Positions 1 to 64,000 are shown, counted from the first letter of the stretch. The stretch: 64,000 bases of DNA from Betaproteobacteria bacterium (GCA_013298145.1 JAAFJO010000006.1:124001-188000), one strand, 5' to 3'. The notes: generated by a model not told the origin, from the letters alone. Numbers and translations: made by a program.

Positions 1-321
1 CGCTCAGAGCGCCAGCGTGTCGCTGCAGAACTTCGCTCAACGGGTAGCGCCGACGGCGAACGCATCAAAGCGGAGGCGGATAAGCAAGCGCAGGTGATCC
101 TTGCCGACGCCTACAAGAAAGCGCAAGAACTGCAGGGCCAGGGTGACGCGAAAGCCGCATCAATCTACAGCGCAGCTTACGGACAAAACGCTGAGTTCTA
201 TTCGTTTTATCGCTCACTTGAGGCTTATAAGCAATCGTTTAAGAGCAAGGCCGACGTAATGGTGCTTGATCCAAGCGCTGACTTCTTTAAGTTCTTGAAG
301 CAAGGTTCGCGGGCGAAGTAG
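1..321 (+). CDS. hflC: HflC protease modulator, C-terminal part
   Basis: This is the 3' end of a gene that begins before the window; frame 1 is open from base 1 to the TAG at 319-321. The ORF track starts only at an internal GTG (94), but the codons before it encode the same protein (RSERQRVAAELRSTG). It matches the end of HflC, an SPFH/band-7 protein that with HflK forms a periplasm-facing inner-membrane complex controlling the FtsH protease. The helical region rich in A, E and K, then EGDAKA-like and FYRSLEAYKQSF motifs and the VLDPSADFF tail, are family hallmarks. The DUF2065 gene that follows is its usual neighbour in proteobacteria. Confidence 0.93.
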   Translation, partial: RSERQRVAAELRSTGSADGERIKAEADKQAQVILADAYKKAQELQGQGDAKAASIYSAAYGQNAEFYSFYRSLEAYKQSFKSKADVMVLDPSADFFKFLKQGSRAK

Positions 322-493
322 CGAGAACGGCCACCACAAACCTAGCGAACGTAGGCGGAGACGGCGTGTGGCTGCATTGCGCCGCTCCGCCAGCGACTGG
401 TCGGTTACCGCGCTTGGCGCGGTTAAGCTAGCGCCTTACGTGGGCGCGGCTCATGGACCGCACTTTCTCTCATTAACCGCGCAACCGTACCGT

Positions 494-688
494 ATGTCTG
501 AACTGTTTGCCGCCCTTTGCCTGGTGCTTGTCATCGAAGGCTTGATGCCGTTCCTGGCGCCGAAATCGTGGCGGGAAACGGTAACTAAAGTCGCGCAGTT
601 CAGTGATGGTCAATTGAGAATGGTCGGACTGATTTGCATCGTTGCCGGGTTGGTTTCCTACTGGCTCACAACCCAGTTTCTTGGCTAA
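494..688 (+). CDS. DUF2065 family small inner-membrane protein (YjeT-like)
   Basis: A 64-residue protein starting MSELFAALCLVLVIEG. I chose the ATG at 494 over the ORF-track start at 368 because homology to DUF2065 begins exactly there and the upstream 42 codons look non-coding. It has two predicted membrane segments (about residues 4-20 and 45-62) joined by a short loop with the family's PFLAPKSWRE motif. Members lie directly after hflC in many proteobacteria; their function is unknown. In many betaproteobacteria hisZ and purA follow, but here the next gene is zapE on the opposite strand, so the neighbourhood has been rearranged. Confidence 0.85.
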   Translation: MSELFAALCLVLVIEGLMPFLAPKSWRETVTKVAQFSDGQLRMVGLICIVAGLVSYWLTTQFLG

Positions 689-813
689 AAAATTGCTCAT
701 CAGCCCCTATTCACCAGGGGTAGCGATGAATAAAACGCTAGACCGATATAGGGTATTTTCTCGCGCTCGCCCCAATTCTTCTTAGGGCTCAACATCGAAG
801 GCGATACCTTGCA

Positions 814-1926
814 CTATCTTGTGAGCGTAGCGATGTGTTGCTCGCTCATGTACTCCGCACTTTGCATTTCAGTGAGCCGGGATGCGGTTCGCGCGAATTC
901 GGAAAGCACACGGCGCGTGTCGCCGTCTTTCACCGTCTCATCCACCTTCGAAATGTCAGCGAGCGGCGCAGCTGCACTCATCACGAGCTTCACGCGATGG
1001 TCATAAAGGACATCGACGAGTAACGTGAAGCGTCGAATCACATTCGCATCTTTTGTTCCAAGTAGTGGCACGTTTGAGAGCAACAGCGTGTGATTTGACT
1101 GCGCGAGCTCGAGGTAATCAAGCTGCGAGCGCGGCGTTTCGCAGAGCGCTGCAAAGTCAAACCAGATCACGCCCTCGCCGCGTTTGCGAAGCGCGATGTC
1201 GCGGTCATAAAGCCGGATCGATGTCTCAGCCAGCGTTTTCGTCGCAAGCGCGCTGAATGTGCGCGCGAGCGCAGCCTCTGCGCGGCCATCCAGCGGCGAG
1301 TGATACACGCGATCTTGCTCGAGCGTACGACGGCGGTAATCGATACCGCTATCGACTTCGACCACATCCATCTTCTCCAAAATCAAATCGATCGTCAGCA
1401 CAAAGTTTTGCCGCTGCAGACCGTCGGGATAGAGCTTCGAGGGATGGTAGTTTGACGTCATGACAAACACGATACCGTGATCGAAACAATTCGAAAGCAG
1501 ACGCCCGAGAATCATCGCGTCTGCGATGTCGCTCACGTGAAATTCGTCGAAACAGATGACTCGATACTGCTTGGCAAGCTGCTCGGCCACCGCGACCAGC
1601 GGATCTTCTTCATGCTTGAACTTGCGCAAGTCCTCGTGCACGCTTCGCATGAAGGCATGAAAATGTACGCGTGTCTTGCGGCGAATTTTCGTTGCGCCGT
1701 AAAACGTGTCCATCAACAACGACTTGCCGCGCCCCACGCCGCCGTAGAAGTACACGCTCTTCGGCACTTCCGGCTTCGCAAATACGCGACCGAGCAACGA
1801 CGCCCGTTTTGCCTTGAACGCGGAGAGTTCATCATTCAGTCGCGCCAAACGCTCAGCCGCACGCTGTTGCGCCGCATCTAGCGTGATGCCGCGGTCGGTG
1901 CAGAGTTTTGAGAGGGTGGCTAGCAT
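814..1926 (-). CDS. zapE: Cell division ATPase ZapE (AFG1 family)
   Basis: A 370-residue P-loop ATPase of the AFG1/ZapE family. ZapE associates with the Z-ring in E. coli and affects constriction under stress. Walker A is GGVGRGKS (residues 62-69) and Walker B is CFDEF (about 125-129), followed by the family's HVSDIADAMILGRL motif and an arginine-rich C-terminal half. Length is normal for the family. Its place at the distal end of the odhA-odhB-lpdA block is the standard arrangement in Burkholderiales. A GIY-YIG gene and repeats now separate it from lpdA. Confidence 0.93.
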   Translation of the reverse strand: MLATLSKLCTDRGITLDAAQQRAAERLARLNDELSAFKAKRASLLGRVFAKPEVPKSVYFYGGVGRGKSLLMDTFYGATKIRRKTRVHFHAFMRSVHEDLRKFKHEEDPLVAVAEQLAKQYRVICFDEFHVSDIADAMILGRLLSNCFDHGIVFVMTSNYHPSKLYPDGLQRQNFVLTIDLILEKMDVVEVDSGIDYRRRTLEQDRVYHSPLDGRAEAALARTFSALATKTLAETSIRLYDRDIALRKRGEGVIWFDFAALCETPRSQLDYLELAQSNHTLLLSNVPLLGTKDANVIRRFTLLVDVLYDHRVKLVMSAAAPLADISKVDETVKDGDTRRVLSEFARTASRLTEMQSAEYMSEQHIATLTR

Positions 1927-1981
1927 TGATTCAGTTCACTTACTCGCGGATTTTGTGATTGAAGAGCCAACTCAACAATCT

Positions 1982-2013
1982 GTCATCCCCGCGAAGGCGG
2001 GGACCCAGACCGG
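1982..2013 (+). repeat. REP-like palindrome, family A (single copy)
   Basis: GTCATCCCCGCGAAGGCGGGGACCCAGACC-type element containing the stem CCCCGC-GAAG-GCGGGG. It forms the last codons of the GIY-YIG reading frame on the other strand. The same sequence recurs at 2369-2471 and 23541-23695, and a diverged form at 47009-47129. Confidence 0.85.
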
Positions 2014-2342
2014 GACGTTTGCGCCTCAGACGGTAAGATTTGATTCGAACCCAGAATGTCATCGCCTAAATCCCGCCAATCGGGATTCATCGATTCAATC
2101 AGACGCAACTTCCAAATCCGATTCCACTTCTTGATTTGGTTCTCGCGCATGATCGCGCCTTCTATGGCTTCGCCAGATTCGTACCAAACAAGCAGCTTTG
2201 TTCCGTACTCTTTTGAGAACCCCTCGAACGCGCCATTTATGTGTTGCCAGACGCGCTGCTCGAGATTCGAAGTAACGCCCGTATAGAGCGTGCCGTTACG
2301 TTTGCTCGCCATGATGTACACGGCACGATTGAGTTCGCGCAT
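1983..2342 (-). CDS. GIY-YIG nuclease domain protein
   Basis: A 119-residue single-domain GIY-YIG endonuclease of the UvrC-N-terminal/YhbQ type. The motifs VYIMAS and LYTGVT (the GIY and YIG strands) are followed by the RVWQH arginine/histidine helix and a catalytic glutamate in MRENQIKKW. The ATG at 2342 is preferred over the TTG at 2345; a still shorter start at NRAVYIM cannot be excluded. The fold ends near NPDWRDLGDDI, and the last 20 or so residues (TSRSGSPPSRG) are the translation of a REP repeat. Family-A repeats lie on both sides, so gene plus repeats look like one inserted cassette between lpdA and zapE. Substrate unknown. Confidence 0.88.
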   Translation of the reverse strand: MRELNRAVYIMASKRNGTLYTGVTSNLEQRVWQHINGAFEGFSKEYGTKLLVWYESGEAIEGAIMRENQIKKWNRIWKLRLIESMNPDWRDLGDDILGSNQILPSEAQTSRSGSPPSRG

Positions 2343-2368
2343 CAACGAGATCCAAATAGCCTATCTTT

Positions 2369-2471
2369 GTCATTCCCGCGAAGGCGGGAACCCAGACCCA
2401 GCGGCAACAAGCTGCTCACTACAGTCGAGTCAAATACTCTCGGTCTGGGTCCCCGCCTTCGCGGGGATGAC
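2369..2471. repeat. Inverted pair of family-A REPs (REPIN-like)
   Basis: GTCATTCCCGCGAAGGCGGGAACCCAGACC at 2369-2398 faces its reverse complement GGTCTGGGTCCCCGCCTTCGC... at 2442-2471, with about 43 bp between. The structure fills the gap between lpdA and the GIY-YIG gene and could also act as a transcript-end hairpin. Confidence 0.88.
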
Positions 2472-2500
2472 GGCAGTGAGGCACTCCTCAATCACGCAAA

Positions 2501-3931
2501 CTAGAAATTCAACGTCCGCTTATCCACTGCCAACGCCGCTTCTTTCGTCGCCTCAGAAAGCGTTGGATGCGCGTGGCAAATCCGCGCGATGTCCTCCGAT
2601 GACGCGCCGAATTCCATCGCCATCACGCCTTCAGCGATCAACTCAGAGACCACCGGGCCGACCGCGTGCATGCCGAGCACTTTGTCGGTTTTCGCATCGG
2701 CCAAAATTTTCACCATGCCATCGGTATTACCCAGCGCGCGCGCGCGACCGTTTGCCATGAAGGGGAACGAACCCGCTTTGTACGCAACGCCTTCGGCATT
2801 CAATTGCTGTTCGGTTTTGCCGACCCATGCGATTTCGGGCGACGTGTAAATCACCCACGGAACACAGTTGAAATCGATGTGCGGATGCTGGCCCGCGATG
2901 CGCTCGGCGACCGCAACGCCCTCTTCTTCGGCCTTGTGCGCGAGCATCGGCCCGCGCACCACATCGCCCACCGCCCAAACGTTCGCTTGGCTTGCTTTGC
3001 AATCTTCATCGACCACGATAAAGCCACGCTCATCGAGCTTGATGCCAGCGGCTTCCGCGTTCAACCCGATTGTGTTTGGCACGCGGCCAATCGATACGAT
3101 CAACTTGTCGAATATTGCGGTTTCCGCTTTGCCGTCAGCTGTCGTGTATTCGACGGTCACATCGTTTTTGCCGGGTTTGATCGCGCCAACTTTAACGCCG
3201 AGCGAAATGTTCAAGCCTTGCTTCTTGAATAGCTTCACTGCTTCTTTCGCGATCTGTTCATCAACCGCGCCCAGGAATGTCGGCAAGCCTTCGAGCACAG
3301 TCACATCCGCGCCGAGGCGACGCCAGACCGAACCCATCTCCAATCCGATCACGCCCGCACCGATCACGCCAAGTTTCTTCGGCACATCGCCAATACGCAA
3401 CGCGCCGTCGTTCGAAAGAATCAGCTTCTCGTCGAAGGCAGCGCCCGGGAGTGCGCGTGCATTTGAACCCGTCGCGATGATGACGTGCTTCGCCGTAATC
3501 GACGTTGCGGCGGGGTCAGAGACTTTGATTTCGTAAACACCCTCTTTCGCCGCGCCCGCAAACGAACCGCGACCGTGAAAGAACGTCACCTTGTTCTTTT
3601 TGAACAGATACAAGATGCCATCGTTGTTTTGCTTTACGACCGTATCTTTGCGCGCGAGCATCTTGGCGACATCCATCGATGCGCCCTTCACGGTGATGCC
3701 GTGATCCGCGAAATGATGCAACGCGTGTTCATAGTGCTCGGACGACTGCAACAGCGCCTTCGACGGAATGCACCCGACGTTCGTACACGTGCCGCCAGGC
3801 GCGGGCCCGCCCTTCGCGTTCTTCCATTCGTCGATACAAGCAACTCTAAACCCGAGCTGCGCCGCGCGAATCGCCGCCACATAGCCGCCAGGGCCACCAC
3901 CAATTACTACTACGTCAAATGATTCACTCAT
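2501..3931 (-). CDS. lpdA: Dihydrolipoyl dehydrogenase (E3)
   Basis: A 476-residue FAD/NAD flavoprotein that reoxidises the lipoyl arm of the 2-oxoglutarate dehydrogenase complex. The FAD-binding GGGPGGYVAA is at residues 11-20, the redox-active CTNVGC has Cys49 and Cys54, a second dinucleotide motif GVIGAGVIGLEMG lies mid-protein, and the catalytic HAHPTLSE is near the C terminus. The start ATG abuts the stop of the small upstream ORF (TGA then ATG with no gap). About 750 bp upstream is a 19-codon remnant of another lpdA start (4626-4685), so this 5' end appears to be a replacement or duplicate (see findings). Confidence 0.96.
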   Translation of the reverse strand: MSESFDVVVIGGGPGGYVAAIRAAQLGFRVACIDEWKNAKGGPAPGGTCTNVGCIPSKALLQSSEHYEHALHHFADHGITVKGASMDVAKMLARKDTVVKQNNDGILYLFKKNKVTFFHGRGSFAGAAKEGVYEIKVSDPAATSITAKHVIIATGSNARALPGAAFDEKLILSNDGALRIGDVPKKLGVIGAGVIGLEMGSVWRRLGADVTVLEGLPTFLGAVDEQIAKEAVKLFKKQGLNISLGVKVGAIKPGKNDVTVEYTTADGKAETAIFDKLIVSIGRVPNTIGLNAEAAGIKLDERGFIVVDEDCKASQANVWAVGDVVRGPMLAHKAEEEGVAVAERIAGQHPHIDFNCVPWVIYTSPEIAWVGKTEQQLNAEGVAYKAGSFPFMANGRARALGNTDGMVKILADAKTDKVLGMHAVGPVVSELIAEGVMAMEFGASSEDIARICHAHPTLSEATKEAALAVDKRTLNF

Positions 3932-4108
3932 TCAATTCACCTTCAATTTCACAAGTTCACCGTTGCGTTGAACGATGAGATAAGTATCCGTCTGTTTCGC
4001 GAGCGCCTGCGCGCGCAGGAACGCGCGTTCAAGCGCTGCGGGGAGATTGCGCAAGTCAGCGGACTTCGCTTCAGACAACGGTTTTACGGCAGTACGAATC
4101 ATGCTCAT
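3932..4108 (-). CDS. Small protein paired with zeta-like kinase (putative antitoxin)
   Basis: A 58-residue ORF below the ORF-track cutoff, read from the reverse strand as MSMIRTAVKPLSEAKSADLR... and ending LIVQRNGELVKLKVN. Its ATG overlaps the stop of the zeta-like gene (ATGA at 4105-4108), and its own TGA is immediately followed by the lpdA ATG. The arrangement and an LRNLPAALERAFLRAQ-type helix with a short beta-like tail suggest the partner of the upstream kinase. In classical epsilon/zeta systems the antitoxin precedes the toxin; here the order is reversed. The antitoxin role is inference from position and size. Confidence 0.75.
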   Translation of the reverse strand: MSMIRTAVKPLSEAKSADLRNLPAALERAFLRAQALAKQTDTYLIVQRNGELVKLKVN

Positions 4109-4629
4109 GTTCGTTCACTCCAATCCAAAACTTCGTAAGGCGACTTCGAGGTATCAATCAATGTCCATGCGTCAACAAGCGACTTGTAGACTTCTCCAAA
4201 GTGTTTCAGCCCTGACGTATATCGGCGAGAAATGACTTCCTTCGGAATGTTATGCCCGCCCTGACGCACTCGCTGTGCCACACGTTCGATCGCATATTCA
4301 ACTGAGGGAACGGTGAGAAAAAACAGTTCAACTCGATAGCCGAGCTTACGCCACTCAGGGATCATGCGCGCATAACCGCGTCCACTCAACGTCGTTTCGA
4401 ACGCGAAACTCACTTCTTTCTTTACCTGCTCGTCGATGAGATTGAGCATTAGTCGCCCCGCAGCAATTGCGGCGCTCTCCGGCGCGAAAGGTGAAATCCC
4501 TTGAGCAATTAAATCGGCGTTAATAAAGGTCGGGCAGCTTGCTTCAAGCGGCAAAAACTCCCTCGCGAACGTCGTCTTGCCAGAACCATTCGGTCCGGCA
4601 ATGATGATGATTTTCTTGCCCTCGTTCAC
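4105..4629 (-). CDS. Zeta-toxin-like P-loop kinase
   Basis: A 174-residue protein of the zeta-toxin/COG4185 P-loop class. Walker A AGPNGSGKTT is at residues 11-20, then the family's FINADLIAQGISPFAPE segment, FAFETTLSGRGYA (substrate-side glutamate/threonine) and an arginine-rich lid RVAQRVRQGGHNIP. Zeta toxins phosphorylate UDP-amino sugars and so block wall synthesis; whether this divergent group does so is not known. The start is GTG at 4629, overlapping as GTGA the stop of the 19-codon lpdA remnant, so its translation may be coupled to that leader. It lies in sense inside the odh operon, between the small membrane-protein gene and lpdA. Confidence 0.85.
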   Translation of the reverse strand: MNEGKKIIIIAGPNGSGKTTFAREFLPLEASCPTFINADLIAQGISPFAPESAAIAAGRLMLNLIDEQVKKEVSFAFETTLSGRGYARMIPEWRKLGYRVELFFLTVPSVEYAIERVAQRVRQGGHNIPKEVISRRYTSGLKHFGEVYKSLVDAWTLIDTSKSPYEVLDWSERT

Positions 4630-4685
4630 GCGACCACATAGCCACCGGGGCCGCCACCAATTACTACAACGTCAAATTGATCCAT
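4626..4685 (-). pseudogene. Remnant of lpdA 5' end (19 codons)
   Basis: The reverse strand from the ATG at 4685 reads MDQFDVVVIGGGPGGYVVA then stop. This is the FAD-binding N terminus of a dihydrolipoyl dehydrogenase, parallel to MSESFDVVVIGGGPGGYVAA of the intact gene but different in DNA sequence. Its TGA overlaps the GTG start of the zeta-like gene. It looks like the original lpdA start, separated from the body of the gene when the kinase/small-ORF module arrived. Confidence 0.85.
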
Positions 4686-4850
4686 CGTTTGTTCCTATCG
4701 CCGATCAAGCGATTCTTCTTTAGTAGGCTGGATTCTCAAACCCAGCATGTTCGTTCCCGCCGCACATTGCTGGGTTTGACAACCCAGCCTATTCGCTACT
4801 CGCTACGTCAAATTGATCCATGTTTATTTCCTATCGCCAATCAGGCGACT
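4671..4850. repeat. Direct repeat of the lpdA leader around a palindromic element
   Basis: GTCAAATTGATCCATCGTTT... at 4671-4712 recurs as GTCAAATTGATCCATGTTTA... at 4807-4850, both followed by a closely similar TTCCTATCGCCRATCARGCGA. The two copies flank the palindromic element at 4724-4791. On the minus strand they carry the ATGGATCAATTTGAC start and leader of lpdA. Confidence 0.85.
4724..4791. repeat. Palindromic element, family F
   Basis: TAGGCTGGATTCTCAAACCC... (from 4724) and, in inverse orientation, a near-identical arm ending ...AACCCAGCCTA at 4791. Each arm of about 26 bp also contains an internal hairpin (CTGG...CCAG). It looks like a REPIN or small MITE. No other copy was noticed in the window. 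Confidence 0.75.
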
Positions 4851-4858
4851 CATCGTCC

Positions 4859-4929
4859 GTAGGGTGGGCACCCCGTGCCCACCAATTCGTCAATCAACAG
4901 TGATCGTGGGCACGGGGCGCCCACCCTAC
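4859..4929. repeat. Inverted REP pair, family B
   Basis: GTAGGGTGGGCACCCCGTGC... at 4859-4883 and its inverse GTGGGCACGGGGCGCCCACC... at 4906-4929. The TAG stop of the small membrane-protein gene on the minus strand lies inside the second arm. Related copies are at 18195-18264 and, with a different core, at 6485-6550. Confidence 0.85.
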
Positions 4930-5246
4930 TTGATGTCACGCACATTCGCGAACACCCAAATCGCAATGGTTGTCACCGCGCACGTTGTCCCAAGAATTCG
5001 GCTGAGAACCCTTCTTCCATCACGAAACTGCAAGTAGGCGAAAACGCCGAGTGAAGTTGCAACAAGAGAAGGCACGCCATAAACGGTCGGCGCAAATGCA
5101 ACGTACATTCCGGCAAAACTTGAATCCGCGACAGTCTTTGACCACCTTTCCGCTTCTACGCAACCCGGGCAAAACGCGTTGAATAGAAAGAAAATGAACG
5201 CCACAGCCGCAACTACAAATGCGCGCGAATGCGGCATCTGGCTCAT
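4926..5246 (-). CDS. Small membrane protein, unknown function
   Basis: A 106-residue protein that I do not recognise. It has three hydrophobic stretches, about residues 9-27 (VVAAVAFIFFLFNAF), 50-72 and 83-100, separated by short polar loops. Its ATG overlaps the odhB stop as TGATG at 5248-5244, which suggests coupled translation within the odh operon. The stop codon falls in a REP repeat, so the natural C terminus may have been altered. Membrane spans and tight coupling support a real gene, but no family could be assigned. Confidence 0.6.
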   Translation of the reverse strand: MSQMPHSRAFVVAAVAFIFFLFNAFCPGCVEAERWSKTVADSSFAGMYVAFAPTVYGVPSLVATSLGVFAYLQFRDGRRVLSRILGTTCAVTTIAIWVFANVRDIK

Positions 5247-6457
5247 CAGAGATCCAACAACAACCGCGCCGGATCCTCCAAAGCATCCTTCATCGCAACC
5301 AACGACAACACCGCTTCGCGTCCGTCGATGATGCGATGGTCGTAGCTCATGGCTAAGTAGTTCATTGGGCGAACGACGACTTGGCCGTTTTCAACAACCG
5401 CCCGGTCTTTCGTAGCGTGAACGCCAAGAATCGCCGACTGCGGCGGATTGATGATCGGTGTGGAGAGCATCGATCCGAACACGCCACCATTCGAAATGGT
5501 GAACGTGCCCCCAGTCAATTCCTCGATGCCGAGTTTGCCTTCGCCCGCGCGCTTACCGAAATCCGCGATTTGCTTTTCGATATCAGCAATGCTCATTTGA
5601 TCGACGTCGCGCAGGATCGGAACGACCAAGCCACGCGGAGAGCCGACAGCGATGCCGATGTCGTAGTAGCCGTGATAAACGATGTCGTTGCCGTCCACCG
5701 ATGCGTTAACGACAGGATACTGTTTGAGCGCATGCACTGCGGCTTTCACGAAGAAGCTCATGAAGCCCAACTTCACGCCGTGCACTTTTTCAAACTTATC
5801 CTTGTACGTGTTGCGCAGATCGATCACAGGCTTCATGTTGACTTCGTTGAACGTCGTCAAAATGGCCGCGGTCGATTGGCTCTGAACGAGACGCTCGGCC
5901 ACGCGTGCGCGCAAACGGGTCATCGGTACGCGCTGCTCAGGGCGATTGCCGAGCGGCACGTTGACCGGCGGCGCAAACACGGGCGCGGCCGGCTTTGCAG
6001 CGGGCGCGGGTGCAGGCTTCGCCTCAGTTGCAGCAATCACGTCGCCCTTGGTGATGCGATCACCCCGACCCGTGCCTTGCACACTCGCTGGATCGATGCC
6101 TTGCTCAGCCATCATCTTCTTCGCAGCCGGTAGCGCTCCAGCCCCAGCGGGTGCGGCTGGGGTAGCGGCGGGCGCTGGGGCTGCAGCGGCGGCGGCAGGT
6201 GCCGCTGCGCCCGCCTTCGCCTCTGTATCAATCACACCGAGCACGAGGCCCGAGGTCACCGTCGCACCGGCTTGCACTTTGATTTCAACCAACACGCCAT
6301 CTCCTTGCGCGGGTGTTTCGAGCACGACTTTGTCCGTTTCAATGTCGCACAAATTTTGGTCGCGCTTCACGGCCTGTCCCGGCTTTACATGCCACGCCGC
6401 GAGCGTGCCTTCAGGAGTACCTTCGGCGAGTTGGGGGACTTTGACTTCGATCAACAT
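5246..6457 (-). CDS. odhB: 2-Oxoglutarate dehydrogenase E2, dihydrolipoyl succinyltransferase
   Basis: A 403-residue E2 component that moves succinyl groups from the E1-bound intermediate to CoA. The lipoyl domain (residues 1-75) has the lipoylated lysine in ETDKVVLE (K43). It is followed by an Ala/Pro linker, a peripheral-subunit binding domain at about 108-142 ([20 protein letters not shown]) and the catalytic domain. The active-site histidine and aspartate lie in SYDHRIIDG (H374, D378). Length is typical. It follows odhA in the same orientation after a REP-filled gap and is coupled to a small membrane protein downstream. Confidence 0.96.
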
Positions 6458-6484
6458 GATGTCTTCGCTTTTCGTTTGTTCTTT

Positions 6485-6550
6485 GTAGGGTGCGATCCCA
6501 TCGCACCGTCTGTCTCTTCAAATCGGGAATGGCGCGATGGGATCGCACCC
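6485..6550. repeat. Inverted REP pair, family-B variant
   Basis: GTAGGGTGCGATCCCATCGC... at 6485-6507 faces GCGCGATGGGATCGCACCC at 6532-6550. The GTAGGGTG border is shared with family B but the core is GCGATCCCATCGC. It fills most of the odhA-odhB gap. Confidence 0.85.
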
Positions 6551-6559
6551 AACGTTTGA

Positions 6560-9397
6560 CTACAAATTGGTGAGCATCTGCCCGGTGCCTAGATTCGACG
6601 AGAACGCGCTTTCGACCAGTGCGTTCTGCTGCTTGGTGTGCCAGCTCAAATAGCCCACAGCAGGCGATGCGCTCACGCTCCGACCTGCGTAGAGCAGCAC
6701 TTGCTCGGGCTTGATGTCGGTGCGGAAATACGCCATCAAGCGATACCACGCGCCTTGGTTTTGCGGCTCTTCTTGACACCACACGATCTCTTGCGCGTTC
6801 GGGAATTTCTTTAGCTGCGCCTTGAAGTCTTCGTGCGGGAACGGATACTGCTGCTCCAATCGAATGATCGCGACATCTTTCAAGTCTGCTTTGCGGCGAT
6901 AGTCCAGCAGGTCGTAATAAACCTTGCCCGAGCACACGATGACGCGTTTCACATTCTTTGCGACGATTTTGTCGGTTTCACCGATCACCGGCTGGAACGC
7001 GCCATCGGCCAATTCTTCGAGTGAACTCACCGCTTCTTTGTGTCGCAACAACGACTTCGGCGTCATCACGATCAACGGCTTACGGAAATTGCGCTTCATC
7101 TGGCGGCGCAGCATGTGATAGCACTGCGCAGGCGTGGACGGCACAACCACTTGCATGTTGTGCTCCGCGCAGAGCTGCAAGAAGCGCTCAGGACGTGCGG
7201 AGGAATGCTCTGGGCCTTGGCCCTCGTAGCCATGCGGAAGCAATAACGTGAGGCCGCACACGCGCCCCCACTTCACTTCGCCAGAGCTAATGAATTGGTC
7301 GATTACGACTTGCGCGCCGTTCGCGAAATCGCCGAACTGCGCTTCCCAGATTACGAGTTGCGTCGGCTCAGACGTTGAATAGCCGTACTCAAAACCAAGT
7401 ACCGCCTCTTCCGAAAGAATCGAATCAATAACGACGAAATCGCCTTGCTTCTCACCGATGTTTTGCAGCGGGATGTAGCTGCCACTGTCCCAGCGCTCAC
7501 GATTTTGATCATGGAACACGGCGTGGCGATGCGAAAACGTACCGCGTCCACAGTCTTCGCCGGACAGGCGAACGCCGATGCCCTCATTGACGATCGTTGC
7601 GTAGGCAAGGTTTTCTGCCATGCCCCAATCGAGCATCTGATCGCCCTCAGCCATCGCCTTGCGGTCAGAAATCACTTTGTCAACGCGCGAGTGAACTTTG
7701 AAACCCTTAGGCAAAGTCACGAGTTTTTGCGCGAGCGCTTTAAGTGTTGCCATCGGCACAGTGGTGTCGGCTTTTTCGTCCCACGTACGATTTTTGAAGA
7801 CTGACCAATCTTGCTGATAAGGCGCAACGTAGTTGGCCATGATCGATTTATTGGTGTTCGTGCCCTTATCCATTGCCGCACGATAAATCGCGACCATTTC
7901 GTCCGCTTCATTGGCGGTAATCACGCCTTGCGCTGTCAAGGCGTCGGCGTACAGCTTACGCGTACCTGGATGCTGCTGAATCTTTTTGTACATCAGCGGC
8001 TGAGTCACCATCGGCTCGTCTTGCTCGTTGTGACCGAGTCGACGGAAACACACGAGATCAATGAATACGTCTTTGTGGAAGATGGTGCGATAGTCAACGG
8101 CAAGCTCTGCGATGAACAAACACGCCTCGGGATCATCCGCATTCACGTGGAAGATCGGCACTTCGGCCATCTTCGCGATATCGGTGCAGTAAAGCGAAGA
8201 GCGCACGTCACGCGGATCGCTTGTGGTGAAACCGATTTGGTTATTGATCACGATGTGAACTGTGCCGCCCGTACCGTAATGACGCGTTTGCGAAAGCGCC
8301 AAGGTTTCTTGCACAACGCCTTGTCCTGCAACGGCTGCGTCGCCATGAAGCAGGATACCGAGAACCTGCTTTCCGGTCGTGTCGCCCCGACGACGCTGGC
8401 GCGCGCGGACTGAACCTGTCACCACAGGGTTCACGATTTCCAGATGCGACGGGTTGAATGCGAGCGTAATGTGCATCGGGCCGCCCGGCGTCATGATGTC
8501 GCTCGAGAAACCTTTGTGATACTTCACGTCACCCGCCGAAAGCGTGGTGTCGTATTTACCTTCGAACTCAGCGAAAAGCTCAGCGGGCTGCTTGCCAAAT
8601 GTGTTGACCAACACGCCCAAGCGCCCGCGATGCGCCATCCCAATCACGCTTTCCTGCACGCCCGCAGCACCTGCTTTTTGCAGAACGTGATCAAGCAACG
8701 GGATCACCGTATCACCACCTTCGCCAGAGAAGCGTTTTTGGCCCATGTACTTGGTGTGCAGATAGCGCTCAAGGCCTTCGGCGGCGGTAAGGCGCTCAAG
8801 CAAATGCTTTTTGTCTGCGGCGGAGTAGTTCGGGCGCAGGCGCGAATTTTCGATGCGCGCGCGGAGCCACTCCCGCTCGTCTTCGTTCGCCATGTACATG
8901 TACTCAACCGAGACTGAGCGGCAGTAAATGTCTCGGAGTGTCGCGATGATGTCTTTCAACTTCGCACGCGTGGTGCCGTTCACAGGAAGCAATCCCGTGG
9001 CGAATTCGGTTTCCAGATCGGAATCCGCCAAGCCATAGTGCTTGTGATCAAGCTCCTTGATGTGCGGCACTTCCTGGCGCTTCAACGGATCGATGTCAGC
9101 GATCCGACCGCCAACGAAACGATACGCATGGATGAGCTTCATCACACCGAGCTGCTTATCCATCAGCGCTGCGTCGATGCTTGCTACGGCAGATTTTCGC
9201 GACTTCGCAAGCGCTGCAAACTGATCGATCACGGGCTGATGCGCCACGTCTGCACTACCTGCGCGCATCGCGTCGAAGTAGTCACGCCACTTTGGATTGA
9301 CTGAGGCAGGGTCAGCCAGATAATTTTCGTACTGCTCTTCGATATACGGCATGTTGCCGCCGAAGATCGTGGAGGTTTGTTGAAGTTGTTCCATCAT
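6560..9397 (-). CDS. odhA: 2-Oxoglutarate dehydrogenase E1
   Basis: A 945-residue thiamine-diphosphate enzyme that decarboxylates 2-oxoglutarate and succinylates the E2 lipoyl group. The N-terminal E2-docking segment (TSTIFGGNMPYIEEQYENYLAD) is present. The ThDP domain contains HRGRLGVLVNT, GDAAVAGQGVVQETL and IVINNQIGFTTSD, and the C-terminal domain has HGYEGQGPEHSSARPERFLQ. Length is as expected. ATG-ATG occurs at the start; the first is used. It is the third gene from sdhE in an apparent sdh-gltA-odh transcription unit, behind a REP-filled gap of about 130 bp. Confidence 0.97.
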   Translation of the reverse strand: MMEQLQQTSTIFGGNMPYIEEQYENYLADPASVNPKWRDYFDAMRAGSADVAHQPVIDQFAALAKSRKSAVASIDAALMDKQLGVMKLIHAYRFVGGRIADIDPLKRQEVPHIKELDHKHYGLADSDLETEFATGLLPVNGTTRAKLKDIIATLRDIYCRSVSVEYMYMANEDEREWLRARIENSRLRPNYSAADKKHLLERLTAAEGLERYLHTKYMGQKRFSGEGGDTVIPLLDHVLQKAGAAGVQESVIGMAHRGRLGVLVNTFGKQPAELFAEFEGKYDTTLSAGDVKYHKGFSSDIMTPGGPMHITLAFNPSHLEIVNPVVTGSVRARQRRRGDTTGKQVLGILLHGDAAVAGQGVVQETLALSQTRHYGTGGTVHIVINNQIGFTTSDPRDVRSSLYCTDIAKMAEVPIFHVNADDPEACLFIAELAVDYRTIFHKDVFIDLVCFRRLGHNEQDEPMVTQPLMYKKIQQHPGTRKLYADALTAQGVITANEADEMVAIYRAAMDKGTNTNKSIMANYVAPYQQDWSVFKNRTWDEKADTTVPMATLKALAQKLVTLPKGFKVHSRVDKVISDRKAMAEGDQMLDWGMAENLAYATIVNEGIGVRLSGEDCGRGTFSHRHAVFHDQNRERWDSGSYIPLQNIGEKQGDFVVIDSILSEEAVLGFEYGYSTSEPTQLVIWEAQFGDFANGAQVVIDQFISSGEVKWGRVCGLTLLLPHGYEGQGPEHSSARPERFLQLCAEHNMQVVVPSTPAQCYHMLRRQMKRNFRKPLIVMTPKSLLRHKEAVSSLEELADGAFQPVIGETDKIVAKNVKRVIVCSGKVYYDLLDYRRKADLKDVAIIRLEQQYPFPHEDFKAQLKKFPNAQEIVWCQEEPQNQGAWYRLMAYFRTDIKPEQVLLYAGRSVSASPAVGYLSWHTKQQNALVESAFSSNLGTGQMLTNL

Positions 9398-9420
9398 GTG
9401 CGCTTCTCCTGGTTCTTTAT

Positions 9421-9522
9421 TCCCTCTCCCTCAGGGAGAGGGCTAGGGTGAGGAACGGGCGCTCGCGGCGTCACCGTTTTCCCTCACCCACCCTGCGGGC
9501 GACCTCTCCCAGCGGGAGAGGC
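9421..9522. repeat. REP pair, family D, between gltA and odhA
   Basis: CCCTCTCCCTCAGGGAGAGGG with trailing TAGGGTGAGG faces CCCTCACCCACCCTGCGGGC... and CTCTCCCAGCGGGAGAG. Each half is itself a hairpin. The same family occurs at 16601-16633, inside acnD (22052-22095) and at 48035-48200. Confidence 0.85.
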
Positions 9523-9528
9523 ACTTTC

Positions 9529-10830
9529 TTAGCGCTGGTGCAGCGGCACCACATCGCGCTTCGTTGCGCCCATAAACAACTGGCGCGGACGACCGATCTT
9601 TTGATCCGGATCGGCGAGCATTTCGTTCAATTGAGCAATCCAGCCGACCGTGCGCGCGAGCGCGAAGATCGCAGTGAACAGCGAGGTCGGGATCCCAAGC
9701 GCGCGCTGCACGATGCCGGAATAGAAGTCGACGTTTGGGTACAGCTTGCGTGAGACGAAATACTCGTCGTTTAGCGCAACTTTCTCCAGCTCCATCGCGA
9801 GCTTGAAGAGCGGATCGTTTTGCAGACCCAGTTCGCCCAACACTTCGTGGCAGGTTTCGCGCATCAGCGTCGCGCGTGGATCGTAGTTTTTGTAAACACG
9901 ATGACCGAAGCCCATCAAACGCACATTGCTGTTTTTGTCTTTCACCTTCGCGATGAAATCAGGTAACTTCTCAACGCCGCCCGCCGCTTGCAATTCGTTC
10001 AACATCACGAGGCACGCCTCGTTTGCGCCACCGTGTGCAGGCCCCCACAAACAGGCAACACCTGCTGCAATTGCGGCATACGGATTCGTGCCCGAGGAGC
10101 CGCACAAACGAACGGTCGAGGTGGACGCGTTCTGCTCGTGATCAGCATGCAGAATGAAAATGCGATCGAGCGCGCGAACGAGCACATCGTTCACAACATA
10201 TTCCTCGCATGGCGTTGCAAACATCATGCGCATGAAGTTCGCCGTGTACGACAAATCATTCTTCGGATAGATCATTGGCTGACCCGTCGAATATTTGTAC
10301 GCCATGGCGACGAGCGTTGGCATCTTCGCGATCAAGCGGATCGCGGCGATCTGGCGATGCTCTGGGTTATTGATGTCTAGCGTGTCATGGTAGAACGCGG
10401 AGAGCGCGCCGACCATGCCCGTCATCACGGCCATTGGATGCGCGTCGCGTCGGAAGCCGCGCAGGAACTGATGCATTTGCTCATGCACCATCGTGTGATG
10501 CGTCACTAAGTCGACGAAATCGCGGTTTTGCTTCGCGTTCGGCAGCTCGCCATTCAACAGCAAATAACAGGTCTCAAGAAAGTCGCAGCTCTTTGCGATT
10601 TGATCAATCGGAAAGCCGCGATAAAGTAGCTCGCCCTTGTCGCCATCGATGTAGGTGATCTGCGAACGACACGCCGCAGTCGACATAAAACCTGGGTCGT
10701 AGGTGAACTTGCCCGTTTTCGCGTAGAGCGTTTTGATGTCAACGACATCGGGGCCGACCGTGCCTTTGAGCACTGGAAATTCAACGCTCGGTGAGCCGTC
10801 GCTGAAGCTAAGTGTTGCGGTGTTTGACAT
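9529..10830 (-). CDS. gltA: Citrate synthase (type II)
   Basis: A 433-residue citrate synthase condensing acetyl-CoA with oxaloacetate. The length and N-terminal beta-rich extension ([22 protein letters not shown]) fit the hexameric, NADH-sensitive Gram-negative type. Active-site motifs are [20 protein letters not shown] and [14 protein letters not shown], with the C-terminal RPRQLFMGA. It lies between sdhE (29 bp upstream) and odhA, as expected for Burkholderiales. Confidence 0.97.
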
Positions 10831-10859
10831 TGTTGTTGTCTCCAGTGCTGACAGTTGAT

Positions 10860-11114
10860 TTAGTGTTTCGTAAGCGTGTCGCGAAGCGTTTGCACCATCG
10901 GGCGGGTGTCGGCCGGGAACTCATTGGTGCGGCCGGCGATGATGTCCCAGAGCGCGTTATCGTCGAGTTCGAGAAGGGTCTTCAGTTGCGTGTGTTCGTC
11001 ATCGGTGAATTGGTTGCCACGTGCGCTCAGCAAACGCTCCAACACTAGATCGTTTTCCAAGAATCCACGGCGGCAGCGCCAACGTAAACGGGATAAATCA
11101 ACATCACTTAACAT
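10860..11114 (-). CDS. sdhE: FAD assembly factor SdhE
   Basis: An 84-residue SdhE/YgfY/Sdh5 family protein that promotes covalent flavinylation of SdhA. The diagnostic RRGFLEND motif (RGxxE) is at about residues 14-21, within the usual small four-helix layout including [12 protein letters not shown]. It lies 63 bp after sdhB and 29 bp before gltA in the same direction. Confidence 0.94.
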
Positions 11115-11177
11115 TTCGTTCTAGCCCAGAAGTAATGGTCGTTTCACGAAAAAACCTTTCCGGCCTCATCTCGCTTG

Positions 11178-11882
11178 CTATGCGCGTTTGACGAGCATTT
11201 CTTTGATCTTGCCGATCGCCTTGGTCGGGTTCAAACCCTTCGGGCAAACATCCACGCAGTTCATGATCGTGTGGCAGCGGAACAACCGATACGGATCTTC
11301 CAAATTCTCCAAGCGCTCTTCCTTCACCTGATCGCGCGAATCGGCGATGAAGCGATAGGCAGCGAGCAAGCCAGCGGGGCCGACGAATTTGTCGGGGTTC
11401 CACCAGAAGCTTGGGCAGCTGGTTGAGCAGCATGCGCAGAGAATGCATTCGTAGAGACCGTTTAGCTCTTCGCGATCTTCTTGCGACTGCAACCGTTCTT
11501 TCTCAGGCGGCGGCGTTTCATTGACGATGTAGGGCTTGATCGAGTGGTACTGCTTGAAGAACTGACTCATGTCAACGATCAAATCGCGAACGACGGGCAG
11601 ACCCGGCAGCGGACGCAGCGTCACTTTTTGCGGCAGGGTGAGCATGTTGGTGAGACACGCGAGGCCGTTCTTGCCGTTGATGTTCATCGCGTCGGAACCG
11701 CACACACCTTCGCGGCATGAACGGCGGAAGCTGATGGAATCGTCTTGTTTCTTCAACTTCATTAGCGCGTCGAGCAACATGCGCTCGGAGCCATCAAGCT
11801 CCACCTCGTACGTTTGCATGCGTGGCTTCGCATCCGTGTCAGGATCGTAGCGATAGATTTCGAAAATTCGTTTGTCTGCCAT
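11178..11882 (-). CDS. sdhB: Succinate dehydrogenase iron-sulfur subunit
   Basis: A 234-residue SdhB that carries electrons from SdhA flavin to the quinone site. The N-terminal ferredoxin domain binds the 2Fe-2S cluster through SCREGVCGSDAMN and a later cysteine. The C-terminal domain has CILCACCSTSCPSFWW and CVDVCPKGLNP for the 4Fe-4S and 3Fe-4S clusters. Start ATG at 11882, 15 bp after the sdhA stop. Confidence 0.97.
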   Translation of the reverse strand: MADKRIFEIYRYDPDTDAKPRMQTYEVELDGSERMLLDALMKLKKQDDSISFRRSCREGVCGSDAMNINGKNGLACLTNMLTLPQKVTLRPLPGLPVVRDLIVDMSQFFKQYHSIKPYIVNETPPPEKERLQSQEDREELNGLYECILCACCSTSCPSFWWNPDKFVGPAGLLAAYRFIADSRDQVKEERLENLEDPYRLFRCHTIMNCVDVCPKGLNPTKAIGKIKEMLVKRA

Positions 11883-11897
11883 GATCTTTACAACTTA

Positions 11898-13682
11898 TTA
11901 GAACGTGCGTTTAACGGGCGGAATCGATTCCACGGTGAGCGGCTTCAGATTCACCGGCTTGTAATCGAGGCGGTTGCCTTCCGAGTACCAAAGCGTGTGC
12001 TTCATCCATTCGACGTCGTTACGTCCGAGCGGATGCTCAGGCGTATCGCCGTAGTCATCCACCGTATGCGCGCCACGACTCTCTTTGCGAGCGGCAGCGG
12101 ACACCATCGTCGCTTTCGCGGCTTCCATCAAGTTCGCCACTTCGAGTGCTTCGATTCGTGCGGTGTTGAAGATCTTCGACTTGTCTTTGAGCGAGAGATG
12201 CTTCGCGCGCTCATCAATCGCGAGCACTTTGCTCACGCCCTCGTCCATGCTCGCTTGCGTGCGGAACACACCTGCATGCAACTGCATCGTTTTGCGCAGG
12301 TCGTTCGCCACGTCTTGCGGATATTCACCACCCGAGCTTTTGTCGAGCACATCAATTCGCGAAAGCGAATAATCCGCGGCGTTCGCAGGAAGGGGCTTGT
12401 GCGACTTGCTCGCGAGCGCGGTGTCGATCAGGTGATTACCCGCCGCGCGGCCGAACACCAGCAAATCGAGGAGCGAGTTCGTACCCAAACGATTCGCGCC
12501 GTGCACCGATACGCATGAAGCTTCGCCAATTGCGTAGAGACCGTTAATGATCGAGTTCGGAGTGCCATTCTTCGGAACGACCACTTGCCCGTGAATATTC
12601 GTGGGTACACCACCCATTTGGTAGTGAATCGTTGGCACGACGGGAATCGGCTCTTTGATCACATCCACGTTCGCGAAGTTTTTCCCAATCTCGTGAACCG
12701 ATGGCAAACGCTTCATGATCGTTTCGCCGCCCAAGTGCGTGAGATCGAGCGCGATGTAGTCGCCATTCGGGCCACAACCGCGGCCTTCTTTGATCTCTTG
12801 ATCCATGCAGCGCGACACGAAATCACGCGGCGCGAGGTCTTTCAATTTCGGTGCGTAGCGCTCCATGAAACGCTCGCCATGTTTGTTGCGCAGAATCGCA
12901 CCTTCGCCACGACAACCTTCGGTGAGCAACACGCCCGCGTTATGCACGCCGGTCGGATGGAATTGCCAGAACTCCATATCTTCAAGCGGAATGCCCGCGC
13001 GCGCAGCCATTCCAAGACCGTCGCCGGTGTTGATGAACGCATTCGTCGACGCCGCGAAGATTCGGCCTGCACCACCTGTCGCGAGCAACACGCACTTGGC
13101 GTGGAAGATCGCCACTTCGCCCGTTTCCATTTCAAGCGCGGTGACGCCAACGACGTCGCCTTCGCTATCGCGGATCAGATCAAGCGCCATCCATTCAACG
13201 AAGAACTGCGTTTTGTTGCGCACGTTGTTCTGATATAGGGTGTGCAACATCGCGTGCCCCGTGCGATCCGCTGCTGCGCATGCGCGTGGCACGGGCTTTT
13301 CGCCGTATTTCGCGGAGTGACCACCGAACGGACGCTGGTAAATCGTGCCATCGGGATTGCGATCAAACGGCATCCCCATGTGTTCAAGTTCGTAAACGAC
13401 CTTCGGTGCTTCGCGACACATGAACTCAATGGCGTCTTGGTCACCCAGCCAATCGGAGCCTTTCACCGTGTCATAGAAGTGATAGTGCCAATTGTCCTCG
13501 TCCATGTTGCCGAGAGACGCGCCAATACCGCCTTGCGCCGCGACGGTGTGCGAGCGCGTTGGGAACACTTTCGAGAGCACCGCCACGCGCAACCCCGCTT
13601 TCGCGAGCTGCAACGAGCAACGCATCCCCGCGCCGCCCGCACCGACGACGACGGCGTCGTATTTGTGAATCGTTTGAGCCAT
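11898..13682 (-). CDS. sdhA: Succinate dehydrogenase flavoprotein subunit
   Basis: A 594-residue SdhA oxidising succinate to fumarate. It has the N-terminal FAD motif VVGAGGAGMRCSLQLA, the histidine that carries covalent FAD in TRSHTVAAQGG, the active-site HPTGVHNAGVL and ANRLGTNSLLDLLVFGRAAG segments, and the C-terminal RNDVEWMKHTLWY. Length is normal. It is preceded by sdhD (10 bp gap). Confidence 0.97.
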   Translation of the reverse strand: MAQTIHKYDAVVVGAGGAGMRCSLQLAKAGLRVAVLSKVFPTRSHTVAAQGGIGASLGNMDEDNWHYHFYDTVKGSDWLGDQDAIEFMCREAPKVVYELEHMGMPFDRNPDGTIYQRPFGGHSAKYGEKPVPRACAAADRTGHAMLHTLYQNNVRNKTQFFVEWMALDLIRDSEGDVVGVTALEMETGEVAIFHAKCVLLATGGAGRIFAASTNAFINTGDGLGMAARAGIPLEDMEFWQFHPTGVHNAGVLLTEGCRGEGAILRNKHGERFMERYAPKLKDLAPRDFVSRCMDQEIKEGRGCGPNGDYIALDLTHLGGETIMKRLPSVHEIGKNFANVDVIKEPIPVVPTIHYQMGGVPTNIHGQVVVPKNGTPNSIINGLYAIGEASCVSVHGANRLGTNSLLDLLVFGRAAGNHLIDTALASKSHKPLPANAADYSLSRIDVLDKSSGGEYPQDVANDLRKTMQLHAGVFRTQASMDEGVSKVLAIDERAKHLSLKDKSKIFNTARIEALEVANLMEAAKATMVSAAARKESRGAHTVDDYGDTPEHPLGRNDVEWMKHTLWYSEGNRLDYKPVNLKPLTVESIPPVKRTF

Positions 13683-13692
13683 TACTGCACTC

Positions 13693-14025
13693 CTACTTCA
13701 AGAAAAACAAAATGTAGACCGCCCAGAGCGCGTACGCTGCTGCTGCGAGCCACGAATACGCATTGAGTGCTGAGCGCACCATTGCGTTTTTCACGTAATC
13801 CGGCCACACATGCAACACACCAATTAGGCCGTGATAGAAAGTTGCGATGAGCGCGAGGGCGGTAAAAGCTTTGAACGCGTTGTTTGCAAAGAGCGCTTGC
13901 CACTGAGCGTAGCTCGGCGTGCCGTTGATCAACAACAAGGCAATGACGAGTAGCGCATAGAGCCCAACGATGACCGCGCTGATTCGCTGCAACCACCATT
14001 CTTGGGTAAACGATTTGCCGCTCAT
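13693..14025 (-). CDS. sdhD: Succinate dehydrogenase membrane anchor SdhD
   Basis: A 110-residue membrane anchor. I chose ATG 14025 over the TTG at 14040 used by the ORF track because GGAGG lies 10 nt before it and it makes an ATGA overlap with the sdhC stop. Three membrane helices are visible (about residues 15-34, 50-70 and 83-106), with the family's FYHGLIGVLHVWPDYV helix carrying histidines near heme b and the quinone site. Confidence 0.92.
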   Translation of the reverse strand: MSGKSFTQEWWLQRISAVIVGLYALLVIALLLINGTPSYAQWQALFANNAFKAFTALALIATFYHGLIGVLHVWPDYVKNAMVRSALNAYSWLAAAAYALWAVYILFFLK

Positions 14026-14438
14026 GCTACGAGCCTCCAAACGACCAGGGCCGTGACGACGACCGAAGCAAAAAACACTGCTGTAGCGCTGCTACGAGCC
14101 GATGCGAGATCAAGCCACTTGTTCGCATCTTGAATCATGTGGCGAACGCCAGCGATCAGGTGATAAATCACAGCAAACAAAAGGCCGATCAAAACGATCT
14201 TTGCGATCCAGTTGCCCCACACAATCGTGCGACACGCTTCGAAACCAGACTCTGATTTGAGGCTCATTTGCAGCATCGGGAGCAACAGGATCATGCCCAC
14301 GAAAAGCGCGACGCCGGTGATACGGTGCACGATGGAGGCGACACCGATAATCGGCAGGCGATAGTTGGAAAGGTCGCCCATACCGATGTTTCGGTACACC
14401 GGGCGCTGCTTTGTTTTCTGTAAGGTTTGTTCAGACAT
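14022..14438 (-). CDS. sdhC: Succinate dehydrogenase cytochrome b556 subunit SdhC
   Basis: A 138-residue heme-b anchor subunit. The N terminus contains the signature RPVYRNIGMGDLSNYRLPI and SIVHRITGVALFVG. The likely axial heme histidine is in VIYHLIAGVRHMIQD in the second of three membrane spans. It is the first sdh gene, only 30 bp after the gntR stop, so sdh transcription may start upstream of or inside gntR. Confidence 0.95.
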   Translation of the reverse strand: MSEQTLQKTKQRPVYRNIGMGDLSNYRLPIIGVASIVHRITGVALFVGMILLLPMLQMSLKSESGFEACRTIVWGNWIAKIVLIGLLFAVIYHLIAGVRHMIQDANKWLDLASARSSATAVFFASVVVTALVVWRLVA

Positions 14439-14468
14439 AAATCGTTGTCTTATTTGGGTCGCTAAAAA

Positions 14469-15299
14469 TTAATTCAGTTCGTTGGCGTAGTGATGACTAC
14501 GTGTGGTGCAAAGACCGCGACGAAATTCAACCGGCTTATCACCGTATGTGTAGGCCACGCGCTCGACGGACAGTAGCGGAGAGCCGATACCCACGCGCAG
14601 CACCTCTGCCGTGTTCGGATCCGCCGCAACGGCACGCACCTGCTCATTCGCGCGCAGCATTCGTACGCCGAACTCCGTTTCGAAGAAGCCGTACATCGAG
14701 CCTTCGTAAGAATCAAAGCGTTCTTTGCTGAGCCCCTTGAAGAGCGACGCCGGCAAGGTGATTTCGTCGAGAACCGTTGGCATACCGCTGTATCGCAAGA
14801 CGCGTCGCAACTGGATTACAGAATCGCCTGTTGCAATTTCGAGGGCGCGGGCCACCTCGGCGCTAGCGCGAGCGCGTTTGATCTCAAGCAGCTCGCTTTC
14901 GGGATATTCGTCTTGCCCATCGTTTCTCCGGATGCGGAGAAAGCGAAACATCGAGCTCTTGGTTTCGGTATGGGTGGCAACAAAGGTACCTTTGCCCTGG
15001 CGGCGAATCAAAATATTGTCCGAGGCGAGCTCATCGATTGCTTTGCGAACGGTTCCTTGACTGACAGCGAATCTCGCGGCAAGCTCCATTTCGCTCGGGA
15101 TAGCTTCGCCTGGCTGCCACTCGCCCGTTTCGAGCTGTTTAACGAGCAGGGCCTTAATCTGCTGGTAGAGCGGATGAAAAGTGGGGCCGACGCTCGTGGG
15201 CGTCGCCGAAAGTGGCGTCTGCGCAGCGGCGTCCGCGCCGTGCGACGTTCGCACTGGCGCGCCGGGCGCGAAACCGTTGAGGGTGACCACTTCGCTCAT
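14469..15299 (-). CDS. GntR/HutC-family regulator with UTRA domain
   Basis: A 276-residue regulator. After a low-complexity N-terminal stretch of about 40 residues comes the winged helix (about 44-105) with PSEMELAARFAVSQGTVRKAIDELASDN and RRQGKGTFV, then a UTRA effector domain (about 120-270). A GntR protein between sdhC and mdh is conserved in betaproteobacteria, and its position makes it the likely regulator of sdh and mdh; the effector is not evident. Two perfect palindromes in the intergenic region (15346-15369 and 15374-15391) are plausible operators. The poorly conserved N-terminal extension could mean that a later start is used. Confidence 0.9.
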   Translation of the reverse strand: MSEVVTLNGFAPGAPVRTSHGADAAAQTPLSATPTSVGPTFHPLYQQIKALLVKQLETGEWQPGEAIPSEMELAARFAVSQGTVRKAIDELASDNILIRRQGKGTFVATHTETKSSMFRFLRIRRNDGQDEYPESELLEIKRARASAEVARALEIATGDSVIQLRRVLRYSGMPTVLDEITLPASLFKGLSKERFDSYEGSMYGFFETEFGVRMLRANEQVRAVAADPNTAEVLRVGIGSPLLSVERVAYTYGDKPVEFRRGLCTTRSHHYANELN

Positions 15300-15345
15300 A
15301 GGGGCCGAATTCTCGCCTAAATTCCGCTGCAGCGCAATGCGACAT

Positions 15346-15369
15346 CTTATGTCTTATATAAGACATAAG
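15346..15369. promoter_or_regulatory. 24-bp perfect palindrome, probable GntR operator
   Basis: CTTATGTCTTAT followed directly by its exact reverse complement ATAAGACATAAG. It lies 47 bp before the gntR start and just upstream of the predicted mdh promoter. A two-fold site of this size fits a GntR/UTRA dimer, giving autoregulation plus control of mdh. Operator function is inferred from position and symmetry. Confidence 0.7.
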
Positions 15370-15373
15370 AGTT

Positions 15374-15391
15374 GTTGACGCGCGCGTCAAC
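15374..15391. promoter_or_regulatory. 18-bp palindrome overlapping predicted mdh -35
   Basis: GTTGACGCGCGCGTCAAC is a perfect palindrome four bases after the first one. Its left arm contains TTGACG, which with AATAAT at 15398-15403 (17-bp spacing) makes a reasonable sigma-70 promoter for mdh. A protein bound here or at the adjacent palindrome would occlude the promoter. Confidence 0.55.
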
Positions 15392-15403
15392 TTTGTGAAT
15401 AAT
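15375..15403 (+). promoter_or_regulatory. Predicted mdh promoter
   Basis: TTGACG (15375-15380), 17 bp, AATAAT (15398-15403). Transcription from here would leave a leader of about 200 nt before the mdh ATG at 15613. I see no gene in that leader. Confidence 0.5.
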
Positions 15404-15612
15404 GGCAACAGTTACCAAAAACTCAGAATCATGTAAGCGAGTGGCTCTAGGCTTAACTACCGCGCGCTACCTGTCAGCGAACAAAACGCCGCCAGATGCG
15501 ACGCAAGTTGCGCCAAAATTAGGGGTTGCTTTCGAGCTTATGCGGCGGCGCATGTCGTGAACGCAGAGGCCCGATCCAGCCTTTTTTGCACTCCATACAG
15601 AAGGAAAACATA

Positions 15613-16596
15613 ATGAAAGCCCCCGTTCGAGTCGCCGTTACCGGTGCAGCTGGCCAGATCGGCTACGCACTCCTCTTCCGTATCGCCGCAGGCGAAATGC
15701 TTGGCAAAGATCAGCCGGTGATCCTGCAGTTGCTCGAAATCCCCGATGAGAAAGCTCAAAAGGCGCTCAAGGGCGTGATGATGGAATTGGAAGATTGCGC
15801 ATTCCCGCTGCTCGCAGGGATGGAAGCGCACTCCGACGCGATGACTGCATTCAAAGGCACCCACTACGCCGTTCTCGTGGGCGCACGTCCGCGCGGCCCC
15901 GGCATGGAGCGCGCTGACCTTTTGCAAGCCAATGCAGCCATCTTCACGGCTCAAGGCAAAGCACTGAACGCAGTGGCAGACCGCAACGTGCGCGTGTTGG
16001 TCGTCGGCAACCCGGCGAATACTAATGCCTACATCGCTCAGAAATCCGCACCCGATCTGCCTGCGAAGAACTTCACCTCCATGCTTCGCTTGGATCACAA
16101 CCGCGCACTTTCGCAACTCGCAGCGAAAACCGGCGTCGCTGTAGCCGACATCAAGAATTTGGTCGTGTGGGGCAACCATTCGCCCACGATGTATCCGGAC
16201 ATTCGTTTTGCCACCGCAAACGGCGTTGCGCTCAAAGACAAAGTTGACGATGCGTGGAACAACGACCTCTTCATCCCAACCGTGGGCAAGCGCGGCGCGG
16301 CGATCATTGAAGCGCGCGGCCTCTCGTCTGCGGCGTCGGCAGCCAATGCAGCGATCGATCACATGCGGGATTGGGCGCTCGGCACCAACGGCGCGTGGGT
16401 CACGATGGGCGTGCCATCTGACGGCAGCTACGGCATCCCAGAAGGTATTCAGTACGGCGTTGCAGTCACTTGCGCCAATGGCGAATACACGCGCATCACG
16501 GGCCTCGAAATCGACACGAAGAGCCGCGAGCGCATGGACAAAACGCTCAAGGAATTGACCGATGAGCGTGATGCGATTGCGCATCTGTTGAAGTAA
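15613..16596 (+). CDS. mdh: Malate dehydrogenase
   Basis: A 327-residue NAD-dependent malate dehydrogenase. The ORF-track frame begins at 15526, but homology ([25 protein letters not shown]) starts at ATG 15613, preceded by an AAGGAAA ribosome site. The Rossmann motif GAAGQIG, the substrate arginines in [23 protein letters not shown] and the catalytic histidine in [12 protein letters not shown] are present, as in the cytosolic-type enzyme common in betaproteobacteria. It is divergent from gntR-sdh and followed by a strong hairpin. Confidence 0.96.
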
Positions 16597-16600
16597 ATCG

Positions 16601-16633
16601 AGCTCCCTCTCCCGCCGCGCGGGAGAGGGAGCT
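16601..16633. terminator. Strong hairpin after mdh (family-D REP half)
   Basis: AGCTCCCTCTCCCGC, a three-base loop, then the exact complement: a 15-bp perfect stem starting 4 nt after the mdh stop. There is no T-run. The sequence belongs to the CCCTCTCCC repeat family, so it may be a repeat that also acts as a 3'-end stabiliser. Confidence 0.55.
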
Positions 16634-16740
16634 TGAAGTCCGAGTAGTTTTTCACGCGCTAACACGTTTTAATGCGGGCTAGCGACTGAAAAATCACTGC
16701 GTAAACAAATCACGTAAATCGGCGTTAGCCCCGATGAAGT

Positions 16741-17646
16741 ATGGGGATCGCCAAGAAAGCTTACTCTATGCAATCGCCCGGTGCCCTATTCCGCAAAGCC
16801 CTCGTAGAAGAATCGCCGCTACAGGTCATCGGCGCGATCAACGCGAACCACGCGCTCCTCGCCAAACGTGCAGGCTACCGCGCGATCTATCTCTCCGGTG
16901 GTGGCGTCGCAGCGGGCTCGCTTGGCTTGCCTGATCTTGGCATCAACAACTTAGATGACGTACTCACCGACGTGCGCCGCATCACGGACGTGTGCGACAC
17001 GCCGCTGATGGTTGATATCGACACCGGCTTCGGCCCGAGCGCGTTCAACATCGCACGCACCGTGAAGTCCCTCATCAAATTCGGCGCGGCGGCGTGCCAC
17101 ATCGAAGACCAAGCGGGCGCGAAACGCTGCGGCCATCGCCCTGGCAAAGAAGTGGTCAGCACCGAGGAAATGGTCGATCGCGTCAAAGCCGCCGCTGACG
17201 CCAAAACCGACCCCAACTTCTTCGTTATCGCCCGCACCGACGCGATTCAAATGTTCGGGGTTGACGCCGCGATTGAGCGCGCGATCAAGTGCGTGGAAGC
17301 AGGCGCGGATGCGATCTTCGCCGAAGCAGCGTACGATCTGCCGACGTACAAGAAGTTTGTTGATGCTGTGAAGGTCCCGATCCTCGCGAACATCACCGAG
17401 TTCGGCAAAACGCCGCTCTTCACGGTTGACGAATTGAAGAGCGTTGGCGTCGGCATGGTCCTCTACCCACTCTCCGCCTTCCGCGCGATGAACAAAGCCG
17501 CAGAAAATGTCTATCAAACGATCCGCCGCGATGGTCATCAAAAGAACGTGGTCGATACGATGCAGACGCGCGAAGAGCTATACGATCGGATTGGGTATCA
17601 CGCGTTTGAAGCACATCTCGACGCCCTCTACGCGGCGAAAAAGTAG
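16741..17646 (+). CDS. prpB: 2-Methylisocitrate lyase
   Basis: A protein of 301 residues (292 if the internal ATG at 16768 is used, where homology begins at [10 protein letters not shown]). It cleaves 2-methylisocitrate to pyruvate and succinate in the methylcitrate cycle. The isocitrate-lyase superfamily motif KRCGH is present in [15 protein letters not shown], with Mg-binding residues in MVDIDTGFG and HIEDQ. It is the first gene of the prp operon; I see no prpR regulator beside it. The next genes are a DUF4160/DUF2442 pair rather than prpC. Confidence 0.95.
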
Positions 17647-17654
17647 CGCCAAAC

Positions 17655-17915
17655 ATGCCAACCATTAGCGCGTTTTACGGAATCTTGATTCGCATGTACT
17701 TCGATGATCATGCGCCACCGCATTTTCATGCGATCTATGGCGAATTCGAAGCGATGATTGATATCAGCGAATTGTCCGTTCAACGCGGATCGCTCCCGCG
17801 TCGCGCGCTCGAACTTACCCTTGATTGGGCAGAACTACATCAAAGCGAGTTGATCGAAGATTGGCAGTTATGCGCAGCGAAGCAGACGCCTAAGCTCATC
17901 GAACCGCTTAAATAG
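17655..17915 (+). CDS. DUF4160 family small protein
   Basis: An 86-residue DUF4160 protein with the family's MPTISAFYGILIRMYFDDHAPPHFHA start, rich in histidine and acidic residues (DDHAPPHFHAIYGEFEA). DUF4160 genes are typically followed by a DUF2442 gene, as here (10 bp gap), and the pair is often suspected to be a toxin-antitoxin-like module, without firm proof. It lies 8 bp after prpB in the same direction, so it is probably cotranscribed with prp genes. Confidence 0.85.
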   Translation: MPTISAFYGILIRMYFDDHAPPHFHAIYGEFEAMIDISELSVQRGSLPRRALELTLDWAELHQSELIEDWQLCAAKQTPKLIEPLK

Positions 17916-17925
17916 GATCGACAAC

Positions 17926-18186
17926 ATGAACCCGTGGAATGTGCAACATGTTGAAGTGCGAGGAGACAAGGAGCTTGCGGTGAAGTTCGCAGACGGTCTA
18001 ACGGGTGCGGTGAAGTTCTCGGATTCGCATTTTCAAGGCGTGTTCGCGCCGTTACGCGAGCCCTCGTTCTTTAAGAAGGCATACGTCGAGCATGGAGCGG
18101 TTACATGGCCTGGCGGTCAAATCGACATTGCCCCTGATGCGATGTACGACGCGATCAAAGCGAACGGAACGTGGGTGCTGCAATGA
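17926..18186 (+). CDS. DUF2442 family small protein
   Basis: An 86-residue DUF2442 protein with the family's pattern of short beta strands (VRGDKELAVKFADGLTGAVKFSD) and the C-terminal PGGQIDIAPDAMYDAI motif. It is the usual partner of DUF4160; the two are 10 bp apart. Its role, for example as neutralising partner, is unproven. It interrupts prpB-prpC. Confidence 0.85.
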   Translation: MNPWNVQHVEVRGDKELAVKFADGLTGAVKFSDSHFQGVFAPLREPSFFKKAYVEHGAVTWPGGQIDIAPDAMYDAIKANGTWVLQ

Positions 18187-18194
18187 CAAGATTT

Positions 18195-18264
18195 GTAGGG
18201 TGGGCAGCCTCTGCCCACCAAAGCGTTACGATCACAGACCGCGTGGGCACAGCGTGCCCGCTCT
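18195..18264. repeat. Inverted REP pair, family B
   Basis: GTAGGGTGGGCAGCCTCTGC... at 18195-18218 with the inverse GTGGGCACAGCGTGCCCGCTC at about 18242-18262. It starts 8 bp after the DUF2442 stop. Confidence 0.8.
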
Positions 18265-18278
18265 CCAAATGAGTCACC

Positions 18279-18785
18279 ATGGATGTGAAACGCTCATCGC
18301 GTAGTTCAAATTGGTTGGTCGTAACGGATGCTTGTCTGCATCTCGCACTCGTTTTCACGTTCGTGGCTGGCCTCACTTTCATCGGCGCTTCAAGAATGGT
18401 CGAGTCAGCTGGGCAGCTGGTTGCCGCTGCCCTCTCTTCCGTTTACCTTGCGATGTTCGTCGCACTACCTACGTTCCTCTTACCCAGTTTGCTAGTTGCT
18501 TTGATGGTGCACAAGTCAAACAACGTGATTTGTTGGGGTCTAGCCTTTATCTTTAGCGGAATCTTCGCGCTGGCTTCGATTGCGGCTTGGCTTGCACCCG
18601 GCTGTCAGTACTCCAAAGTTTGGGAGCCACTGTGTTCGGCTGAAATTCGAGAATCGATCACTCTAGCGCCATCAGGCACGTGGGCTTTCGCAGTCGCCCA
18701 CCTATTCGCCACGCTTTGGCTATGTTGGAAAAGCCGGCGCCAGCGATCAGATCAGCGGTTAGCCGTAGCGACAGAAAGTTCTTGA
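18279..18785 (+). CDS. Membrane protein, unknown function
   Basis: A 168-residue protein that I do not recognise. It has four predicted membrane segments (about residues 15-38, 46-74, 82-104 and 130-150), a basic N terminus (MDVKRSSRSSN) and a basic C terminus (WKSRRQRSDQR). It lies in the prp operon direction between a REP element and prpC. The layout could fit a small transporter or holin-like protein, but no motif supports either. Confidence 0.55.
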   Translation: MDVKRSSRSSNWLVVTDACLHLALVFTFVAGLTFIGASRMVESAGQLVAAALSSVYLAMFVALPTFLLPSLLVALMVHKSNNVICWGLAFIFSGIFALASIAAWLAPGCQYSKVWEPLCSAEIRESITLAPSGTWAFAVAHLFATLWLCWKSRRQRSDQRLAVATESS

Positions 18786-18862
18786 ATCCTAAACACTGCA
18801 CTTGAGAGACGCCTTTGAACGTTGAAAGCGCAATCTCCAAAATACAAAAACGGAAAACGAAA

Positions 18863-20032
18863 ATGTCAGACACCTCATCCACCGCAACTGCAACTCCGGC
18901 CTTCAAACCCAAAAAATCCGTAGCCCTCTCAGGCACCGCCGCAGGCAACACTGCGCTTTGCACCGTCGGGCGCACTGGCAATGACTTGCACTATCGCGGC
19001 TATGACATTTTGGATGTCGCCGATGCGTGTGAGTTTGAAGAGATCGCGTATCTGCTCGTGCATAGCAAATTGCCGAACGCGGCGGAGCTTGTCGGTTACA
19101 AAACAAAGCTGATCGCGCTGCGTGGCGTGCCCGCTGCGGTGAAAGCGGCGCTGGAGCAATTGCCGCCTTCGGCGCATCCGATGGATGTGATGCGCACAGC
19201 AGTATCCGTGCTGGGCTGCGTATCGCCCGAGAAGGATGATCACAATCATCCGGGCGCGAAAGACATTGCGGACAAGCTGATGGCTTCGCTCGGCTCGATG
19301 ATGCTCTACTGGTATCACTTCAGCCACAACGGCATTCGCATCGACACCGATTCCGAAGAAGATTCGATCGGTGGCCACTTCCTGCATTTGCTGCATGGCA
19401 AGCGTCCGCCGCAGAGCTGGGTAAAGGCGATGCACACCTCGCTTATCCTTTATGCAGAGCATGAGTTCAACGCGTCCACTTTCACCGCACGCGTCGTCGC
19501 GGGCACGGGCTCAGACATGTATAGCGCGATCTGCGGCGGTATCGGCGCGCTGCGCGGGCCGAAGCACGGCGGCGCGAATGAAGTCGCCTTCGAGGTGCAG
19601 AAGCGTTATGACACGCCGGACGATGCCGAAGCGGACATCAAAGCGCGCGTGGAGCGCAAAGAAGTCGTGATCGGCTTTGGTCATCCGGTCTACACCGTAA
19701 GCGATCCGCGTAACAAAGTGATCAAAGAAGTGGCGCGCAAGCTCTCGGCAGAGAAGAGCGACATGAAGATGTTCAACATCGCCGAGCGATTGGAAACGGT
19801 GATGTGGGATATCAAAAAGATGTTCCCGAACCTCGATTGGTTTTCGGCCGTGAGCTATCACATGATGGGCGTGCCGACCGCGATGTTCACCCCGCTCTTC
19901 GTGATCGCCCGCACGAGCGGCTGGAGCGCACACGTGATCGAGCAGCGCATTGACGGCAAGATCATTCGCCCGAGCGCGAATTACGTCGGGCCGGAGGATT
20001 TGAAGTTTGTTCCTTTGAAGGATCGGAAGTAA
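18863..20032 (+). CDS. prpC: 2-Methylcitrate synthase
   Basis: A 389-residue citrate-synthase-fold enzyme that condenses propionyl-CoA with oxaloacetate. The start at ATG 18863 (MSDTSSTAT) gives family length; the longer ORF-track start adds 16 non-homologous residues. Active-site motifs are [21 protein letters not shown] and [14 protein letters not shown]. The [12 protein letters not shown] segment and short N terminus separate it from the hexameric GltA at 9529-10830. Confidence 0.95.
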
Positions 20033-20101
20033 CCGACTTATCGCAAGTGGCGTAGAATGGTAGCCACTTTGATAGATACCATTTTTGATGCGGAAGCTTC
20101 G

Positions 20102-20380
20102 ATGAAACCAGCGACAGGCAAAATCTTTATGTCTGGCCGCAGCCAGGCAGTGCGGATTCCAAAGGAATTTCGCTTTGATGCGACTGAGGTGGAATTCCTT
20201 CGCACGCCCTATGGAATTGCGCTTCGGCCGGTGATGGCTGAGCGTCCAAGGCTAACCCCCGCCGAGGCGATGGCAAAGATTCGCGCGCTCATTGCGGAAG
20301 GCGGCCCGGTGGATTTTCCTCCGCGAGATCAGCCCGCTGATCCGATGCGCGATTATTTCGCGGACTGGAAAGACGAGTAG
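20102..20380 (+). CDS. VapB-like antitoxin (AbrB/SpoVT swapped hairpin)
   Basis: A 92-residue protein from ATG 20102, preceded by GGAAG; the ORF-track start at 20057 is less likely. The N terminus [20 protein letters not shown] is the VagC/VapB DNA-binding hairpin, and the C-terminal half is acidic and proline-rich ([20 protein letters not shown]), as expected for a toxin-wrapping tail. It is followed after 4 nt by a PIN-domain gene. Confidence 0.88.
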
Positions 20381-20384
20381 CACG

Positions 20385-20789
20385 GTGTATCTACTTGATA
20401 CAGATACAAGCTCGTTTATTTTTAGTGAGCGCTCGGTTCGTGCTTCACAGCGATTTTCTCGAAGTAGAAGCGAAGACCTTTCGATTTCAAGCATCACGTT
20501 AGGCGAACTTCAATACGGGGTGGAACGCAGTCGAAATGCGCGATACGCCGCGCTACTTCGCTATTTTCTCGATACGGTTCAAGTGGTGCCGTACGGCGCA
20601 CTCGCCGCTTACCAATTTGCTCGAGTGAAGGCGGAACTTGCTCAACGAGGCGAACTGATTGGTCCTTATGACCTACAAATTGCGGCCCACGCCATTGCCC
20701 TCGGCGCGACACTCGTGACCCACAACACTCGCGAATTCAGCCGCATTGAAGGCCTCGAGCTCGATGATTGGGTTACGGATGCCTACTAG
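20385..20789 (+). CDS. VapC-like PIN-domain ribonuclease toxin
   Basis: A 134-residue PIN domain from GTG 20385, 4 nt after the vapB stop; the ORF-track start at 20292 lies inside vapB. Acidic residues are in YLLDTDTSSFIF, ISSITLGELQYGVE and GPYDLQIAAHAIA, with VTHNTREF near the end. Family members cut tRNA or rRNA. The pair sits between prpC and acnD in operon orientation, with its stop 16 bp before the acnD start. Confidence 0.9.
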   Translation: MYLLDTDTSSFIFSERSVRASQRFSRSRSEDLSISSITLGELQYGVERSRNARYAALLRYFLDTVQVVPYGALAAYQFARVKAELAQRGELIGPYDLQIAAHAIALGATLVTHNTREFSRIEGLELDDWVTDAY

Positions 20790-20805
20790 CCAGCGACAAA
20801 TGAAC

Positions 20806-23532
20806 ATGAACACCCAATTCAAAAAACCCCTCCCCAACACATCGCTCCACTTTTTCGACGCCCGTGAAGCGGTGAACACGCTCGCATCCGGTGCGTGGGA
20901 CAAGCTACCCTACACCGCCCGCGTGCACGCCGAGAACATCGTGCGCAAAGCAGAGCCCGCGAAGATCAATGACTATTTGAAGCAGTTGATCGAGCGAAAG
21001 CGCGAGCTTGATTTCCCTTGGTTCCCGGCGCGCGTGGTGTGCCATGACATTCTTGGGCAAACTGCGCTTGTGGATCTCGCAGGATTGCGCGATGCGATTG
21101 CCGACCAGGGCGGCGATCCGGCAAAGGTGAATCCGGTCGTCCCCGTGCAGTTGATCGTCGATCATTCGCTCGCGGTGGAATGTGGTGGCTACGATCCAAA
21201 AGCCTTCGAGAAAAATCGTGCGATTGAAGATCGTCGCAACGAGGATCGCTTCCATTTCATCAATTGGACGAAAGAAGCGTTCAAGAATGTGGATGTAATC
21301 CCGCCCGGTAACGGCATCATGCACCAGATCAATTTGGAGCGTATGAGCCCAGTGATCGGTGTGCAGGATGGCGTTGCATACCCTGACACTTGCGTGGGTA
21401 CAGATAGTCACACACCGCATGTTGATGCGCTGGGTGTGATCGCGGTCGGCGTCGGTGGACTTGAAGCCGAGAACGTGATGCTCGGCCGTGCTTCATGGAT
21501 GCGCTTGCCGGACATTGTGGGTGTCGAGCTTTCCGGCAAACGACAAGAGGGAATCACGGCGACCGACATCGTGCTCGCGCTCACCGAGTTCTTGCGCAAG
21601 CAGAAAGTGGTCGGCGCGTATCTTGAGTTCTATGGCGAAGGCGCGTCGAGCCTCACGCTCGGTGATCGCGCAACCATTTCGAATATGGCGCCTGAGTATG
21701 GCGCGACGGCGGCGATGTTCTTCATCGATCAGCAGACGCTGGACTACTTAACGTTGACGGGTCGTGAAGCCGAGCAAGTGAAGCTCGTTGAGACCTATGC
21801 GAAGCACACGGGGCTTTGGGCGGATGCGCTTGCGACGGCTGAGTATGAGCGCGTATTGAAGTTCGATCTTTCGACAGTTGTGCGCAATATGGCGGGGCCG
21901 TCGAATCCGCATGCGCGGGTAGCGACGACGGATTTGCTAGACAAGGGAATCGCCACTGGTAGGCGCGTCCCCGCGGAGGCGGGGATCAACCGCGCTTTTG
22001 ACGGGGAGAGCGCGGTCAAGCCCGAGCCTACAGCCGGAGCAAGTCAGCCTTCCCTTCACCCGCCCTCCGGGCCCCCTCTCCTTGAGGGAGAGGGAATCGT
22101 ACACGCCGAAACGGCTATGCCCGACGGCGCCGTGATCATCGCCGCAATCACCTCTTGCACCAACACATCGAACCCTCGAAACGTTATCGCCGCCGCCTTG
22201 CTCGCGCGCAACGCGAACAAGCTCGGCCTCACCCGCAAACCGTGGGTGAAATCTTCGCTCGCACCGGGTTCGAAGACGGTTGAACTCTACTTGCAAGAGG
22301 CGGGACTGTTGGGCGATCTTGAAGCGCTTGGCTTCGGCATCGTTGCATTCGCCTGCACCACGTGTAATGGCATGTCCGGCGCGCTCGATCCGAAGATTCA
22401 GCAAGAGATCATCGATCACGACCTTTACGCAACCGCGGTGCTCTCGGGTAATCGCAATTTCGATGGGCGAATCCATCCGTACGCGAAACAAGCGTTCCTC
22501 GCCTCGCCCCCGCTCGTGATCGCGTACGCAATCGCGGGAACGATCCGCTTCGATATTGAGCTTGACGCACTGGGCGTCGTTGATGGCAAGCCGATCACAT
22601 TGAAAGATCTGTGGCCGAGCGATGAGGAAATCGATGCAGTGGTAGCGAAGGCCGTAAAGCCTGAGCAATTTCGCAAGGTCTACGAGCCGATGTTCGCGAT
22701 CAATGTCGCGAGCGGCGTGCAAGCAAAGCCGCTCTACGATTGGCGCGCGCAAAGCACCTACATCCGTCGGCCGCCGTATTGGGAAGGTGCTCTCGCGGGC
22801 GAGCGCACGCTCAAAGGCATGCGCCCCCTCGCAGTGCTCGGGGACAACATCACCACTGATCATCTTTCGCCATCAAACGCCATCATGCTCGATAGCGCCG
22901 CGGGCGAATATCTCGCGAAGATGGGTTTGCCGGAAGAAGACTTTAATTCCTACGCCACGCATCGCGGCGATCACCTCACGGCTCAACGCGCAACGTTTGC
23001 CAATCCGACGTTACAAAACGAGATGGTGAAAAACGCTGATGGTTCGATCAAGAAAGGCTCCCTCGCCCGCATCGAACCCGAAGGCAAAGTGACACGCATG
23101 TGGGAAGCGATAGAAACCTACATGGATCGCAAGCAACCGCTGATCATCATCGCGGGAGCGGATTACGGGCAAGGTTCCTCACGCGATTGGGCGGCGAAAG
23201 GCGTGCGACTCGCTGGCGTGGAAGCCATCGTCGCTGAAGGCTTTGAGCGCATTCATCGCACAAATTTGATCGGGATGGGCGTGCTGCCGCTTGAGTTCAA
23301 GCCGGGCACGAATCGCAAAACGCTCGGAATCGACGGAACAGAAACGTTCGACGTGATCGGTGAACGTACCCCGCGCGCGACGCTTACCCTGGTAGTCAAT
23401 CGCAAAAATGGCGAACGCGTGGAAGTACCGGTAACGTGTCGCCTCGATACGGCAGAAGAGATTTCGGTGTACGACGCAGGCGGCGTGTTGCAGCGGTTTG
23501 CGAAAGATTTTTTGGAGCAGGAAGCAGTTTAG
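20806..23532 (+). CDS. acnD: Fe-S 2-methylcitrate dehydratase AcnD, with in-frame repeat insertion
   Basis: A 908-residue aconitase-fold enzyme that dehydrates 2-methylcitrate to 2-methylaconitate, with PrpF then isomerising the product. Start at ATG 20806 (MNTQFKKPLPNT); ATG 20800 is an alternative. The 4Fe-4S cysteines are in ITSCTNTSNP (about residue 451) and FACTTCNGMSG (about 517 and 520). The swivel domain motif GADYGQGSSRDWAAKG is near the C terminus. The protein is some 45 residues longer than typical AcnD because residues about 385-432 (RRVPAEAGINRAFDG... to ...LLEGEGIV) are a translation of REP-type repeats, inserted in frame in the linker just before the first cluster cysteine. Confidence 0.95.
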   Translation: MNTQFKKPLPNTSLHFFDAREAVNTLASGAWDKLPYTARVHAENIVRKAEPAKINDYLKQLIERKRELDFPWFPARVVCHDILGQTALVDLAGLRDAIADQGGDPAKVNPVVPVQLIVDHSLAVECGGYDPKAFEKNRAIEDRRNEDRFHFINWTKEAFKNVDVIPPGNGIMHQINLERMSPVIGVQDGVAYPDTCVGTDSHTPHVDALGVIAVGVGGLEAENVMLGRASWMRLPDIVGVELSGKRQEGITATDIVLALTEFLRKQKVVGAYLEFYGEGASSLTLGDRATISNMAPEYGATAAMFFIDQQTLDYLTLTGREAEQVKLVETYAKHTGLWADALATAEYERVLKFDLSTVVRNMAGPSNPHARVATTDLLDKGIATGRRVPAEAGINRAFDGESAVKPEPTAGASQPSLHPPSGPPLLEGEGIVHAETAMPDGAVIIAAITSCTNTSNPRNVIAAALLARNANKLGLTRKPWVKSSLAPGSKTVELYLQEAGLLGDLEALGFGIVAFACTTCNGMSGALDPKIQQEIIDHDLYATAVLSGNRNFDGRIHPYAKQAFLASPPLVIAYAIAGTIRFDIELDALGVVDGKPITLKDLWPSDEEIDAVVAKAVKPEQFRKVYEPMFAINVASGVQAKPLYDWRAQSTYIRRPPYWEGALAGERTLKGMRPLAVLGDNITTDHLSPSNAIMLDSAAGEYLAKMGLPEEDFNSYATHRGDHLTAQRATFANPTLQNEMVKNADGSIKKGSLARIEPEGKVTRMWEAIETYMDRKQPLIIIAGADYGQGSSRDWAAKGVRLAGVEAIVAEGFERIHRTNLIGMGVLPLEFKPGTNRKTLGIDGTETFDVIGERTPRATLTLVVNRKNGERVEVPVTCRLDTAEEISVYDAGGVLQRFAKDFLEQEAV
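21958..22098. repeat. Repeat insertion inside acnD (families C and D)
   Basis: GGTAGGCGCG at 21958 and inverted GCGCGGTCAAGCCCGAGCCTACA ending at 22032 form a family-C pair; CCCTTCACCCGCCCTCCGGG... to GAGGGAGAGGGAATC (22052-22095) is a family-D element. The whole is open in the acnD frame, about 47 codons. Confidence 0.85.
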
Positions 23533-23540
23533 TTTCGTCT

Positions 23541-23695
23541 GTCATCCCCGCGAAGGCGGGGACCCAGACCGGGCTGCCGCACCGCGAGAACGCGTCTAGG
23601 TATTGGTAGGCCTAGTGTCCGGGAATGTAAAAAGTTTTCAATCTCCCATAGACGTCTTAAGTCACGGTCTGGGTCCCCGCCTTCGCGGGGATGAC
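23541..23695. repeat. Inverted REP pair, family A
   Basis: GTCATCCCCGCGAAGGCGGG... at 23541-23570 and the inverse GGTCTGGGTCCCCGCCTTCG... at 23666-23695, filling the acnD-prpF gap. About 95 bp between the arms show no gene. Confidence 0.88.
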
Positions 23696-23707
23696 AGGAA
23701 AAAAACG

Positions 23708-24895
23708 ATGAGCGCAACGAATCACCAAGTCAAACTCCCCGCCCTCTACATGCGTGGCGGCACATCTAAAGGCGTCTTCTTCAAACTTGAAGACTTGCCT
23801 GAGAACGCCCGCAAACCCGGCCCGGTGCTCGATGCGATTCTGTTGCGCGTGATCGGCTCGCCTGATCCGTATGCGAAACATATCGATGGCATGGGCGGCG
23901 CAACCTCTTCCACCAGCAAATGCGTGATCCTTTCGAAAAGCACGCGGCCGGATCATGACGTCGATTATTTGTTTGGACAAATTTCCATCGATAAGCCGTT
24001 CGTTGATTGGAGCGGCAACTGCGGGAACCTGACCACTGCCGTTGGGCCGTTCGCGATTGCGCAAGGCATCGTCGACAAGTCCCGCATTCCGCAAAACGGC
24101 AAGCTCACCGTCCGCATCTGGCAAGTGAACATCGGCAAAACAATCGTCGCGCATGTTCCGATTCAAAACGGCGAAGTGCAGGAGTTGGGCGATTTTGAGA
24201 TGGACGGCGTCACCTTCCCCGCCGCCGAAGTGCAACTCGAATTCCTCGATCCCGCAGCGGAAGATCCCGATAGCGGCGGCGCGCTCTTCCCCACCGGCAA
24301 TTTGATCGACGAGCTCGATGTGCCAGGTGTTGGCACACTCAAAGCCACGATGACCACCGCGGGCATCCCAACGATCTTCGTGAACGCCGCAGACATCGGC
24401 TGCACGGGCACAGAACTTCAAGAAGAGATTAACGGCGACCTGACCAAACTTGCGATGTTTGAGAAGATCCGCACCGCAGGCGCACTTAAGATGGGCCTTA
24501 TTAAATCAGCGGAAGAAGCACAAAAACGCCAACACACGCCAAAGATCGCTTTCGTCGCCTCGCCCCAACAATATAGGGCCTCAAGCGGTAAAGCTGTCAA
24601 CACAGCTGACATCGACGTTTGCGTCCGCGCCCTCTCAATGGGGAAACTGCATCACGCGATGATGGGCACAGCATCCGTTGCAATTGCCGTCGCGGCCTGT
24701 ATTCCGGGAACGCTTGTGAATGCCGCAGCTGGCGGCGGCGCGCGCAAGGAAGTGCGCTTCGGGCACCCATCAGGCGTCACACTCGTCGGCGCGGAAGCAT
24801 CGCTTGTGAACGGCGAATGGACCGTGAAGAAAGCCGTGATGAGCCGCAGCGCCCGCGTTTTGATGGAAGGCTTTGTGCGGGTTCCGGTAGGTTAG
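23708..24895 (+). CDS. prpF: 2-Methylaconitate cis-trans isomerase
   Basis: A 395-residue PrpF with the tandem DAP-epimerase-like fold. It converts the AcnD product into the isomer used by a hydratase. ATG 23708 (MSATNHQVKLPALYMRGGTSKG) is the start; the ORF-track extension is REP sequence. Conserved motifs MRGGTSKGVFF, MGGATSSTSKC and DWSGNCGNLT are visible. Its place directly after acnD is the norm for AcnD-type methylcitrate operons. Confidence 0.95.
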   Translation: MSATNHQVKLPALYMRGGTSKGVFFKLEDLPENARKPGPVLDAILLRVIGSPDPYAKHIDGMGGATSSTSKCVILSKSTRPDHDVDYLFGQISIDKPFVDWSGNCGNLTTAVGPFAIAQGIVDKSRIPQNGKLTVRIWQVNIGKTIVAHVPIQNGEVQELGDFEMDGVTFPAAEVQLEFLDPAAEDPDSGGALFPTGNLIDELDVPGVGTLKATMTTAGIPTIFVNAADIGCTGTELQEEINGDLTKLAMFEKIRTAGALKMGLIKSAEEAQKRQHTPKIAFVASPQQYRASSGKAVNTADIDVCVRALSMGKLHHAMMGTASVAIAVAACIPGTLVNAAAGGGARKEVRFGHPSGVTLVGAEASLVNGEWTVKKAVMSRSARVLMEGFVRVPVG

Positions 24896-24921
24896 GTCGC
24901 TATCGTCACGAGTGTCCCGCG

Positions 24922-24956
24922 TCCGTTCGTGGTTCGACAAGCTCACCACGAACGGA
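24922..24956. repeat. Palindromic repeat, family E
   Basis: TCCGTTCGTGGT...ACCACGAACGGA, a 12-bp stem around a TCGACAAGCTC loop. A partial arm CACCACGAACGG recurs at 25001-25012. It is located after prpF, where it could end the prp transcript. Confidence 0.8.
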
Positions 24957-25057
24957 AATGAGGGCGAGCGTCGCCTTTAGTCCCGTGCGTAACAAGGGAG
25001 CACCACGAACGGTTTCAAGAAAACGCGTGCTGCCGAGTGCGCTCCTACAATCGCGAA

Positions 25058-25666
25058 ATGCGCACTCTCCCCTGCGAATCGATTGCTACGTCCCCTGAAT
25101 TTCGCCACCTCTCAACGATTGACGGCTTACGCATCGACCTGCGTTACGCGAGCGCGAACAATTTCATGGGGCGCGACATGTATTCGCCGCTTGATTGCGC
25201 GTGGTTGCATGCGGAAGCCGCACACGGCATTGAGCATGCCGTCGCGTGGCTCGCGAAACAGCGCAGCGACGTGACGCTTTGCATCCTCGACGCGCTACGA
25301 CCGCATCGTGTGCAGCTCGCGATGTGGGACGCGCTCAAAAACGGCGATTTGCAAAAGTACCTCGCACCGCCCGAGCGCGGATCGATTCATTCGTACGGAA
25401 TGGCGGTTGACGTGACCCTGCTTGATGCCAACGGCGACGAGCTCGACATGGGCACCGGCTTCGACGAAATGAGCGAAACCTCCCACCCCGAACACGAATC
25501 GCAGTTTTTGAAAACAGGCGATCTCACCGCCGAGCAAGTCGCCAATCGCCACCTACTGCGCGATGCAATGAAGGCCAGCGACTTTCACGGCATCGCCACC
25601 GAATGGTGGCATTTTGATTGCGGCGATCGCGTGCGCGTGCGAAACGAATTCGCCCGCGTCGTGTAA
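25058..25666 (+). CDS. D-Ala-D-Ala dipeptidase (VanX/DdpX-like, M15D)
   Basis: A 202-residue zinc peptidase. The M15 zinc motif SIHSYGMAVDVTLLD (SxHxxGxxxD) and the catalytic glutamate with third zinc ligand in ATEWWHFD are intact, together with RIDLRYASANNFMG and LDALRPHRVQ. Housekeeping Gram-negative VanX homologues recycle D-Ala-D-Ala from cell-wall turnover rather than give resistance. No signal peptide is evident, so it is probably cytoplasmic. It lies alone between repeats, some 6 kb before the cell-wall cluster at 31173-40897. Confidence 0.88.
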   Translation: MRTLPCESIATSPEFRHLSTIDGLRIDLRYASANNFMGRDMYSPLDCAWLHAEAAHGIEHAVAWLAKQRSDVTLCILDALRPHRVQLAMWDALKNGDLQKYLAPPERGSIHSYGMAVDVTLLDANGDELDMGTGFDEMSETSHPEHESQFLKTGDLTAEQVANRHLLRDAMKASDFHGIATEWWHFDCGDRVRVRNEFARVV

Positions 25667-25680
25667 GTCCCTCGTCCTCT

Positions 25681-25705
25681 TGTAGGCGCGGGCTTGACCG
25701 CGCTC
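25681..25705 (+). repeat. REP single, family C
   Basis: TGTAGGCGCGGGCTTGACCG... after the dipeptidase gene. Also found at 49585-49643 (inverted pair), 52328-52350 and inside acnD. Confidence 0.8.
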
Positions 25706-25844
25706 AGCGGCTCACCGAGCTATCAAAAATGTGAGTACACGACGACCCACCAGCTCGGCTAAATTTCGCTGACGCCGCCTCAACCTTTCACCACCGCGCC
25801 GCAACCGCGCGTGCATGCGCCTAAAACGCATCAAAATAGACCGC

Positions 25845-27239
25845 ATGCACGAAATCATTTGCCCCCACTGCAGCAAAGCCTTCAAGATTGACGAAACGGG
25901 TTACGCCGACATCTTGAAGCAGGTACGAGATGCCGACTTCGCCGAACAGCTTCACGAGCGGCTAGAGATCGCCGAGAAAGACAAGCTGAGCGCCGTCGAA
26001 CTCGCCGAGGCCCGCCTCGCCAGCGAACTCGAAAAGCGAGCCGCCGCCAAAGACAGCGAAATCCAGGCGCTCAAGGCTAAGCTCGATGCAGGCGATGTCG
26101 CCCGCAAACTGGCCGTGAGTGAAGCGCTGAGCGCTGTTGAAAAAGAGCGCGACACACTCGCCAACCAACTCGCCCAAGCGCAGCAAGAAAAGGAAAACGC
26201 GGCCAAACTCGCCGAAGCAAAAACACTCGCAGAGCTGCAAAAAAGCGCCGCTAGCAAAGACGCGGAAATTCAAGCGCTCAAAGCAGAGCTAAACAACCTC
26301 GCGCTCACACAACGTCTCGCCCTTGCCGATGCAGTCGGTACCGTTCAGAAAGAGCGCGACGAACTTAAAATCAACCTCGAACGCGCAGCGCTTGAGAAGG
26401 CGCTTGCAGAAAAGTCGCTCAAGGAGCGATACGAAGTTCAGATCAAAGATCGCGAAGGCGAAATCGAGCGCCTGCGCGACATGAAAGCGCGACTTTCTAC
26501 CAAGATGGTCGGCGAAACGCTGGAGCAACACTGCGAAACTGAATTCAACCGCCTCCGCGCGACCGCTTTCCCACGCGCCTATTTCGAAAAAGATAACGAC
26601 GCCAAAAGCGGCAGCAAGGGCGACTTCATCTTTCGCGATAGCGATGAAGCAGGCACCGAAATCGTCTCCATCATGTTCGAGATGAAAAACGAAAGCGACG
26701 CCACCGCCACCAAGCAGCGCAACGAAGATTTCTTCAAAGAGCTCGACAAAGATCGCAACGAGAAAGGCTGCGAATACGCCGTACTCGTTTCGCTGCTCGA
26801 ACCCGATAGCGAGCTCTACAACACCGGCATCGTTGACGTCTTCCATCGCTATCCGAAGATGTACGTGATCCGCCCGCAGTTCTTCATCCCCATCATCACC
26901 CTGCTGCGCAACGCCGCGATGAAGGCAATGCAATACAAAACCGAACTCGCACTCGTCAAAGCGCAGAACATCGACATCACCAATTTCGAAAACGAACTAG
27001 AAGGCTTCAAAGCCGCCTTCGGCAAGAACTACGAACTCGCCTCACGCAAATTCCAAACCGCCATCGACGAGATCGACAAATCCATCGACCACCTCACGAA
27101 AACCAAAGAAGCCCTGCTCGGCACCGACCGCAACCTGCGCCTCGCCAACGACAAGGCGCAGGACGTAACGATTAAGCGATTAACGAAGGGGAACCCAACG
27201 ATGGCGGGGAAGTTTGCGGAAGTGAAGAATGGAGGGTGA
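25845..27239 (+). CDS. DUF2130 protein with zinc-ribbon start, coiled coil and nuclease-like domain
   Basis: A 464-residue DUF2130 (COG4487) protein. ATG 25845 ([15 protein letters not shown]) is preferred over 25815 because the CPHC zinc-ribbon-like motif belongs at the N terminus. Residues about 25-220 are a long coiled coil rich in A, E, K and L with near-duplicated segments ([12 protein letters not shown] and [12 protein letters not shown]). The C-terminal half ([12 protein letters not shown]) resembles a PD-(D/E)xK nuclease core. The function of the family is unknown. It ends 60 bp before the nuclease/HerA pair in the same direction and may belong to the same defence-like locus. Confidence 0.82.
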
Positions 27240-27299
27240 GTTGAGGATTGATCCTTGTGCCCGTCGCTATTTGCTAACGGGATCTGCGAAGGATTTGTC

Positions 27300-28535
27300 G
27301 TGACCGACCGCAGCGCAACAGCGACCATCAAGGGATATTTCTACCAATTTGACCAGACCATCGTGCGATTGCTGGAGGGTTCGAAGCAAGCGAGCGTCAC
27401 GGTTGAAGGAATTGAAGATATCGATCTTGAGGATGGGAATGACAGTGCTTACGTCCAGTGCAAGTATTACGAAGGGACGGAATACAACCACTCGGTGATC
27501 AAGGAGGCTGTAATTCACATGCTGCGGCACTTTCATGCGGCTCGATTTCCAAGTGGTCGGGCCATTAAGTATCGACTCTATGGGCACTACAAGGGCGGCC
27601 AGCACAAGCTCAAGCTTCCCCTGACGGATGACTTCCTGAAGGCGAACTTCCTCACTTTCACGAAGGACAAGGTAGAGCACAAGGTTCACGATGAACTCGG
27701 GCTAATGCAACCGCAGCTCGCAGCCTTTCGGACCCTGCTTGATATTGATGTGAATGCGCTTTCCTACGATGCGCAGCAGAACAAGCTGCTTGGGCTCCTG
27801 AAGTTGGCGATTCCCGAATGCAGTGACGTCGATGCGAAGGTCTTTTACTATCCGAGCGCGATCAATGTAATTCAAGGGCTCGCGATCCAGGCTGACGAGG
27901 AAAAGCGAAAGATCACCAAAGAGAGATTTCTTCGGGAAGTGAATCGCAAGGATGTCATCTTCAGCGCCTGGTTACGGGAGAAGTTTGGCGCCGAGTATTA
28001 CGCGCGATTGATCCGGCGAAAATACTTCTACTTCGGCAAGACAAAGATGCCGAAGGCCTCACGATTCTTTGTCATTGACATGGCTGGCGAGTATGACGTC
28101 AGCAAAGCCACGCAGATGATGGTCCGAATGGCTGAGTTCTTCTCGCACAAGGAGCTCGTGAGGACGCCTCCCGCAGACAGGTTCTGCCCCTACGTACTGC
28201 TACGGGGGCTGACACTTGCCGAACTGGTCGACCTCAAAAAGAGCCTTTGGCACCAAGGAGTAGCCTTCAGCGATGGGTATCCGTTCCAAGGTGCCGACTT
28301 CTCGCCCAAAACACTTACCGCGGATCCTACCAAGGAACAGCTCTGGCGGATCAAGCTCGTGCCCAGTGAAGATCAGCTTGCGCCCATCATCGCAGCGGTC
28401 ACCGGCTCAGTCATCGAGATCTACGACTTCTACAAAACGACGCCACTGGACGGCACTTGTGTCACCAAGTGCCAGGTCGCTCACGCGATCAAGAGTAGTC
28501 ATTCCTATCTATTGCAGGAGGTCATGCAAGCATGA
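27300..28535 (+). CDS. Cap4/DUF4297-like nuclease paired with HerA
   Basis: A 411-residue protein from GTG 27300 with AAGGA 6-10 nt upstream; the ORF-track start at 27255 has no ribosome site. The N-terminal region has the pattern of DUF4297/Cap4-type dsDNA endonucleases: an aromatic GYFYQFDQTIVRLLE helix, then VTVEGIEDIDLED and VQCKYYEG, giving a D/E...QxK PD-(D/E)xK core (E39, D42, Q53, K55). The rest is not recognised. The stop overlaps the herA-like start as ATGA. Nuclease-HerA pairs of this type are described anti-phage systems; defence here is inferred from family and context. Confidence 0.75.
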   Translation: MTDRSATATIKGYFYQFDQTIVRLLEGSKQASVTVEGIEDIDLEDGNDSAYVQCKYYEGTEYNHSVIKEAVIHMLRHFHAARFPSGRAIKYRLYGHYKGGQHKLKLPLTDDFLKANFLTFTKDKVEHKVHDELGLMQPQLAAFRTLLDIDVNALSYDAQQNKLLGLLKLAIPECSDVDAKVFYYPSAINVIQGLAIQADEEKRKITKERFLREVNRKDVIFSAWLREKFGAEYYARLIRRKYFYFGKTKMPKASRFFVIDMAGEYDVSKATQMMVRMAEFFSHKELVRTPPADRFCPYVLLRGLTLAELVDLKKSLWHQGVAFSDGYPFQGADFSPKTLTADPTKEQLWRIKLVPSEDQLAPIIAAVTGSVIEIYDFYKTTPLDGTCVTKCQVAHAIKSSHSYLLQEVMQA

Positions 28536-30301
28536 GCGATTCAAACGACATTAGGGCGGAAGTAATTGCCGTTTTCCCAGACAAGGTAAAGATCTCGGTA
28601 GGCAATATCGCAGCGTTCGCCAATGATAAGAGCGTCAAGGTGGGCTCCTACCTTCGTATCACCGACAGCGAGGATTGCGCACTGATCGCAATCATCGAGA
28701 ACTTCTGCATCGAAGTAAACGACAAGTCCGAGCGCCGTCACATCATTGAGGCGCTTCCGCTGGGAATCATCGCTGACGGCAAGTTCATCCGAGGCGGTGA
28801 TACGTTGACGATTCCCCCCACCGGCGTTGCTCCGGCAACGGAGGATGACATTAAGAAGATCTTCGAAGACTCCGTTGAACCAGCCAAGAAGTTTGTGTTC
28901 AGCGCGTTGGTGTCGAACGAGAAAATCAACGTACCAGTAGATGGCGACCGTTTCTTCAATAAGCACATTGCTGTGGTGGGATCCACAGGTGCCGGAAAAT
29001 CCCACACGATCGCTAAGATCATTCAGACGGCGGTTAGCGCGAAGAATGGTGAGTATTCGCTCAACAACTCCCACGTCGTCATCTTTGATATCCACTCCGA
29101 GTACAGAAAGGCTTTTCCTGACGCCAACTTCCTCGACGCCAGCACGCTGAATCTACCGTACTGGCTGCTCAACAGCGAGGAACTGGAAGAGGTACTGTTG
29201 GATACGGGCGAGCGTGACAACTACAACCAATCGGCCGTGTTTCGCCAGTTGGTCACGGAGAACAAGAAGCGGCACAACACAGCTTCTAAGTTTGTCTTCT
29301 ATGACAGCCCGCTGAAGTTCAACATCCATGAGGTATTGAACGCGTTGTACAACATCAAGAACGAGACCGTGAACTCGAAGAACGAGGCGCGATACATGGT
29401 GGTGGATGACCGATATGAACTGCCCTTGGACGGAAAGACGGATCAAAACCACGGCTTGCTGTTGAATTCGGATGAGCGACTAAACAAATACTTCTTGAGC
29501 CGGCTCGAGTTTCACCCGACAAAACCCCAAAGCATCACTGCCGGAAGTTACGCAGACAAATCGCTGGACAAGTTCTTCACGCGGTTTGAATCAAAAGTAG
29601 CGCAAGACAGGCTCCAGTTTCTCTTCGGCCCAGCCGCGCAAACAGCCACGTTAGAGGGCACTCTCAAAAACCTTCTTGGCTACGGCGACAAACTGTCGAA
29701 CGTGACTATCATCGACCTAAGTGGCGTCCCCTTCGAAGTACTAAGCATCACCGTCTCCCTGATCTCGCGCATCCTGTTTGAGTACGGTTACCACTACAAA
29801 GTGATGAGGACCCGCGCCGACGAGACCATCAACACCGATGCGCCGCTCTTGCTCGTCTACGAGGAAGCACACAAGTACGTTCCCAACAGCGATCTGGCGA
29901 GATTTCGTGCCTCAAGGTTCTCGATTGAGCGGATCGCCAAAGAAGGTCGCAAGTACGGTGTCACGCTGCTCCTTTCGAGCCAGCGGCCATCCGAGATCTC
30001 CGAGACGATCTTCTCCCAATGCAGCAACTTCTTGGCAATGCGATTAACCAATCCAAGCGATCAGAGCTACGTATCGCGCTTGCTGCCAGACACCCTAGGT
30101 AATCTTTGTGAGAAGCTTCCAACCCTAAGCGCAGGCGAAGCGCTTCTCATTGGTGATGCCGTCGTAATGCCGTCGCTGATCAAGGTCGAACGATGCAGCC
30201 CGACGCCGTCGTCTATCGATATTCCGTACTTCCAGCTATGGAAAGAAGAATGGAAGAGTATTGATTTCCCTGGAATTAAGAAGACTTGGCTCAAAGAGTA
30301 A
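28532..30301 (+). CDS. HerA-like hexameric ATPase
   Basis: A 589-residue HerA/FtsK-class ATPase. An N-terminal beta-barrel (HAS-barrel-like, residues 1-100) precedes the P-loop GSTGAGKSHT (about 150-159). Walker B is LLLVYEEAHKYVP (about 437-449), followed by an arginine-finger-like RIAKEGRKYG and the sensor SSQRPSEIS. Bacterial HerA homologues beside nucleases assemble with them into large defence complexes. Translation is coupled to the upstream nuclease by a 4-nt overlap. Nothing mobile is seen at the borders. Confidence 0.9.
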   Translation: MSDSNDIRAEVIAVFPDKVKISVGNIAAFANDKSVKVGSYLRITDSEDCALIAIIENFCIEVNDKSERRHIIEALPLGIIADGKFIRGGDTLTIPPTGVAPATEDDIKKIFEDSVEPAKKFVFSALVSNEKINVPVDGDRFFNKHIAVVGSTGAGKSHTIAKIIQTAVSAKNGEYSLNNSHVVIFDIHSEYRKAFPDANFLDASTLNLPYWLLNSEELEEVLLDTGERDNYNQSAVFRQLVTENKKRHNTASKFVFYDSPLKFNIHEVLNALYNIKNETVNSKNEARYMVVDDRYELPLDGKTDQNHGLLLNSDERLNKYFLSRLEFHPTKPQSITAGSYADKSLDKFFTRFESKVAQDRLQFLFGPAAQTATLEGTLKNLLGYGDKLSNVTIIDLSGVPFEVLSITVSLISRILFEYGYHYKVMRTRADETINTDAPLLLVYEEAHKYVPNSDLARFRASRFSIERIAKEGRKYGVTLLLSSQRPSEISETIFSQCSNFLAMRLTNPSDQSYVSRLLPDTLGNLCEKLPTLSAGEALLIGDAVVMPSLIKVERCSPTPSSIDIPYFQLWKEEWKSIDFPGIKKTWLKE

Positions 30302-30393
30302 ATCAGAGGGCCTGAGATCAATTTCCTCGCAAGACCCTGTGTGTATTACTCACACGGTCGCCGCGATGCGGCAAGTCCCCGAGTGCGAATCGC

Positions 30394-30801
30394 CTATGCC
30401 TGATCCGGCGCAATCACTTCTACGGTCGGGAAATACGCGCGGTAGCGCGCCGAATCACGCGTGAGGACTGGTGACTGGATGACAGCGGCGTGCGCACCGA
30501 TGAAAAAGTCGGGCAGCACGCTTTGTCGCGTGCCCTTTGCGCGCTTGTATTGCATGAAGGCTTTGCCTGCGAGGAAGAGCGCGGGGCGCGGCAATTCGAA
30601 CACTTGCAGTTGCAGTTGGGCCACGGCGCGCTCCAGCTCTTCAATGCGGGCGAACGCGCAGGAGATTTCAGCGTAGATGATCGGGTTGATGACCAGCGCG
30701 TGAATTTGTGACTGCGCGCGCAATTGCGCGATCGACCACGCCGCCCATTCGCTATCGTCTTCGAGCACGTCGATCAAGACGTTGCTATCCACGAGCAGCA
30801 T
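30394..30801 (-). CDS. VapC-like PIN-domain toxin
   Basis: A 135-residue PIN-domain protein. Acidic residues appear in LLVDSNVLIDVLE, NPIIYAEISCAF and LPDFFIGAHAAV, with a C-terminal TRDSARYRAYFP. It is on the minus strand 12 bp after the AbrB-type antitoxin gene and convergent with the HerA gene. It differs clearly from the VapC at 20385-20789. Confidence 0.88.
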   Translation of the reverse strand: MLLVDSNVLIDVLEDDSEWAAWSIAQLRAQSQIHALVINPIIYAEISCAFARIEELERAVAQLQLQVFELPRPALFLAGKAFMQYKRAKGTRQSVLPDFFIGAHAAVIQSPVLTRDSARYRAYFPTVEVIAPDQA

Positions 30802-30813
30802 GCGCGCTCCGGA

Positions 30814-31056
30814 TCAGATTTCGCTGCGCAGTAGCTTCATCAAATCGTCGGTGCGCCACTTGACGGTGGCTTTGCCGCGCACGGCCTCGAATCGATCTAC
30901 CGCTTTCTTCGTGCTACGAGCCGTTACCGGATTCAACACCACCTGCCCCGACGCATTGACCGCAAAGTCAACCGCGCTACCTGGCGCGAGGTGAAGCGCA
31001 TCGCGAATGTGCTTCGGGATGGTGACTTGGCCTTTGCTGGTGAGGTTGGTGCTCAT
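30814..31056 (-). CDS. AbrB-family antitoxin (VapB-like)
   Basis: An 80-residue AbrB/MazE-type swapped-hairpin protein. LTSKGQVTIPKHIRDALHLAPGSAVDF is the DNA-binding hairpin, and the C-terminal tail (KWRTDDLMKLLRSEI) would bind the toxin. It is the first gene of the pair with the PIN-domain gene at 30394-30801. Confidence 0.9.
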   Translation of the reverse strand: MSTNLTSKGQVTIPKHIRDALHLAPGSAVDFAVNASGQVVLNPVTARSTKKAVDRFEAVRGKATVKWRTDDLMKLLRSEI

Positions 31057-31172
31057 GGTGGATTTCGAAGTATTACCAATGCACGAATGGTAACACTGCG
31101 AGGCGCCGCGCGTTGACTTAGCCGCGTTTCTTCGAAATTGCGCGCCAACGTCCAGCGATTCTTACGAACCGC

Positions 31173-32693
31173 TCAACGCCCTTGCCCAACAAACCCCTTC
31201 ATCAATTCATCCAACACCGCCCTGCCCTTCGCGCCGCGGGCGTTGTCGTGGTTTAGGAAGAGGACGACGACTTGCGGCTCGCCGCTTGCGTCGGGTAGAT
31301 AGCCCGCGACGCTGGTGACGTTGCGGAGACCGCCGGTTTTCATGCGGCCGATTTCGTTGGCGGGGGTGTCTCTGAGGCGATTGCGCATTGCGCCGTCGAT
31401 GCCGACGATCGGCAGGCTCATCATGAATTCGCTCGCCCATTTGCTTTTCTGTGCGGCGCGTAGCGTTTGCGCGAGGGTCATCGGCGCGATCATTTCCTTT
31501 CTTGAGAGGCCAGAGCCGTTTTCGATCACGAGGCCTGCGTCGTCGATGCCATTTTCACGAAGCCAGGCGCGAACGACGGCGTCGGCGCGCGCTGCAGTGG
31601 GCGCGCTTTTCTCTAGCTTCGTTGTCGCGTCGCTGGCGAGTGCGCCCATCGTGAGATAGGCGATGCGCGTCATTGCGTTATCGCTTCGCTTGTTGATGTC
31701 ACGATTGAATTCGGCGAGCGTTCGGGAATCGACGTTTGAAACGGTTCTGACTGGCGGGTCGCCCGCGTTCGCACTACGCGTGGGCGCGATCCCCTCTCGC
31801 GCACGACCGCTCCATTGCCCGCCGAGCGATTTCCACAGGGCGCGAGTGACGCGCTCAACGTAATCGGTGCGATCAATGATGTTGATTTCTGTGGCGATGC
31901 TGCAATTTTTCGGGAAGGTGCCGAGGAGCGCAACGCGAATTTCACCGCTCACGAGTTTGTCAACGCGAGGGATTTTCCAATCGTCTTCCCAGAGCGCGCA
32001 GCTCTTTTCAACCAGCGCCATTTCGGAGACGAATTGCACGCCATCCATCAGCGGGCCGAATACGACGCGCACTTCTTTTTCGTCCGAGGCGATGGCGAGC
32101 TGGTTGAGATTGCTGCCGAGCATCAGCGCATCAGGAATCACGTTGTAGCGAAATTCGGGCGATTCATCGAACGGGGCAACGCCTTCGTACGGGCGCGGCG
32201 GTTGAAAAAACTCGCGATCCACGATGAGATCGCCCTCGATCACGCGGACGCCCTGCGCGCGAAGCGTTCGCAGCATCGATTCCAGCGCGTCGACGGAAAG
32301 CTCATCCGCGCCGCCGCCGACCAGGGCGAGATCGCCGCGCAAGGTGTCTCCACGCTGTTCGGCGCGGGTGACGAGCGTGGTCTTCGGGCGGTAAGACGGC
32401 TTGAGCGTTTCCAGCGCGACGATAGAGGTCAAGACTTTGATCGTGGACGCAGGCTGCATGGCGCGAGTAGCTTGCCGCTGCCAGAGCACGCGCCCGTCGC
32501 TTTGGCGAAGCACGACACCGCCAAGCGCATCTTCAGGGATTTGCGCTTCGCGGAGCTTTGCGAGTGCGGGTTCTGGGATTGCACTTGCGGCATCTCGCGG
32601 CGCTTGCAGGTGTGCGCAGCCGCTCATGAACGCCATCGCGAGGAATGCGACTACCCAATGCGCGCGGAAATTTCGATTCAGTGTTTTCGCCAT
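31173..32693 (-). CDS. dacB: D-alanyl-D-alanine carboxypeptidase/endopeptidase (PBP4 family), lipoprotein
   Basis: A 506-residue S13 peptidase that trims or cleaves peptidoglycan peptides. The N terminus has a lipoprotein signal (AFLAMAFMSGC, Cys about 26). Active-site motifs are SxxK in PASTIKVL, SxN in RSDNAMTR and KTG in MKTGGLRN. Membrane anchoring by lipid is less usual for PBP4, which is normally soluble or loosely bound in the periplasm. It is divergent from the TonB receptor gene, with a 463-bp gap. Confidence 0.92.
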   Translation of the reverse strand: MAKTLNRNFRAHWVVAFLAMAFMSGCAHLQAPRDAASAIPEPALAKLREAQIPEDALGGVVLRQSDGRVLWQRQATRAMQPASTIKVLTSIVALETLKPSYRPKTTLVTRAEQRGDTLRGDLALVGGGADELSVDALESMLRTLRAQGVRVIEGDLIVDREFFQPPRPYEGVAPFDESPEFRYNVIPDALMLGSNLNQLAIASDEKEVRVVFGPLMDGVQFVSEMALVEKSCALWEDDWKIPRVDKLVSGEIRVALLGTFPKNCSIATEINIIDRTDYVERVTRALWKSLGGQWSGRAREGIAPTRSANAGDPPVRTVSNVDSRTLAEFNRDINKRSDNAMTRIAYLTMGALASDATTKLEKSAPTAARADAVVRAWLRENGIDDAGLVIENGSGLSRKEMIAPMTLAQTLRAAQKSKWASEFMMSLPIVGIDGAMRNRLRDTPANEIGRMKTGGLRNVTSVAGYLPDASGEPQVVVLFLNHDNARGAKGRAVLDELMKGFVGQGR

Positions 32694-33156
32694 GAACGGA
32701 TGCTACGAGAGGTTTCGCGCCGTCGGCGCGCGGGCGATATCGGATGACGAAATTGGCATGGTGACGCTGTAGTCGCTTCACTTATTTAGCAAAAACAGCT
32801 AAATCCCTATTTTCACTGCACTAGCGATCGATTAAATATTATTTCGCTAATTAGTTTTATCGTCATCTAGCCCAATTCTAACGGCATTTAAATACGTAGT
32901 TCTGTAGATTAAGGTGTTCCCCTAAATGCTGCGCGGCGTTGTCCGTTTTCCGCTACCGCTTTCATGCAATTTCGGCAACGTGGGACGTAGTAATTGACAT
33001 AAAAGTCATCGACCGCGTGTAATAAGCGGAACCAGTTGAGTACCAGTTGCAATTGGGCACCGGGCGGATTCAAGCAATGTTTGGGGCGTTGTCAAACTCG
33101 TGTGTTGCAGCTGGGTGAAGCGGGCAAGTCAATAACCTTCTACGAGAGGATTACCA
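32694..33156 (+). promoter_or_regulatory. AT-rich intergenic region with predicted receptor promoter
   Basis: 463 bp without a gene between dacB and the TonB receptor. The AT-rich part (about 32772-32930) contrasts with the surroundings. TTGACA at 32994-32999 and TGTAAT at 33018-33023 (18-bp spacing) make a good sigma-70 promoter for the receptor, leaving a leader of about 125 nt. GAGAGGA at 33144-33150 precedes the GTG start. I see no Fur box or other known operator. Confidence 0.5.
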
Positions 33157-36045
33157 GTGAAACTGAAGAAACTTACTTACGGGATCGCGCTGTCGCTAGT
33201 GGCGGCGCCGATCGCGTTTGCGCAAACCGCACCCAATACGCCGCAACGTGTGGAACGCGTTGAGATCACAGGATCGAGCATTAAGCGGATCGCTAACGAG
33301 GGCGCACTGCCGCTCCAGATCATCACGCGTGCAGAACTTGAACGCGAAGGCATCACCACGGCTGAGCAGCTCGTTTTGAGCCTGAGTACAAACGGCAACG
33401 GCCTTGACAACTTAGCATCCAATGCAGACGTCGTGGGCGGCGCTCAACGCGGCAATAACGGCGCAACCAGCGCAAACTTACGCGGCCAAGGCAGCAATGC
33501 AACGCTGATTCTTTTGAACGGTCGCCGCGTAGCGGCGCACGGGTTGAACGGCGGCACAGTTGATTTGAACCAAATTCCGATGGCCGCCATCTCGCGCATC
33601 GAAGTATTGAAAGATGGCGCGTCTGCGATTTACGGAACTGATGCAATCGGTGGCGTAATCAACTTCATTCTTCGAAATGATTACACCGGCATCAGCGCAA
33701 ACGTAACGGCTGACGTCACCGAAGCGGGCGGCGGCAATATCTTTAACGGCAGCATCCTCGGCGGTTTTGGCAATCTGCAAAAAGATGGCTTCAATGTCAT
33801 GGCATCGCTCTCAGTGCGCGATGCAAAAGCGCTGCGCGGTGATCAACGTGATTTCGTTAATACTTTTCAGCCAGATCGCGGCTTGAGCGTTGATACGCGC
33901 GGAACGCCGTTCGCAACGATTTTTCCGCTCGCTGGGACGCTCTTCCCAGCCGCAGCAAACTTTCCGTTTATCCCCGGCAGCACCACAATTCGCGCGAGCG
34001 GTGGCTTGAACATTCTTGATCTGCCAGGTCAAGCCGGATGCGGCAGCGTTCCAGGCCAAGCGCCGTACGCAGACTTGCTCTGGAACACGCCAAGCGCCGC
34101 GTATGCCTGCGCTTGGGACACAGGTAAAGCCGCCGTGTTGCAACAGCCAATCCAAACCACAAGCTTTGTGGGGCGCGGTACGCTGAAGCTCGGTCAGCAT
34201 CAAGTGGTGGGCGAGGTCGTTGCCTCTGAATCAGATTCAGCAAAGCGCTTTTCGAATCTGCAACTGACGCCAAACACCACGACGCAACAATTGCGTTATC
34301 CGCGTAATTCGTTCTCACAAGCAAGCTACGACCGCGTATTCAATGCGCTTCTCGCGGCCTTCCCAACGACGATTACCGAGGCGCAACGCGGACAATCGCT
34401 CGCCTACCGTTGGCGCTGTATCGAATGCGGTCCGCGCGAAATTGAAACCAATGCGAAAACGCAGCGATTCGCGTTGAACGCAGACGGTCCACTCTTCGGT
34501 GGCTGGGATTACCGTGCTGGTATCTCTCAGGCAACGAGCGAAGCGAAATCAACGCTCGGCGGGGGTTACTACTTCCGTGGCACCACGGCGACGGGGGCAA
34601 GCGATGGCGGCCCAGGCATCATTCCAGCGCTCAATAGCGGTCGGATTGACATCTTCCTGCCTGCAGGCCAGCGCCAAAGCGCAGACGGCTTGGCTGCGCT
34701 CGAAGAAGCCTCTGCGCGCGGCGTGGTGCTCTATGGCGGCAAATTCACAATGACGCAAACCGATGCGTCGGCGAGTGGTCCGTTGTTCAAGCTGCCAGCG
34801 GGCGATCTGATGGCCGCGGTGGGTGTCGATCTGCGAACCGAAAAATACAGCTTTAATGGCGACGAGCGTGCCGCTGCCAATCAGCGCGTCATCATCGCAG
34901 CGCCGTTCGACCAAGCCAACATTCTCGGCGGCGCAAAGCGTGACGTGACGGCGTTCTACGGCGAGTTGCTGATTCCTGTGGTGAAAGGGCTTGAGGTCAC
35001 GCTGGCGATGCGCCAAGACAAGTATGACGGTTTCGGCACCACCAGCAACCCGAAAGCCTCGGCGCTTTGGAAGCCAACGAATAGCTTGCTCTTCCGCGGT
35101 TCGTACAGCACAGGCTTCCGCGTACCTACGTTTAACCAGCTCTATAACGGCGCTATTGAATCGCTGTTCACAGGCACAACGCTCGTCGATCCTTTGACCT
35201 GCCCGGGCGGTCGTCCAAACACCACACAGCCAGGCTGTGCGTTCATTGATCGCGGCGCGAACATCATCAACGGCGGTAAGCCCGATCTGGGCCCGGAGGA
35301 GGCAAAAATGTCTTCGCTTGGCTTCGTGTGGGAGCCAATGCCTAGCATCAGCATCGGGCTGGACTGGTGGGATATTGAGCGCACCGGAACGATTCAAATC
35401 CTCTCGCTCACGCAGTTGATCGACAACTATCGCTTCTTCCCAGAGCGCTTCATTCGTGACACCTCAGGCAGATTGATCGCAGTGGATCAGCGCTGGGTGA
35501 ATGCGGGTTCGTCGCAAACAGCGGGCATCGAAGTGAGTCTGCGTGGCGGATTCGATGCGGTTGGCGCACGCTGGACGACCGGTTTGGATGGCACCTATCT
35601 CACCAAGAAGCGCTCACGCGTTGTCGCGGGCGTGCCCTACGGGCCGAGCGAAATCGGTCAATTCAGCTTCGCAGGCGATCTCGGGCTTCGCTGGAAACAC
35701 AGCGCTTGGGTGAGCTACAAGCGCGGCGCGTGGACTGGCACGCTGAGCCAAACCTTCCGCGCGGGCTACAACGATCAGGTGCTTCCTGGCGTTGCATCCG
35801 GTGCAGTGGTGCCACCGAACTGGAATCCGAAAGTTGCGAGCTACACAACGTACAACCTGTCGGCAACCTATAGCGGCATCAAAAACCTAACGATCACCGG
35901 CTTGGTGAAAAACGTGCTCGACAAAGACCCTCCGTTTGCCATCACCTACGATAGCAACGGCGGTTCGGGCAGCTCATGGGAGCCACGCGTTGCTGACCCA
36001 CGCGGTCGTGCATTCGTGTTGAGCTTGGGCTACCAGTTCAAGTAA
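33157..36045 (+). CDS. TonB-dependent outer-membrane receptor
   Basis: A 962-residue receptor starting at GTG 33157. The signal peptide (KLTYGIALSLVAAPIAFAQ) is followed by a TonB-box-like RVERVEITGSSIKR, the plug (residues about 45-170, with NLRGQGSNATLILLNGRRVA and IEVLKDGASAIYGTDAIGGVINFILR) and a 22-strand type barrel ending in the aromatic-terminal GYQFK. A disulfide-like pair (GCGSVPGQ... and YACAWD) lies in an extracellular loop. This sub-type is common in Xanthomonas/Caulobacter-like receptors for organic substrates. Iron-siderophore use is possible, but no siderophore genes are nearby, whereas peptidoglycan enzymes surround it. Confidence 0.93.
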   Translation: MKLKKLTYGIALSLVAAPIAFAQTAPNTPQRVERVEITGSSIKRIANEGALPLQIITRAELEREGITTAEQLVLSLSTNGNGLDNLASNADVVGGAQRGNNGATSANLRGQGSNATLILLNGRRVAAHGLNGGTVDLNQIPMAAISRIEVLKDGASAIYGTDAIGGVINFILRNDYTGISANVTADVTEAGGGNIFNGSILGGFGNLQKDGFNVMASLSVRDAKALRGDQRDFVNTFQPDRGLSVDTRGTPFATIFPLAGTLFPAAANFPFIPGSTTIRASGGLNILDLPGQAGCGSVPGQAPYADLLWNTPSAAYACAWDTGKAAVLQQPIQTTSFVGRGTLKLGQHQVVGEVVASESDSAKRFSNLQLTPNTTTQQLRYPRNSFSQASYDRVFNALLAAFPTTITEAQRGQSLAYRWRCIECGPREIETNAKTQRFALNADGPLFGGWDYRAGISQATSEAKSTLGGGYYFRGTTATGASDGGPGIIPALNSGRIDIFLPAGQRQSADGLAALEEASARGVVLYGGKFTMTQTDASASGPLFKLPAGDLMAAVGVDLRTEKYSFNGDERAAANQRVIIAAPFDQANILGGAKRDVTAFYGELLIPVVKGLEVTLAMRQDKYDGFGTTSNPKASALWKPTNSLLFRGSYSTGFRVPTFNQLYNGAIESLFTGTTLVDPLTCPGGRPNTTQPGCAFIDRGANIINGGKPDLGPEEAKMSSLGFVWEPMPSISIGLDWWDIERTGTIQILSLTQLIDNYRFFPERFIRDTSGRLIAVDQRWVNAGSSQTAGIEVSLRGGFDAVGARWTTGLDGTYLTKKRSRVVAGVPYGPSEIGQFSFAGDLGLRWKHSAWVSYKRGAWTGTLSQTFRAGYNDQVLPGVASGAVVPPNWNPKVASYTTYNLSATYSGIKNLTITGLVKNVLDKDPPFAITYDSNGGSGSSWEPRVADPRGRAFVLSLGYQFK

Positions 36046-36063
36046 CCCGTAACCAGCACGGGA

Positions 36064-36095
36064 AGCCGGAGCGCTAAAACGTTCCGGCTTTTTTA
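36064..36095 (+). terminator. Rho-independent terminator after receptor gene
   Basis: AGCCGGAGCG, a short CTAAAA loop, CGTTCCGGCT, then a run of T. It lies 18 bp after the receptor stop and 14 bp before the LD-carboxypeptidase ATG, so the downstream gene would depend on read-through or its own promoter. Confidence 0.85.
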
Positions 36096-36108
36096 TTGGA
36101 GCGCCCCG

Positions 36109-37212
36109 ATGAATAGGGCAAGGCGAACGATTACTTCTATTCCGCTTGCTGCAATAATAGGCGGCTTGCCCCAGTTAACGTTGGGGAAAACTGCTAAGCC
36201 TGTCTCGCAGTCAACAACACAAACGGTGAGCGAATCGGGCAACCGACGGCCTACGCGCCCTACGCGCCCCCCGCGCCTTCGTCGCGGCGACGGGGTCGCG
36301 CTTATCAACCCCGGCGGCGTGGTCAGCGAAGCCAATGTCGAGCGTGCCATTGCGAACGCAGAGACTTTGGGCTTAGTCCCCCAACTCGGGCGAAACCTGC
36401 GTCTCAAATATGGTGGCTATGCCGGCAGCGCACGCGAGCGAGTGGATGACCTCCACGCCGCATGGCGTGATCCTGACGTGAAAGCCATTTGGTCAGTGCG
36501 TGGCGGCTCGGGTACTGCGCAAATCCTTCCGCTGGTTGATTTCGCGCTTTTGCGCGCGACGCCCAAAGTCTTGATGGGCTTTTCTGACATGACGGCGCTC
36601 CTTAACGCGGTCACCGCCCATACCGGCCTCATCACCTTCCATACGCCGAGCGGTATTTCAACGCTCTCACCGTATTCGCGCAGAAATATGGAACAGATTA
36701 TTTTTGACGCGCCCCAACACTACGCCATGCTCCCCGCACTCGAAAACGAAGCGCGCAGCGGCGCTGAACCCGAGTACGCGGTGCGTACACAACGTGGCGG
36801 GCGAGTTGAGGGTGAATTGGTGGGTGGCAATCTGGCCGTTTTCGCGTCGCTTGTGGGCACGGCTTACATGCCCTCGCTTGCAAACAAAGTTTTGTTTCTG
36901 GAAGATATCAACGAAGCGCCCTATCGCATTGATCGAATGCTCACGCAGCTCGTACAAGCCATGACGCATACAAAGCAATTTCCGGCGGCGACTGTATTCG
37001 GCGTGTGCCGCCGCTGTGAAGCAACAGATGGCGAAGCGTCACTCACGCTGCAGGAGGTGATTCGCGATTACGCGGCAAGCCAACCCGGTCCAGTCGCGAG
37101 TGGTTATTCGTTCGGACATATCGCCGCACAGATGAGCTTACCGATTGGCGCGCGCGCTGCGCTCGACACCTACGAGCGATCGCTCACGCTGGTCGAAGCG
37201 GCAGTGGCTTAG
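36109..37212 (+). CDS. LD-carboxypeptidase (peptidase S66, LdcA-like) with export signal
   Basis: A 367-residue S66 peptidase. Family members remove the terminal D-Ala from murein tetrapeptides. Nucleophile serine is in MGFSDMTALLNA, the glutamate in VLFLEDINEAPYRIDRM and the histidine in SFGHIAAQMSLPIGA. The start at ATG 36109 gives an N terminus MNRARRTITSIPLAAIIGGLPQLTLG, which looks like an export signal (possibly Tat), followed by a proline/arginine repeat (RRPTRPTRPPRLRRGD). E. coli LdcA is cytoplasmic, so periplasmic placement would be unusual. Its stop is 2 bp from the convergent serine-hydrolase gene. Confidence 0.9.
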   Translation: MNRARRTITSIPLAAIIGGLPQLTLGKTAKPVSQSTTQTVSESGNRRPTRPTRPPRLRRGDGVALINPGGVVSEANVERAIANAETLGLVPQLGRNLRLKYGGYAGSARERVDDLHAAWRDPDVKAIWSVRGGSGTAQILPLVDFALLRATPKVLMGFSDMTALLNAVTAHTGLITFHTPSGISTLSPYSRRNMEQIIFDAPQHYAMLPALENEARSGAEPEYAVRTQRGGRVEGELVGGNLAVFASLVGTAYMPSLANKVLFLEDINEAPYRIDRMLTQLVQAMTHTKQFPAATVFGVCRRCEATDGEASLTLQEVIRDYAASQPGPVASGYSFGHIAAQMSLPIGARAALDTYERSLTLVEAAVA

Positions 37213-37214
37213 CG

Positions 37215-38630
37215 CTACACAAGGGCTGCGCGATAGATTGCAGTGAGAATTTCTTCTTCGTAGCGATACATGGCTGAAAAGCGGCCTTTGTTCAGCTCGG
37301 GATCGCTTGCCGTTCCGCCCACCAAGAAAATGATGCCGTTGCCGCGTGACGGGTCAAACGCGAATGCAGAGGTTAAACCGTAGGCGTTGCCTAAGTGCCC
37401 CACCCCTTTGAAACCGCCACCTTCAACTAGCCGATCGCCCCGCCGACCTTCTGAAATATCGAGAAAAATCTGCGGCCCGAGCGCCCAGGCGTTGAAGAGA
37501 CCGCCCTCGCCTTCGTCATCTTCTGCGCGATTGCCTTTGCCATCAAGCGCAGCTCGGCTGTAGCGCCATTGCTCGGTAAAAAGCGTCGAGACCGCCCGCT
37601 CACTCAATACGATGCGTCCGTCAATCTGCCCACGGTTCATGAGCATCGTCATCGTGCGACGCAGACCGCGGAGCGAAATTCGAAGCCCGCCCTGCGGCCC
37701 GAACACCGAGCCGTTGGTACCCACCACATACGCATCGGTTGCGCGGGGCTTCGGTGCAGCACGCGTGTAGTCATCCACTTGAGGGACCCAAGGCCCCGAG
37801 GTATCCCAGCGCTCACGACCGTTTACTTCGGTTCGCTTTCGATACAGCGTTGCAACCCGCGCGAGTTCTGCCGATGCGAGTGAAGCGGGATCAAATGTGG
37901 CTGTCACGCCCAGGGGCGCAAACAGTTCACGCTCCATCAAGCGATCAAAACGGACTCGGGTTGCACACTCCATCACCGTTGCAATCATGCCGAACGCAAA
38001 GTTGCAGTAGTTGAAGTATGGGCCCGGTGCACGATTCTTCGCCCACATTTCGCCCTTGCCAAATCGTGCGCTACCGGGAAGCCATACGTCGCGAAGCGCC
38101 ACCGTTTCGGGAAAGTTGTAGCCACCGCCATCACGAAGCGATGACGTGTGCGAGAGCAGCATTCGAAGCGAAATCGGCGACGTGGGGAAATGCGGATTTC
38201 TGAGCGGGTATCCGAGGTAATCGCTGATATCGCGATCTAGATCCAACACCGCTTGGTCCGCCAACTTCACAGCGACCATCGCAACAAACATCTTCGAGAT
38301 CGAAGCGATGCGATACAAGAAATCCGGTGTCGCCTCGATGCCACGTCGCGCATCGTTCGCGTCAATTCGCGCGAATCCCACTGCGTTTTCATAAACGATC
38401 TGGCCGCCCCGCATTGCGAGCGCGGCGATACTCGAAAGCTCTCTTCCAGGCGATTGCGAAATCGAGAGGAGCGCGGCATCGAGTTCAGGCAGCGGGCGCG
38501 GCGGTGTACGTTTCATGCGGCTCATAGTTTCAGGCTCAGTCGAGATTTGCTGCGCGGTGCAGGCAACGAGGCTCGTCGCAGCGGCCGTGACAAGCAGCTC
38601 ACGTCGCGTGAATCGGCGAGCGCTGGTCAA
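37215..38630 (-). CDS. Serine hydrolase of the beta-lactamase/class C PBP family, Tat lipoprotein
   Basis: A 471-residue S12 family protein. The start is TTG 38630, overlapping the amidase stop (TTGA); it keeps a twin-arginine signal with lipobox (ARRFTRRELLVTAAATSLVAC). The SxxK motif is in IASISKMFVA, YxN in FNYCNFAFG and HxG-like GHLGNAYGLTSAF near the C terminus. Such proteins are D-aminopeptidases, esterases or carboxypeptidases; the substrate cannot be told from sequence. Coupling to an AmiD-like amidase points to a cell-wall peptide role (inference). Confidence 0.88.
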   Translation of the reverse strand: MTSARRFTRRELLVTAAATSLVACTAQQISTEPETMSRMKRTPPRPLPELDAALLSISQSPGRELSSIAALAMRGGQIVYENAVGFARIDANDARRGIEATPDFLYRIASISKMFVAMVAVKLADQAVLDLDRDISDYLGYPLRNPHFPTSPISLRMLLSHTSSLRDGGGYNFPETVALRDVWLPGSARFGKGEMWAKNRAPGPYFNYCNFAFGMIATVMECATRVRFDRLMERELFAPLGVTATFDPASLASAELARVATLYRKRTEVNGRERWDTSGPWVPQVDDYTRAAPKPRATDAYVVGTNGSVFGPQGGLRISLRGLRRTMTMLMNRGQIDGRIVLSERAVSTLFTEQWRYSRAALDGKGNRAEDDEGEGGLFNAWALGPQIFLDISEGRRGDRLVEGGGFKGVGHLGNAYGLTSAFAFDPSRGNGIIFLVGGTASDPELNKGRFSAMYRYEEEILTAIYRAALV

Positions 38631-39520
38631 GGCTTCTTCTCCGAAGCAACTGCGCGCACGCGAAACCCATCAGGGCGAGTCGCAATATCGAGGAGCGCCG
38701 CTGTTTCGGCGTCTAGCAGTCCATCGAATTTCGCTTGGCGATATTTCATCTGAAACGCCTCCACTGCGTTCTTCGTGGTTTGGTCATACGTATTTGTTCC
38801 CGGAACATTGAAGCCGTGCGCAGTGAGCTTTTGCTGAAGCCACGCCACATCGGGCAGCTTCGACTCAAACTCCCTTTGCTTTGCCGCGACCATCGCCTCA
38901 TCTGGCCAGGGAATGATGCCTTCATCCGCAAAGCGCTTCCAGGGAAACTTGGGGCCGGGGTCGTTTTTTCGGCCGGGCGCGATGTCGCTATGCCCCACGA
39001 CGCGATCTGGGCGAATCTGGTGTTCCTTCACGATGCCTTTGGTGAGTGCAATCACCAAGTCAATTTGCTCTTTCGGAAACTCGTGCCAGATGCGGCCCTC
39101 TGGCGTATCGGTGTAGCCCTTGCCGACGATCTCGATACCGATCGAGCTCGCATTAAGCCCCGCTGCGCCTTTCCAGTGGCTCACGCCCGCATGAAAGGCG
39201 CGGCGGTGCTCCGCAACAAACTGATAGATCTTGGGCGGGACGCCATTCTCAGGCTCAGTCACCAGATAGTGCGAGCTTACCGCGCCGAGCGTCAATACTC
39301 GAATCGACGCCTCGTTATTGATGGTTGTGAAATGCAAAACGAGGTGCTGTGCACGTGAATCCTGACTCAGCGAACGATGACTTGTTACATCGACCTCGAG
39401 CGCGCGCAGGTACTTGGGCTCGTCCGGTGCCTGCAAAGTAGAACAACCAGCGATAAAGGCCGCCGCACACAAAGCAGCGACAAACGTCTTCAAACGGGGG
39501 GAGTGCAGGAGCGCGCGCAT
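38627..39520 (-). CDS. N-acetylmuramoyl-L-alanine amidase, AmiD-like lipoprotein
   Basis: A 297-residue amidase_2 protein. ATG 39520 (MRALLHSPRLK) is chosen so that the lipoprotein signal (ALCAAAFIAGC) is N-terminal; the ORF-track start adds 29 residues. The zinc amidase domain has LVLHFTT, SSIGIEIVGKG, VVGHSDIAPGRKNDPGP, and a C-terminal peptidoglycan-binding_1 domain follows (LQQKLTAHGFNVPGTNTYDQTTKNAVEAFQ). E. coli AmiD, the same architecture, is an outer-membrane lipoprotein that removes peptides from (anhydro)MurNAc. The first gene of a two-gene unit with the serine hydrolase. Confidence 0.92.
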   Translation of the reverse strand: MRALLHSPRLKTFVAALCAAAFIAGCSTLQAPDEPKYLRALEVDVTSHRSLSQDSRAQHLVLHFTTINNEASIRVLTLGAVSSHYLVTEPENGVPPKIYQFVAEHRRAFHAGVSHWKGAAGLNASSIGIEIVGKGYTDTPEGRIWHEFPKEQIDLVIALTKGIVKEHQIRPDRVVGHSDIAPGRKNDPGPKFPWKRFADEGIIPWPDEAMVAAKQREFESKLPDVAWLQQKLTAHGFNVPGTNTYDQTTKNAVEAFQMKYRQAKFDGLLDAETAALLDIATRPDGFRVRAVASEKKP

Positions 39521-39658
39521 CAAGATTCGTTTGTCGCGAAGAGAAAAGTTCGATTGTTGCACTCGTTCAAGCCGATTGCTTTGCCAAATTCGCATCGCGT
39601 CAGCCAACCGCCGCGAGCACGCGATAGACTAGAACGACAACATTGATCGGGGTTCTTC

Positions 39659-40897
39659 GTGGCGCTCACCTACATCTGGTGCGGATTCTTCATCGTTGGT
39701 TTCCTTGCCGCACTCGCGCAGTGGATTTTCCTGGGCGATGCAACGGTGTTCAAAAAGGTTATCGATGGCACATTCGAATCCGCGAAGATCGCCGTTATGG
39801 ACATCTCTTTGCCACTGGCGGGGGTGATGACGTTTTGGCTCGGGATTCTTGCCATTGGCGAGAAAGCCGGTGCGATTCAAGTGATCTCGCGGGTGCTCTC
39901 GCCCTTCTTTTCACGCTTGTTCCCGGAGGTGCCGCGCGATCATCCGGCGACCGGTCACATGGTGATGAATTACTCCGCGAACTTCCTTGGGCTCGATAAC
40001 GCGGCGACCCCGTTTGGCTTGAAGGCCATGCAAAGTTTGCAAGACCTCAATCCGCAGAAAGACACGGCGAGTAACGCGCAGTTGATGTTTTTGGTCATCC
40101 AAACCGCCGGGCTGACCTTGGTGCCGCTCTCGGTGATCGCGCAGCGTGCGGTGTTGGGCGCGAAAGATCCTTCGGATATCTTCATCCCGACCCTAATCGC
40201 GACATATGTCGGCACCCTGGTCGCCGTACTCGCGGTCTGCCTCAAACAGCGAATCAAGATTCTTGATCCTGTGCTTCTTGGCGGCATCGGCATCATCAGC
40301 TCGCTGCTGTTTGGCATGGTTTACTACTTCGTGAACTATTTAAATCGCGAAGAAATTGAGCTCGTATCGAAGGTGGTCGCCAATTTGATTCTGTTTGGAA
40401 TCATCATTACCTTCATCCTGTTAGGTCTCAGGCGTAAAGTTAATGTTTACGAGGCTTTCATTGAGGGCGCGAAGGGCGGTATCGAAACGGCGCTCATGAT
40501 CATTCCCTATCTGGTGGGAATGCTCGTTGCGATTAGCGTGCTCAGGAATTCGGGGGTGCTCGGAATGATTGTGCAAGGCTTCACTTGGCTATTTGCGTCG
40601 CTCGGATTCAACACTGATTTCACCCCCGCCCTGCCTACCGCACTCATGAAATCAGTGTCTGGAAGCGGTGCGCGCGCCATGATGATCGACGCACTGAAAA
40701 CCTATGGCGTGGATTCGTTCGTAGGTCGCCTAACCTCCATCATGCAAGGCTCGTCAGACACCACGCTCTACATCATTGCGCTCTACTTCGGTGCGGTGAA
40801 GATCACGAGAACTCGATACGCCGTGCCGTTTGGATTGCTCGCCGACTTAGCGGGCGTAATCGCCGCAATCTGGGTGGGTTACCTGTTTTTCGGTTAG
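39659..40897 (+). CDS. SpmA-SpmB fusion membrane protein (nucleoside-gate family)
   Basis: A 412-residue inner-membrane protein starting GTG 39659. It fuses the spore-maturation proteins A (about 1-200; NYSANFLGLDNAATPFGLKAM) and B (about 235-412; SVSGSGARAMMIDALKTYG, IMQGSSDTTLYI), with about ten membrane helices. In Bacillus subtilis dacB-spmA-spmB form one operon involved in spore cortex, linking the family to peptidoglycan. Here, in a non-sporulating type of genome, it sits beside an amidase and 7 kb from dacB. Transport of a wall precursor or fragment is plausible but unproven. Confidence 0.9.
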   Translation: MALTYIWCGFFIVGFLAALAQWIFLGDATVFKKVIDGTFESAKIAVMDISLPLAGVMTFWLGILAIGEKAGAIQVISRVLSPFFSRLFPEVPRDHPATGHMVMNYSANFLGLDNAATPFGLKAMQSLQDLNPQKDTASNAQLMFLVIQTAGLTLVPLSVIAQRAVLGAKDPSDIFIPTLIATYVGTLVAVLAVCLKQRIKILDPVLLGGIGIISSLLFGMVYYFVNYLNREEIELVSKVVANLILFGIIITFILLGLRRKVNVYEAFIEGAKGGIETALMIIPYLVGMLVAISVLRNSGVLGMIVQGFTWLFASLGFNTDFTPALPTALMKSVSGSGARAMMIDALKTYGVDSFVGRLTSIMQGSSDTTLYIIALYFGAVKITRTRYAVPFGLLADLAGVIAAIWVGYLFFG

Positions 40898-41111
40898 CGG
40901 CACGGTGAAATCTGCGGTGCGTGCGCGAATGAAGGGTGCACGTGGTCGCTGTGTTGCAGCGCTGTTTGTGACGCAAAGGGCTTACCCAAAGACAGCGGCT
41001 CCACGTCGATATCCCTTTTTTGAAAGGGCTTTAGTGCTCGAAAAGATGCGTTTTCGTTGTTTACTGTAATCAGAGGCTAGTCGTCGTTGACGCAGGCTTC
41101 CAGCGAATAGG

Positions 41112-42476
41112 CTAGAGCAACGCAAGTAGCCCGGTCGGGAAACGCGAAAGGGTAGGAAATGCGGCTGAGAGCTCCGCGCTAGACAGCCCGAACCAACGCG
41201 CAAGCGATGCGGCGTATTGCTCTGTGGCGGTACTCGGAATCCATCGACCGCCCGACGTGTCATCAGGACCGTTTACGCGCAGAACGGGGAATGTGCCGTA
41301 GAGTTTGTTGCCCTGTACCGCACCACCCACCACCACGTGATGCGAACCCCAACCGTGATCCGAGCCGCCGTTGCCGTTCGCAGGAAAATCGCGGCCGAAA
41401 TCGCTCATCGTAAATGCGGTGACTTGTTGGGCGACGTTCATCTCTTCCGCGGCGCGGTAGAACGCCGCCATCGCATTACTCACTGCGCCCAACAACTCGC
41501 CCTGATCCTGAAGTTGGTCCGCACCGTGCGTATCGAAGCCTCCGATGGATGCAAAGTAAACCTGCCGCTTCACACCCAGCGAAGCACGCACGGCAATGAG
41601 CCGGGCAATCGTTTGCAACTGATCCCCAATACCCGTTTGCGGGAATACGGTGGTGAGCGCAGGCGCTTGATTGAGCGCCGATTGAAATACTTGTTGCGTA
41701 TCGATGCCGCGCTTGATCACATCGTTCCAAGCCGCTTCAAATAGATGCGTACGTCGCACATTAATCATCTCCCCAAACCCTACCGAGAGTGCACTTGTTG
41801 ATTTTGGGTCGTACGACTCGAATCCGAAGTAACCACTCGGCGATACAGCATACGGCGCAACCATTGCACCCTGTTGAAAAAAGCTTCGGCCGTTGACAGC
41901 AATCGCCGTTGCGATGTTCTGCACGCCGTTGAGCGCTGCGACTTGATCGGCAATTCTTCCGCCCCAGCCTTGGCGAACACCCACGTCCGCAGCAGCGCTT
42001 TGCCACTGATTCTGCTGATCGCTGTGCGAAAAAAGATTCGGTGGCGAAAAACTATCATCGGTTTGCCACTGCGAGCGCGTGGTTGGTTTCACAAGCGGCC
42101 CGACATTCGCAACGGCCGCCGCTTTGCCCGTGCTAAAGAGCGTGGCTAGGGCCGACATTGAGCCGTGCAGCGCAAACGGTCTTCCGCCTGTATTGCTTGG
42201 GTTGATCGCCGCGACGCTCTCGCGCGCAAGCGCAAGCCGCCCGCGTCCGTTCGTATAGTCGGCAAAGCCGCTTGCGTCGAGCGGGATGAGGAGATTGTTT
42301 CCATCATTGCCGCCGAACATGAATACCGCAACGAGTGCTTTGTAATCCGCTGGATTGCTCACGTTTTGCGCGTACGCACTGCGCACGAGCCCGCCCAAGA
42401 GTCCGCTGGAAAGGGCCATTGGTGCAAGCGCGCCCAGACGAAGCACGTCGCGACGGTGGAGGTTGGTTGTGCTCAT
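41112..42476 (-). CDS. DUF1501 protein, Tat-exported
   Basis: A 454-residue DUF1501 protein with a twin-arginine signal (LHRRDVLRLGALAPMALSSGLL). It has the family's FMFGGNDGNNLLIPLD, GGFDTHGADQLQDQGELL and TMSDFGRDFPANGNGGSDHGWGSHHVV motifs, an alkaline-phosphatase/sulfatase-like fold. Its function is not established; such genes nearly always follow a DUF1800 gene, as here (10-bp gap). Confidence 0.93.
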   Translation of the reverse strand: MSTTNLHRRDVLRLGALAPMALSSGLLGGLVRSAYAQNVSNPADYKALVAVFMFGGNDGNNLLIPLDASGFADYTNGRGRLALARESVAAINPSNTGGRPFALHGSMSALATLFSTGKAAAVANVGPLVKPTTRSQWQTDDSFSPPNLFSHSDQQNQWQSAAADVGVRQGWGGRIADQVAALNGVQNIATAIAVNGRSFFQQGAMVAPYAVSPSGYFGFESYDPKSTSALSVGFGEMINVRRTHLFEAAWNDVIKRGIDTQQVFQSALNQAPALTTVFPQTGIGDQLQTIARLIAVRASLGVKRQVYFASIGGFDTHGADQLQDQGELLGAVSNAMAAFYRAAEEMNVAQQVTAFTMSDFGRDFPANGNGGSDHGWGSHHVVVGGAVQGNKLYGTFPVLRVNGPDDTSGGRWIPSTATEQYAASLARWFGLSSAELSAAFPTLSRFPTGLLALL

Positions 42477-42486
42477 GGTGCAATCC

Positions 42487-44541
42487 TTATCGTTGCACCG
42501 AGAATTCGGGGGCGATCACCGCTAACTTAAACGCGATCTCCATTCGCTCGTGCTTCTCGGTCGCTCGCAACTTGTTCATCGCGCGAAAGATGATGTCGCG
42601 GGTCTCGGCGCTCATCGCGCCGGCAAACCACACCCAGTTCAATTGATCAAGAAAGCGATTGGGATCATCAGCGAGCGACTCCCACTGTTCGGTCGCAAAG
42701 CTCACGGCATAGTCGCTGTTAAACCCCACGCCATGATCGCTAATCATTCGCGTGAAGAAGTTTGCGCTTCCCACAATTTGTGTATCGGTTACCAACTGCA
42801 TTTCAGGCACCACGAGGCCCGCCTGTGCAATCGGCCCTGCACGTGTAAAACTCAGTGAGAAAAAGTTAAACACGGACGGCGCAAGAAGCGGCGACTGCCC
42901 CAAATAATCATCCGGTGAATCGAGCCACCAAATTGAATTGCGACCGTTCTTCGATTGACCTTGCATCGCGTTGATGAAGTGAATGAACTTCACCATCGGT
43001 TCGCGTACTTTGCCGGCACTGGTTGAGTTCGCGCTGTAGGTTCGCGCTTCGGTGTCGAGCAATATCGCTTTCACCACCGCAGCCAGATCGCCGCGCTGCC
43101 CACGCCCGTTGTTAATCCATACCGTGCTAATGCGCGCCACGTATGCAGGCGAGGGGTTACTCGTCACAAGGAACTGGATCAAGCGCTTTGACATAAAGGG
43201 TGCGACGTTCGGGTGGCTCGCGATGTTGTCGAGCGCGTCAGCGAGATCCTTTTCCGGGGTTTGCCCGGCAGGAATGGCAGCGTTGCTTAGTAGTTTTTTC
43301 GCACCGCTTGAGTGACGCGTGGGCCACGCTCGCATGAAATCAGTCCAGTTCTCACTAGGATGATCGAAACTTGATGGCTTCGTCGTGTCATTCCCCGCAA
43401 AATTCCAACCGGTAAATGCCGCAGCAAATCCTTGTACGATTGACTGATCGTAGGAGGCAAGCGCGCGGCCTGCGGCATCTTTACGCACGCTACCGTCGGC
43501 GTTTAACTCATTGAGCCCGATTGAGAAAAGCTGCAGCACTTCGCGGGCGTAGTTTTCGTTCGGCATGCGCCCAGTTGCGGCGTCCTCTTTATCGTTGCCC
43601 AGCATGTTGAGGTAGTAGCCCATCGCGGGATGGAGGGTGACCTCTTGCAAGAGTGTGCGGTAGTTTCCGAATGCGTTGCGGTAAAGCAAATCCATCCAAG
43701 AAATCATCGCAGCGTTCTTTTGGTCTGGTGCGATATTTGAAATCACCATTATTTCCGAGAGCGCGAGTGCGACCCGAGCGCGCAGGCGAGCCTCGCCCCA
43801 GATGAGCTGCTGCCAGTACGACTCGTAGACATGCTCCTCTTTTTCCTCTTCGCCCGCAGCTTTGATGCGATCAAGGTAGAGTTCGTGCGAACTCCAAGGC
43901 GTCTGGATCTGCTCGTCGATCCACGCACTCGCACCTTTCGTTTCAGCGGCGCGAATATCATCCACCGATCTCGGTCCGAAGCTGCCCTGCATCAAAAGCC
44001 GCGCTGCATCTCGCATCTTCTCGTTGATTTGGATAGGTACAACCACCGTGCCAACCGTCAGGCGAACGACGTTGGATTTGACGTAGATCGAGTTCGCACT
44101 GCTTTCGGCGGTTGCAAAGAGTGTGTATTCCGCGGGGCCCGCATTGGCGATTACGTATTGACCGCTGCTACCGGTGAGCACGGTGGCGCGCTTGCCATTC
44201 ACCGTGAGCCAAAGCTTCGCGTTGCCGACATCGAGCGCGCTGTAGTTCACCAGCAAGTCTGCGCGATCATTGCTAAGCGCTCGCGTGCTCACGGCCAGTG
44301 TGATCGATGCAGCAGAGGCCTGTACCGCCGATGCGATCCAAACGGCAATTACGATTAGACCCAGGAGAAAGCGCCACCACGCGAATCGCGCGGGAGGTGG
44401 AGGAGCTAGCGCAGCGTGCGCCCTGCGCGCTCGACTCTCGCGTCTCAAAGCCCCCGGCAACGCGCGCGGGCCCACCGCGCCCGATAGAGCGGGCTTAGCC
44501 CCGAAGACGTTAGCTGTTGTCGACTCACTGACTTGCGGCAT
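42487..44541 (-). CDS. DUF1800 protein
   Basis: A 684-residue protein from ATG 44541 (MPQVSES), which has an AAGGGA site; the ORF-track start adds 17 residues. A basic segment (RRESRARRAH) precedes a membrane/signal helix (WWRFLLGLIVIAVWIASAVQA), then an Ig-like domain (about 75-165) and the DUF1800 body (about 170-680) with AARLLMQGSFGP, NENYAREVLQLFSIGLNELN and PSVFNFFS. It is partner of the DUF1501 gene downstream; the pair is probably exported together. Role unknown; polymer handling at the surface has been suggested for similar pairs. Confidence 0.9.
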   Translation of the reverse strand: MPQVSESTTANVFGAKPALSGAVGPRALPGALRRESRARRAHAALAPPPPARFAWWRFLLGLIVIAVWIASAVQASAASITLAVSTRALSNDRADLLVNYSALDVGNAKLWLTVNGKRATVLTGSSGQYVIANAGPAEYTLFATAESSANSIYVKSNVVRLTVGTVVVPIQINEKMRDAARLLMQGSFGPRSVDDIRAAETKGASAWIDEQIQTPWSSHELYLDRIKAAGEEEKEEHVYESYWQQLIWGEARLRARVALALSEIMVISNIAPDQKNAAMISWMDLLYRNAFGNYRTLLQEVTLHPAMGYYLNMLGNDKEDAATGRMPNENYAREVLQLFSIGLNELNADGSVRKDAAGRALASYDQSIVQGFAAAFTGWNFAGNDTTKPSSFDHPSENWTDFMRAWPTRHSSGAKKLLSNAAIPAGQTPEKDLADALDNIASHPNVAPFMSKRLIQFLVTSNPSPAYVARISTVWINNGRGQRGDLAAVVKAILLDTEARTYSANSTSAGKVREPMVKFIHFINAMQGQSKNGRNSIWWLDSPDDYLGQSPLLAPSVFNFFSLSFTRAGPIAQAGLVVPEMQLVTDTQIVGSANFFTRMISDHGVGFNSDYAVSFATEQWESLADDPNRFLDQLNWVWFAGAMSAETRDIIFRAMNKLRATEKHERMEIAFKLAVIAPEFSVQR

Positions 44542-44769
44542 CGGTGTTCCCTTTCGGACGTACCGTACGCAAATCCCCCGGCGAGTTTGCATTGCGACGT
44601 GTGTACTTACGAAGCCAGCATCGACATCGCTTATTTACACGATCACGCGCGAGAGTTTATGCCAATGTCATCGTATGTCAATCGTGCGAATATTCATTTG
44701 AGCTTTTACGCCTCGCCCTTTTTTAAATAGGTTTTGACGCGATAAATGTATTATTTCGAGTGTAAGTCT

Positions 44770-44783
44770 GCAAAGCGCTTTGC
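44770..44783. promoter_or_regulatory. LacI-type palindrome GCAAAGCGCTTTGC
   Basis: A perfect 14-bp palindrome with the central CG step typical of LacI/GalR-family operators. It lies 40 bp after the ABC ATPase stop and 229 bp before the DUF1800 start, in an AT-rich gap of 281 bp that otherwise shows no gene. No LacI-family gene is present in the window. Confidence 0.4.
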
Positions 44784-44822
44784 CCTGTTTTTATATTCTT
44801 TTCGCCGCTTTTTCTGCTTAGG

Positions 44823-45929
44823 TCAAACGATTCGTAAACCTGTCGATGCATCAAACACCAACGCATGCGATGCATCGATGTGAAGACGTACACGGTCTGT
44901 TCCTGCGACGCTCCGCGGCTGCGTGCGACACACTATCTCAACGCCTCCGAGCGAGGTAAACACCATGGCATCTGCGCCTGTGACTTCCGTCATCGCAACG
45001 GGTAGCTCAACAGCCACGCTCATACCGGGCCGTTCGTTATCGCTTACCTGCTCGGGGCGAAGTCCAAGCAACACGCGGAGATTTTCATAGGCTGCGATAG
45101 CGCTCGACGAGATCAGAAGCGGCACGGAGAGTGGAGGCGAATTCTCATCGCCTGCAATCCTCGCGAAGCCTGCACCATCTCGCCCCTCAACGACTGCAGG
45201 AATCAAGTTCATGGGCGGCGAGCCCATGAATGTTGCAACAAAGGTATTCGAGGGCTTCGAATAGATGTCGTCGGGCGTGCCGAATTGCTGGATCACCCCC
45301 TCCTTCATCACCGCGATCTTGTCGCCCAAGGTCATCGCCTCCACTTGGTCATGCGTCACGTATACCGTTGTGATCCCGAGTCGCTTGTGCAAGCGCTTAA
45401 TCTCCGCGCGCATCTCAACGCGCAGCTTCGCGTCGAGATTGGAGAGTGGTTCGTCGAATAGAAACAGCTGCGGCTCACGCGCGAGCGCGCGCCCCATCGC
45501 CACACGCTGCCGTTGGCCGCCAGAGAGCTGCGCGGGACGACGATCTAGTAGCGCCTCGATTTGCAAGAGCTTCGCTACGCGCGCAATCGTCGCCTCTTGC
45601 TCGGCGTTTGGCACCTTTCGCAGCGACAAGCCAAACGCGATGTTCTCGCGCACGCTCATCGAGGGATAGAGCGCATAGCTTTGAAACACCATTGCGATGT
45701 CACGATCTTTCGGTGGCAAATCGTTTACGCGCTTACCGCCGATTTGAATCTCGCCTTCGCTTACTGTTTCAAGCCCAGCGATCATGTTGAGCAGCGTGCT
45801 CTTGCCACACCCCGAGCCACCCACCAGAATCAGAAACTCGCCGTCGTTGATTTCAAGGTTGATACCTTTCAAAACCTCAACGCCGTTGGGATAGGTTTTG
45901 CGGATGTTTTTGATTGAAAGATTTGCCAT
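44823..45929 (-). CDS. Sugar ABC transporter ATP-binding protein (MalK/UgpC type)
   Basis: A 368-residue ATPase from ATG 45929 (MANLSIKNIRKTYPNG); the ORF-track extension is repeat sequence. Walker A GGSGCGKST, signature LSGGQRQRVAMGRAL, Walker B LFLFDEPLSNLDA and the H-loop VYVTHDQVEAMTLGD are present. The C-terminal regulatory OB domain (about 240-368, with LLGLRPEQVS) is typical of CUT1 importers. It is the last gene of the binding protein-permease-permease-ATPase operon. Confidence 0.95.
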   Translation of the reverse strand: MANLSIKNIRKTYPNGVEVLKGINLEINDGEFLILVGGSGCGKSTLLNMIAGLETVSEGEIQIGGKRVNDLPPKDRDIAMVFQSYALYPSMSVRENIAFGLSLRKVPNAEQEATIARVAKLLQIEALLDRRPAQLSGGQRQRVAMGRALAREPQLFLFDEPLSNLDAKLRVEMRAEIKRLHKRLGITTVYVTHDQVEAMTLGDKIAVMKEGVIQQFGTPDDIYSKPSNTFVATFMGSPPMNLIPAVVEGRDGAGFARIAGDENSPPLSVPLLISSSAIAAYENLRVLLGLRPEQVSDNERPGMSVAVELPVAMTEVTGADAMVFTSLGGVEIVCRTQPRSVAGTDRVRLHIDASHALVFDASTGLRIV

Positions 45930-45956
45930 TCGTTGAAAGAAACACGGAGAAGTTTT

Positions 45957-46147
45957 TTGACGCAGATTACGCTGATTTCGCAGATTTACACTGATTAGGC
46001 GGACGCCAGTTCTCGTAGAAAAACGGAATTGGTTTCGCACCACCATTTCGGCAAAGAATCGCTATGCCGTGCGTGGCGACGCGCTGGAAAAGTATCTTCC
46101 AATAATCCGCGCCAATCCGCGAAATCAGCGTAATCTGCGTCGAAAAG
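45957..46147. repeat. Long inverted repeat, family G
   Basis: GACGCAGATTACGCTGATTT... near 45958 and its inverse ...GAAATCAGCGTAATCTGCGTC near 46143 flank about 105 bp of unrelated sequence. It lies in the gap between the permease and the ATPase genes. MITE-like; no open frame of note. Confidence 0.8.
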
Positions 46148-46154
46148 TTCAGGG

Positions 46155-47003
46155 TCACCCCTTCACCGCACCCGCAGTCAGTCCGCGAACAAAGTATTTC
46201 CCAGCGACGATATAAACAAAAAGTGTCGGCAGCGCTGCGATGATCGCCGCCGCCATATCCACGTTGTATTCCTTCACACCCGTGCTCGTGCGCACCAAGT
46301 TGTTTAGCGCGACGGTGATCGGTTGCGAATCGGCCCCAGCGAACACGACGCCAAACAGGAAATCGTTCCATATCTGCGTGAACTGCCAGATGATGCACAC
46401 GACAAAAATCGGACCGCTAATGGGCATCAGGATTCGCCAAAAAATCGTGAAAAAACCTGCGCCATCGACACGCGCAGCTTTCATCAAATCTTGCGGAATG
46501 CTTACGTAATAGTTACGAAAGAACAGCGTCGTGAACGCGAGCCCGTAGACCACATGCACAAAGATCAAGCCGAATATCGAGTCTGACAATCCCACCATGC
46601 CGAGCGTACGCGCCATCGGCAACAACACCACTTGAAACGGAATGAAGCAACCCACCAGTAGCGCGGTGAACAACACCTCTGATCCGCGAAATCGCCATTG
46701 CGTGAGCACATAGCCATTCAGAGCGCCGATGAAGGTAGAAATCAACACAGCCGGAATCGTCATCAAGAGCGAATTCCAGAAGAACGGCTTCAAGCCTTCG
46801 CAACGCACCCCCGTACACGCAGACGACCACGCTTTGAGCCACGGTTCGACCGTCGGGGCCAGCGGTGCTGCAATCAAACTGCCGTCTCGAATTTCATCGA
46901 GTGATTTCAGCGAGGTTGCCAGCATCACCCAGAGCGGCGCAAGCGTGTACAGCGCGGCGAGCACCAGCACCGCGTAGATAGATGCACGCGACAACTTACT
47001 CAT
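46155..47003 (-). CDS. Sugar ABC transporter permease (MalG type)
   Basis: A 282-residue permease from ATG 47003 (MSKLSRASIYAVL); the longer ORF-track start runs into a repeat. It has six membrane helices and the cytoplasmic EAA loop MKAARVDGAGFFTIFWRILMPISGP that docks on the ATPase. It is similar to the glucose/mannose GtsC-type permeases. The gap on either side is filled by repeats. Confidence 0.93.
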   Translation of the reverse strand: MSKLSRASIYAVLVLAALYTLAPLWVMLATSLKSLDEIRDGSLIAAPLAPTVEPWLKAWSSACTGVRCEGLKPFFWNSLLMTIPAVLISTFIGALNGYVLTQWRFRGSEVLFTALLVGCFIPFQVVLLPMARTLGMVGLSDSIFGLIFVHVVYGLAFTTLFFRNYYVSIPQDLMKAARVDGAGFFTIFWRILMPISGPIFVVCIIWQFTQIWNDFLFGVVFAGADSQPITVALNNLVRTSTGVKEYNVDMAAAIIAALPTLFVYIVAGKYFVRGLTAGAVKG

Positions 47004-47008
47004 ACCTG

Positions 47009-47129
47009 CGTCATCCCGGCGTAGACCGGGACCCATGGTTGATCGGCAGAGTTTTCAGCCCAAACGCATTTGTATGGTTGGAATGGGTCCCGGCCTACCG
47101 TCACCCTGGCGAAGGCCGGGGCGGGATGA
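47009..47129. repeat. Inverted repeat, diverged family A
   Basis: GCGTCATCCCGGCGTAGACCGGGACCCAT-type arm at 47009-47037 and inverted ATGGGTCCCGGCCTACCG...GGCGAAGGCCGGGGCGGGATGA at about 47083-47129, between the two permease genes. The core CCCGGCGTAGACCGGG differs from the CCCGCGAAGGCGGG of family A. Confidence 0.75.
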
Positions 47130-47148
47130 AGAGTTTGAACGTTCATCG

Positions 47149-48018
47149 CTACCCTGACGATTTCGTTTCCGCGTACATGAGCGGCACCATGATCGCGATC
47201 ACGGTCATCAGCATCATCACCGCACTCGCTGCGCCCAGTCCCAGTTGTCCGCGCGAGAATGAAAATTGGTACATAAAGATAGCCGGAACGTCAGTCGCGG
47301 TTCCCGGCCCGCCGCCCGTCAGCGCCATCACCAAATCAAAGCTCTTGATCGCGATGTGCGCCAAGATAAGCGTCACCGAGAAGAACACGGGCCGCAACGT
47401 GGGAATGATGATGCGTCGATAGATCGTTGGCGTCGAAGCGCCATCGACTTGCGCGGCCTTGATGATTTCAGAATCGACGCCTCGCAATCCTGCGAGAAAC
47501 AGCGCCATCGCGAACCCCGCGCTTTGCCAGACACCGGCGATCACCACGGTGTAAATCGCCATGTCGGGATTCACCAACCAGTCAAACGTGAAATTCGGAA
47601 AGCCCCAGCTTTGCACCAGCTTTTCGAGCCCGAGGCCGGGATTCAAAATCCACTTCCATGCCGTGCCGCTCACGATAAATGAAAGCGCCATCGGATAAAG
47701 GTATATCGCGCGAAGAAAACCCTCACCACGAATTTTTTGATCGAGCAGGATTGCGATCAATAGCCCAATCGCCATGCTCAGCGCAATGAAGAGCGTGCCG
47801 AAAATCGCGATGTTGATTGCTGAGGTCCACCATCGCTCGCTATCGAATAATTCGACGTAGCGCTCAACCCCGGCCCATTCCCAATTTGGGAGCAATCGCG
47901 ACTCGGTAAACGAAAGCGCGACGGTGATCAGGATGAAACCGTAGACGAAAAGCAGACTCGCCGCGAGCGTTGGCGAGAGGACGAGTTTTGGGAGCCAGCG
48001 GTCGGGTTGCATCGTCAT
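47149..48018 (-). CDS. Sugar ABC transporter permease (MalF type)
   Basis: A 289-residue permease with six predicted membrane helices and the EAA motif IIKAAQVDGASTPTIYRRIIIPTLRP. The length without the large MalF periplasmic loop fits the GtsB/glucose-type group. A start at the second Met (MQPDRWL) is possible. It is the second gene of the operon, after the binding protein. Confidence 0.93.
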   Translation of the reverse strand: MTMQPDRWLPKLVLSPTLAASLLFVYGFILITVALSFTESRLLPNWEWAGVERYVELFDSERWWTSAINIAIFGTLFIALSMAIGLLIAILLDQKIRGEGFLRAIYLYPMALSFIVSGTAWKWILNPGLGLEKLVQSWGFPNFTFDWLVNPDMAIYTVVIAGVWQSAGFAMALFLAGLRGVDSEIIKAAQVDGASTPTIYRRIIIPTLRPVFFSVTLILAHIAIKSFDLVMALTGGGPGTATDVPAIFMYQFSFSRGQLGLGAASAVMMLMTVIAIMVPLMYAETKSSG

Positions 48019-48034
48019 TCAGTGCTTGCGCGTG

Positions 48035-48200
48035 CTCCCTCTCCCGCAGCGCGGGAGAGAGTTGGGGTGAGGGCGGTTGATCGGAGAGTTCTCACTGCGG
48101 ACGAAAGCTAGGCAACCACTCACACATTTAATGGTGGCGATGCAATCCACCGCCCTCACCCGCCCTCTCGGGCACCCTCTCCCGCGCTGCGGGAGAGGGA
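48035..48200. repeat. REP pair, family D
   Basis: CTCCCTCTCCCGCAGCGCGG...GGGGTGAGGGCGG and the inverse CCGCCCTCACCCGCCCTCTC...GCGGGAGAGGG, separated by about 75 bp, between the binding-protein and first permease genes. A hairpin here may reduce permease mRNA relative to the binding protein. Confidence 0.85.
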
Positions 48201-48208
48201 AAACCGTA

Positions 48209-49444
48209 CTACTTCGTCCTCGACGCCTTCACAAGTGCAGCCACCGCGTCCTTGCTCGACATATTCGAGTTCATGAACTTGGCGACGACGTCTACGATTG
48301 CGCCTTGCGTCGCCGATGGCACGGCCATGCCATGCGCGAACGAAGGCACCAATCCGCCACTCTTCGCCGTTGCGTTGAAATCGACGATCGATTTCTTTGC
48401 GCATGCGTCGAACTTCGCGTCACTCATGCCAGAGCGAACAGGGATCGAGCCTTTGTTCAGGTTGAACACTTCCTGGAACTCGGGGGACATGATCGCGGTA
48501 GCCAGATCGAGTTGACCTTTCTGCACTGCCGCATCTTTCACCTTAAACATCGCAAACGAATCGATATTGAACGTGTAGGCGTTGGCCGTGCCTGGCGTTG
48601 GCACGCAGGCGTAATCTTTGCCCGCGACTTTATTCGCGGACGTGAATTCGCCCTTCGCCCAATCGCCCATGAACTGCATTCCGCCTTTGCCATTCATCAC
48701 CATGGCAGTGGCAAGATTCCAATCGCGACCCGCAGCGTCTTTGTCGATGTAGGTTTTGATCTTCGCGAGCGTGTCGAACGATTTGAGCATCGTTGGCGAA
48801 TCAATCGCTTTCGGATCGAGCTTCACGAGCGCATCGTTGAAAAACTTCGCACCGCCAACACCGAGCACGACCGATTCGAACACCGTTGCGTCTTGCCACG
48901 GCTGACCGCCGTGAGCGATCGCCGTCATGCCCGCCGCTTTGAACTTGTCTGCGAGCGCGAAGAACTCATCGAAGTTAGTCGGCGCTTTGCCACCGGCTTT
49001 GTTCAATGCGTCTTGATTGATCCAGAGCCAATTGACGCGATGCACGTTGACTGGTGCGGCAACATATTTGCCTTTGTACTTCATGGCGTCGCCTACCACT
49101 TTCGGAAGCAACTTGTCCCACTCGTCCGACGCGCCCGAGATGTCTGCGAGCACGCCCTGCTGCGCCCACTCTTGAATCGATGGGCCCTTGATCTGCGCTG
49201 CGACCGGTGCATTGCCTGCGACCACACGCGCCTTGAGCGCTGTCATTGCAGCATCGCCGCCGCCACCCGCCACTGCGAAGTCTTTCCACTTGTGGCCCTT
49301 GGCTTCCATCATCTTCTTGAGCTCAGCAACTGATTTCGCCTCACCGCCCGATGTCCACCAGTGCAACACTTCAACTTCGGCAGCATACGATGCGCCCGCC
49401 ACAAACGATGCTGCAATTGCAGCGGCAACAAACTTCAATTTCAT
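48209..49444 (-). CDS. Sugar-binding periplasmic protein (glucose/mannose type)
   Basis: A 411-residue solute-binding protein. ATG 49444 has AAGGAGGAGT just upstream and starts a clear signal peptide (KLKFVAAAIAASFVAGASYAA); the ORF-track start adds 42 spurious residues. Family-1 binding-protein features include VEVLHWWTSGGEAK at the mature start, WLWINQDALNKAG and GGMQFMGDWAKGEF. The HWWTSGGE start is like Pseudomonas GtsA glucose-binding proteins. It is the first gene of the ABC operon. Confidence 0.93.
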   Translation of the reverse strand: MKLKFVAAAIAASFVAGASYAAEVEVLHWWTSGGEAKSVAELKKMMEAKGHKWKDFAVAGGGGDAAMTALKARVVAGNAPVAAQIKGPSIQEWAQQGVLADISGASDEWDKLLPKVVGDAMKYKGKYVAAPVNVHRVNWLWINQDALNKAGGKAPTNFDEFFALADKFKAAGMTAIAHGGQPWQDATVFESVVLGVGGAKFFNDALVKLDPKAIDSPTMLKSFDTLAKIKTYIDKDAAGRDWNLATAMVMNGKGGMQFMGDWAKGEFTSANKVAGKDYACVPTPGTANAYTFNIDSFAMFKVKDAAVQKGQLDLATAIMSPEFQEVFNLNKGSIPVRSGMSDAKFDACAKKSIVDFNATAKSGGLVPSFAHGMAVPSATQGAIVDVVAKFMNSNMSSKDAVAALVKASRTK

Positions 49445-49584
49445 AACTCCTCCTTGAGTCATCGAGCTTTGTGAAAACTTTCGCTTATGCGAATGACATA
49501 AAGTGTAGCTTGGGCGCTTCGCGCTTGACGCGATTCTCGCTGAGCGCTCCGCGCAATCCTCGCTCGGCACCTCACACTAGCTCC

Positions 49585-49643
49585 TGTAGGCGCGGGCTTG
49601 ACCGGGCTTCGCTCACGGCTGCGCGGTCAAGCCCGCGCCTACA
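49585..49643. repeat. Inverted REP pair, family C
   Basis: TGTAGGCGCGGGCTTGACCG... then, after a short loop, ...GCGGTCAAGCCCGCGCCTACA. It fills the space between the acyl-CoA ligase stop (49650) and the ABC operon promoter region. Confidence 0.88.
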
Positions 49644-49649
49644 CGCAAC

Positions 49650-51281
49650 CTACGCAAACTTGTACTCTTTGAACTGCTCGCGCAGTTTGGATTTCTGCAT
49701 CTTGCCCGTCGCACCAAGCGGAATAGCATCGACGAAAAGCACATCATCGGGCACTTGCCATTTGGCGATTTTGCCTTCGTAGAACTTTAGCAATTCTTCT
49801 TTGCTTGGTGTCGCGTCCGGCTTCTTCACCACGCAGAGCACCGGGCGCTCATCCCACTTCGGATGTGGCAAACCGATGCAGGCGGCCATCAGCACGGTCG
49901 GGTGCGCCATTGCAATGTTTTCAATGTCGATTGAGCTGATCCATTCGCCGCCACTCTTGATTACATCTTTGCTGCGATCGGTAATTTGCATGTAGCCGTC
50001 GGGGTCGAGCGTGGCAACGTCTCCAGTATGGAAGTAGCCCTCAGTGTCGAGAATTTTTGCGGGCTCTCTGAAATACTGACCGATGATCCACGGGCCGCGC
50101 ACCATCAGATTGCCATACGCTTTGCCATCGCGCGGCAACTCGTTGCCCGCATCGTCCACGATCTTCATGTCAACACCAAACACGGCGCGGCCTTGCTTCA
50201 GAAGCACAGCGCGCTGTGTCGGCCAGTCAGCTTCCATGTGTTTCACCTTGAGCGTGCCGTAGGTGCCAAGCGGACTCATCTCAGTCATGCCCCAGGCGTG
50301 ATTCACGGTGACGCCGTATTTGTCGCGGAAGGCATCGAGCATCGCGGGCGGACATGCCGAGCCGCCGATCGTCGTGCGCTTCATCGTGGAAAGTTTGAGG
50401 CCATTCGCATCCATGTGGCCAAGATGCATCTGCCACACGGTCGGAACGCCCGCTGAGAACGTGACGCGCTCGCCTTCAAACAATTCGTAGATCGACTTGC
50501 CATCCAGCGCGGGGCCAGGGAACACCACTTTCGCACCCACCATCGGCATGAGATACGGCAAGCCCCATGCGTTTACATGAAACATCGGCACTACGGGCAA
50601 CACGGTATCGCGACCATTCACACCGATTGAATCACTCGCCGCTGAGGCCATCGCATGAAGCAGCGTCGAGCGATGAGAATAAAGCACGCCCTTTGGATTG
50701 CCCGTCGTGCCACTCGTGTAGCAGAGCGACGAGGCAAGATTCTCGTCGAACGTTGGCCAGCGGTAACTCGACGCGGCAGTCTCGTGTGAGGCGATCCACG
50801 ATTCGTACGCAACCAAGTTGGGGATACCGTGATCGGTGGGCAGCGCGCTCGCGTCGCACAACGCAACGTAATGTTTCACTGTCGAACACTTCGGCGCGAT
50901 TGCTTTGATCAGCGGCAAGAAGGTCATATCGAAACACAGCACCTCGTCTTCCGCGTGATTGACGATCCATGCCATTTGATCAGGATGCAGACGCGGATTA
51001 ACGGTATGCAGAATACGCCCCGATCCGGAAACGCCGTAGTAGAGCTCGAAATGGCGGTAGCCATTCCAAGCGAGCGTCGCCACGCGAGCGCTTTGCGCGA
51101 GCTTCGAGGCATCGAGCGCGCAAGCCACTGCGCGAGCGCGCTTCGCCACCTCTGCGTAGTTCGTACGATGAATGTCGCCTTCAACGCGGCGAGAGACGAC
51201 TTCTGTGTCGCCGTGATAGAGCGCCGCGAATTCGATGATGTTCGAAATCAGTAACGGCTGCGACTGCATGAGACCGAGCAT
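49650..51281 (-). CDS. Acyl-CoA ligase (AMP-binding, medium/long-chain type)
   Basis: A 543-residue ANL-superfamily enzyme that activates a carboxylate through an acyl-adenylate to a CoA thioester. ATP-binding [17 protein letters not shown], adenylate motif [10 protein letters not shown], and C-terminal [19 protein letters not shown] and [14 protein letters not shown] with the catalytic lysine in [14 protein letters not shown] are intact. It resembles medium-chain/FadD3-like ligases; substrate not determinable. GGAGG precedes ATG 51281. Two related palindromes lie upstream (51396-51481). Confidence 0.92.
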
Positions 51282-51395
51282 GGCTCCTCCTTTTTCTATT
51301 CGACTGCGAATGTAGAGGAAAGCCGCCTCAGTGCAGAGACGGGTTCGCCATAGATCGGATCAGACTGCGAAGAACCGTAACAGCCCATTAGCTTA

Positions 51396-51416
51396 ACGCC
51401 CAATTCAATTGGGCGT
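51396..51416. promoter_or_regulatory. Palindrome 1 upstream of acyl-CoA ligase
   Basis: ACGCCCAATT-C-AATTGGGCGT, a perfect 21-bp palindrome 115 bp before the ligase start. Its half-site GCCCAA recurs in the second palindrome 67 bp away (centre to centre). Likely a repressor site; the regulator is unknown. Confidence 0.55.
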
Positions 51417-51464
51417 GCACAGTATTTACAATGTAAGTTTATAGACTATTTATTTCGACTTAGT

Positions 51465-51481
51465 GCCCAACTATGTTGGGC
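51465..51481. promoter_or_regulatory. Palindrome 2 upstream of acyl-CoA ligase
   Basis: GCCCAAC-TAT-GTTGGGC, sharing GCCCAA/TTGGGC half-sites with palindrome 1. The 257-bp gap holding both (51282-51539) shows no gene. Confidence 0.55.
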
Positions 51482-51539
51482 GAAAACGTAAATAGTTATT
51501 ACTTTCTGAATTCGGCCGGGACCGATCTCACCTATCTGC

Positions 51540-52238
51540 CTAATCAGCGATGCGCACGGTGATCGGTTCGCAGCCGACACAGCTCGCCCTCATCGTATCG
51601 CCGCGCACGACGGCGGCGACGCCCTCAGGCGTGCCAGTCATGATCACATCGCCGGGCTGCAACTCCCACGCAGCGCTCAAGTGTTCGATGATCTCGTTGA
51701 CGCTCCAGATCAGTTTTGCAACATCGCTCTTTTGCGTGGTCTTCCCGTTCACCGTCAATTCAATGGCACCAGCGCTAAGCTCGCCGCTCTTGCTAATAGG
51801 TGTCACTGGCCCGATTGGGGCGGAATGATCAAACGCCTTGCCAATTTCCCACGGACGCCCCTGCTTCTTGGCCTCCCCCTGGAGATCGCGACGCGTCATG
51901 TCGAGTCCCACCGCGTAGCCGAAGACATAACTCGCGGCATCGACTGCGGAAATGTTTTTTCCGCCCTTCCGAATCGCAACGACCAGCTCCACTTCATGGT
52001 GCAAATTCTGCGTGAGCGACGGATAGGGAATTGAAACCACTTCATTACTTGCAACGGGCACCACCGCATCGGCAGGCTTCAAAAAGAAAAAAGGCGGCTC
52101 GCGACCCGTAAAGCCCATTTCTTGAGCGTGTTCAACGTAGTTGCGGCCCACGCAATACACGCGGCGGATGGGGAAGCGATCAGTGCTACCAACAATCGCA
52201 AGTGACACAACTGAACTGGGTGAAACGGCGTAAGTCAT
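51540..52238 (-). CDS. Fumarylacetoacetate hydrolase family protein, probable fumarylpyruvate/maleylpyruvate hydrolase
   Basis: A 232-residue FAH-fold hydrolase from ATG 52238 (MTYAVSPSS); the ORF-track start adds 14 residues. Metal ligands and active-site motifs include YCVGRNYVEHAQEMG, HHEVELVVAI and VFGYAVGLDMTRRDLQ, with TGTPEGVAAVVRGD near the end. After gentisate dioxygenase it would cleave fumarylpyruvate to fumarate and pyruvate, or maleylpyruvate directly. No maleylpyruvate isomerase gene is seen beside it. Confidence 0.9.
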   Translation of the reverse strand: MTYAVSPSSVVSLAIVGSTDRFPIRRVYCVGRNYVEHAQEMGFTGREPPFFFLKPADAVVPVASNEVVSIPYPSLTQNLHHEVELVVAIRKGGKNISAVDAASYVFGYAVGLDMTRRDLQGEAKKQGRPWEIGKAFDHSAPIGPVTPISKSGELSAGAIELTVNGKTTQKSDVAKLIWSVNEIIEHLSAAWELQPGDVIMTGTPEGVAAVVRGDTMRASCVGCEPITVRIAD

Positions 52239-52327
52239 ATGAATGGATAGAAGTGGGTTATTGATACCGAGCGACGTCAAGCCGTCACCTACATTTCTGT
52301 TTTCAGCAGCCGCGCGTCGCTATGTGT

Positions 52328-52350
52328 TGTAGGCGCGGGCTTGACCGCGC
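52328..52350 (+). repeat. REP single, family C
   Basis: TGTAGGCGCGGGCTTGACCG... between the hydrolase and gentisate dioxygenase genes, within a 139-bp gap. Confidence 0.8.
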
Positions 52351-52377
52351 TCAAACCCTCGCGAAGAGGAACGTCAA

Positions 52378-53430
52378 TCACATTGAACGCTCCTCTCGCC
52401 AGACGCCCATCGCTTGTTGCACAGGTCGATCCGAAAACGAGAAAAGTACGCAATCCTCATTTGCAGAAAGGGACAGCGAATACCATGACGGAACGACGAA
52501 CTGATCGCGCGGCGAAACGTTAAACGTCCAGGTCTGTTCGCCGCGCGAAACCGTTGCCACACCGCTGCCTTCAACCACGCTGAACACCGCGCCGTCGGTT
52601 TGCCGATACGGCTTGCCAGAAAAACCGCGAGGAAGCAGCTGCAAAAACGTTGCAATCGTTGGCATGGGCGAGCCACCGGTCGCGGGGTTCACATAACGAA
52701 GTTTCACCCCGTCAAACTCATCAATCGCTTGGTCGCGCGAGAGCTTCTCGAGCGCTTCGCGCGAGCGTGAATACGGGTACGAAAAGATGGGAGACGTCGC
52801 GCCATTTGGCGCATCGTAGCGAAGCGGGAGCATGTTTGCACCGTAGCGCGCAAAACTGTGTCCCTCGGGTTTCGTCACTTGCTGTTGGGCGGCGGTGCCA
52901 TTCTCCGCGAACCCCGCGTCGAAGAAACGCAGCATCGGAATATCAAGGCCGTCGAGCCACACCACAGGTCCCGTCGCCTCACTGCCGTGGTCATGCCAGG
53001 TCCAACTCGGGGTGATGATGAAATCGCCTGGATACATCGTAGTTCGCTCGCCGTTCACGGCAGTGAACGCGCCCGACCCTTCAACCACAAATCGGAGCGC
53101 GCTTTGCGTGTGGCGATGGCTGGGTGCCACTTCGCCCGGAAGAATCAGTTGCAAGCCCGCGTAGAGCGATTGTGTAATCGCGCTTTGACCGCGAAGCGCC
53201 GGATTCTCAAGAATCAGCACACGGCGAACCGCGTCTTCAGCGGTGATCGCCTCGCCGGCACGCATGAGAAACGGGCGCACCTGATCATACGTCCAATGCG
53301 CTGGAACGCATGGCGAATTTGGCTCGCGTGGGACGAGCGCATGCAGCACTTCCCACAAGGGCGTTAGATTGAACGGCGACATCGCCTCATAGAGCGCGGC
53401 GCGATCCCTGTTTTGTAGTCTAGCGTTCAT
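52378..53430 (-). CDS. Gentisate 1,2-dioxygenase
   Basis: A 350-residue bicupin dioxygenase that opens gentisate to maleylpyruvate using Fe(II). The N-terminal cupin has the metal-binding [15 protein letters not shown] and TWHDHGSE motifs, with a second cupin at about 240-340 ([19 protein letters not shown]). The [14 protein letters not shown] and [14 protein letters not shown] segments are typical. It lies 21 bp after the monooxygenase gene, in the same unit. Confidence 0.93.
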
Positions 53431-53451
53431 TACCGTTACTCAGGTTTTGCT

Positions 53452-54651
53452 TCATGCGGCAAACATCGTTGCCGGATCAATACCATCGTACATCCACTTC
53501 AAACCCGCGAATCCCGCGCTCTCTTTTCCGCTCTGGAAGAGCTGATTGCGAAGCTCGCGTGTGACACCGCTTGCATGATAAATGTCGCCATAGAAGCGAG
53601 CCGTGAGCTGGACGCGCGCCGTGCGCAAGTAGCGTGCACGCTCGTAGGCTTGAAACGCGGCAGCGATCGAATCATGCGCGCGAAGCGCTTCTCGCAACAC
53701 ACAGGCATCTTCGATCGCCTGGCCCGCACCCTGCGCGAGATATTGGAGCATCGGATGCGCAGCATCGCCGAGCAAGGTGACTCGACCTTGACTCCACCCC
53801 TTTACCGGTTCGCGATCACAGAGCAGCCACATCTTCCAGACGTTGATTTTCTCGAGCAACGCTTTGACCGGTGTCGCCGCGTTTGCAAAGCGCGCCTTTA
53901 GTTCATCAATGTCGCCGAAAGTGTTCCAGCCCTCGTCATATTTGTTGCTGTGAAATACGGCCACCAAGTTGTAGAGCTCGCCACGACGAAGCGGATACGT
54001 CACGAGATGCGTCTTTTCACCGCCCCAGAGCTCCACTTCATTACGCCACAAATGGCTTGGCACCTCATCGCGCTTGAGCACCGCGCGATAGGCGATATGT
54101 CCAGAAACGCGCGGCTTCCCGTCGCCGATGATTGCTTCTCGGATGCGAGACCACATGCCGTCCGCGCCAATGAGTGCATCGCCGTCGAATTCGCGCCCGT
54201 CGGCAAGTTTCACGTTGACACGATCTGCCGACTGGCTAAACGATTCAATTCGGCTGGCCGTGAGCAGCGTGACATTGCCAAACGCGTGACATGCGTTCAG
54301 AAGTACATCGTGTAAGTCTGCGCGATAGATCACCCCATAGGGAAAGCCATACGCCGCTTTTGCGGTCTCAGTAAGCGGCACGCGAACCACTTGTTCGCCC
54401 GTCGCTACATCGCGCATACCTAAGTGAGTCGGATAGCTCGCCACACGGTCAATATCCGCTGTGAGCCCAAGATAATCAAACATTCGAAAGACGTTTGGGC
54501 CGAGTTGAATCCCAGCGCCGATTTCTCCGAACGCGTCGGTTTGTTCAAACACCGTCACGCGATGGCCATCACTCGCGAGCACGAGCGCCGCTGCGAGCCC
54601 ACCAATACCACCGCCAGCAATCAGCATTTGAGTTTCGCGACTCGGGTTCAT
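53452..54651 (-). CDS. 3-Hydroxybenzoate 6-monooxygenase (FAD-dependent)
   Basis: A 399-residue aromatic flavoprotein hydroxylase. It has GGGIGGLAAALVLA for FAD, the DG motif DALIGADGMWSRIR and the GD motif VTLLGDAAHPMLQYLAQGAGQAIEDA. The Pfam FAD_binding_3 group includes salicylate and 3-hydroxybenzoate hydroxylases; the following gentisate dioxygenase favours 3-hydroxybenzoate 6-hydroxylation, giving gentisate. A salicylate 5-hydroxylase would be multicomponent. It is the first gene of the unit, divergent from marR. Confidence 0.88.
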   Translation of the reverse strand: MNPSRETQMLIAGGGIGGLAAALVLASDGHRVTVFEQTDAFGEIGAGIQLGPNVFRMFDYLGLTADIDRVASYPTHLGMRDVATGEQVVRVPLTETAKAAYGFPYGVIYRADLHDVLLNACHAFGNVTLLTASRIESFSQSADRVNVKLADGREFDGDALIGADGMWSRIREAIIGDGKPRVSGHIAYRAVLKRDEVPSHLWRNEVELWGGEKTHLVTYPLRRGELYNLVAVFHSNKYDEGWNTFGDIDELKARFANAATPVKALLEKINVWKMWLLCDREPVKGWSQGRVTLLGDAAHPMLQYLAQGAGQAIEDACVLREALRAHDSIAAAFQAYERARYLRTARVQLTARFYGDIYHASGVTRELRNQLFQSGKESAGFAGLKWMYDGIDPATMFAA

Positions 54652-54691
54652 CGTTTACTTTTCGCAGCAATTACTGCTATTCAATAAGTCT

Positions 54692-54704
54692 ACTTATAAT
54701 AAGT
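54692..54704. promoter_or_regulatory. Probable MarR operator and overlapping promoter
   Basis: ACTTAT-A-ATAAGT is a perfect palindrome in the 79-bp divergent gap; the surrounding AAGTctACTTATAATAAGTgtACTT also repeats AAGTNNACTT. TATAAT (54695-54700) inside it, with TTACTG at 54671-54676 (18-bp spacing), gives a promoter for marR, so a bound repressor would block it and probably the catabolic promoter too. Confidence 0.65.
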
Positions 54705-54730
54705 GTACTTACTAACTAACTGGTTTGCAA

Positions 54731-55240
54731 ATGCGCGCGTCGAAACTTGTGGAGCCAGCCCCCAGAAATGCAACGCAGCAGGTGTTTGATATCCATTCTG
54801 TTCCAGGACATTTGATTCGCCGCGCACAACAGATTGCGGTTGCTATCTTCGTCGAGGAAACCGCCGAAACTGATCTCACGCCAATCCAATTCGCACTACT
54901 TGCAGAGCTCGAACGAGCGTCGGGCGTTGATCAAGTCACGCTCGCCGCGCTGATCGCAGTCGATGTGGCAACGTTCGGCCAAGTCGTCACCCGCCTTGAA
55001 GAGCGCGGTCTCGTCGTGCGAGAAAGCGATCCCGTTGATCGTCGCAGGAAGCGTCTCGCGCTCACGTCAGCAGGTCGAAGCTGCCTCAAACGAGCCATCC
55101 CCGCAGTGCGGTCAGCGCAGGCTCGGATCCTCGCTCCTCTAGATGCGATTGAGCAGGCTGAGCTCTGCCGCTTACTCGCGAAACTTGTAGAACAAAACAA
55201 TGACGCTAGTCGGGCGCCGATGCGCCGGGTTACGGGTTAA
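54731..55240 (+). CDS. MarR-family regulator
   Basis: A 169-residue winged-helix regulator from ATG 54731; the ORF-track TTG at 54725 is two codons earlier. It shows LTPIQFALLAELERA, the recognition region LAALIAVDVATFGQVVTRLEERGLVVRESDPVDRRRKRLALTSAG and a C-terminal dimer helix. Divergent from the 3-hydroxybenzoate/gentisate unit, it is the likely repressor, probably released by a substrate or pathway intermediate. Confidence 0.92.
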   Translation: MRASKLVEPAPRNATQQVFDIHSVPGHLIRRAQQIAVAIFVEETAETDLTPIQFALLAELERASGVDQVTLAALIAVDVATFGQVVTRLEERGLVVRESDPVDRRRKRLALTSAGRSCLKRAIPAVRSAQARILAPLDAIEQAELCRLLAKLVEQNNDASRAPMRRVTG

Positions 55241-56954
55241 GACGCGTTCCATTAGCCCGTAGCCGCGCGAGGGTGTACATGGTTTCTCACGCTGCGTGGA
55301 TCGCCGCGCAGTGAGCCCTTCTCTGAGTACTGTTAATTCCTTTAAGAACGCCAGTTTGCGTTTTTAACGGCACGCCCATTTCTACGTCGTAGAAGCGCGT
55401 TTTGTTAAGTAAGTCCCAATTTAAATCTGCTTCTAACGACGTGGCTGTGACGGTAAATGCATGACAACGGCGAGTAAAAGGTGATGTGTTTCGCCTCGAC
55501 GGCCTGACTCATTCAAGCCTGTATCTTTTGGACTAAGACCTGGTGAATAGTCAAACGAAGGCGCGACGATTAAGCCGCTTTCCCCTCACTGATGCTAGCG
55601 GCTGCTGAATACGCCTTCGTCGCCATCGCCCCGTGTGCACGGATTCGTATGAGCCTAACGAGTTTGGGTTTTCATTCGAATGTGTTGACGTTTTCGTGGT
55701 CACGGCGCATCGCGGTGACAAGTGTGGAGAAGCGATAACAGGTCTCATGACTTGGTTTGACAATGCAGATGGACGAAATTGCCGCACCTTCTCTATATCT
55801 AAAACTTCATCGTAGTGAATTTGCAGGCAGGAGCCAAAAAATAGAAGCAGCAGCGGGGCTGAGTGTTTGTCGTAGCCAGCCCCGGCGTCGTTTGCCCAAA
55901 AACGGTGGAAGTCGCGAAGTCGCGCGCGATTCCACCGGGGCGCGAGCGGAACCGTTACTTCACAGAAAAGGGCTTGCTCGATCTCATGGCGCTGCAAACG
56001 ATTCAGTGTGAGACTTGCGGCGAAGTACATCGCGCGTAATCATTCCCGGTCAATCGCGCACCAGGGCATGTTTGCGCTCTTTTGGCGGATGCGGCGATTC
56101 AGGTTTCGATGCACGCGAAGTTGACAGACGAGGCGCGACGGCCGACGTGGCGAGCGCACGGAGAGCGGGCGACAAGTGTGTCGCAAAAACTTCGTAACCA
56201 CTCTGAGCGCCGCTTCTGCCAAATGAGCTGAACCCGCCCCGAAGAATTCCGAAAATGTGACGCGTCTGCTTTTTAACGTGGCCTGAATCGTGGGCCGCCG
56301 AAGCACCTGATCGCTTGATTCGAAAGCGTGAACCATGCTGTTCGACTTTGCGACGATGTTGGGGCCGTCGCTACCGCAAATACAAACCCAGCCACCTTCA
56401 TCGCGGATAGGTGCGAACCAGAGATGTATGGGGTGACTTGGCCGGCACGTCGCCAGCAAATCCGCGGGCTCGTTCGGGCTTCGCAAGCGCTGACGAGCGC
56501 TGAGTTGCGTAGATATCAACTCGCCATGGCGAGCGGCCGTAGACACGGATCCGCAACAAGCTTTCCACAACTTCCGAGTGACCGTATGCTGCGACGCGCG
56601 CTCAGCCCGTGCCGTCGGCAGGGGCGTTCGACACGAATGTAGGATGCTCAAATGTGGTCAGCGTTACAGTTGAAGACCTTTCCGTATTTCGCTGCCTGCA
56701 TCAAAACACGGCGGGCTTGGGAATGCCAACAGCATAGAAATCACTTGGCAACAGCCGACTTGAAAACCTTGACGCGCCCATCGACAACCGAAACCCAACG
56801 GCGAACAATCGAGCGGCATTTGCATTTACGTCCGTGTTCTTCCTGAATCGTGCAGTTGCTCTCGCTCTCTCGACTGAAACCAAACCTAAAATGCGAGAGC
56901 GTTGTCAACGGGCAGCGAGATTCTGGGGGACAGATATTGGGAGACTGCTGGCGC
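55241..56954. other. 1.7-kb region with no recognised gene
   Basis: Frames in the ORF track (for example 55551-56030 minus, 159 aa, and 56040-56651 minus, 203 aa) overlap frames on the other strand, lack recognisable motifs or membrane segments and are rich in R, S and H. I treat them as chance frames. No transposase, tRNA, array or repeat of the window's families was found. It may be decayed sequence or hold an unrecognised RNA. Confidence 0.5.
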
Positions 56955-58889
56955 ATGCTAGCTCTACGCAGGTGCGCGGCAACGGCAGCGGCCCACGCGA
57001 TCGTCGTTTTGTTTATCGGTTTGGCGATATTGGGCGCGTTTGGTGCTGTTACCCCGGGCGACATTCGTGAAGCTGAATCGACGCGGTACTCCACAGGATT
57101 GCTGCAGTTTGATTACGCTCAAAAACTAACGCAGCAGCTTTCTCCGGACACGCCGCCCGAACTGGTTGTAGACACGGTTAATCTTCTCGCACGTGCCTGC
57201 ATCGAAATCGGGCGAGGCGATCTTGCACTGGGTGCACTTTCGGAGGCAATCGCGCTTGCCACCCAAATCAATGACCCGATGCGACTCGCAACGCTCAAGC
57301 AAGCACGAGCGCGAGCGAAATACTTCATGGGACTTGAGTCGGAGGCTGCGAAAGAAAGCGCCGAAGCAATTCGTGCACAGCGCGGAATCGCCGCCAGTTT
57401 TGCAGAACACCCAGACCCCACCCGCTTGATTGACGATCTGTTCGACTACGCGATGATTGAACGCGCCGCAGGAGGCGACGGCAATGCAATCTCGTCGTTG
57501 CGGCTAATTGAGCGCTTGCTGCCGCTCTCTAGAATCCGCGTTCGTCACGAAATCGCCCTTGACTATGCCCTTGCCGACGTCTTGCAGTCCTTTGCGGATT
57601 ACGAACCCGCGCGAAAACGACTCCTCATCGCGCTTGAAAAGGCAGAGCGTGCCGGTGAAATCGGATGGCAGCTAGAACTCCTGCACGCGCTTAGCATCAA
57701 CGAATTGGATCGTGGAGACCTCGGCGCAGCTGAGCGCACTGCGATGCGTCATCTTGAGGCCTCGCGACTGCAAAAAAGTCTTCTTGGTGCAGCGACCGCC
57801 GCCCTCAGCCTAGCCGAAATTCATCGCTTGCAACAAGATAGCCCGAGAGCGTACGCGCGCGCGGCCGACGCCGTGCGACTTCATGATCGACTGGACGACA
57901 ATATCGCGCGAGCCAGCGCTCGACGGGAGCTTGCGCTCGCAGCTGCAGCAACAGGTCGCATCGACGAAGCCAGGAAACTCCTCAGCGAAATGCTGGCACT
58001 GCGTCCGGAAAACTCAAGCGAGCAATGGGCGCATCGGGTAGCGCAACTGCGCACCCAAATCGCAATGGCAGCAAAGAGCGGCAACGACGCCATCGTGCTC
58101 CGCGCACGCGAGGAGCTATTGGCCTATATACGTCAAGCGAAAACTACTGCCGCTCAAATTCGCGCGCTACGCGAGTACCACGAGGTGAATGCGCGTGAGC
58201 TTGAGCTAGAAGCGCTTCTGAAGCAAAACGCGGTCAGCGAGGTGGTAATCAAGCGCGATCAAACGCGAATATTCTGGCAACGGATTGCAATCACCGCATC
58301 GCTTGTCACATTGTTAGCGGTGGGCGTCGCGCTCTTTGTGCTCGCTCGGCGCGCAAATTCGCTCCGCGTCACTGCCGAAACTGATGCACTTACGAGCGTG
58401 AATTCGCGCGCAGCGATTCTTGCCACGGCTCACTCGCGCTGCGCGGAAGCTGAGGCAAATGGCGAGTACATCGCGGTGTGCGTTCTAGATATTGATCGGT
58501 TCAAACAATTCAACGACACGTACGGACACGCGCTCGGCGATCAAGTGTTGATTCATTGCGTTGACATCATTCGCGAGTCCCTGCGACGTGACGACGCCGT
58601 CGGGAGGATCGGTGGCGATGAGTTTTTGTTGGTGCTGCGCTCAGCGAACGAGGCTCGCGCTCACGCAATCATTGACCGCATTGTCGCCACGATCGCACAA
58701 CGACCGGTCATGCATAACGGGCAACCGTTGTTTGTAAGTGTCAGCGCTGGCGTCGCGGAGTTCGCACCGAGTTCGCAGGACTCGGTTAAGCAGCTAATTC
58801 AGCGAGCAGATCGTGGGTTACTGAATGCGAAGCAAAACGGGAAGAACCGCGTGGAACGGTTTTCGACGTTGGCCGAAGCGGTGCAATAA
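56955..58889 (+). CDS. Diguanylate cyclase with TPR-like sensor region
   Basis: A 644-residue protein from ATG 56955; an upstream start at 56850 would add 35 non-conserved residues. A signal/anchor helix (AHAIVVLFIGLAILGAFGA) is followed by about 400 residues of TPR-like helical repeats predicted to be periplasmic, a membrane helix (IAITASLVTLLAVGVALFVLA) and a C-terminal GGDEF domain. The active-site GGDEF in GRIGGDEFLL is intact, with an RxxD inhibitory site (RRDD) five residues upstream, so c-di-GMP synthesis with product feedback is expected. There is no EAL domain and no gene-context clue to the signal. Confidence 0.88.
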   Translation: MLALRRCAATAAAHAIVVLFIGLAILGAFGAVTPGDIREAESTRYSTGLLQFDYAQKLTQQLSPDTPPELVVDTVNLLARACIEIGRGDLALGALSEAIALATQINDPMRLATLKQARARAKYFMGLESEAAKESAEAIRAQRGIAASFAEHPDPTRLIDDLFDYAMIERAAGGDGNAISSLRLIERLLPLSRIRVRHEIALDYALADVLQSFADYEPARKRLLIALEKAERAGEIGWQLELLHALSINELDRGDLGAAERTAMRHLEASRLQKSLLGAATAALSLAEIHRLQQDSPRAYARAADAVRLHDRLDDNIARASARRELALAAAATGRIDEARKLLSEMLALRPENSSEQWAHRVAQLRTQIAMAAKSGNDAIVLRAREELLAYIRQAKTTAAQIRALREYHEVNARELELEALLKQNAVSEVVIKRDQTRIFWQRIAITASLVTLLAVGVALFVLARRANSLRVTAETDALTSVNSRAAILATAHSRCAEAEANGEYIAVCVLDIDRFKQFNDTYGHALGDQVLIHCVDIIRESLRRDDAVGRIGGDEFLLVLRSANEARAHAIIDRIVATIAQRPVMHNGQPLFVSVSAGVAEFAPSSQDSVKQLIQRADRGLLNAKQNGKNRVERFSTLAEAVQ

Positions 58890-59111
58890 CCGATATTGCC
58901 GCGCACCACAAACCACCTGTCGCGGTGACGCCGACTCACAGTAACAACAACCGCGTGAGCTCTCTCGTGGACTGTCATTACTGCGTTGCAATTCGCGTCA
59001 CATTCGCGACCCCAGTCAGTGTGCGCTGGGCCGAATGAGGCTCTTGCCAGTGGATCGCTTACATTTGACCTAAACCCATTTCCAGTGTCACACGGACATT
59101 GAAACAAGGTT

Positions 59112-59196
<85 letters not shown>

Positions 59197-59223
59197 ATTT
59201 CAGATTTCAACCGGAATTATAGA

Positions 59224-61416
59224 TTGACTACGAAAACGACCAAAATCCAATCCGCTGCTTCGAAGAAAAAAGCAGTGAAAACTCCGCCGAAGGCATTAGG
59301 CGCTAAAGTCCCCAAAGCGCGCGCTTCAGCGTCGGCTGTGAAGAAAACCAGCAAGAAACCGTTGTCGACAACTGCAAAGGCAAAAGTCGCCGCACCGCCG
59401 ACGACGGAGACCGGCGAGAAAAGCACCCCAGCGAAGCGTCGCGCGACAAAAGCGGCTGCGCCTGAACCAACGCCGCCTGCTCAGGCACCCACACCCCCAC
59501 CGTTATTGCCGCCGAACACGTTACTCGCGACCGTCATCGGTCACCCTGACGGTTACGGTTTCGCCAAGCTCGATCAAGGGGGCGATGACCTCTTTATTTC
59601 CGAAGACGAAATGCGAGCCGTGCTACACGGCGATCGTATCGGAATCCGTGCGAGCGGTTTCACCCGCGACGGCAAGGCCACGGGCGAGGTGGTGTCGATT
59701 GTTCAGCGAGCGAATCACCGTGTGGTGGGGAAACTCAAATCAAAGGACGGGATCTGGTTTGTCGTAGCCTCGGAGCGGCGCATCAACCAAGATATTGTTG
59801 TTCCGCGAAACAAGCTTAACAAGGCAGCCCTTGATCAAATTGTTGTCGTCGAAATCAGCAAACAACCCACCCCCTACGACGATGCGGTAGGCGAGATCGT
59901 AGAAATCGTGGGTGACGAAGGCGCGAGTGATATTGAGCTCGAAATTGCAATTCGCAAACACAATTTGCCCTACGTATTTTCAGACGCAACGCTTAAGGAA
60001 GCGGCTGCGTTCGGAGATAAGGTCAAGCCCGCAGATGCGCGCGGACGAGTCGATCTACGCGAGCTGCCCTTGGTCACGATCGATGGGGAAACGGCGAAGG
60101 ATTTCGACGATGCCGTCTACGCTGAGAAATCTGGCAAAGGATTTCGACTGGTGGTCGCGATCGCGGATGTTTCGCACTACGTGAAGTTAAAGTCCGCGCT
60201 CGATGCAGATGCTCGTGAGCGCACCACCAGCGTGTATTTCCCGCGCCGCGTGATCCCAATGCTGCCGGAGGCGCTCTCCAACGAATTGTGCTCACTGCGG
60301 CCGAACGTGGATCGCCTTTGCATGGTGTGCGATATGAAGGTTTCGGCGAGCGGCGACATTTCATCCTTTGAGTTCTACGCAGCCGTCATGAACTCCAAAG
60401 CGCGGCTGACCTACACCGAAGTCGCATCGCAGCTCCCCGGGCTTGTGGCGTCAAAACCCAAGAAGGGCTCGATTGACGCATCGCTGAAATGCCTCCACGA
60501 GCTCTACCAAGTATTTCGCGACGCACGCAAGCTTCGTGGCGCACTTGACTTCGAAGGCCAGGAAGCGGTGTTCACGTTTAACGATGATGGCAGCGTTGCA
60601 AATATCCAGCCCGCTATTCGGAACGACGCACACAAGTTGATTGAAGAGATGATGCTTGCGGCCAACGTGTGTGCTGCCGAATTTTTAGCGAGCGCGAAAC
60701 AGCCGCAGCTTTACCGTGTGCACGATATTCCACTGCCCGAGAAATTGGCCGCACTACGCGAAACGCTTTCCTTACGTGGTCTCTCGCTCGGCGGCGGCGA
60801 GCAACCTGAACCAAAAGACTACGCTGATTTGATCGAGCGCACTCGTGATCGCATCGACGCGCCCGCGCTCCACATGACGCTTCTGCGCTCGCTTCCCCAG
60901 GCTATCTACACACCGAAAGACGGGGGACACTTCGGACTCGCATACGAGCACTACGCGCATTTCACGTCTCCGATTCGGCGCTACCCCGATCTGCTCGTTC
61001 ATCGAGGAATCAAGGCAGTTTTGGCAAAGAAGAAATATGCCGAACCCGATTGGGACCGTCTGGGCGAGATTTGCAGCGCGAATGAGCGCCGGGCGGATGT
61101 CGCATCGCGCGAGGTCGTGCAATTCCTCAAGGCTAAATTTCTCGAGACAAAGCTCGGCGAGGTGTTCGTGGGCACCGTTTCGGGTGTCGTACCGTTCGGC
61201 GCGTTCGTCACCCTCGACACCACGTTCGCCGACGGCCTCGTTCACGCCTCCACCCTGCCACGCGACTACTACGAACTCGGCCGCGACAAAGTTACGCTGG
61301 TGGGCCAACGTAGCGGCTTTAGCTTGGCGCTCGGGGAGCGAATCCGCGTCAAGGTCGCAGCCGTTAATCCAGACAACGGCAAAGTGGACTTCGAGTTTGT
61401 CGAAAGGGCGGGTTAA
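59224..61416 (+). CDS. rnr: Ribonuclease R, N-terminally remodelled
   Basis: A 730-residue RNase II/R-family 3'-5' exoribonuclease. The first 95 or so residues are a Lys/Ala/Pro-rich tail (KTTKIQSAASKKKAVKT...), after which the cold-shock domains begin at LLATVIGHPDGYGFAKLD. The RNB domain has DGETAKDFDDAVYAE (Mg-binding aspartates) and HYAHFTSPIRRYPDLLVHR. The S1 domain (GEVFVGTVSGVVPFGAFVTLD) ends the protein. The N-terminal helix-turn-helix common in RNase R is missing, and the basic tail, C-terminal in E. coli RNase R, is at the N terminus. The start is taken as TTG 59224 with no clear ribosome site; a later start is possible. Confidence 0.9.
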   Translation: MTTKTTKIQSAASKKKAVKTPPKALGAKVPKARASASAVKKTSKKPLSTTAKAKVAAPPTTETGEKSTPAKRRATKAAAPEPTPPAQAPTPPPLLPPNTLLATVIGHPDGYGFAKLDQGGDDLFISEDEMRAVLHGDRIGIRASGFTRDGKATGEVVSIVQRANHRVVGKLKSKDGIWFVVASERRINQDIVVPRNKLNKAALDQIVVVEISKQPTPYDDAVGEIVEIVGDEGASDIELEIAIRKHNLPYVFSDATLKEAAAFGDKVKPADARGRVDLRELPLVTIDGETAKDFDDAVYAEKSGKGFRLVVAIADVSHYVKLKSALDADARERTTSVYFPRRVIPMLPEALSNELCSLRPNVDRLCMVCDMKVSASGDISSFEFYAAVMNSKARLTYTEVASQLPGLVASKPKKGSIDASLKCLHELYQVFRDARKLRGALDFEGQEAVFTFNDDGSVANIQPAIRNDAHKLIEEMMLAANVCAAEFLASAKQPQLYRVHDIPLPEKLAALRETLSLRGLSLGGGEQPEPKDYADLIERTRDRIDAPALHMTLLRSLPQAIYTPKDGGHFGLAYEHYAHFTSPIRRYPDLLVHRGIKAVLAKKKYAEPDWDRLGEICSANERRADVASREVVQFLKAKFLETKLGEVFVGTVSGVVPFGAFVTLDTTFADGLVHASTLPRDYYELGRDKVTLVGQRSGFSLALGERIRVKVAAVNPDNGKVDFEFVERAG

Positions 61417-61803
61417 GCGCTAAGGCGACCGCCTCCGCCGCTTACGACGCAAATGATCGCGGCGTGCAGGCGCCCGCTCTGCACGGATCACGCCTTACAT
61501 CTTTCATAGTTTTGACTCTATCCGCCACTTAATCGGGGCTAAGCGCAATTTAACCTGAATTTCGCTTATAGCGTTTAACATACCGTGGCCCCACTTTATT
61601 AAGGCATTGAACTTTAGCGCCACTCTCCACATTCTTATAATTTGGGCTCTGTCAACTCGTTCGTCACGACGTGTCCGCCCGGAGCGCTCTCAAGCATCTC
61701 GGTCGGTTGCTTTGTGGGGGCGAGCTTTTTTCATTCGTACCCCACACATCGCGCGAACCCGATAGCGGGACAGAGTTTTCGACGCGCCTGAGCAGTAACC
61801 CAC
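61417..61803 (+). promoter_or_regulatory. Intergenic region with predicted mfd promoter
   Basis: 387 bp without a gene. A good -10 TATAAT at 61636-61641 has a weak TTTAGC at 61613-61618 (17-bp spacing). A leader of about 155 nt follows. Stop codons precede the mfd GTG in frame. Confidence 0.4.
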
Positions 61804-64000
61804 GTGTCTTCAATCTCCGCCGACGTCCAAAACAAACTGTTATTACTTCCCCGGCTTCCACGTACCGGTGAAAAGGCGCAACTCGCGCGATTACCCGGTG
61901 CAGCAACCACCCGCGGCTTCGCACTCCTCGCGCGAACGCTCCAAGTCGAGAGCCGTACGCTCATCATCGTCTGTGCCAACGCGCAAGAGGTTCATCAGTT
62001 TGCGCAAGAAATCGCCTGGTTTGATCCGGCGCTGCGGATTCGTGAGTTTTCCGATTGGGAAACGCTCCCTTACGATCATTTCTCGCCGCACCCAGATTTG
62101 GTGAGCGATCGATTGCAGGCGCTCTACGCGCTCTCCAACGGAGCCTGCGATGTGATGTTGGTCGCAGCGACTACCGCCACCCAAAGGCTTGCGCCACGCA
62201 GCTTCATCGCCGCTCGCACGTTTTCGTTGAAGAAAGGGCAGCGGCTTGATGTTGCCAAACTTCGCGAGCAAATGACGCTGGGTGGCTATACCCACGTCAC
62301 GCAAGTCGTGTCGCCGGGTGAATTCGCGGTTCGCGGCGGCATCATCGATATTTTTCCGATGGGTGCAGTGCTACCTGTTCGGCTTGATTTGTTCGATGAC
62401 GATATCGAATCGATCAAAACGTTCGAACCCGATTCACAGCGCACGCTTTACCCAACGAACGAACTTTCTCTGCTCCCCGCACGCGAGTTTCCAACGGAAG
62501 AAGCCGGGCGCACCCTGTTCCGCCAACGGTTCCGCGAAGAATTCGAGGGTGATCCGTCAAAATCCGCCACCTACAAAGACGTCTCGAATGGGATATTCCC
62601 AGGCGGAATCGAGTTCTACCTCCCCCTCTTCTTCGAGGGCACAGAAACGCTCTTCGATCATGCGCCGCCTTCGGCGGTATTCGCGCTCGTGGGCGACATT
62701 CACGAAACGCTAACGGCCTTCGAAAAGGAAACCCGTGAGCGCTGGGAGCTCTTGCGCGCAGATGCAGCGCGCCCGCTCCTTCCGCCAACTCGCCTCTACC
62801 TTCTGAGGGACGAGTTCTTGCAACAAATCAAAGCCTACTCCCGCTATGAGCTGAAAGGTGAGGCTCAATCGGTCGATGATCTCGGCGCACGCCGCGTGCC
62901 GCCGCTAGAAATTGATCGACGGAAAGAGCGGCCACTCGGCCCACTCGCTGACTTTCTCTCGCTCGCCAGTAAGGCCAATTCGCGCGTGCTGGTGTGCGCG
63001 GAGAGTGCGGGGCGCGCGCAAACGATGAACGAAATGTTCGGCGAGCACGGGCTCAACGCAACGCGCGTTGAGACGTTTGCAGATTTCATGGCGAAAAGCG
63101 ACGCGTTTTGTATCGCCGCCGCGCCGCTGTTTGCCGGGGCGACATTTGTCGCGGACCGACTGACCATCGTCACCGAAGCCGAGCTCTACCCCGCCACGCC
63201 ACGACAGGCGCGCCGAAAGCGGGCTAAGACGAGCAACGTCGACTCAATGCTTCGCGATTTGAGCGAGGTGAAGATCGGCGATCCGGTGGTGCACGAAGAA
63301 CATGGCATCGGCCGCTACTTAGGTCTCGTCTCGCTCGATCTCGGCGATGGCAGCACTGAATTTCTGCATCTGGAATATGCGAACCAAGCCAAGCTCTATG
63401 TGCCAGTGGCGAGTTTGCACCTCATCACGCGCTATAGCGGCACGTCGCCTGAACATGCGCCGCTACACATCCTTGGCGGGCAGCAGTGGGAGAAAGCCAA
63501 ACGCAAAGCCGCACAACAGGCGCGTGACACGGCGGCAGAACTATTAAACATCTACGCGCAGCGCGCGGCGCGCGTGGGACATTCGTTCAAGATTGACTGG
63601 AGTGACTACGCCGAGTTCGCAGCAGGCTTCAAATTCGAAGAGACCGCCGATCAAAGCGCTGCGATTCAGGCGGTGATTCAAGATTTAGTAGCCGCAAAGC
63701 CGATGGATCGTTTGGTGTGCGGTGACGTCGGTTTCGGGAAAACTGAGGTGGCGCTACGTGCGGCCTTTGTTGCGCTGATGGGCGGCAAACAAGTCGCGGT
63801 GCTGGTGCCAACGACCCTTCTGGCGGAGCAACACTTCACAACGTTTAAAGACAGGCTCGCGCCGTGGCCCATCAAGGTCGAAGAACTCTCGCGCTTTCGC
63901 TCGGCTAAAGAGACCAAGGCTGCGCTCGCGGGGATGGAAAGCGGCACGGTCGATCTTGTCATCGGGACGCATAAACTTATTCAGCCCGACATCAAATTCA
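61804..64000 (+). CDS. mfd: Transcription-repair coupling factor, N-terminal part
   Basis: An open frame from GTG 61804 to the window end (732 codons), missing from the ORF track because it has no stop. An in-frame TGA just upstream makes GTG the first start. The UvrB-like N-terminal module is seen in FSDWETLPYDHFSPHPDLVSDRL, VVSPGEFAVRGGIIDIFP and the FEGTETLFD stretch; the RNA-polymerase-interacting CarD-like domain in IGDPVVHEEHGIGRYLGLVSLD; and the translocase P-loop in CGDVGFGKTEVALRAAF. Mfd releases stalled RNA polymerase and recruits UvrA. The helicase motifs after IGTHKL lie beyond the window. Confidence 0.95.
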   Translation, partial: MSSISADVQNKLLLLPRLPRTGEKAQLARLPGAATTRGFALLARTLQVESRTLIIVCANAQEVHQFAQEIAWFDPALRIREFSDWETLPYDHFSPHPDLVSDRLQALYALSNGACDVMLVAATTATQRLAPRSFIAARTFSLKKGQRLDVAKLREQMTLGGYTHVTQVVSPGEFAVRGGIIDIFPMGAVLPVRLDLFDDDIESIKTFEPDSQRTLYPTNELSLLPAREFPTEEAGRTLFRQRFREEFEGDPSKSATYKDVSNGIFPGGIEFYLPLFFEGTETLFDHAPPSAVFALVGDIHETLTAFEKETRERWELLRADAARPLLPPTRLYLLRDEFLQQIKAYSRYELKGEAQSVDDLGARRVPPLEIDRRKERPLGPLADFLSLASKANSRVLVCAESAGRAQTMNEMFGEHGLNATRVETFADFMAKSDAFCIAAAPLFAGATFVADRLTIVTEAELYPATPRQARRKRAKTSNVDSMLRDLSEVKIGDPVVHEEHGIGRYLGLVSLDLGDGSTEFLHLEYANQAKLYVPVASLHLITRYSGTSPEHAPLHILGGQQWEKAKRKAAQQARDTAAELLNIYAQRAARVGHSFKIDWSDYAEFAAGFKFEETADQSAAIQAVIQDLVAAKPMDRLVCGDVGFGKTEVALRAAFVALMGGKQVAVLVPTTLLAEQHFTTFKDRLAPWPIKVEELSRFRSAKETKAALAGMESGTVDLVIGTHKLIQPDIKF

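Follow-up and report, generated by a model that had tools for sequence, protein, structure and literature searches.

Seven genes in a betaproteobacterial genome, encoding cell-wall enzymes, a TonB-dependent receptor and a fused spore-maturation protein (SpmAB), probably belong to a system for the uptake and recycling of peptidoglycan fragments, of which they would supply the outer-membrane and periplasmic part. The genes lie in a window of 64,000 nucleotides (contig C18, 124001-188000; coordinates below are those of the window unless a locus is named) from a 4.13 Mb genome that is 99% complete. For comparison we used 16 congeners, which among named records appear as metagenome-assembled genomes (MAGs) of uncultured Betaproteobacteria/Burkholderiales.

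The locus and its enzymes

A sequence-only reading had placed six of these genes at 31173-40897, and Pfam searches identified all six at those positions. The gene set also includes a VanX-type dipeptidase that lies outside this range.

25037-25666, plus strand: VanX/DdpX-type D-Ala-D-Ala dipeptidase (Peptidase_M15, PF01427, E 4.5e-32)
31173-32693, minus strand: DacB, PBP4-type D,D-carboxypeptidase/endopeptidase of family S13, predicted lipoprotein (PF02113, E 9.7e-69)
33157-36045, plus strand: TonB-dependent receptor with plug and beta-barrel, GTG start (PF00593/PF07715)
36063-36090, plus strand: terminator-like hairpin followed by a T-tract, in the gap between the receptor and S66 genes (z -3.41 against shuffles)
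36109-37212, plus strand: predicted exported S66 LD-carboxypeptidase, LdcA-like (PF02016/PF17676, E 9e-35)
37215-38630, minus strand: S12/beta-lactamase-fold serine hydrolase, predicted Tat lipoprotein (PF00144, E 1e-39)
38627-39520, minus strand: AmpDh2/AmiD-type N-acetylmuramoyl-L-alanine amidase, predicted lipoprotein (PF01510 and PF01471, E 4e-26)
39659-40897, plus strand: SpmAB, fused spore-maturation A/B protein, candidate inner-membrane transporter (PF07670 twice, E 1.5e-21)

The genes had been described as packed with minimal gaps. This is true of two junctions, where 2 bp separate the convergent stops of the S66 and hydrolase genes and the start of the hydrolase overlaps the stop of the amidase in TTGA, but 463 bp lie between DacB and the receptor, and the gap between receptor and S66 gene contains the hairpin. 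Given this terminator-like element, close packing does not amount to a single transcript. The hairpin, which was detected by folding and was not listed by a promoter and terminator scan, lies 3' of the receptor gene in 15 of the 15 loci inspected, so the receptor may be expressed at a higher level than the S66 peptidase.

Between VanX and DacB, positions 25815-30801 hold a DUF2130 gene, a DUF4297 and HerA anti-phage pair and a VapC-like PIN gene. This block has the appearance of a defence island that was inserted between the two genes, which adjoin in congeners and are 5.5 kb apart in the window. At the other end, a DUF1501 and DUF1800 pair (41112-44592) lies beside SpmAB, as it does in congener G006 (L063).

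Putative enzyme activities were assigned from family membership. DacB scored 191 bits against TIGR00666 (cut-off 107.8). The VanX-type protein has SxHSxGxAxD and EWWH motifs that align with those of VanX (1r44); its nearest NCBIfam model is PRK10178, which represents the E. coli-type dipeptidase, at 146.6 bits and under the cut-off of 176. The amidase is closest to Pseudomonas aeruginosa AmpDh2 (4bpa, E 9e-82) and combines the Amidase_2 domain, PG_binding_1 domain and lipobox that define the AmpDh2/AmiD type. In the S66 protein both the N- and C-terminal Pfam domains were above cut-off, the best solved match was P. aeruginosa PA5198 (LdcA, E 1e-36), and alignment to PA5198 pairs the regions of the Ser-Glu-His catalytic residues, with the serine in GFSD, the glutamate in LED and the histidine in GH. 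An exported S66 orthologue is present in 15 of 16 congeners, and a separate S66 homologue is encoded on contig C17 of the same genome. For the S12 hydrolase the nearest NCBIfam model was AmpH, under its cut-off, and the nearest PDB chains were a PBP-related beta-lactamase and an alkaline D-peptidase; no activity could be assigned from these matches. The corresponding hydrolase of congener G011 appears to be broken into two frames (L061:12211-13574), through a frameshift or an assembly error.

Export signals were judged by eye, with no predictor. Lipoboxes were seen in DacB (MSGC), the amidase (IAGC) and the hydrolase (LVAC, behind a Tat-like RR motif), in agreement with the earlier suggestion that the enzymes carry lipoprotein or export signals. 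That suggestion holds less strongly for the S66 protein of the window, whose signal is weaker than the Tat-type signals of its orthologues. By the same inspection, these signals set the S66 protein of the locus apart from canonical LdcA, which is cytoplasmic, and no signal peptide was seen in the VanX-type dipeptidase.

Conservation of the gene set

Receptor orthologues with neighbours unrelated to the cell wall would have counted against the sequence-only reading. Across the genus and the Oxalobacteraceae we found instead that the set is conserved and that the neighbours are wall-related. In eight congener loci VanX is convergent with DacB, 49-321 bp away. The clusters of congeners G004, G011, G002, G012 and G007 add NagA, NagB-II, MurQ, NagX, GHL10 (DigH-like) and a BadF-type NagK-like kinase, and these sugar genes sit between SpmAB and the amidase. 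SpmAB in most of these clusters adjoins a signal-bearing protein of no known family and the D-Ala-D-Ala ligase Ddl, which lies near SpmAB in congeners. In several congeners (for example L060:2370-3374) this protein, of about 335 aa, is encoded between the SpmAB and Ddl genes; it had no Pfam or NCBIfam match. L086, a locus from one MAG, contains two further enzymes, one of the Ala-Glu epimerase family and the other an M74 endopeptidase.

When one genome per species was scanned, homologues of SpmAB turned up in Massilia, Telluria, Duganella, Rugamonas, Janthinobacterium and Undibacterium. In Massilia, Duganella and Janthinobacterium the same parts occur in a rearranged locus, whose order, where resolved, is S66, TonB-dependent receptor, SBP_bac_5 / SpmAB, DacB, then VanX, LysR, amidase, NagK, GHL10, NagX, AmpG-like permease and MurQ. 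Finding the same parts in different orders implies linkage beyond retained synteny. No core wall genes were seen beside SpmAB in the named Undibacterium loci. The SBP_bac_5 protein (DppA/OppA-like) is encoded directly upstream of SpmAB and divergently from it (L084:8067-9875), an arrangement present in 33 of 37 Oxalobacteraceae loci, and may serve to bind stem peptides.

Within 10 kb of SpmAB in 57 betaproteobacterial loci, which are mutually related so that the counts are not independent, we found DacB in 43, SBP_bac_5 in 37, AmiD in 31, VanX, the TonB-dependent receptor and NagK in 28 each, GHL10 in 27 and S66 in 26. By contrast, none of these genes other than AmiD (5 loci) was found within 7 kb of SpmAB in 48 loci from other Pseudomonadota; the contrast also holds when the betaproteobacterial stretches are cut to 7 kb.

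Two congeners, each a single draft genome, were informative by absence. In G010 (98% complete) we found no receptor orthologue, exported S66 peptidase, SpmAB, MurQ, GHL10, second AmpG-like permease, AnmK or Mpl, and these joint absences tie the locus to wall recycling. G016 (97% complete) retains the receptor, S66, hydrolase, amidase, DacB, SpmAB, AnmK and Mpl but has no MurQ, no NagA and no second AmpG-like permease, which implies that a peptide branch, from receptor to SpmAB, is separable from a sugar branch. A TIGR00901 search found canonical AmpG in both genomes.

A proposed pathway and its relation to AmpG

From the gene content, export signals, conserved linkage and sugar branch that we observed, we propose the following route. 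The TonB receptor would carry wall fragments across the outer membrane, and the AmpDh2/AmiD-type lipoprotein would cut stem peptides off MurNAc. DacB and the exported S66 LD-carboxypeptidase, probably with the S12 hydrolase, would shorten these peptides, freeing D-Ala. Transport over the inner membrane would fall to SpmAB, with D-Ala, D-Ala-D-Ala or a small peptide containing D-Ala as its cargo, which the VanX-type dipeptidase and D-Ala-D-Ala ligase would use in the cytoplasm. The substrate of a cytoplasmic VanX may instead be dipeptide imported by other means, for example through the SBP_bac_5 protein of Massilia. The glycan side would comprise the GHL10/DigH-like hydrolase, the second AmpG-like permease, NagK, MurQ, NagX, NagA and NagB, whose genes several relatives carry within the cluster itself, whereas in the window genome they form a cluster of their own, associated with GntR.

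That separate cluster is a single run on contig C21 of an N-acetylglucosaminidase-family gene, GntR, NagA, NagB-II, MurQ, an AmpG-like MFS permease, NagX, a GHL10 lipoprotein and a NagK-like kinase. At its head (L173:16119-18007) stand the N-acetylglucosaminidase-family gene and the GntR/UTRA regulator, a candidate for control of the pathway. Searches of the window, L173 and L176 for the NagR/DasR-type operator TGGTCTAGACCA with up to two mismatches gave no match, and a quick palindrome scan found no operator common to both loci. E. coli DigH belongs to GHL10. DigH acts on denuded glycans (PMC12288456), which are what the amidase would leave.

The route had been put forward as distinct from AmpG recycling, and the genome does not support this separation. 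Canonical AmpG is encoded on contig C12, outside the window locus (534 bits, cut-off 350), and the AmpG-like permease of C21 (173 bits, under the same cut-off) is a second, divergent member of the family, which in Oxalobacteraceae lies within the same locus as the wall genes. Because canonical AmpG is also present, the route of the locus is a supplement to AmpG and not a replacement for it.

A less likely possibility is that the cell merely recycles its own wall, with the receptor recovering leaked turnover products and no exogenous wall used as food. AnmK, Mpl, the second S66 homologue and canonical AmpG all occur in the same genome, and in G010 the loss of the locus is accompanied by that of AnmK and Mpl, which speaks for self-recycling. 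However, MurQ, NagA, NagB, N-acetylglucosaminidase, the second AmpG-like permease and GntR point to amino-sugar catabolism, and turnover products that are already periplasmic need no TonB receptor.

SpmAB as a candidate transporter

SpmAB contains two Gate domains (PF07670 twice) in one polytopic membrane protein, as expected of the SpmA/SpmB family. Its homologues are 46-93% identical, with an orthologue in 15 of 16 congeners. A sequence search of solved structures found no relative. An AlphaFold2 model was all-helical (pLDDT 82) and resembled ArsB, INDY, YdaH, SiaQM and CNT, although these matches were weak (best E 0.01, TM 0.3-0.48); the top fold matches are secondary transporters, mostly of the elevator type.

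In 38 loci DacB comes next after SpmAB, 3-273 bp away and in the same orientation. Outside the Betaproteobacteria, VanX lies beside SpmAB in three Cytophagales and S66 in two Opitutaceae. In Bacillus subtilis, dacB forms an operon with spmA and spmB (PMC8745062), and the mechanism of SpmA and SpmB is not understood (PMC5376575; PMC3533761). Because these recurrent neighbours (DacB, VanX, S66 and Ddl) release or handle D-Ala, we propose that SpmAB probably imports D-Ala or D-Ala peptides. A wider and more tentative reading is that SpmAB, and also SpmA/SpmB of spore formers, carries back into the cytoplasm what D,D- and L,D-carboxypeptidases release in the periplasm, and that in Burkholderiales it is part of wall-fragment scavenging fed by the TonB receptor. 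Both substrate and direction are inferred from gene linkage. Sugar-containing muropeptides are an unlikely cargo, since its recurrent neighbours either free or hydrolyse compounds of D-Ala, and since SpmAB is kept in G016, where MurQ, NagA and the second AmpG-like permease are missing.

A less likely alternative is that SpmAB is a passenger, or moves an ion, a nucleoside or another solute unrelated to D-Ala, leaving a wall system of enzymes and receptor only. Of 399 Pseudomonadota genomes, 93 encode SpmAB, in most cases with no wall genes around it, and in Bacteroidota, as in Pseudomonadota other than those of our loci, usually no wall gene adjoins it. Unsupervised clustering of neighbours outside the clade, with rough ORF calling and 12 loci unassigned, returned mostly unrelated genes, among which only VanX and S66 stood out. 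The fold, too, resembles several elevator families with diverse substrates. Against this, SpmAB is linked repeatedly to D-Ala enzymes of different families in Betaproteobacteria, Opitutaceae, Cytophagales and Firmicutes, and it is retained in G016 without the sugar branch.

The TonB receptor

Receptor orthologues are present in 15 of 16 congeners (43-79% identity), and in 37 of 41 loci the receptor gene is followed by S66. Profile searches and a structure model place the receptor near the FepA/Cir/BtuB class, and its nearest solved relatives are siderophore or B12 importers. Comparison with solved structures by sequence, profile or fold named no ligand. SusC/RagA models scored far under cut-off on the receptor and no SusD family member was found among the window genes scanned with Pfam, so the locus is not a polysaccharide utilization locus of the SusCD type. 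Gene linkage makes import of wall fragments by this receptor plausible.

That the receptor instead takes up a siderophore, a vitamin or an antibiotic-like peptide, with S66 and the beta-lactamase-fold hydrolase providing MccF-like immunity or processing the cargo, is very improbable: the receptor's solved relatives and the inclusion of MccF in family S66 would allow it, but the S66 protein is predicted to be exported and is closer to LdcA than to E. coli MccF (E 1e-25), which led us to reject an MccF identity, its neighbours are amidase, DacB, VanX, MurQ, NagA and GHL10, and the loci we examined showed neither iron genes nor biosynthetic ones.

Comparison with known systems

Our search of the open-access literature, beyond which most subscription papers and preprints lie, found no report connecting SpmAB with muropeptides or with transport of D-Ala. 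Nor did it return a TonB receptor for muropeptides associated with an LD-carboxypeptidase; either may have been described elsewhere. The linkage to D-Ala enzymes gives SpmAB a testable substrate. The pairing of a TonB receptor with an exported LD-carboxypeptidase in about 40 loci would, if our reading is correct, represent an outer-membrane entry for wall fragments, with a bearing on nutrient cycling from dead bacteria.

The locus shares with AmpG-dependent recycling (AmpG, AmpD, NagZ, LdcA, Mpl, AnmK, MurQ, NagA, NagB) the chemistry of amidase, LD-carboxypeptidase, MurQ, NagA and NagB. It differs in that export signals are present on the amidase, S66 and DacB, in the linkage of these enzymes to a TonB receptor and SpmAB, and in that the AmpG family member tied to the sugar branch is not the canonical permease but a divergent second one. 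Caulobacter GlcNAc clusters (TonB receptor, permease, NagA, NagB) likewise join a receptor to amino-sugar catabolism, but their substrate is GlcNAc, imported by a PTS permease, and the parts of that account that we consulted do not describe amidase, S66, DacB, MurQ or SpmAB (PMC13046382). Closest to the DacB-SpmAB pairing is the B. subtilis dacB-spmA-spmB operon, in which SpmA/SpmB are also linked to a D-Ala-releasing carboxypeptidase; there SpmA and SpmB are separate proteins, the carboxypeptidase belongs to S11 and not S13, and the role is specific to sporulation, in the cortex and core dehydration (PMC8745062). The E. coli DdpX/VanX system has a similar VanX-type dipeptidase without a signal peptide, whereas in our locus the ddpABCDF transporter was not identified and DacB, S66 and SpmAB are present instead. 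Finally, P. aeruginosa AmpDh2 and E. coli AmiD resemble the amidase in their Amidase_2 and PG-binding domains and predicted lipoprotein nature, and the amidase of the locus differs from them in its linkage to the receptor, S66 and SpmAB.
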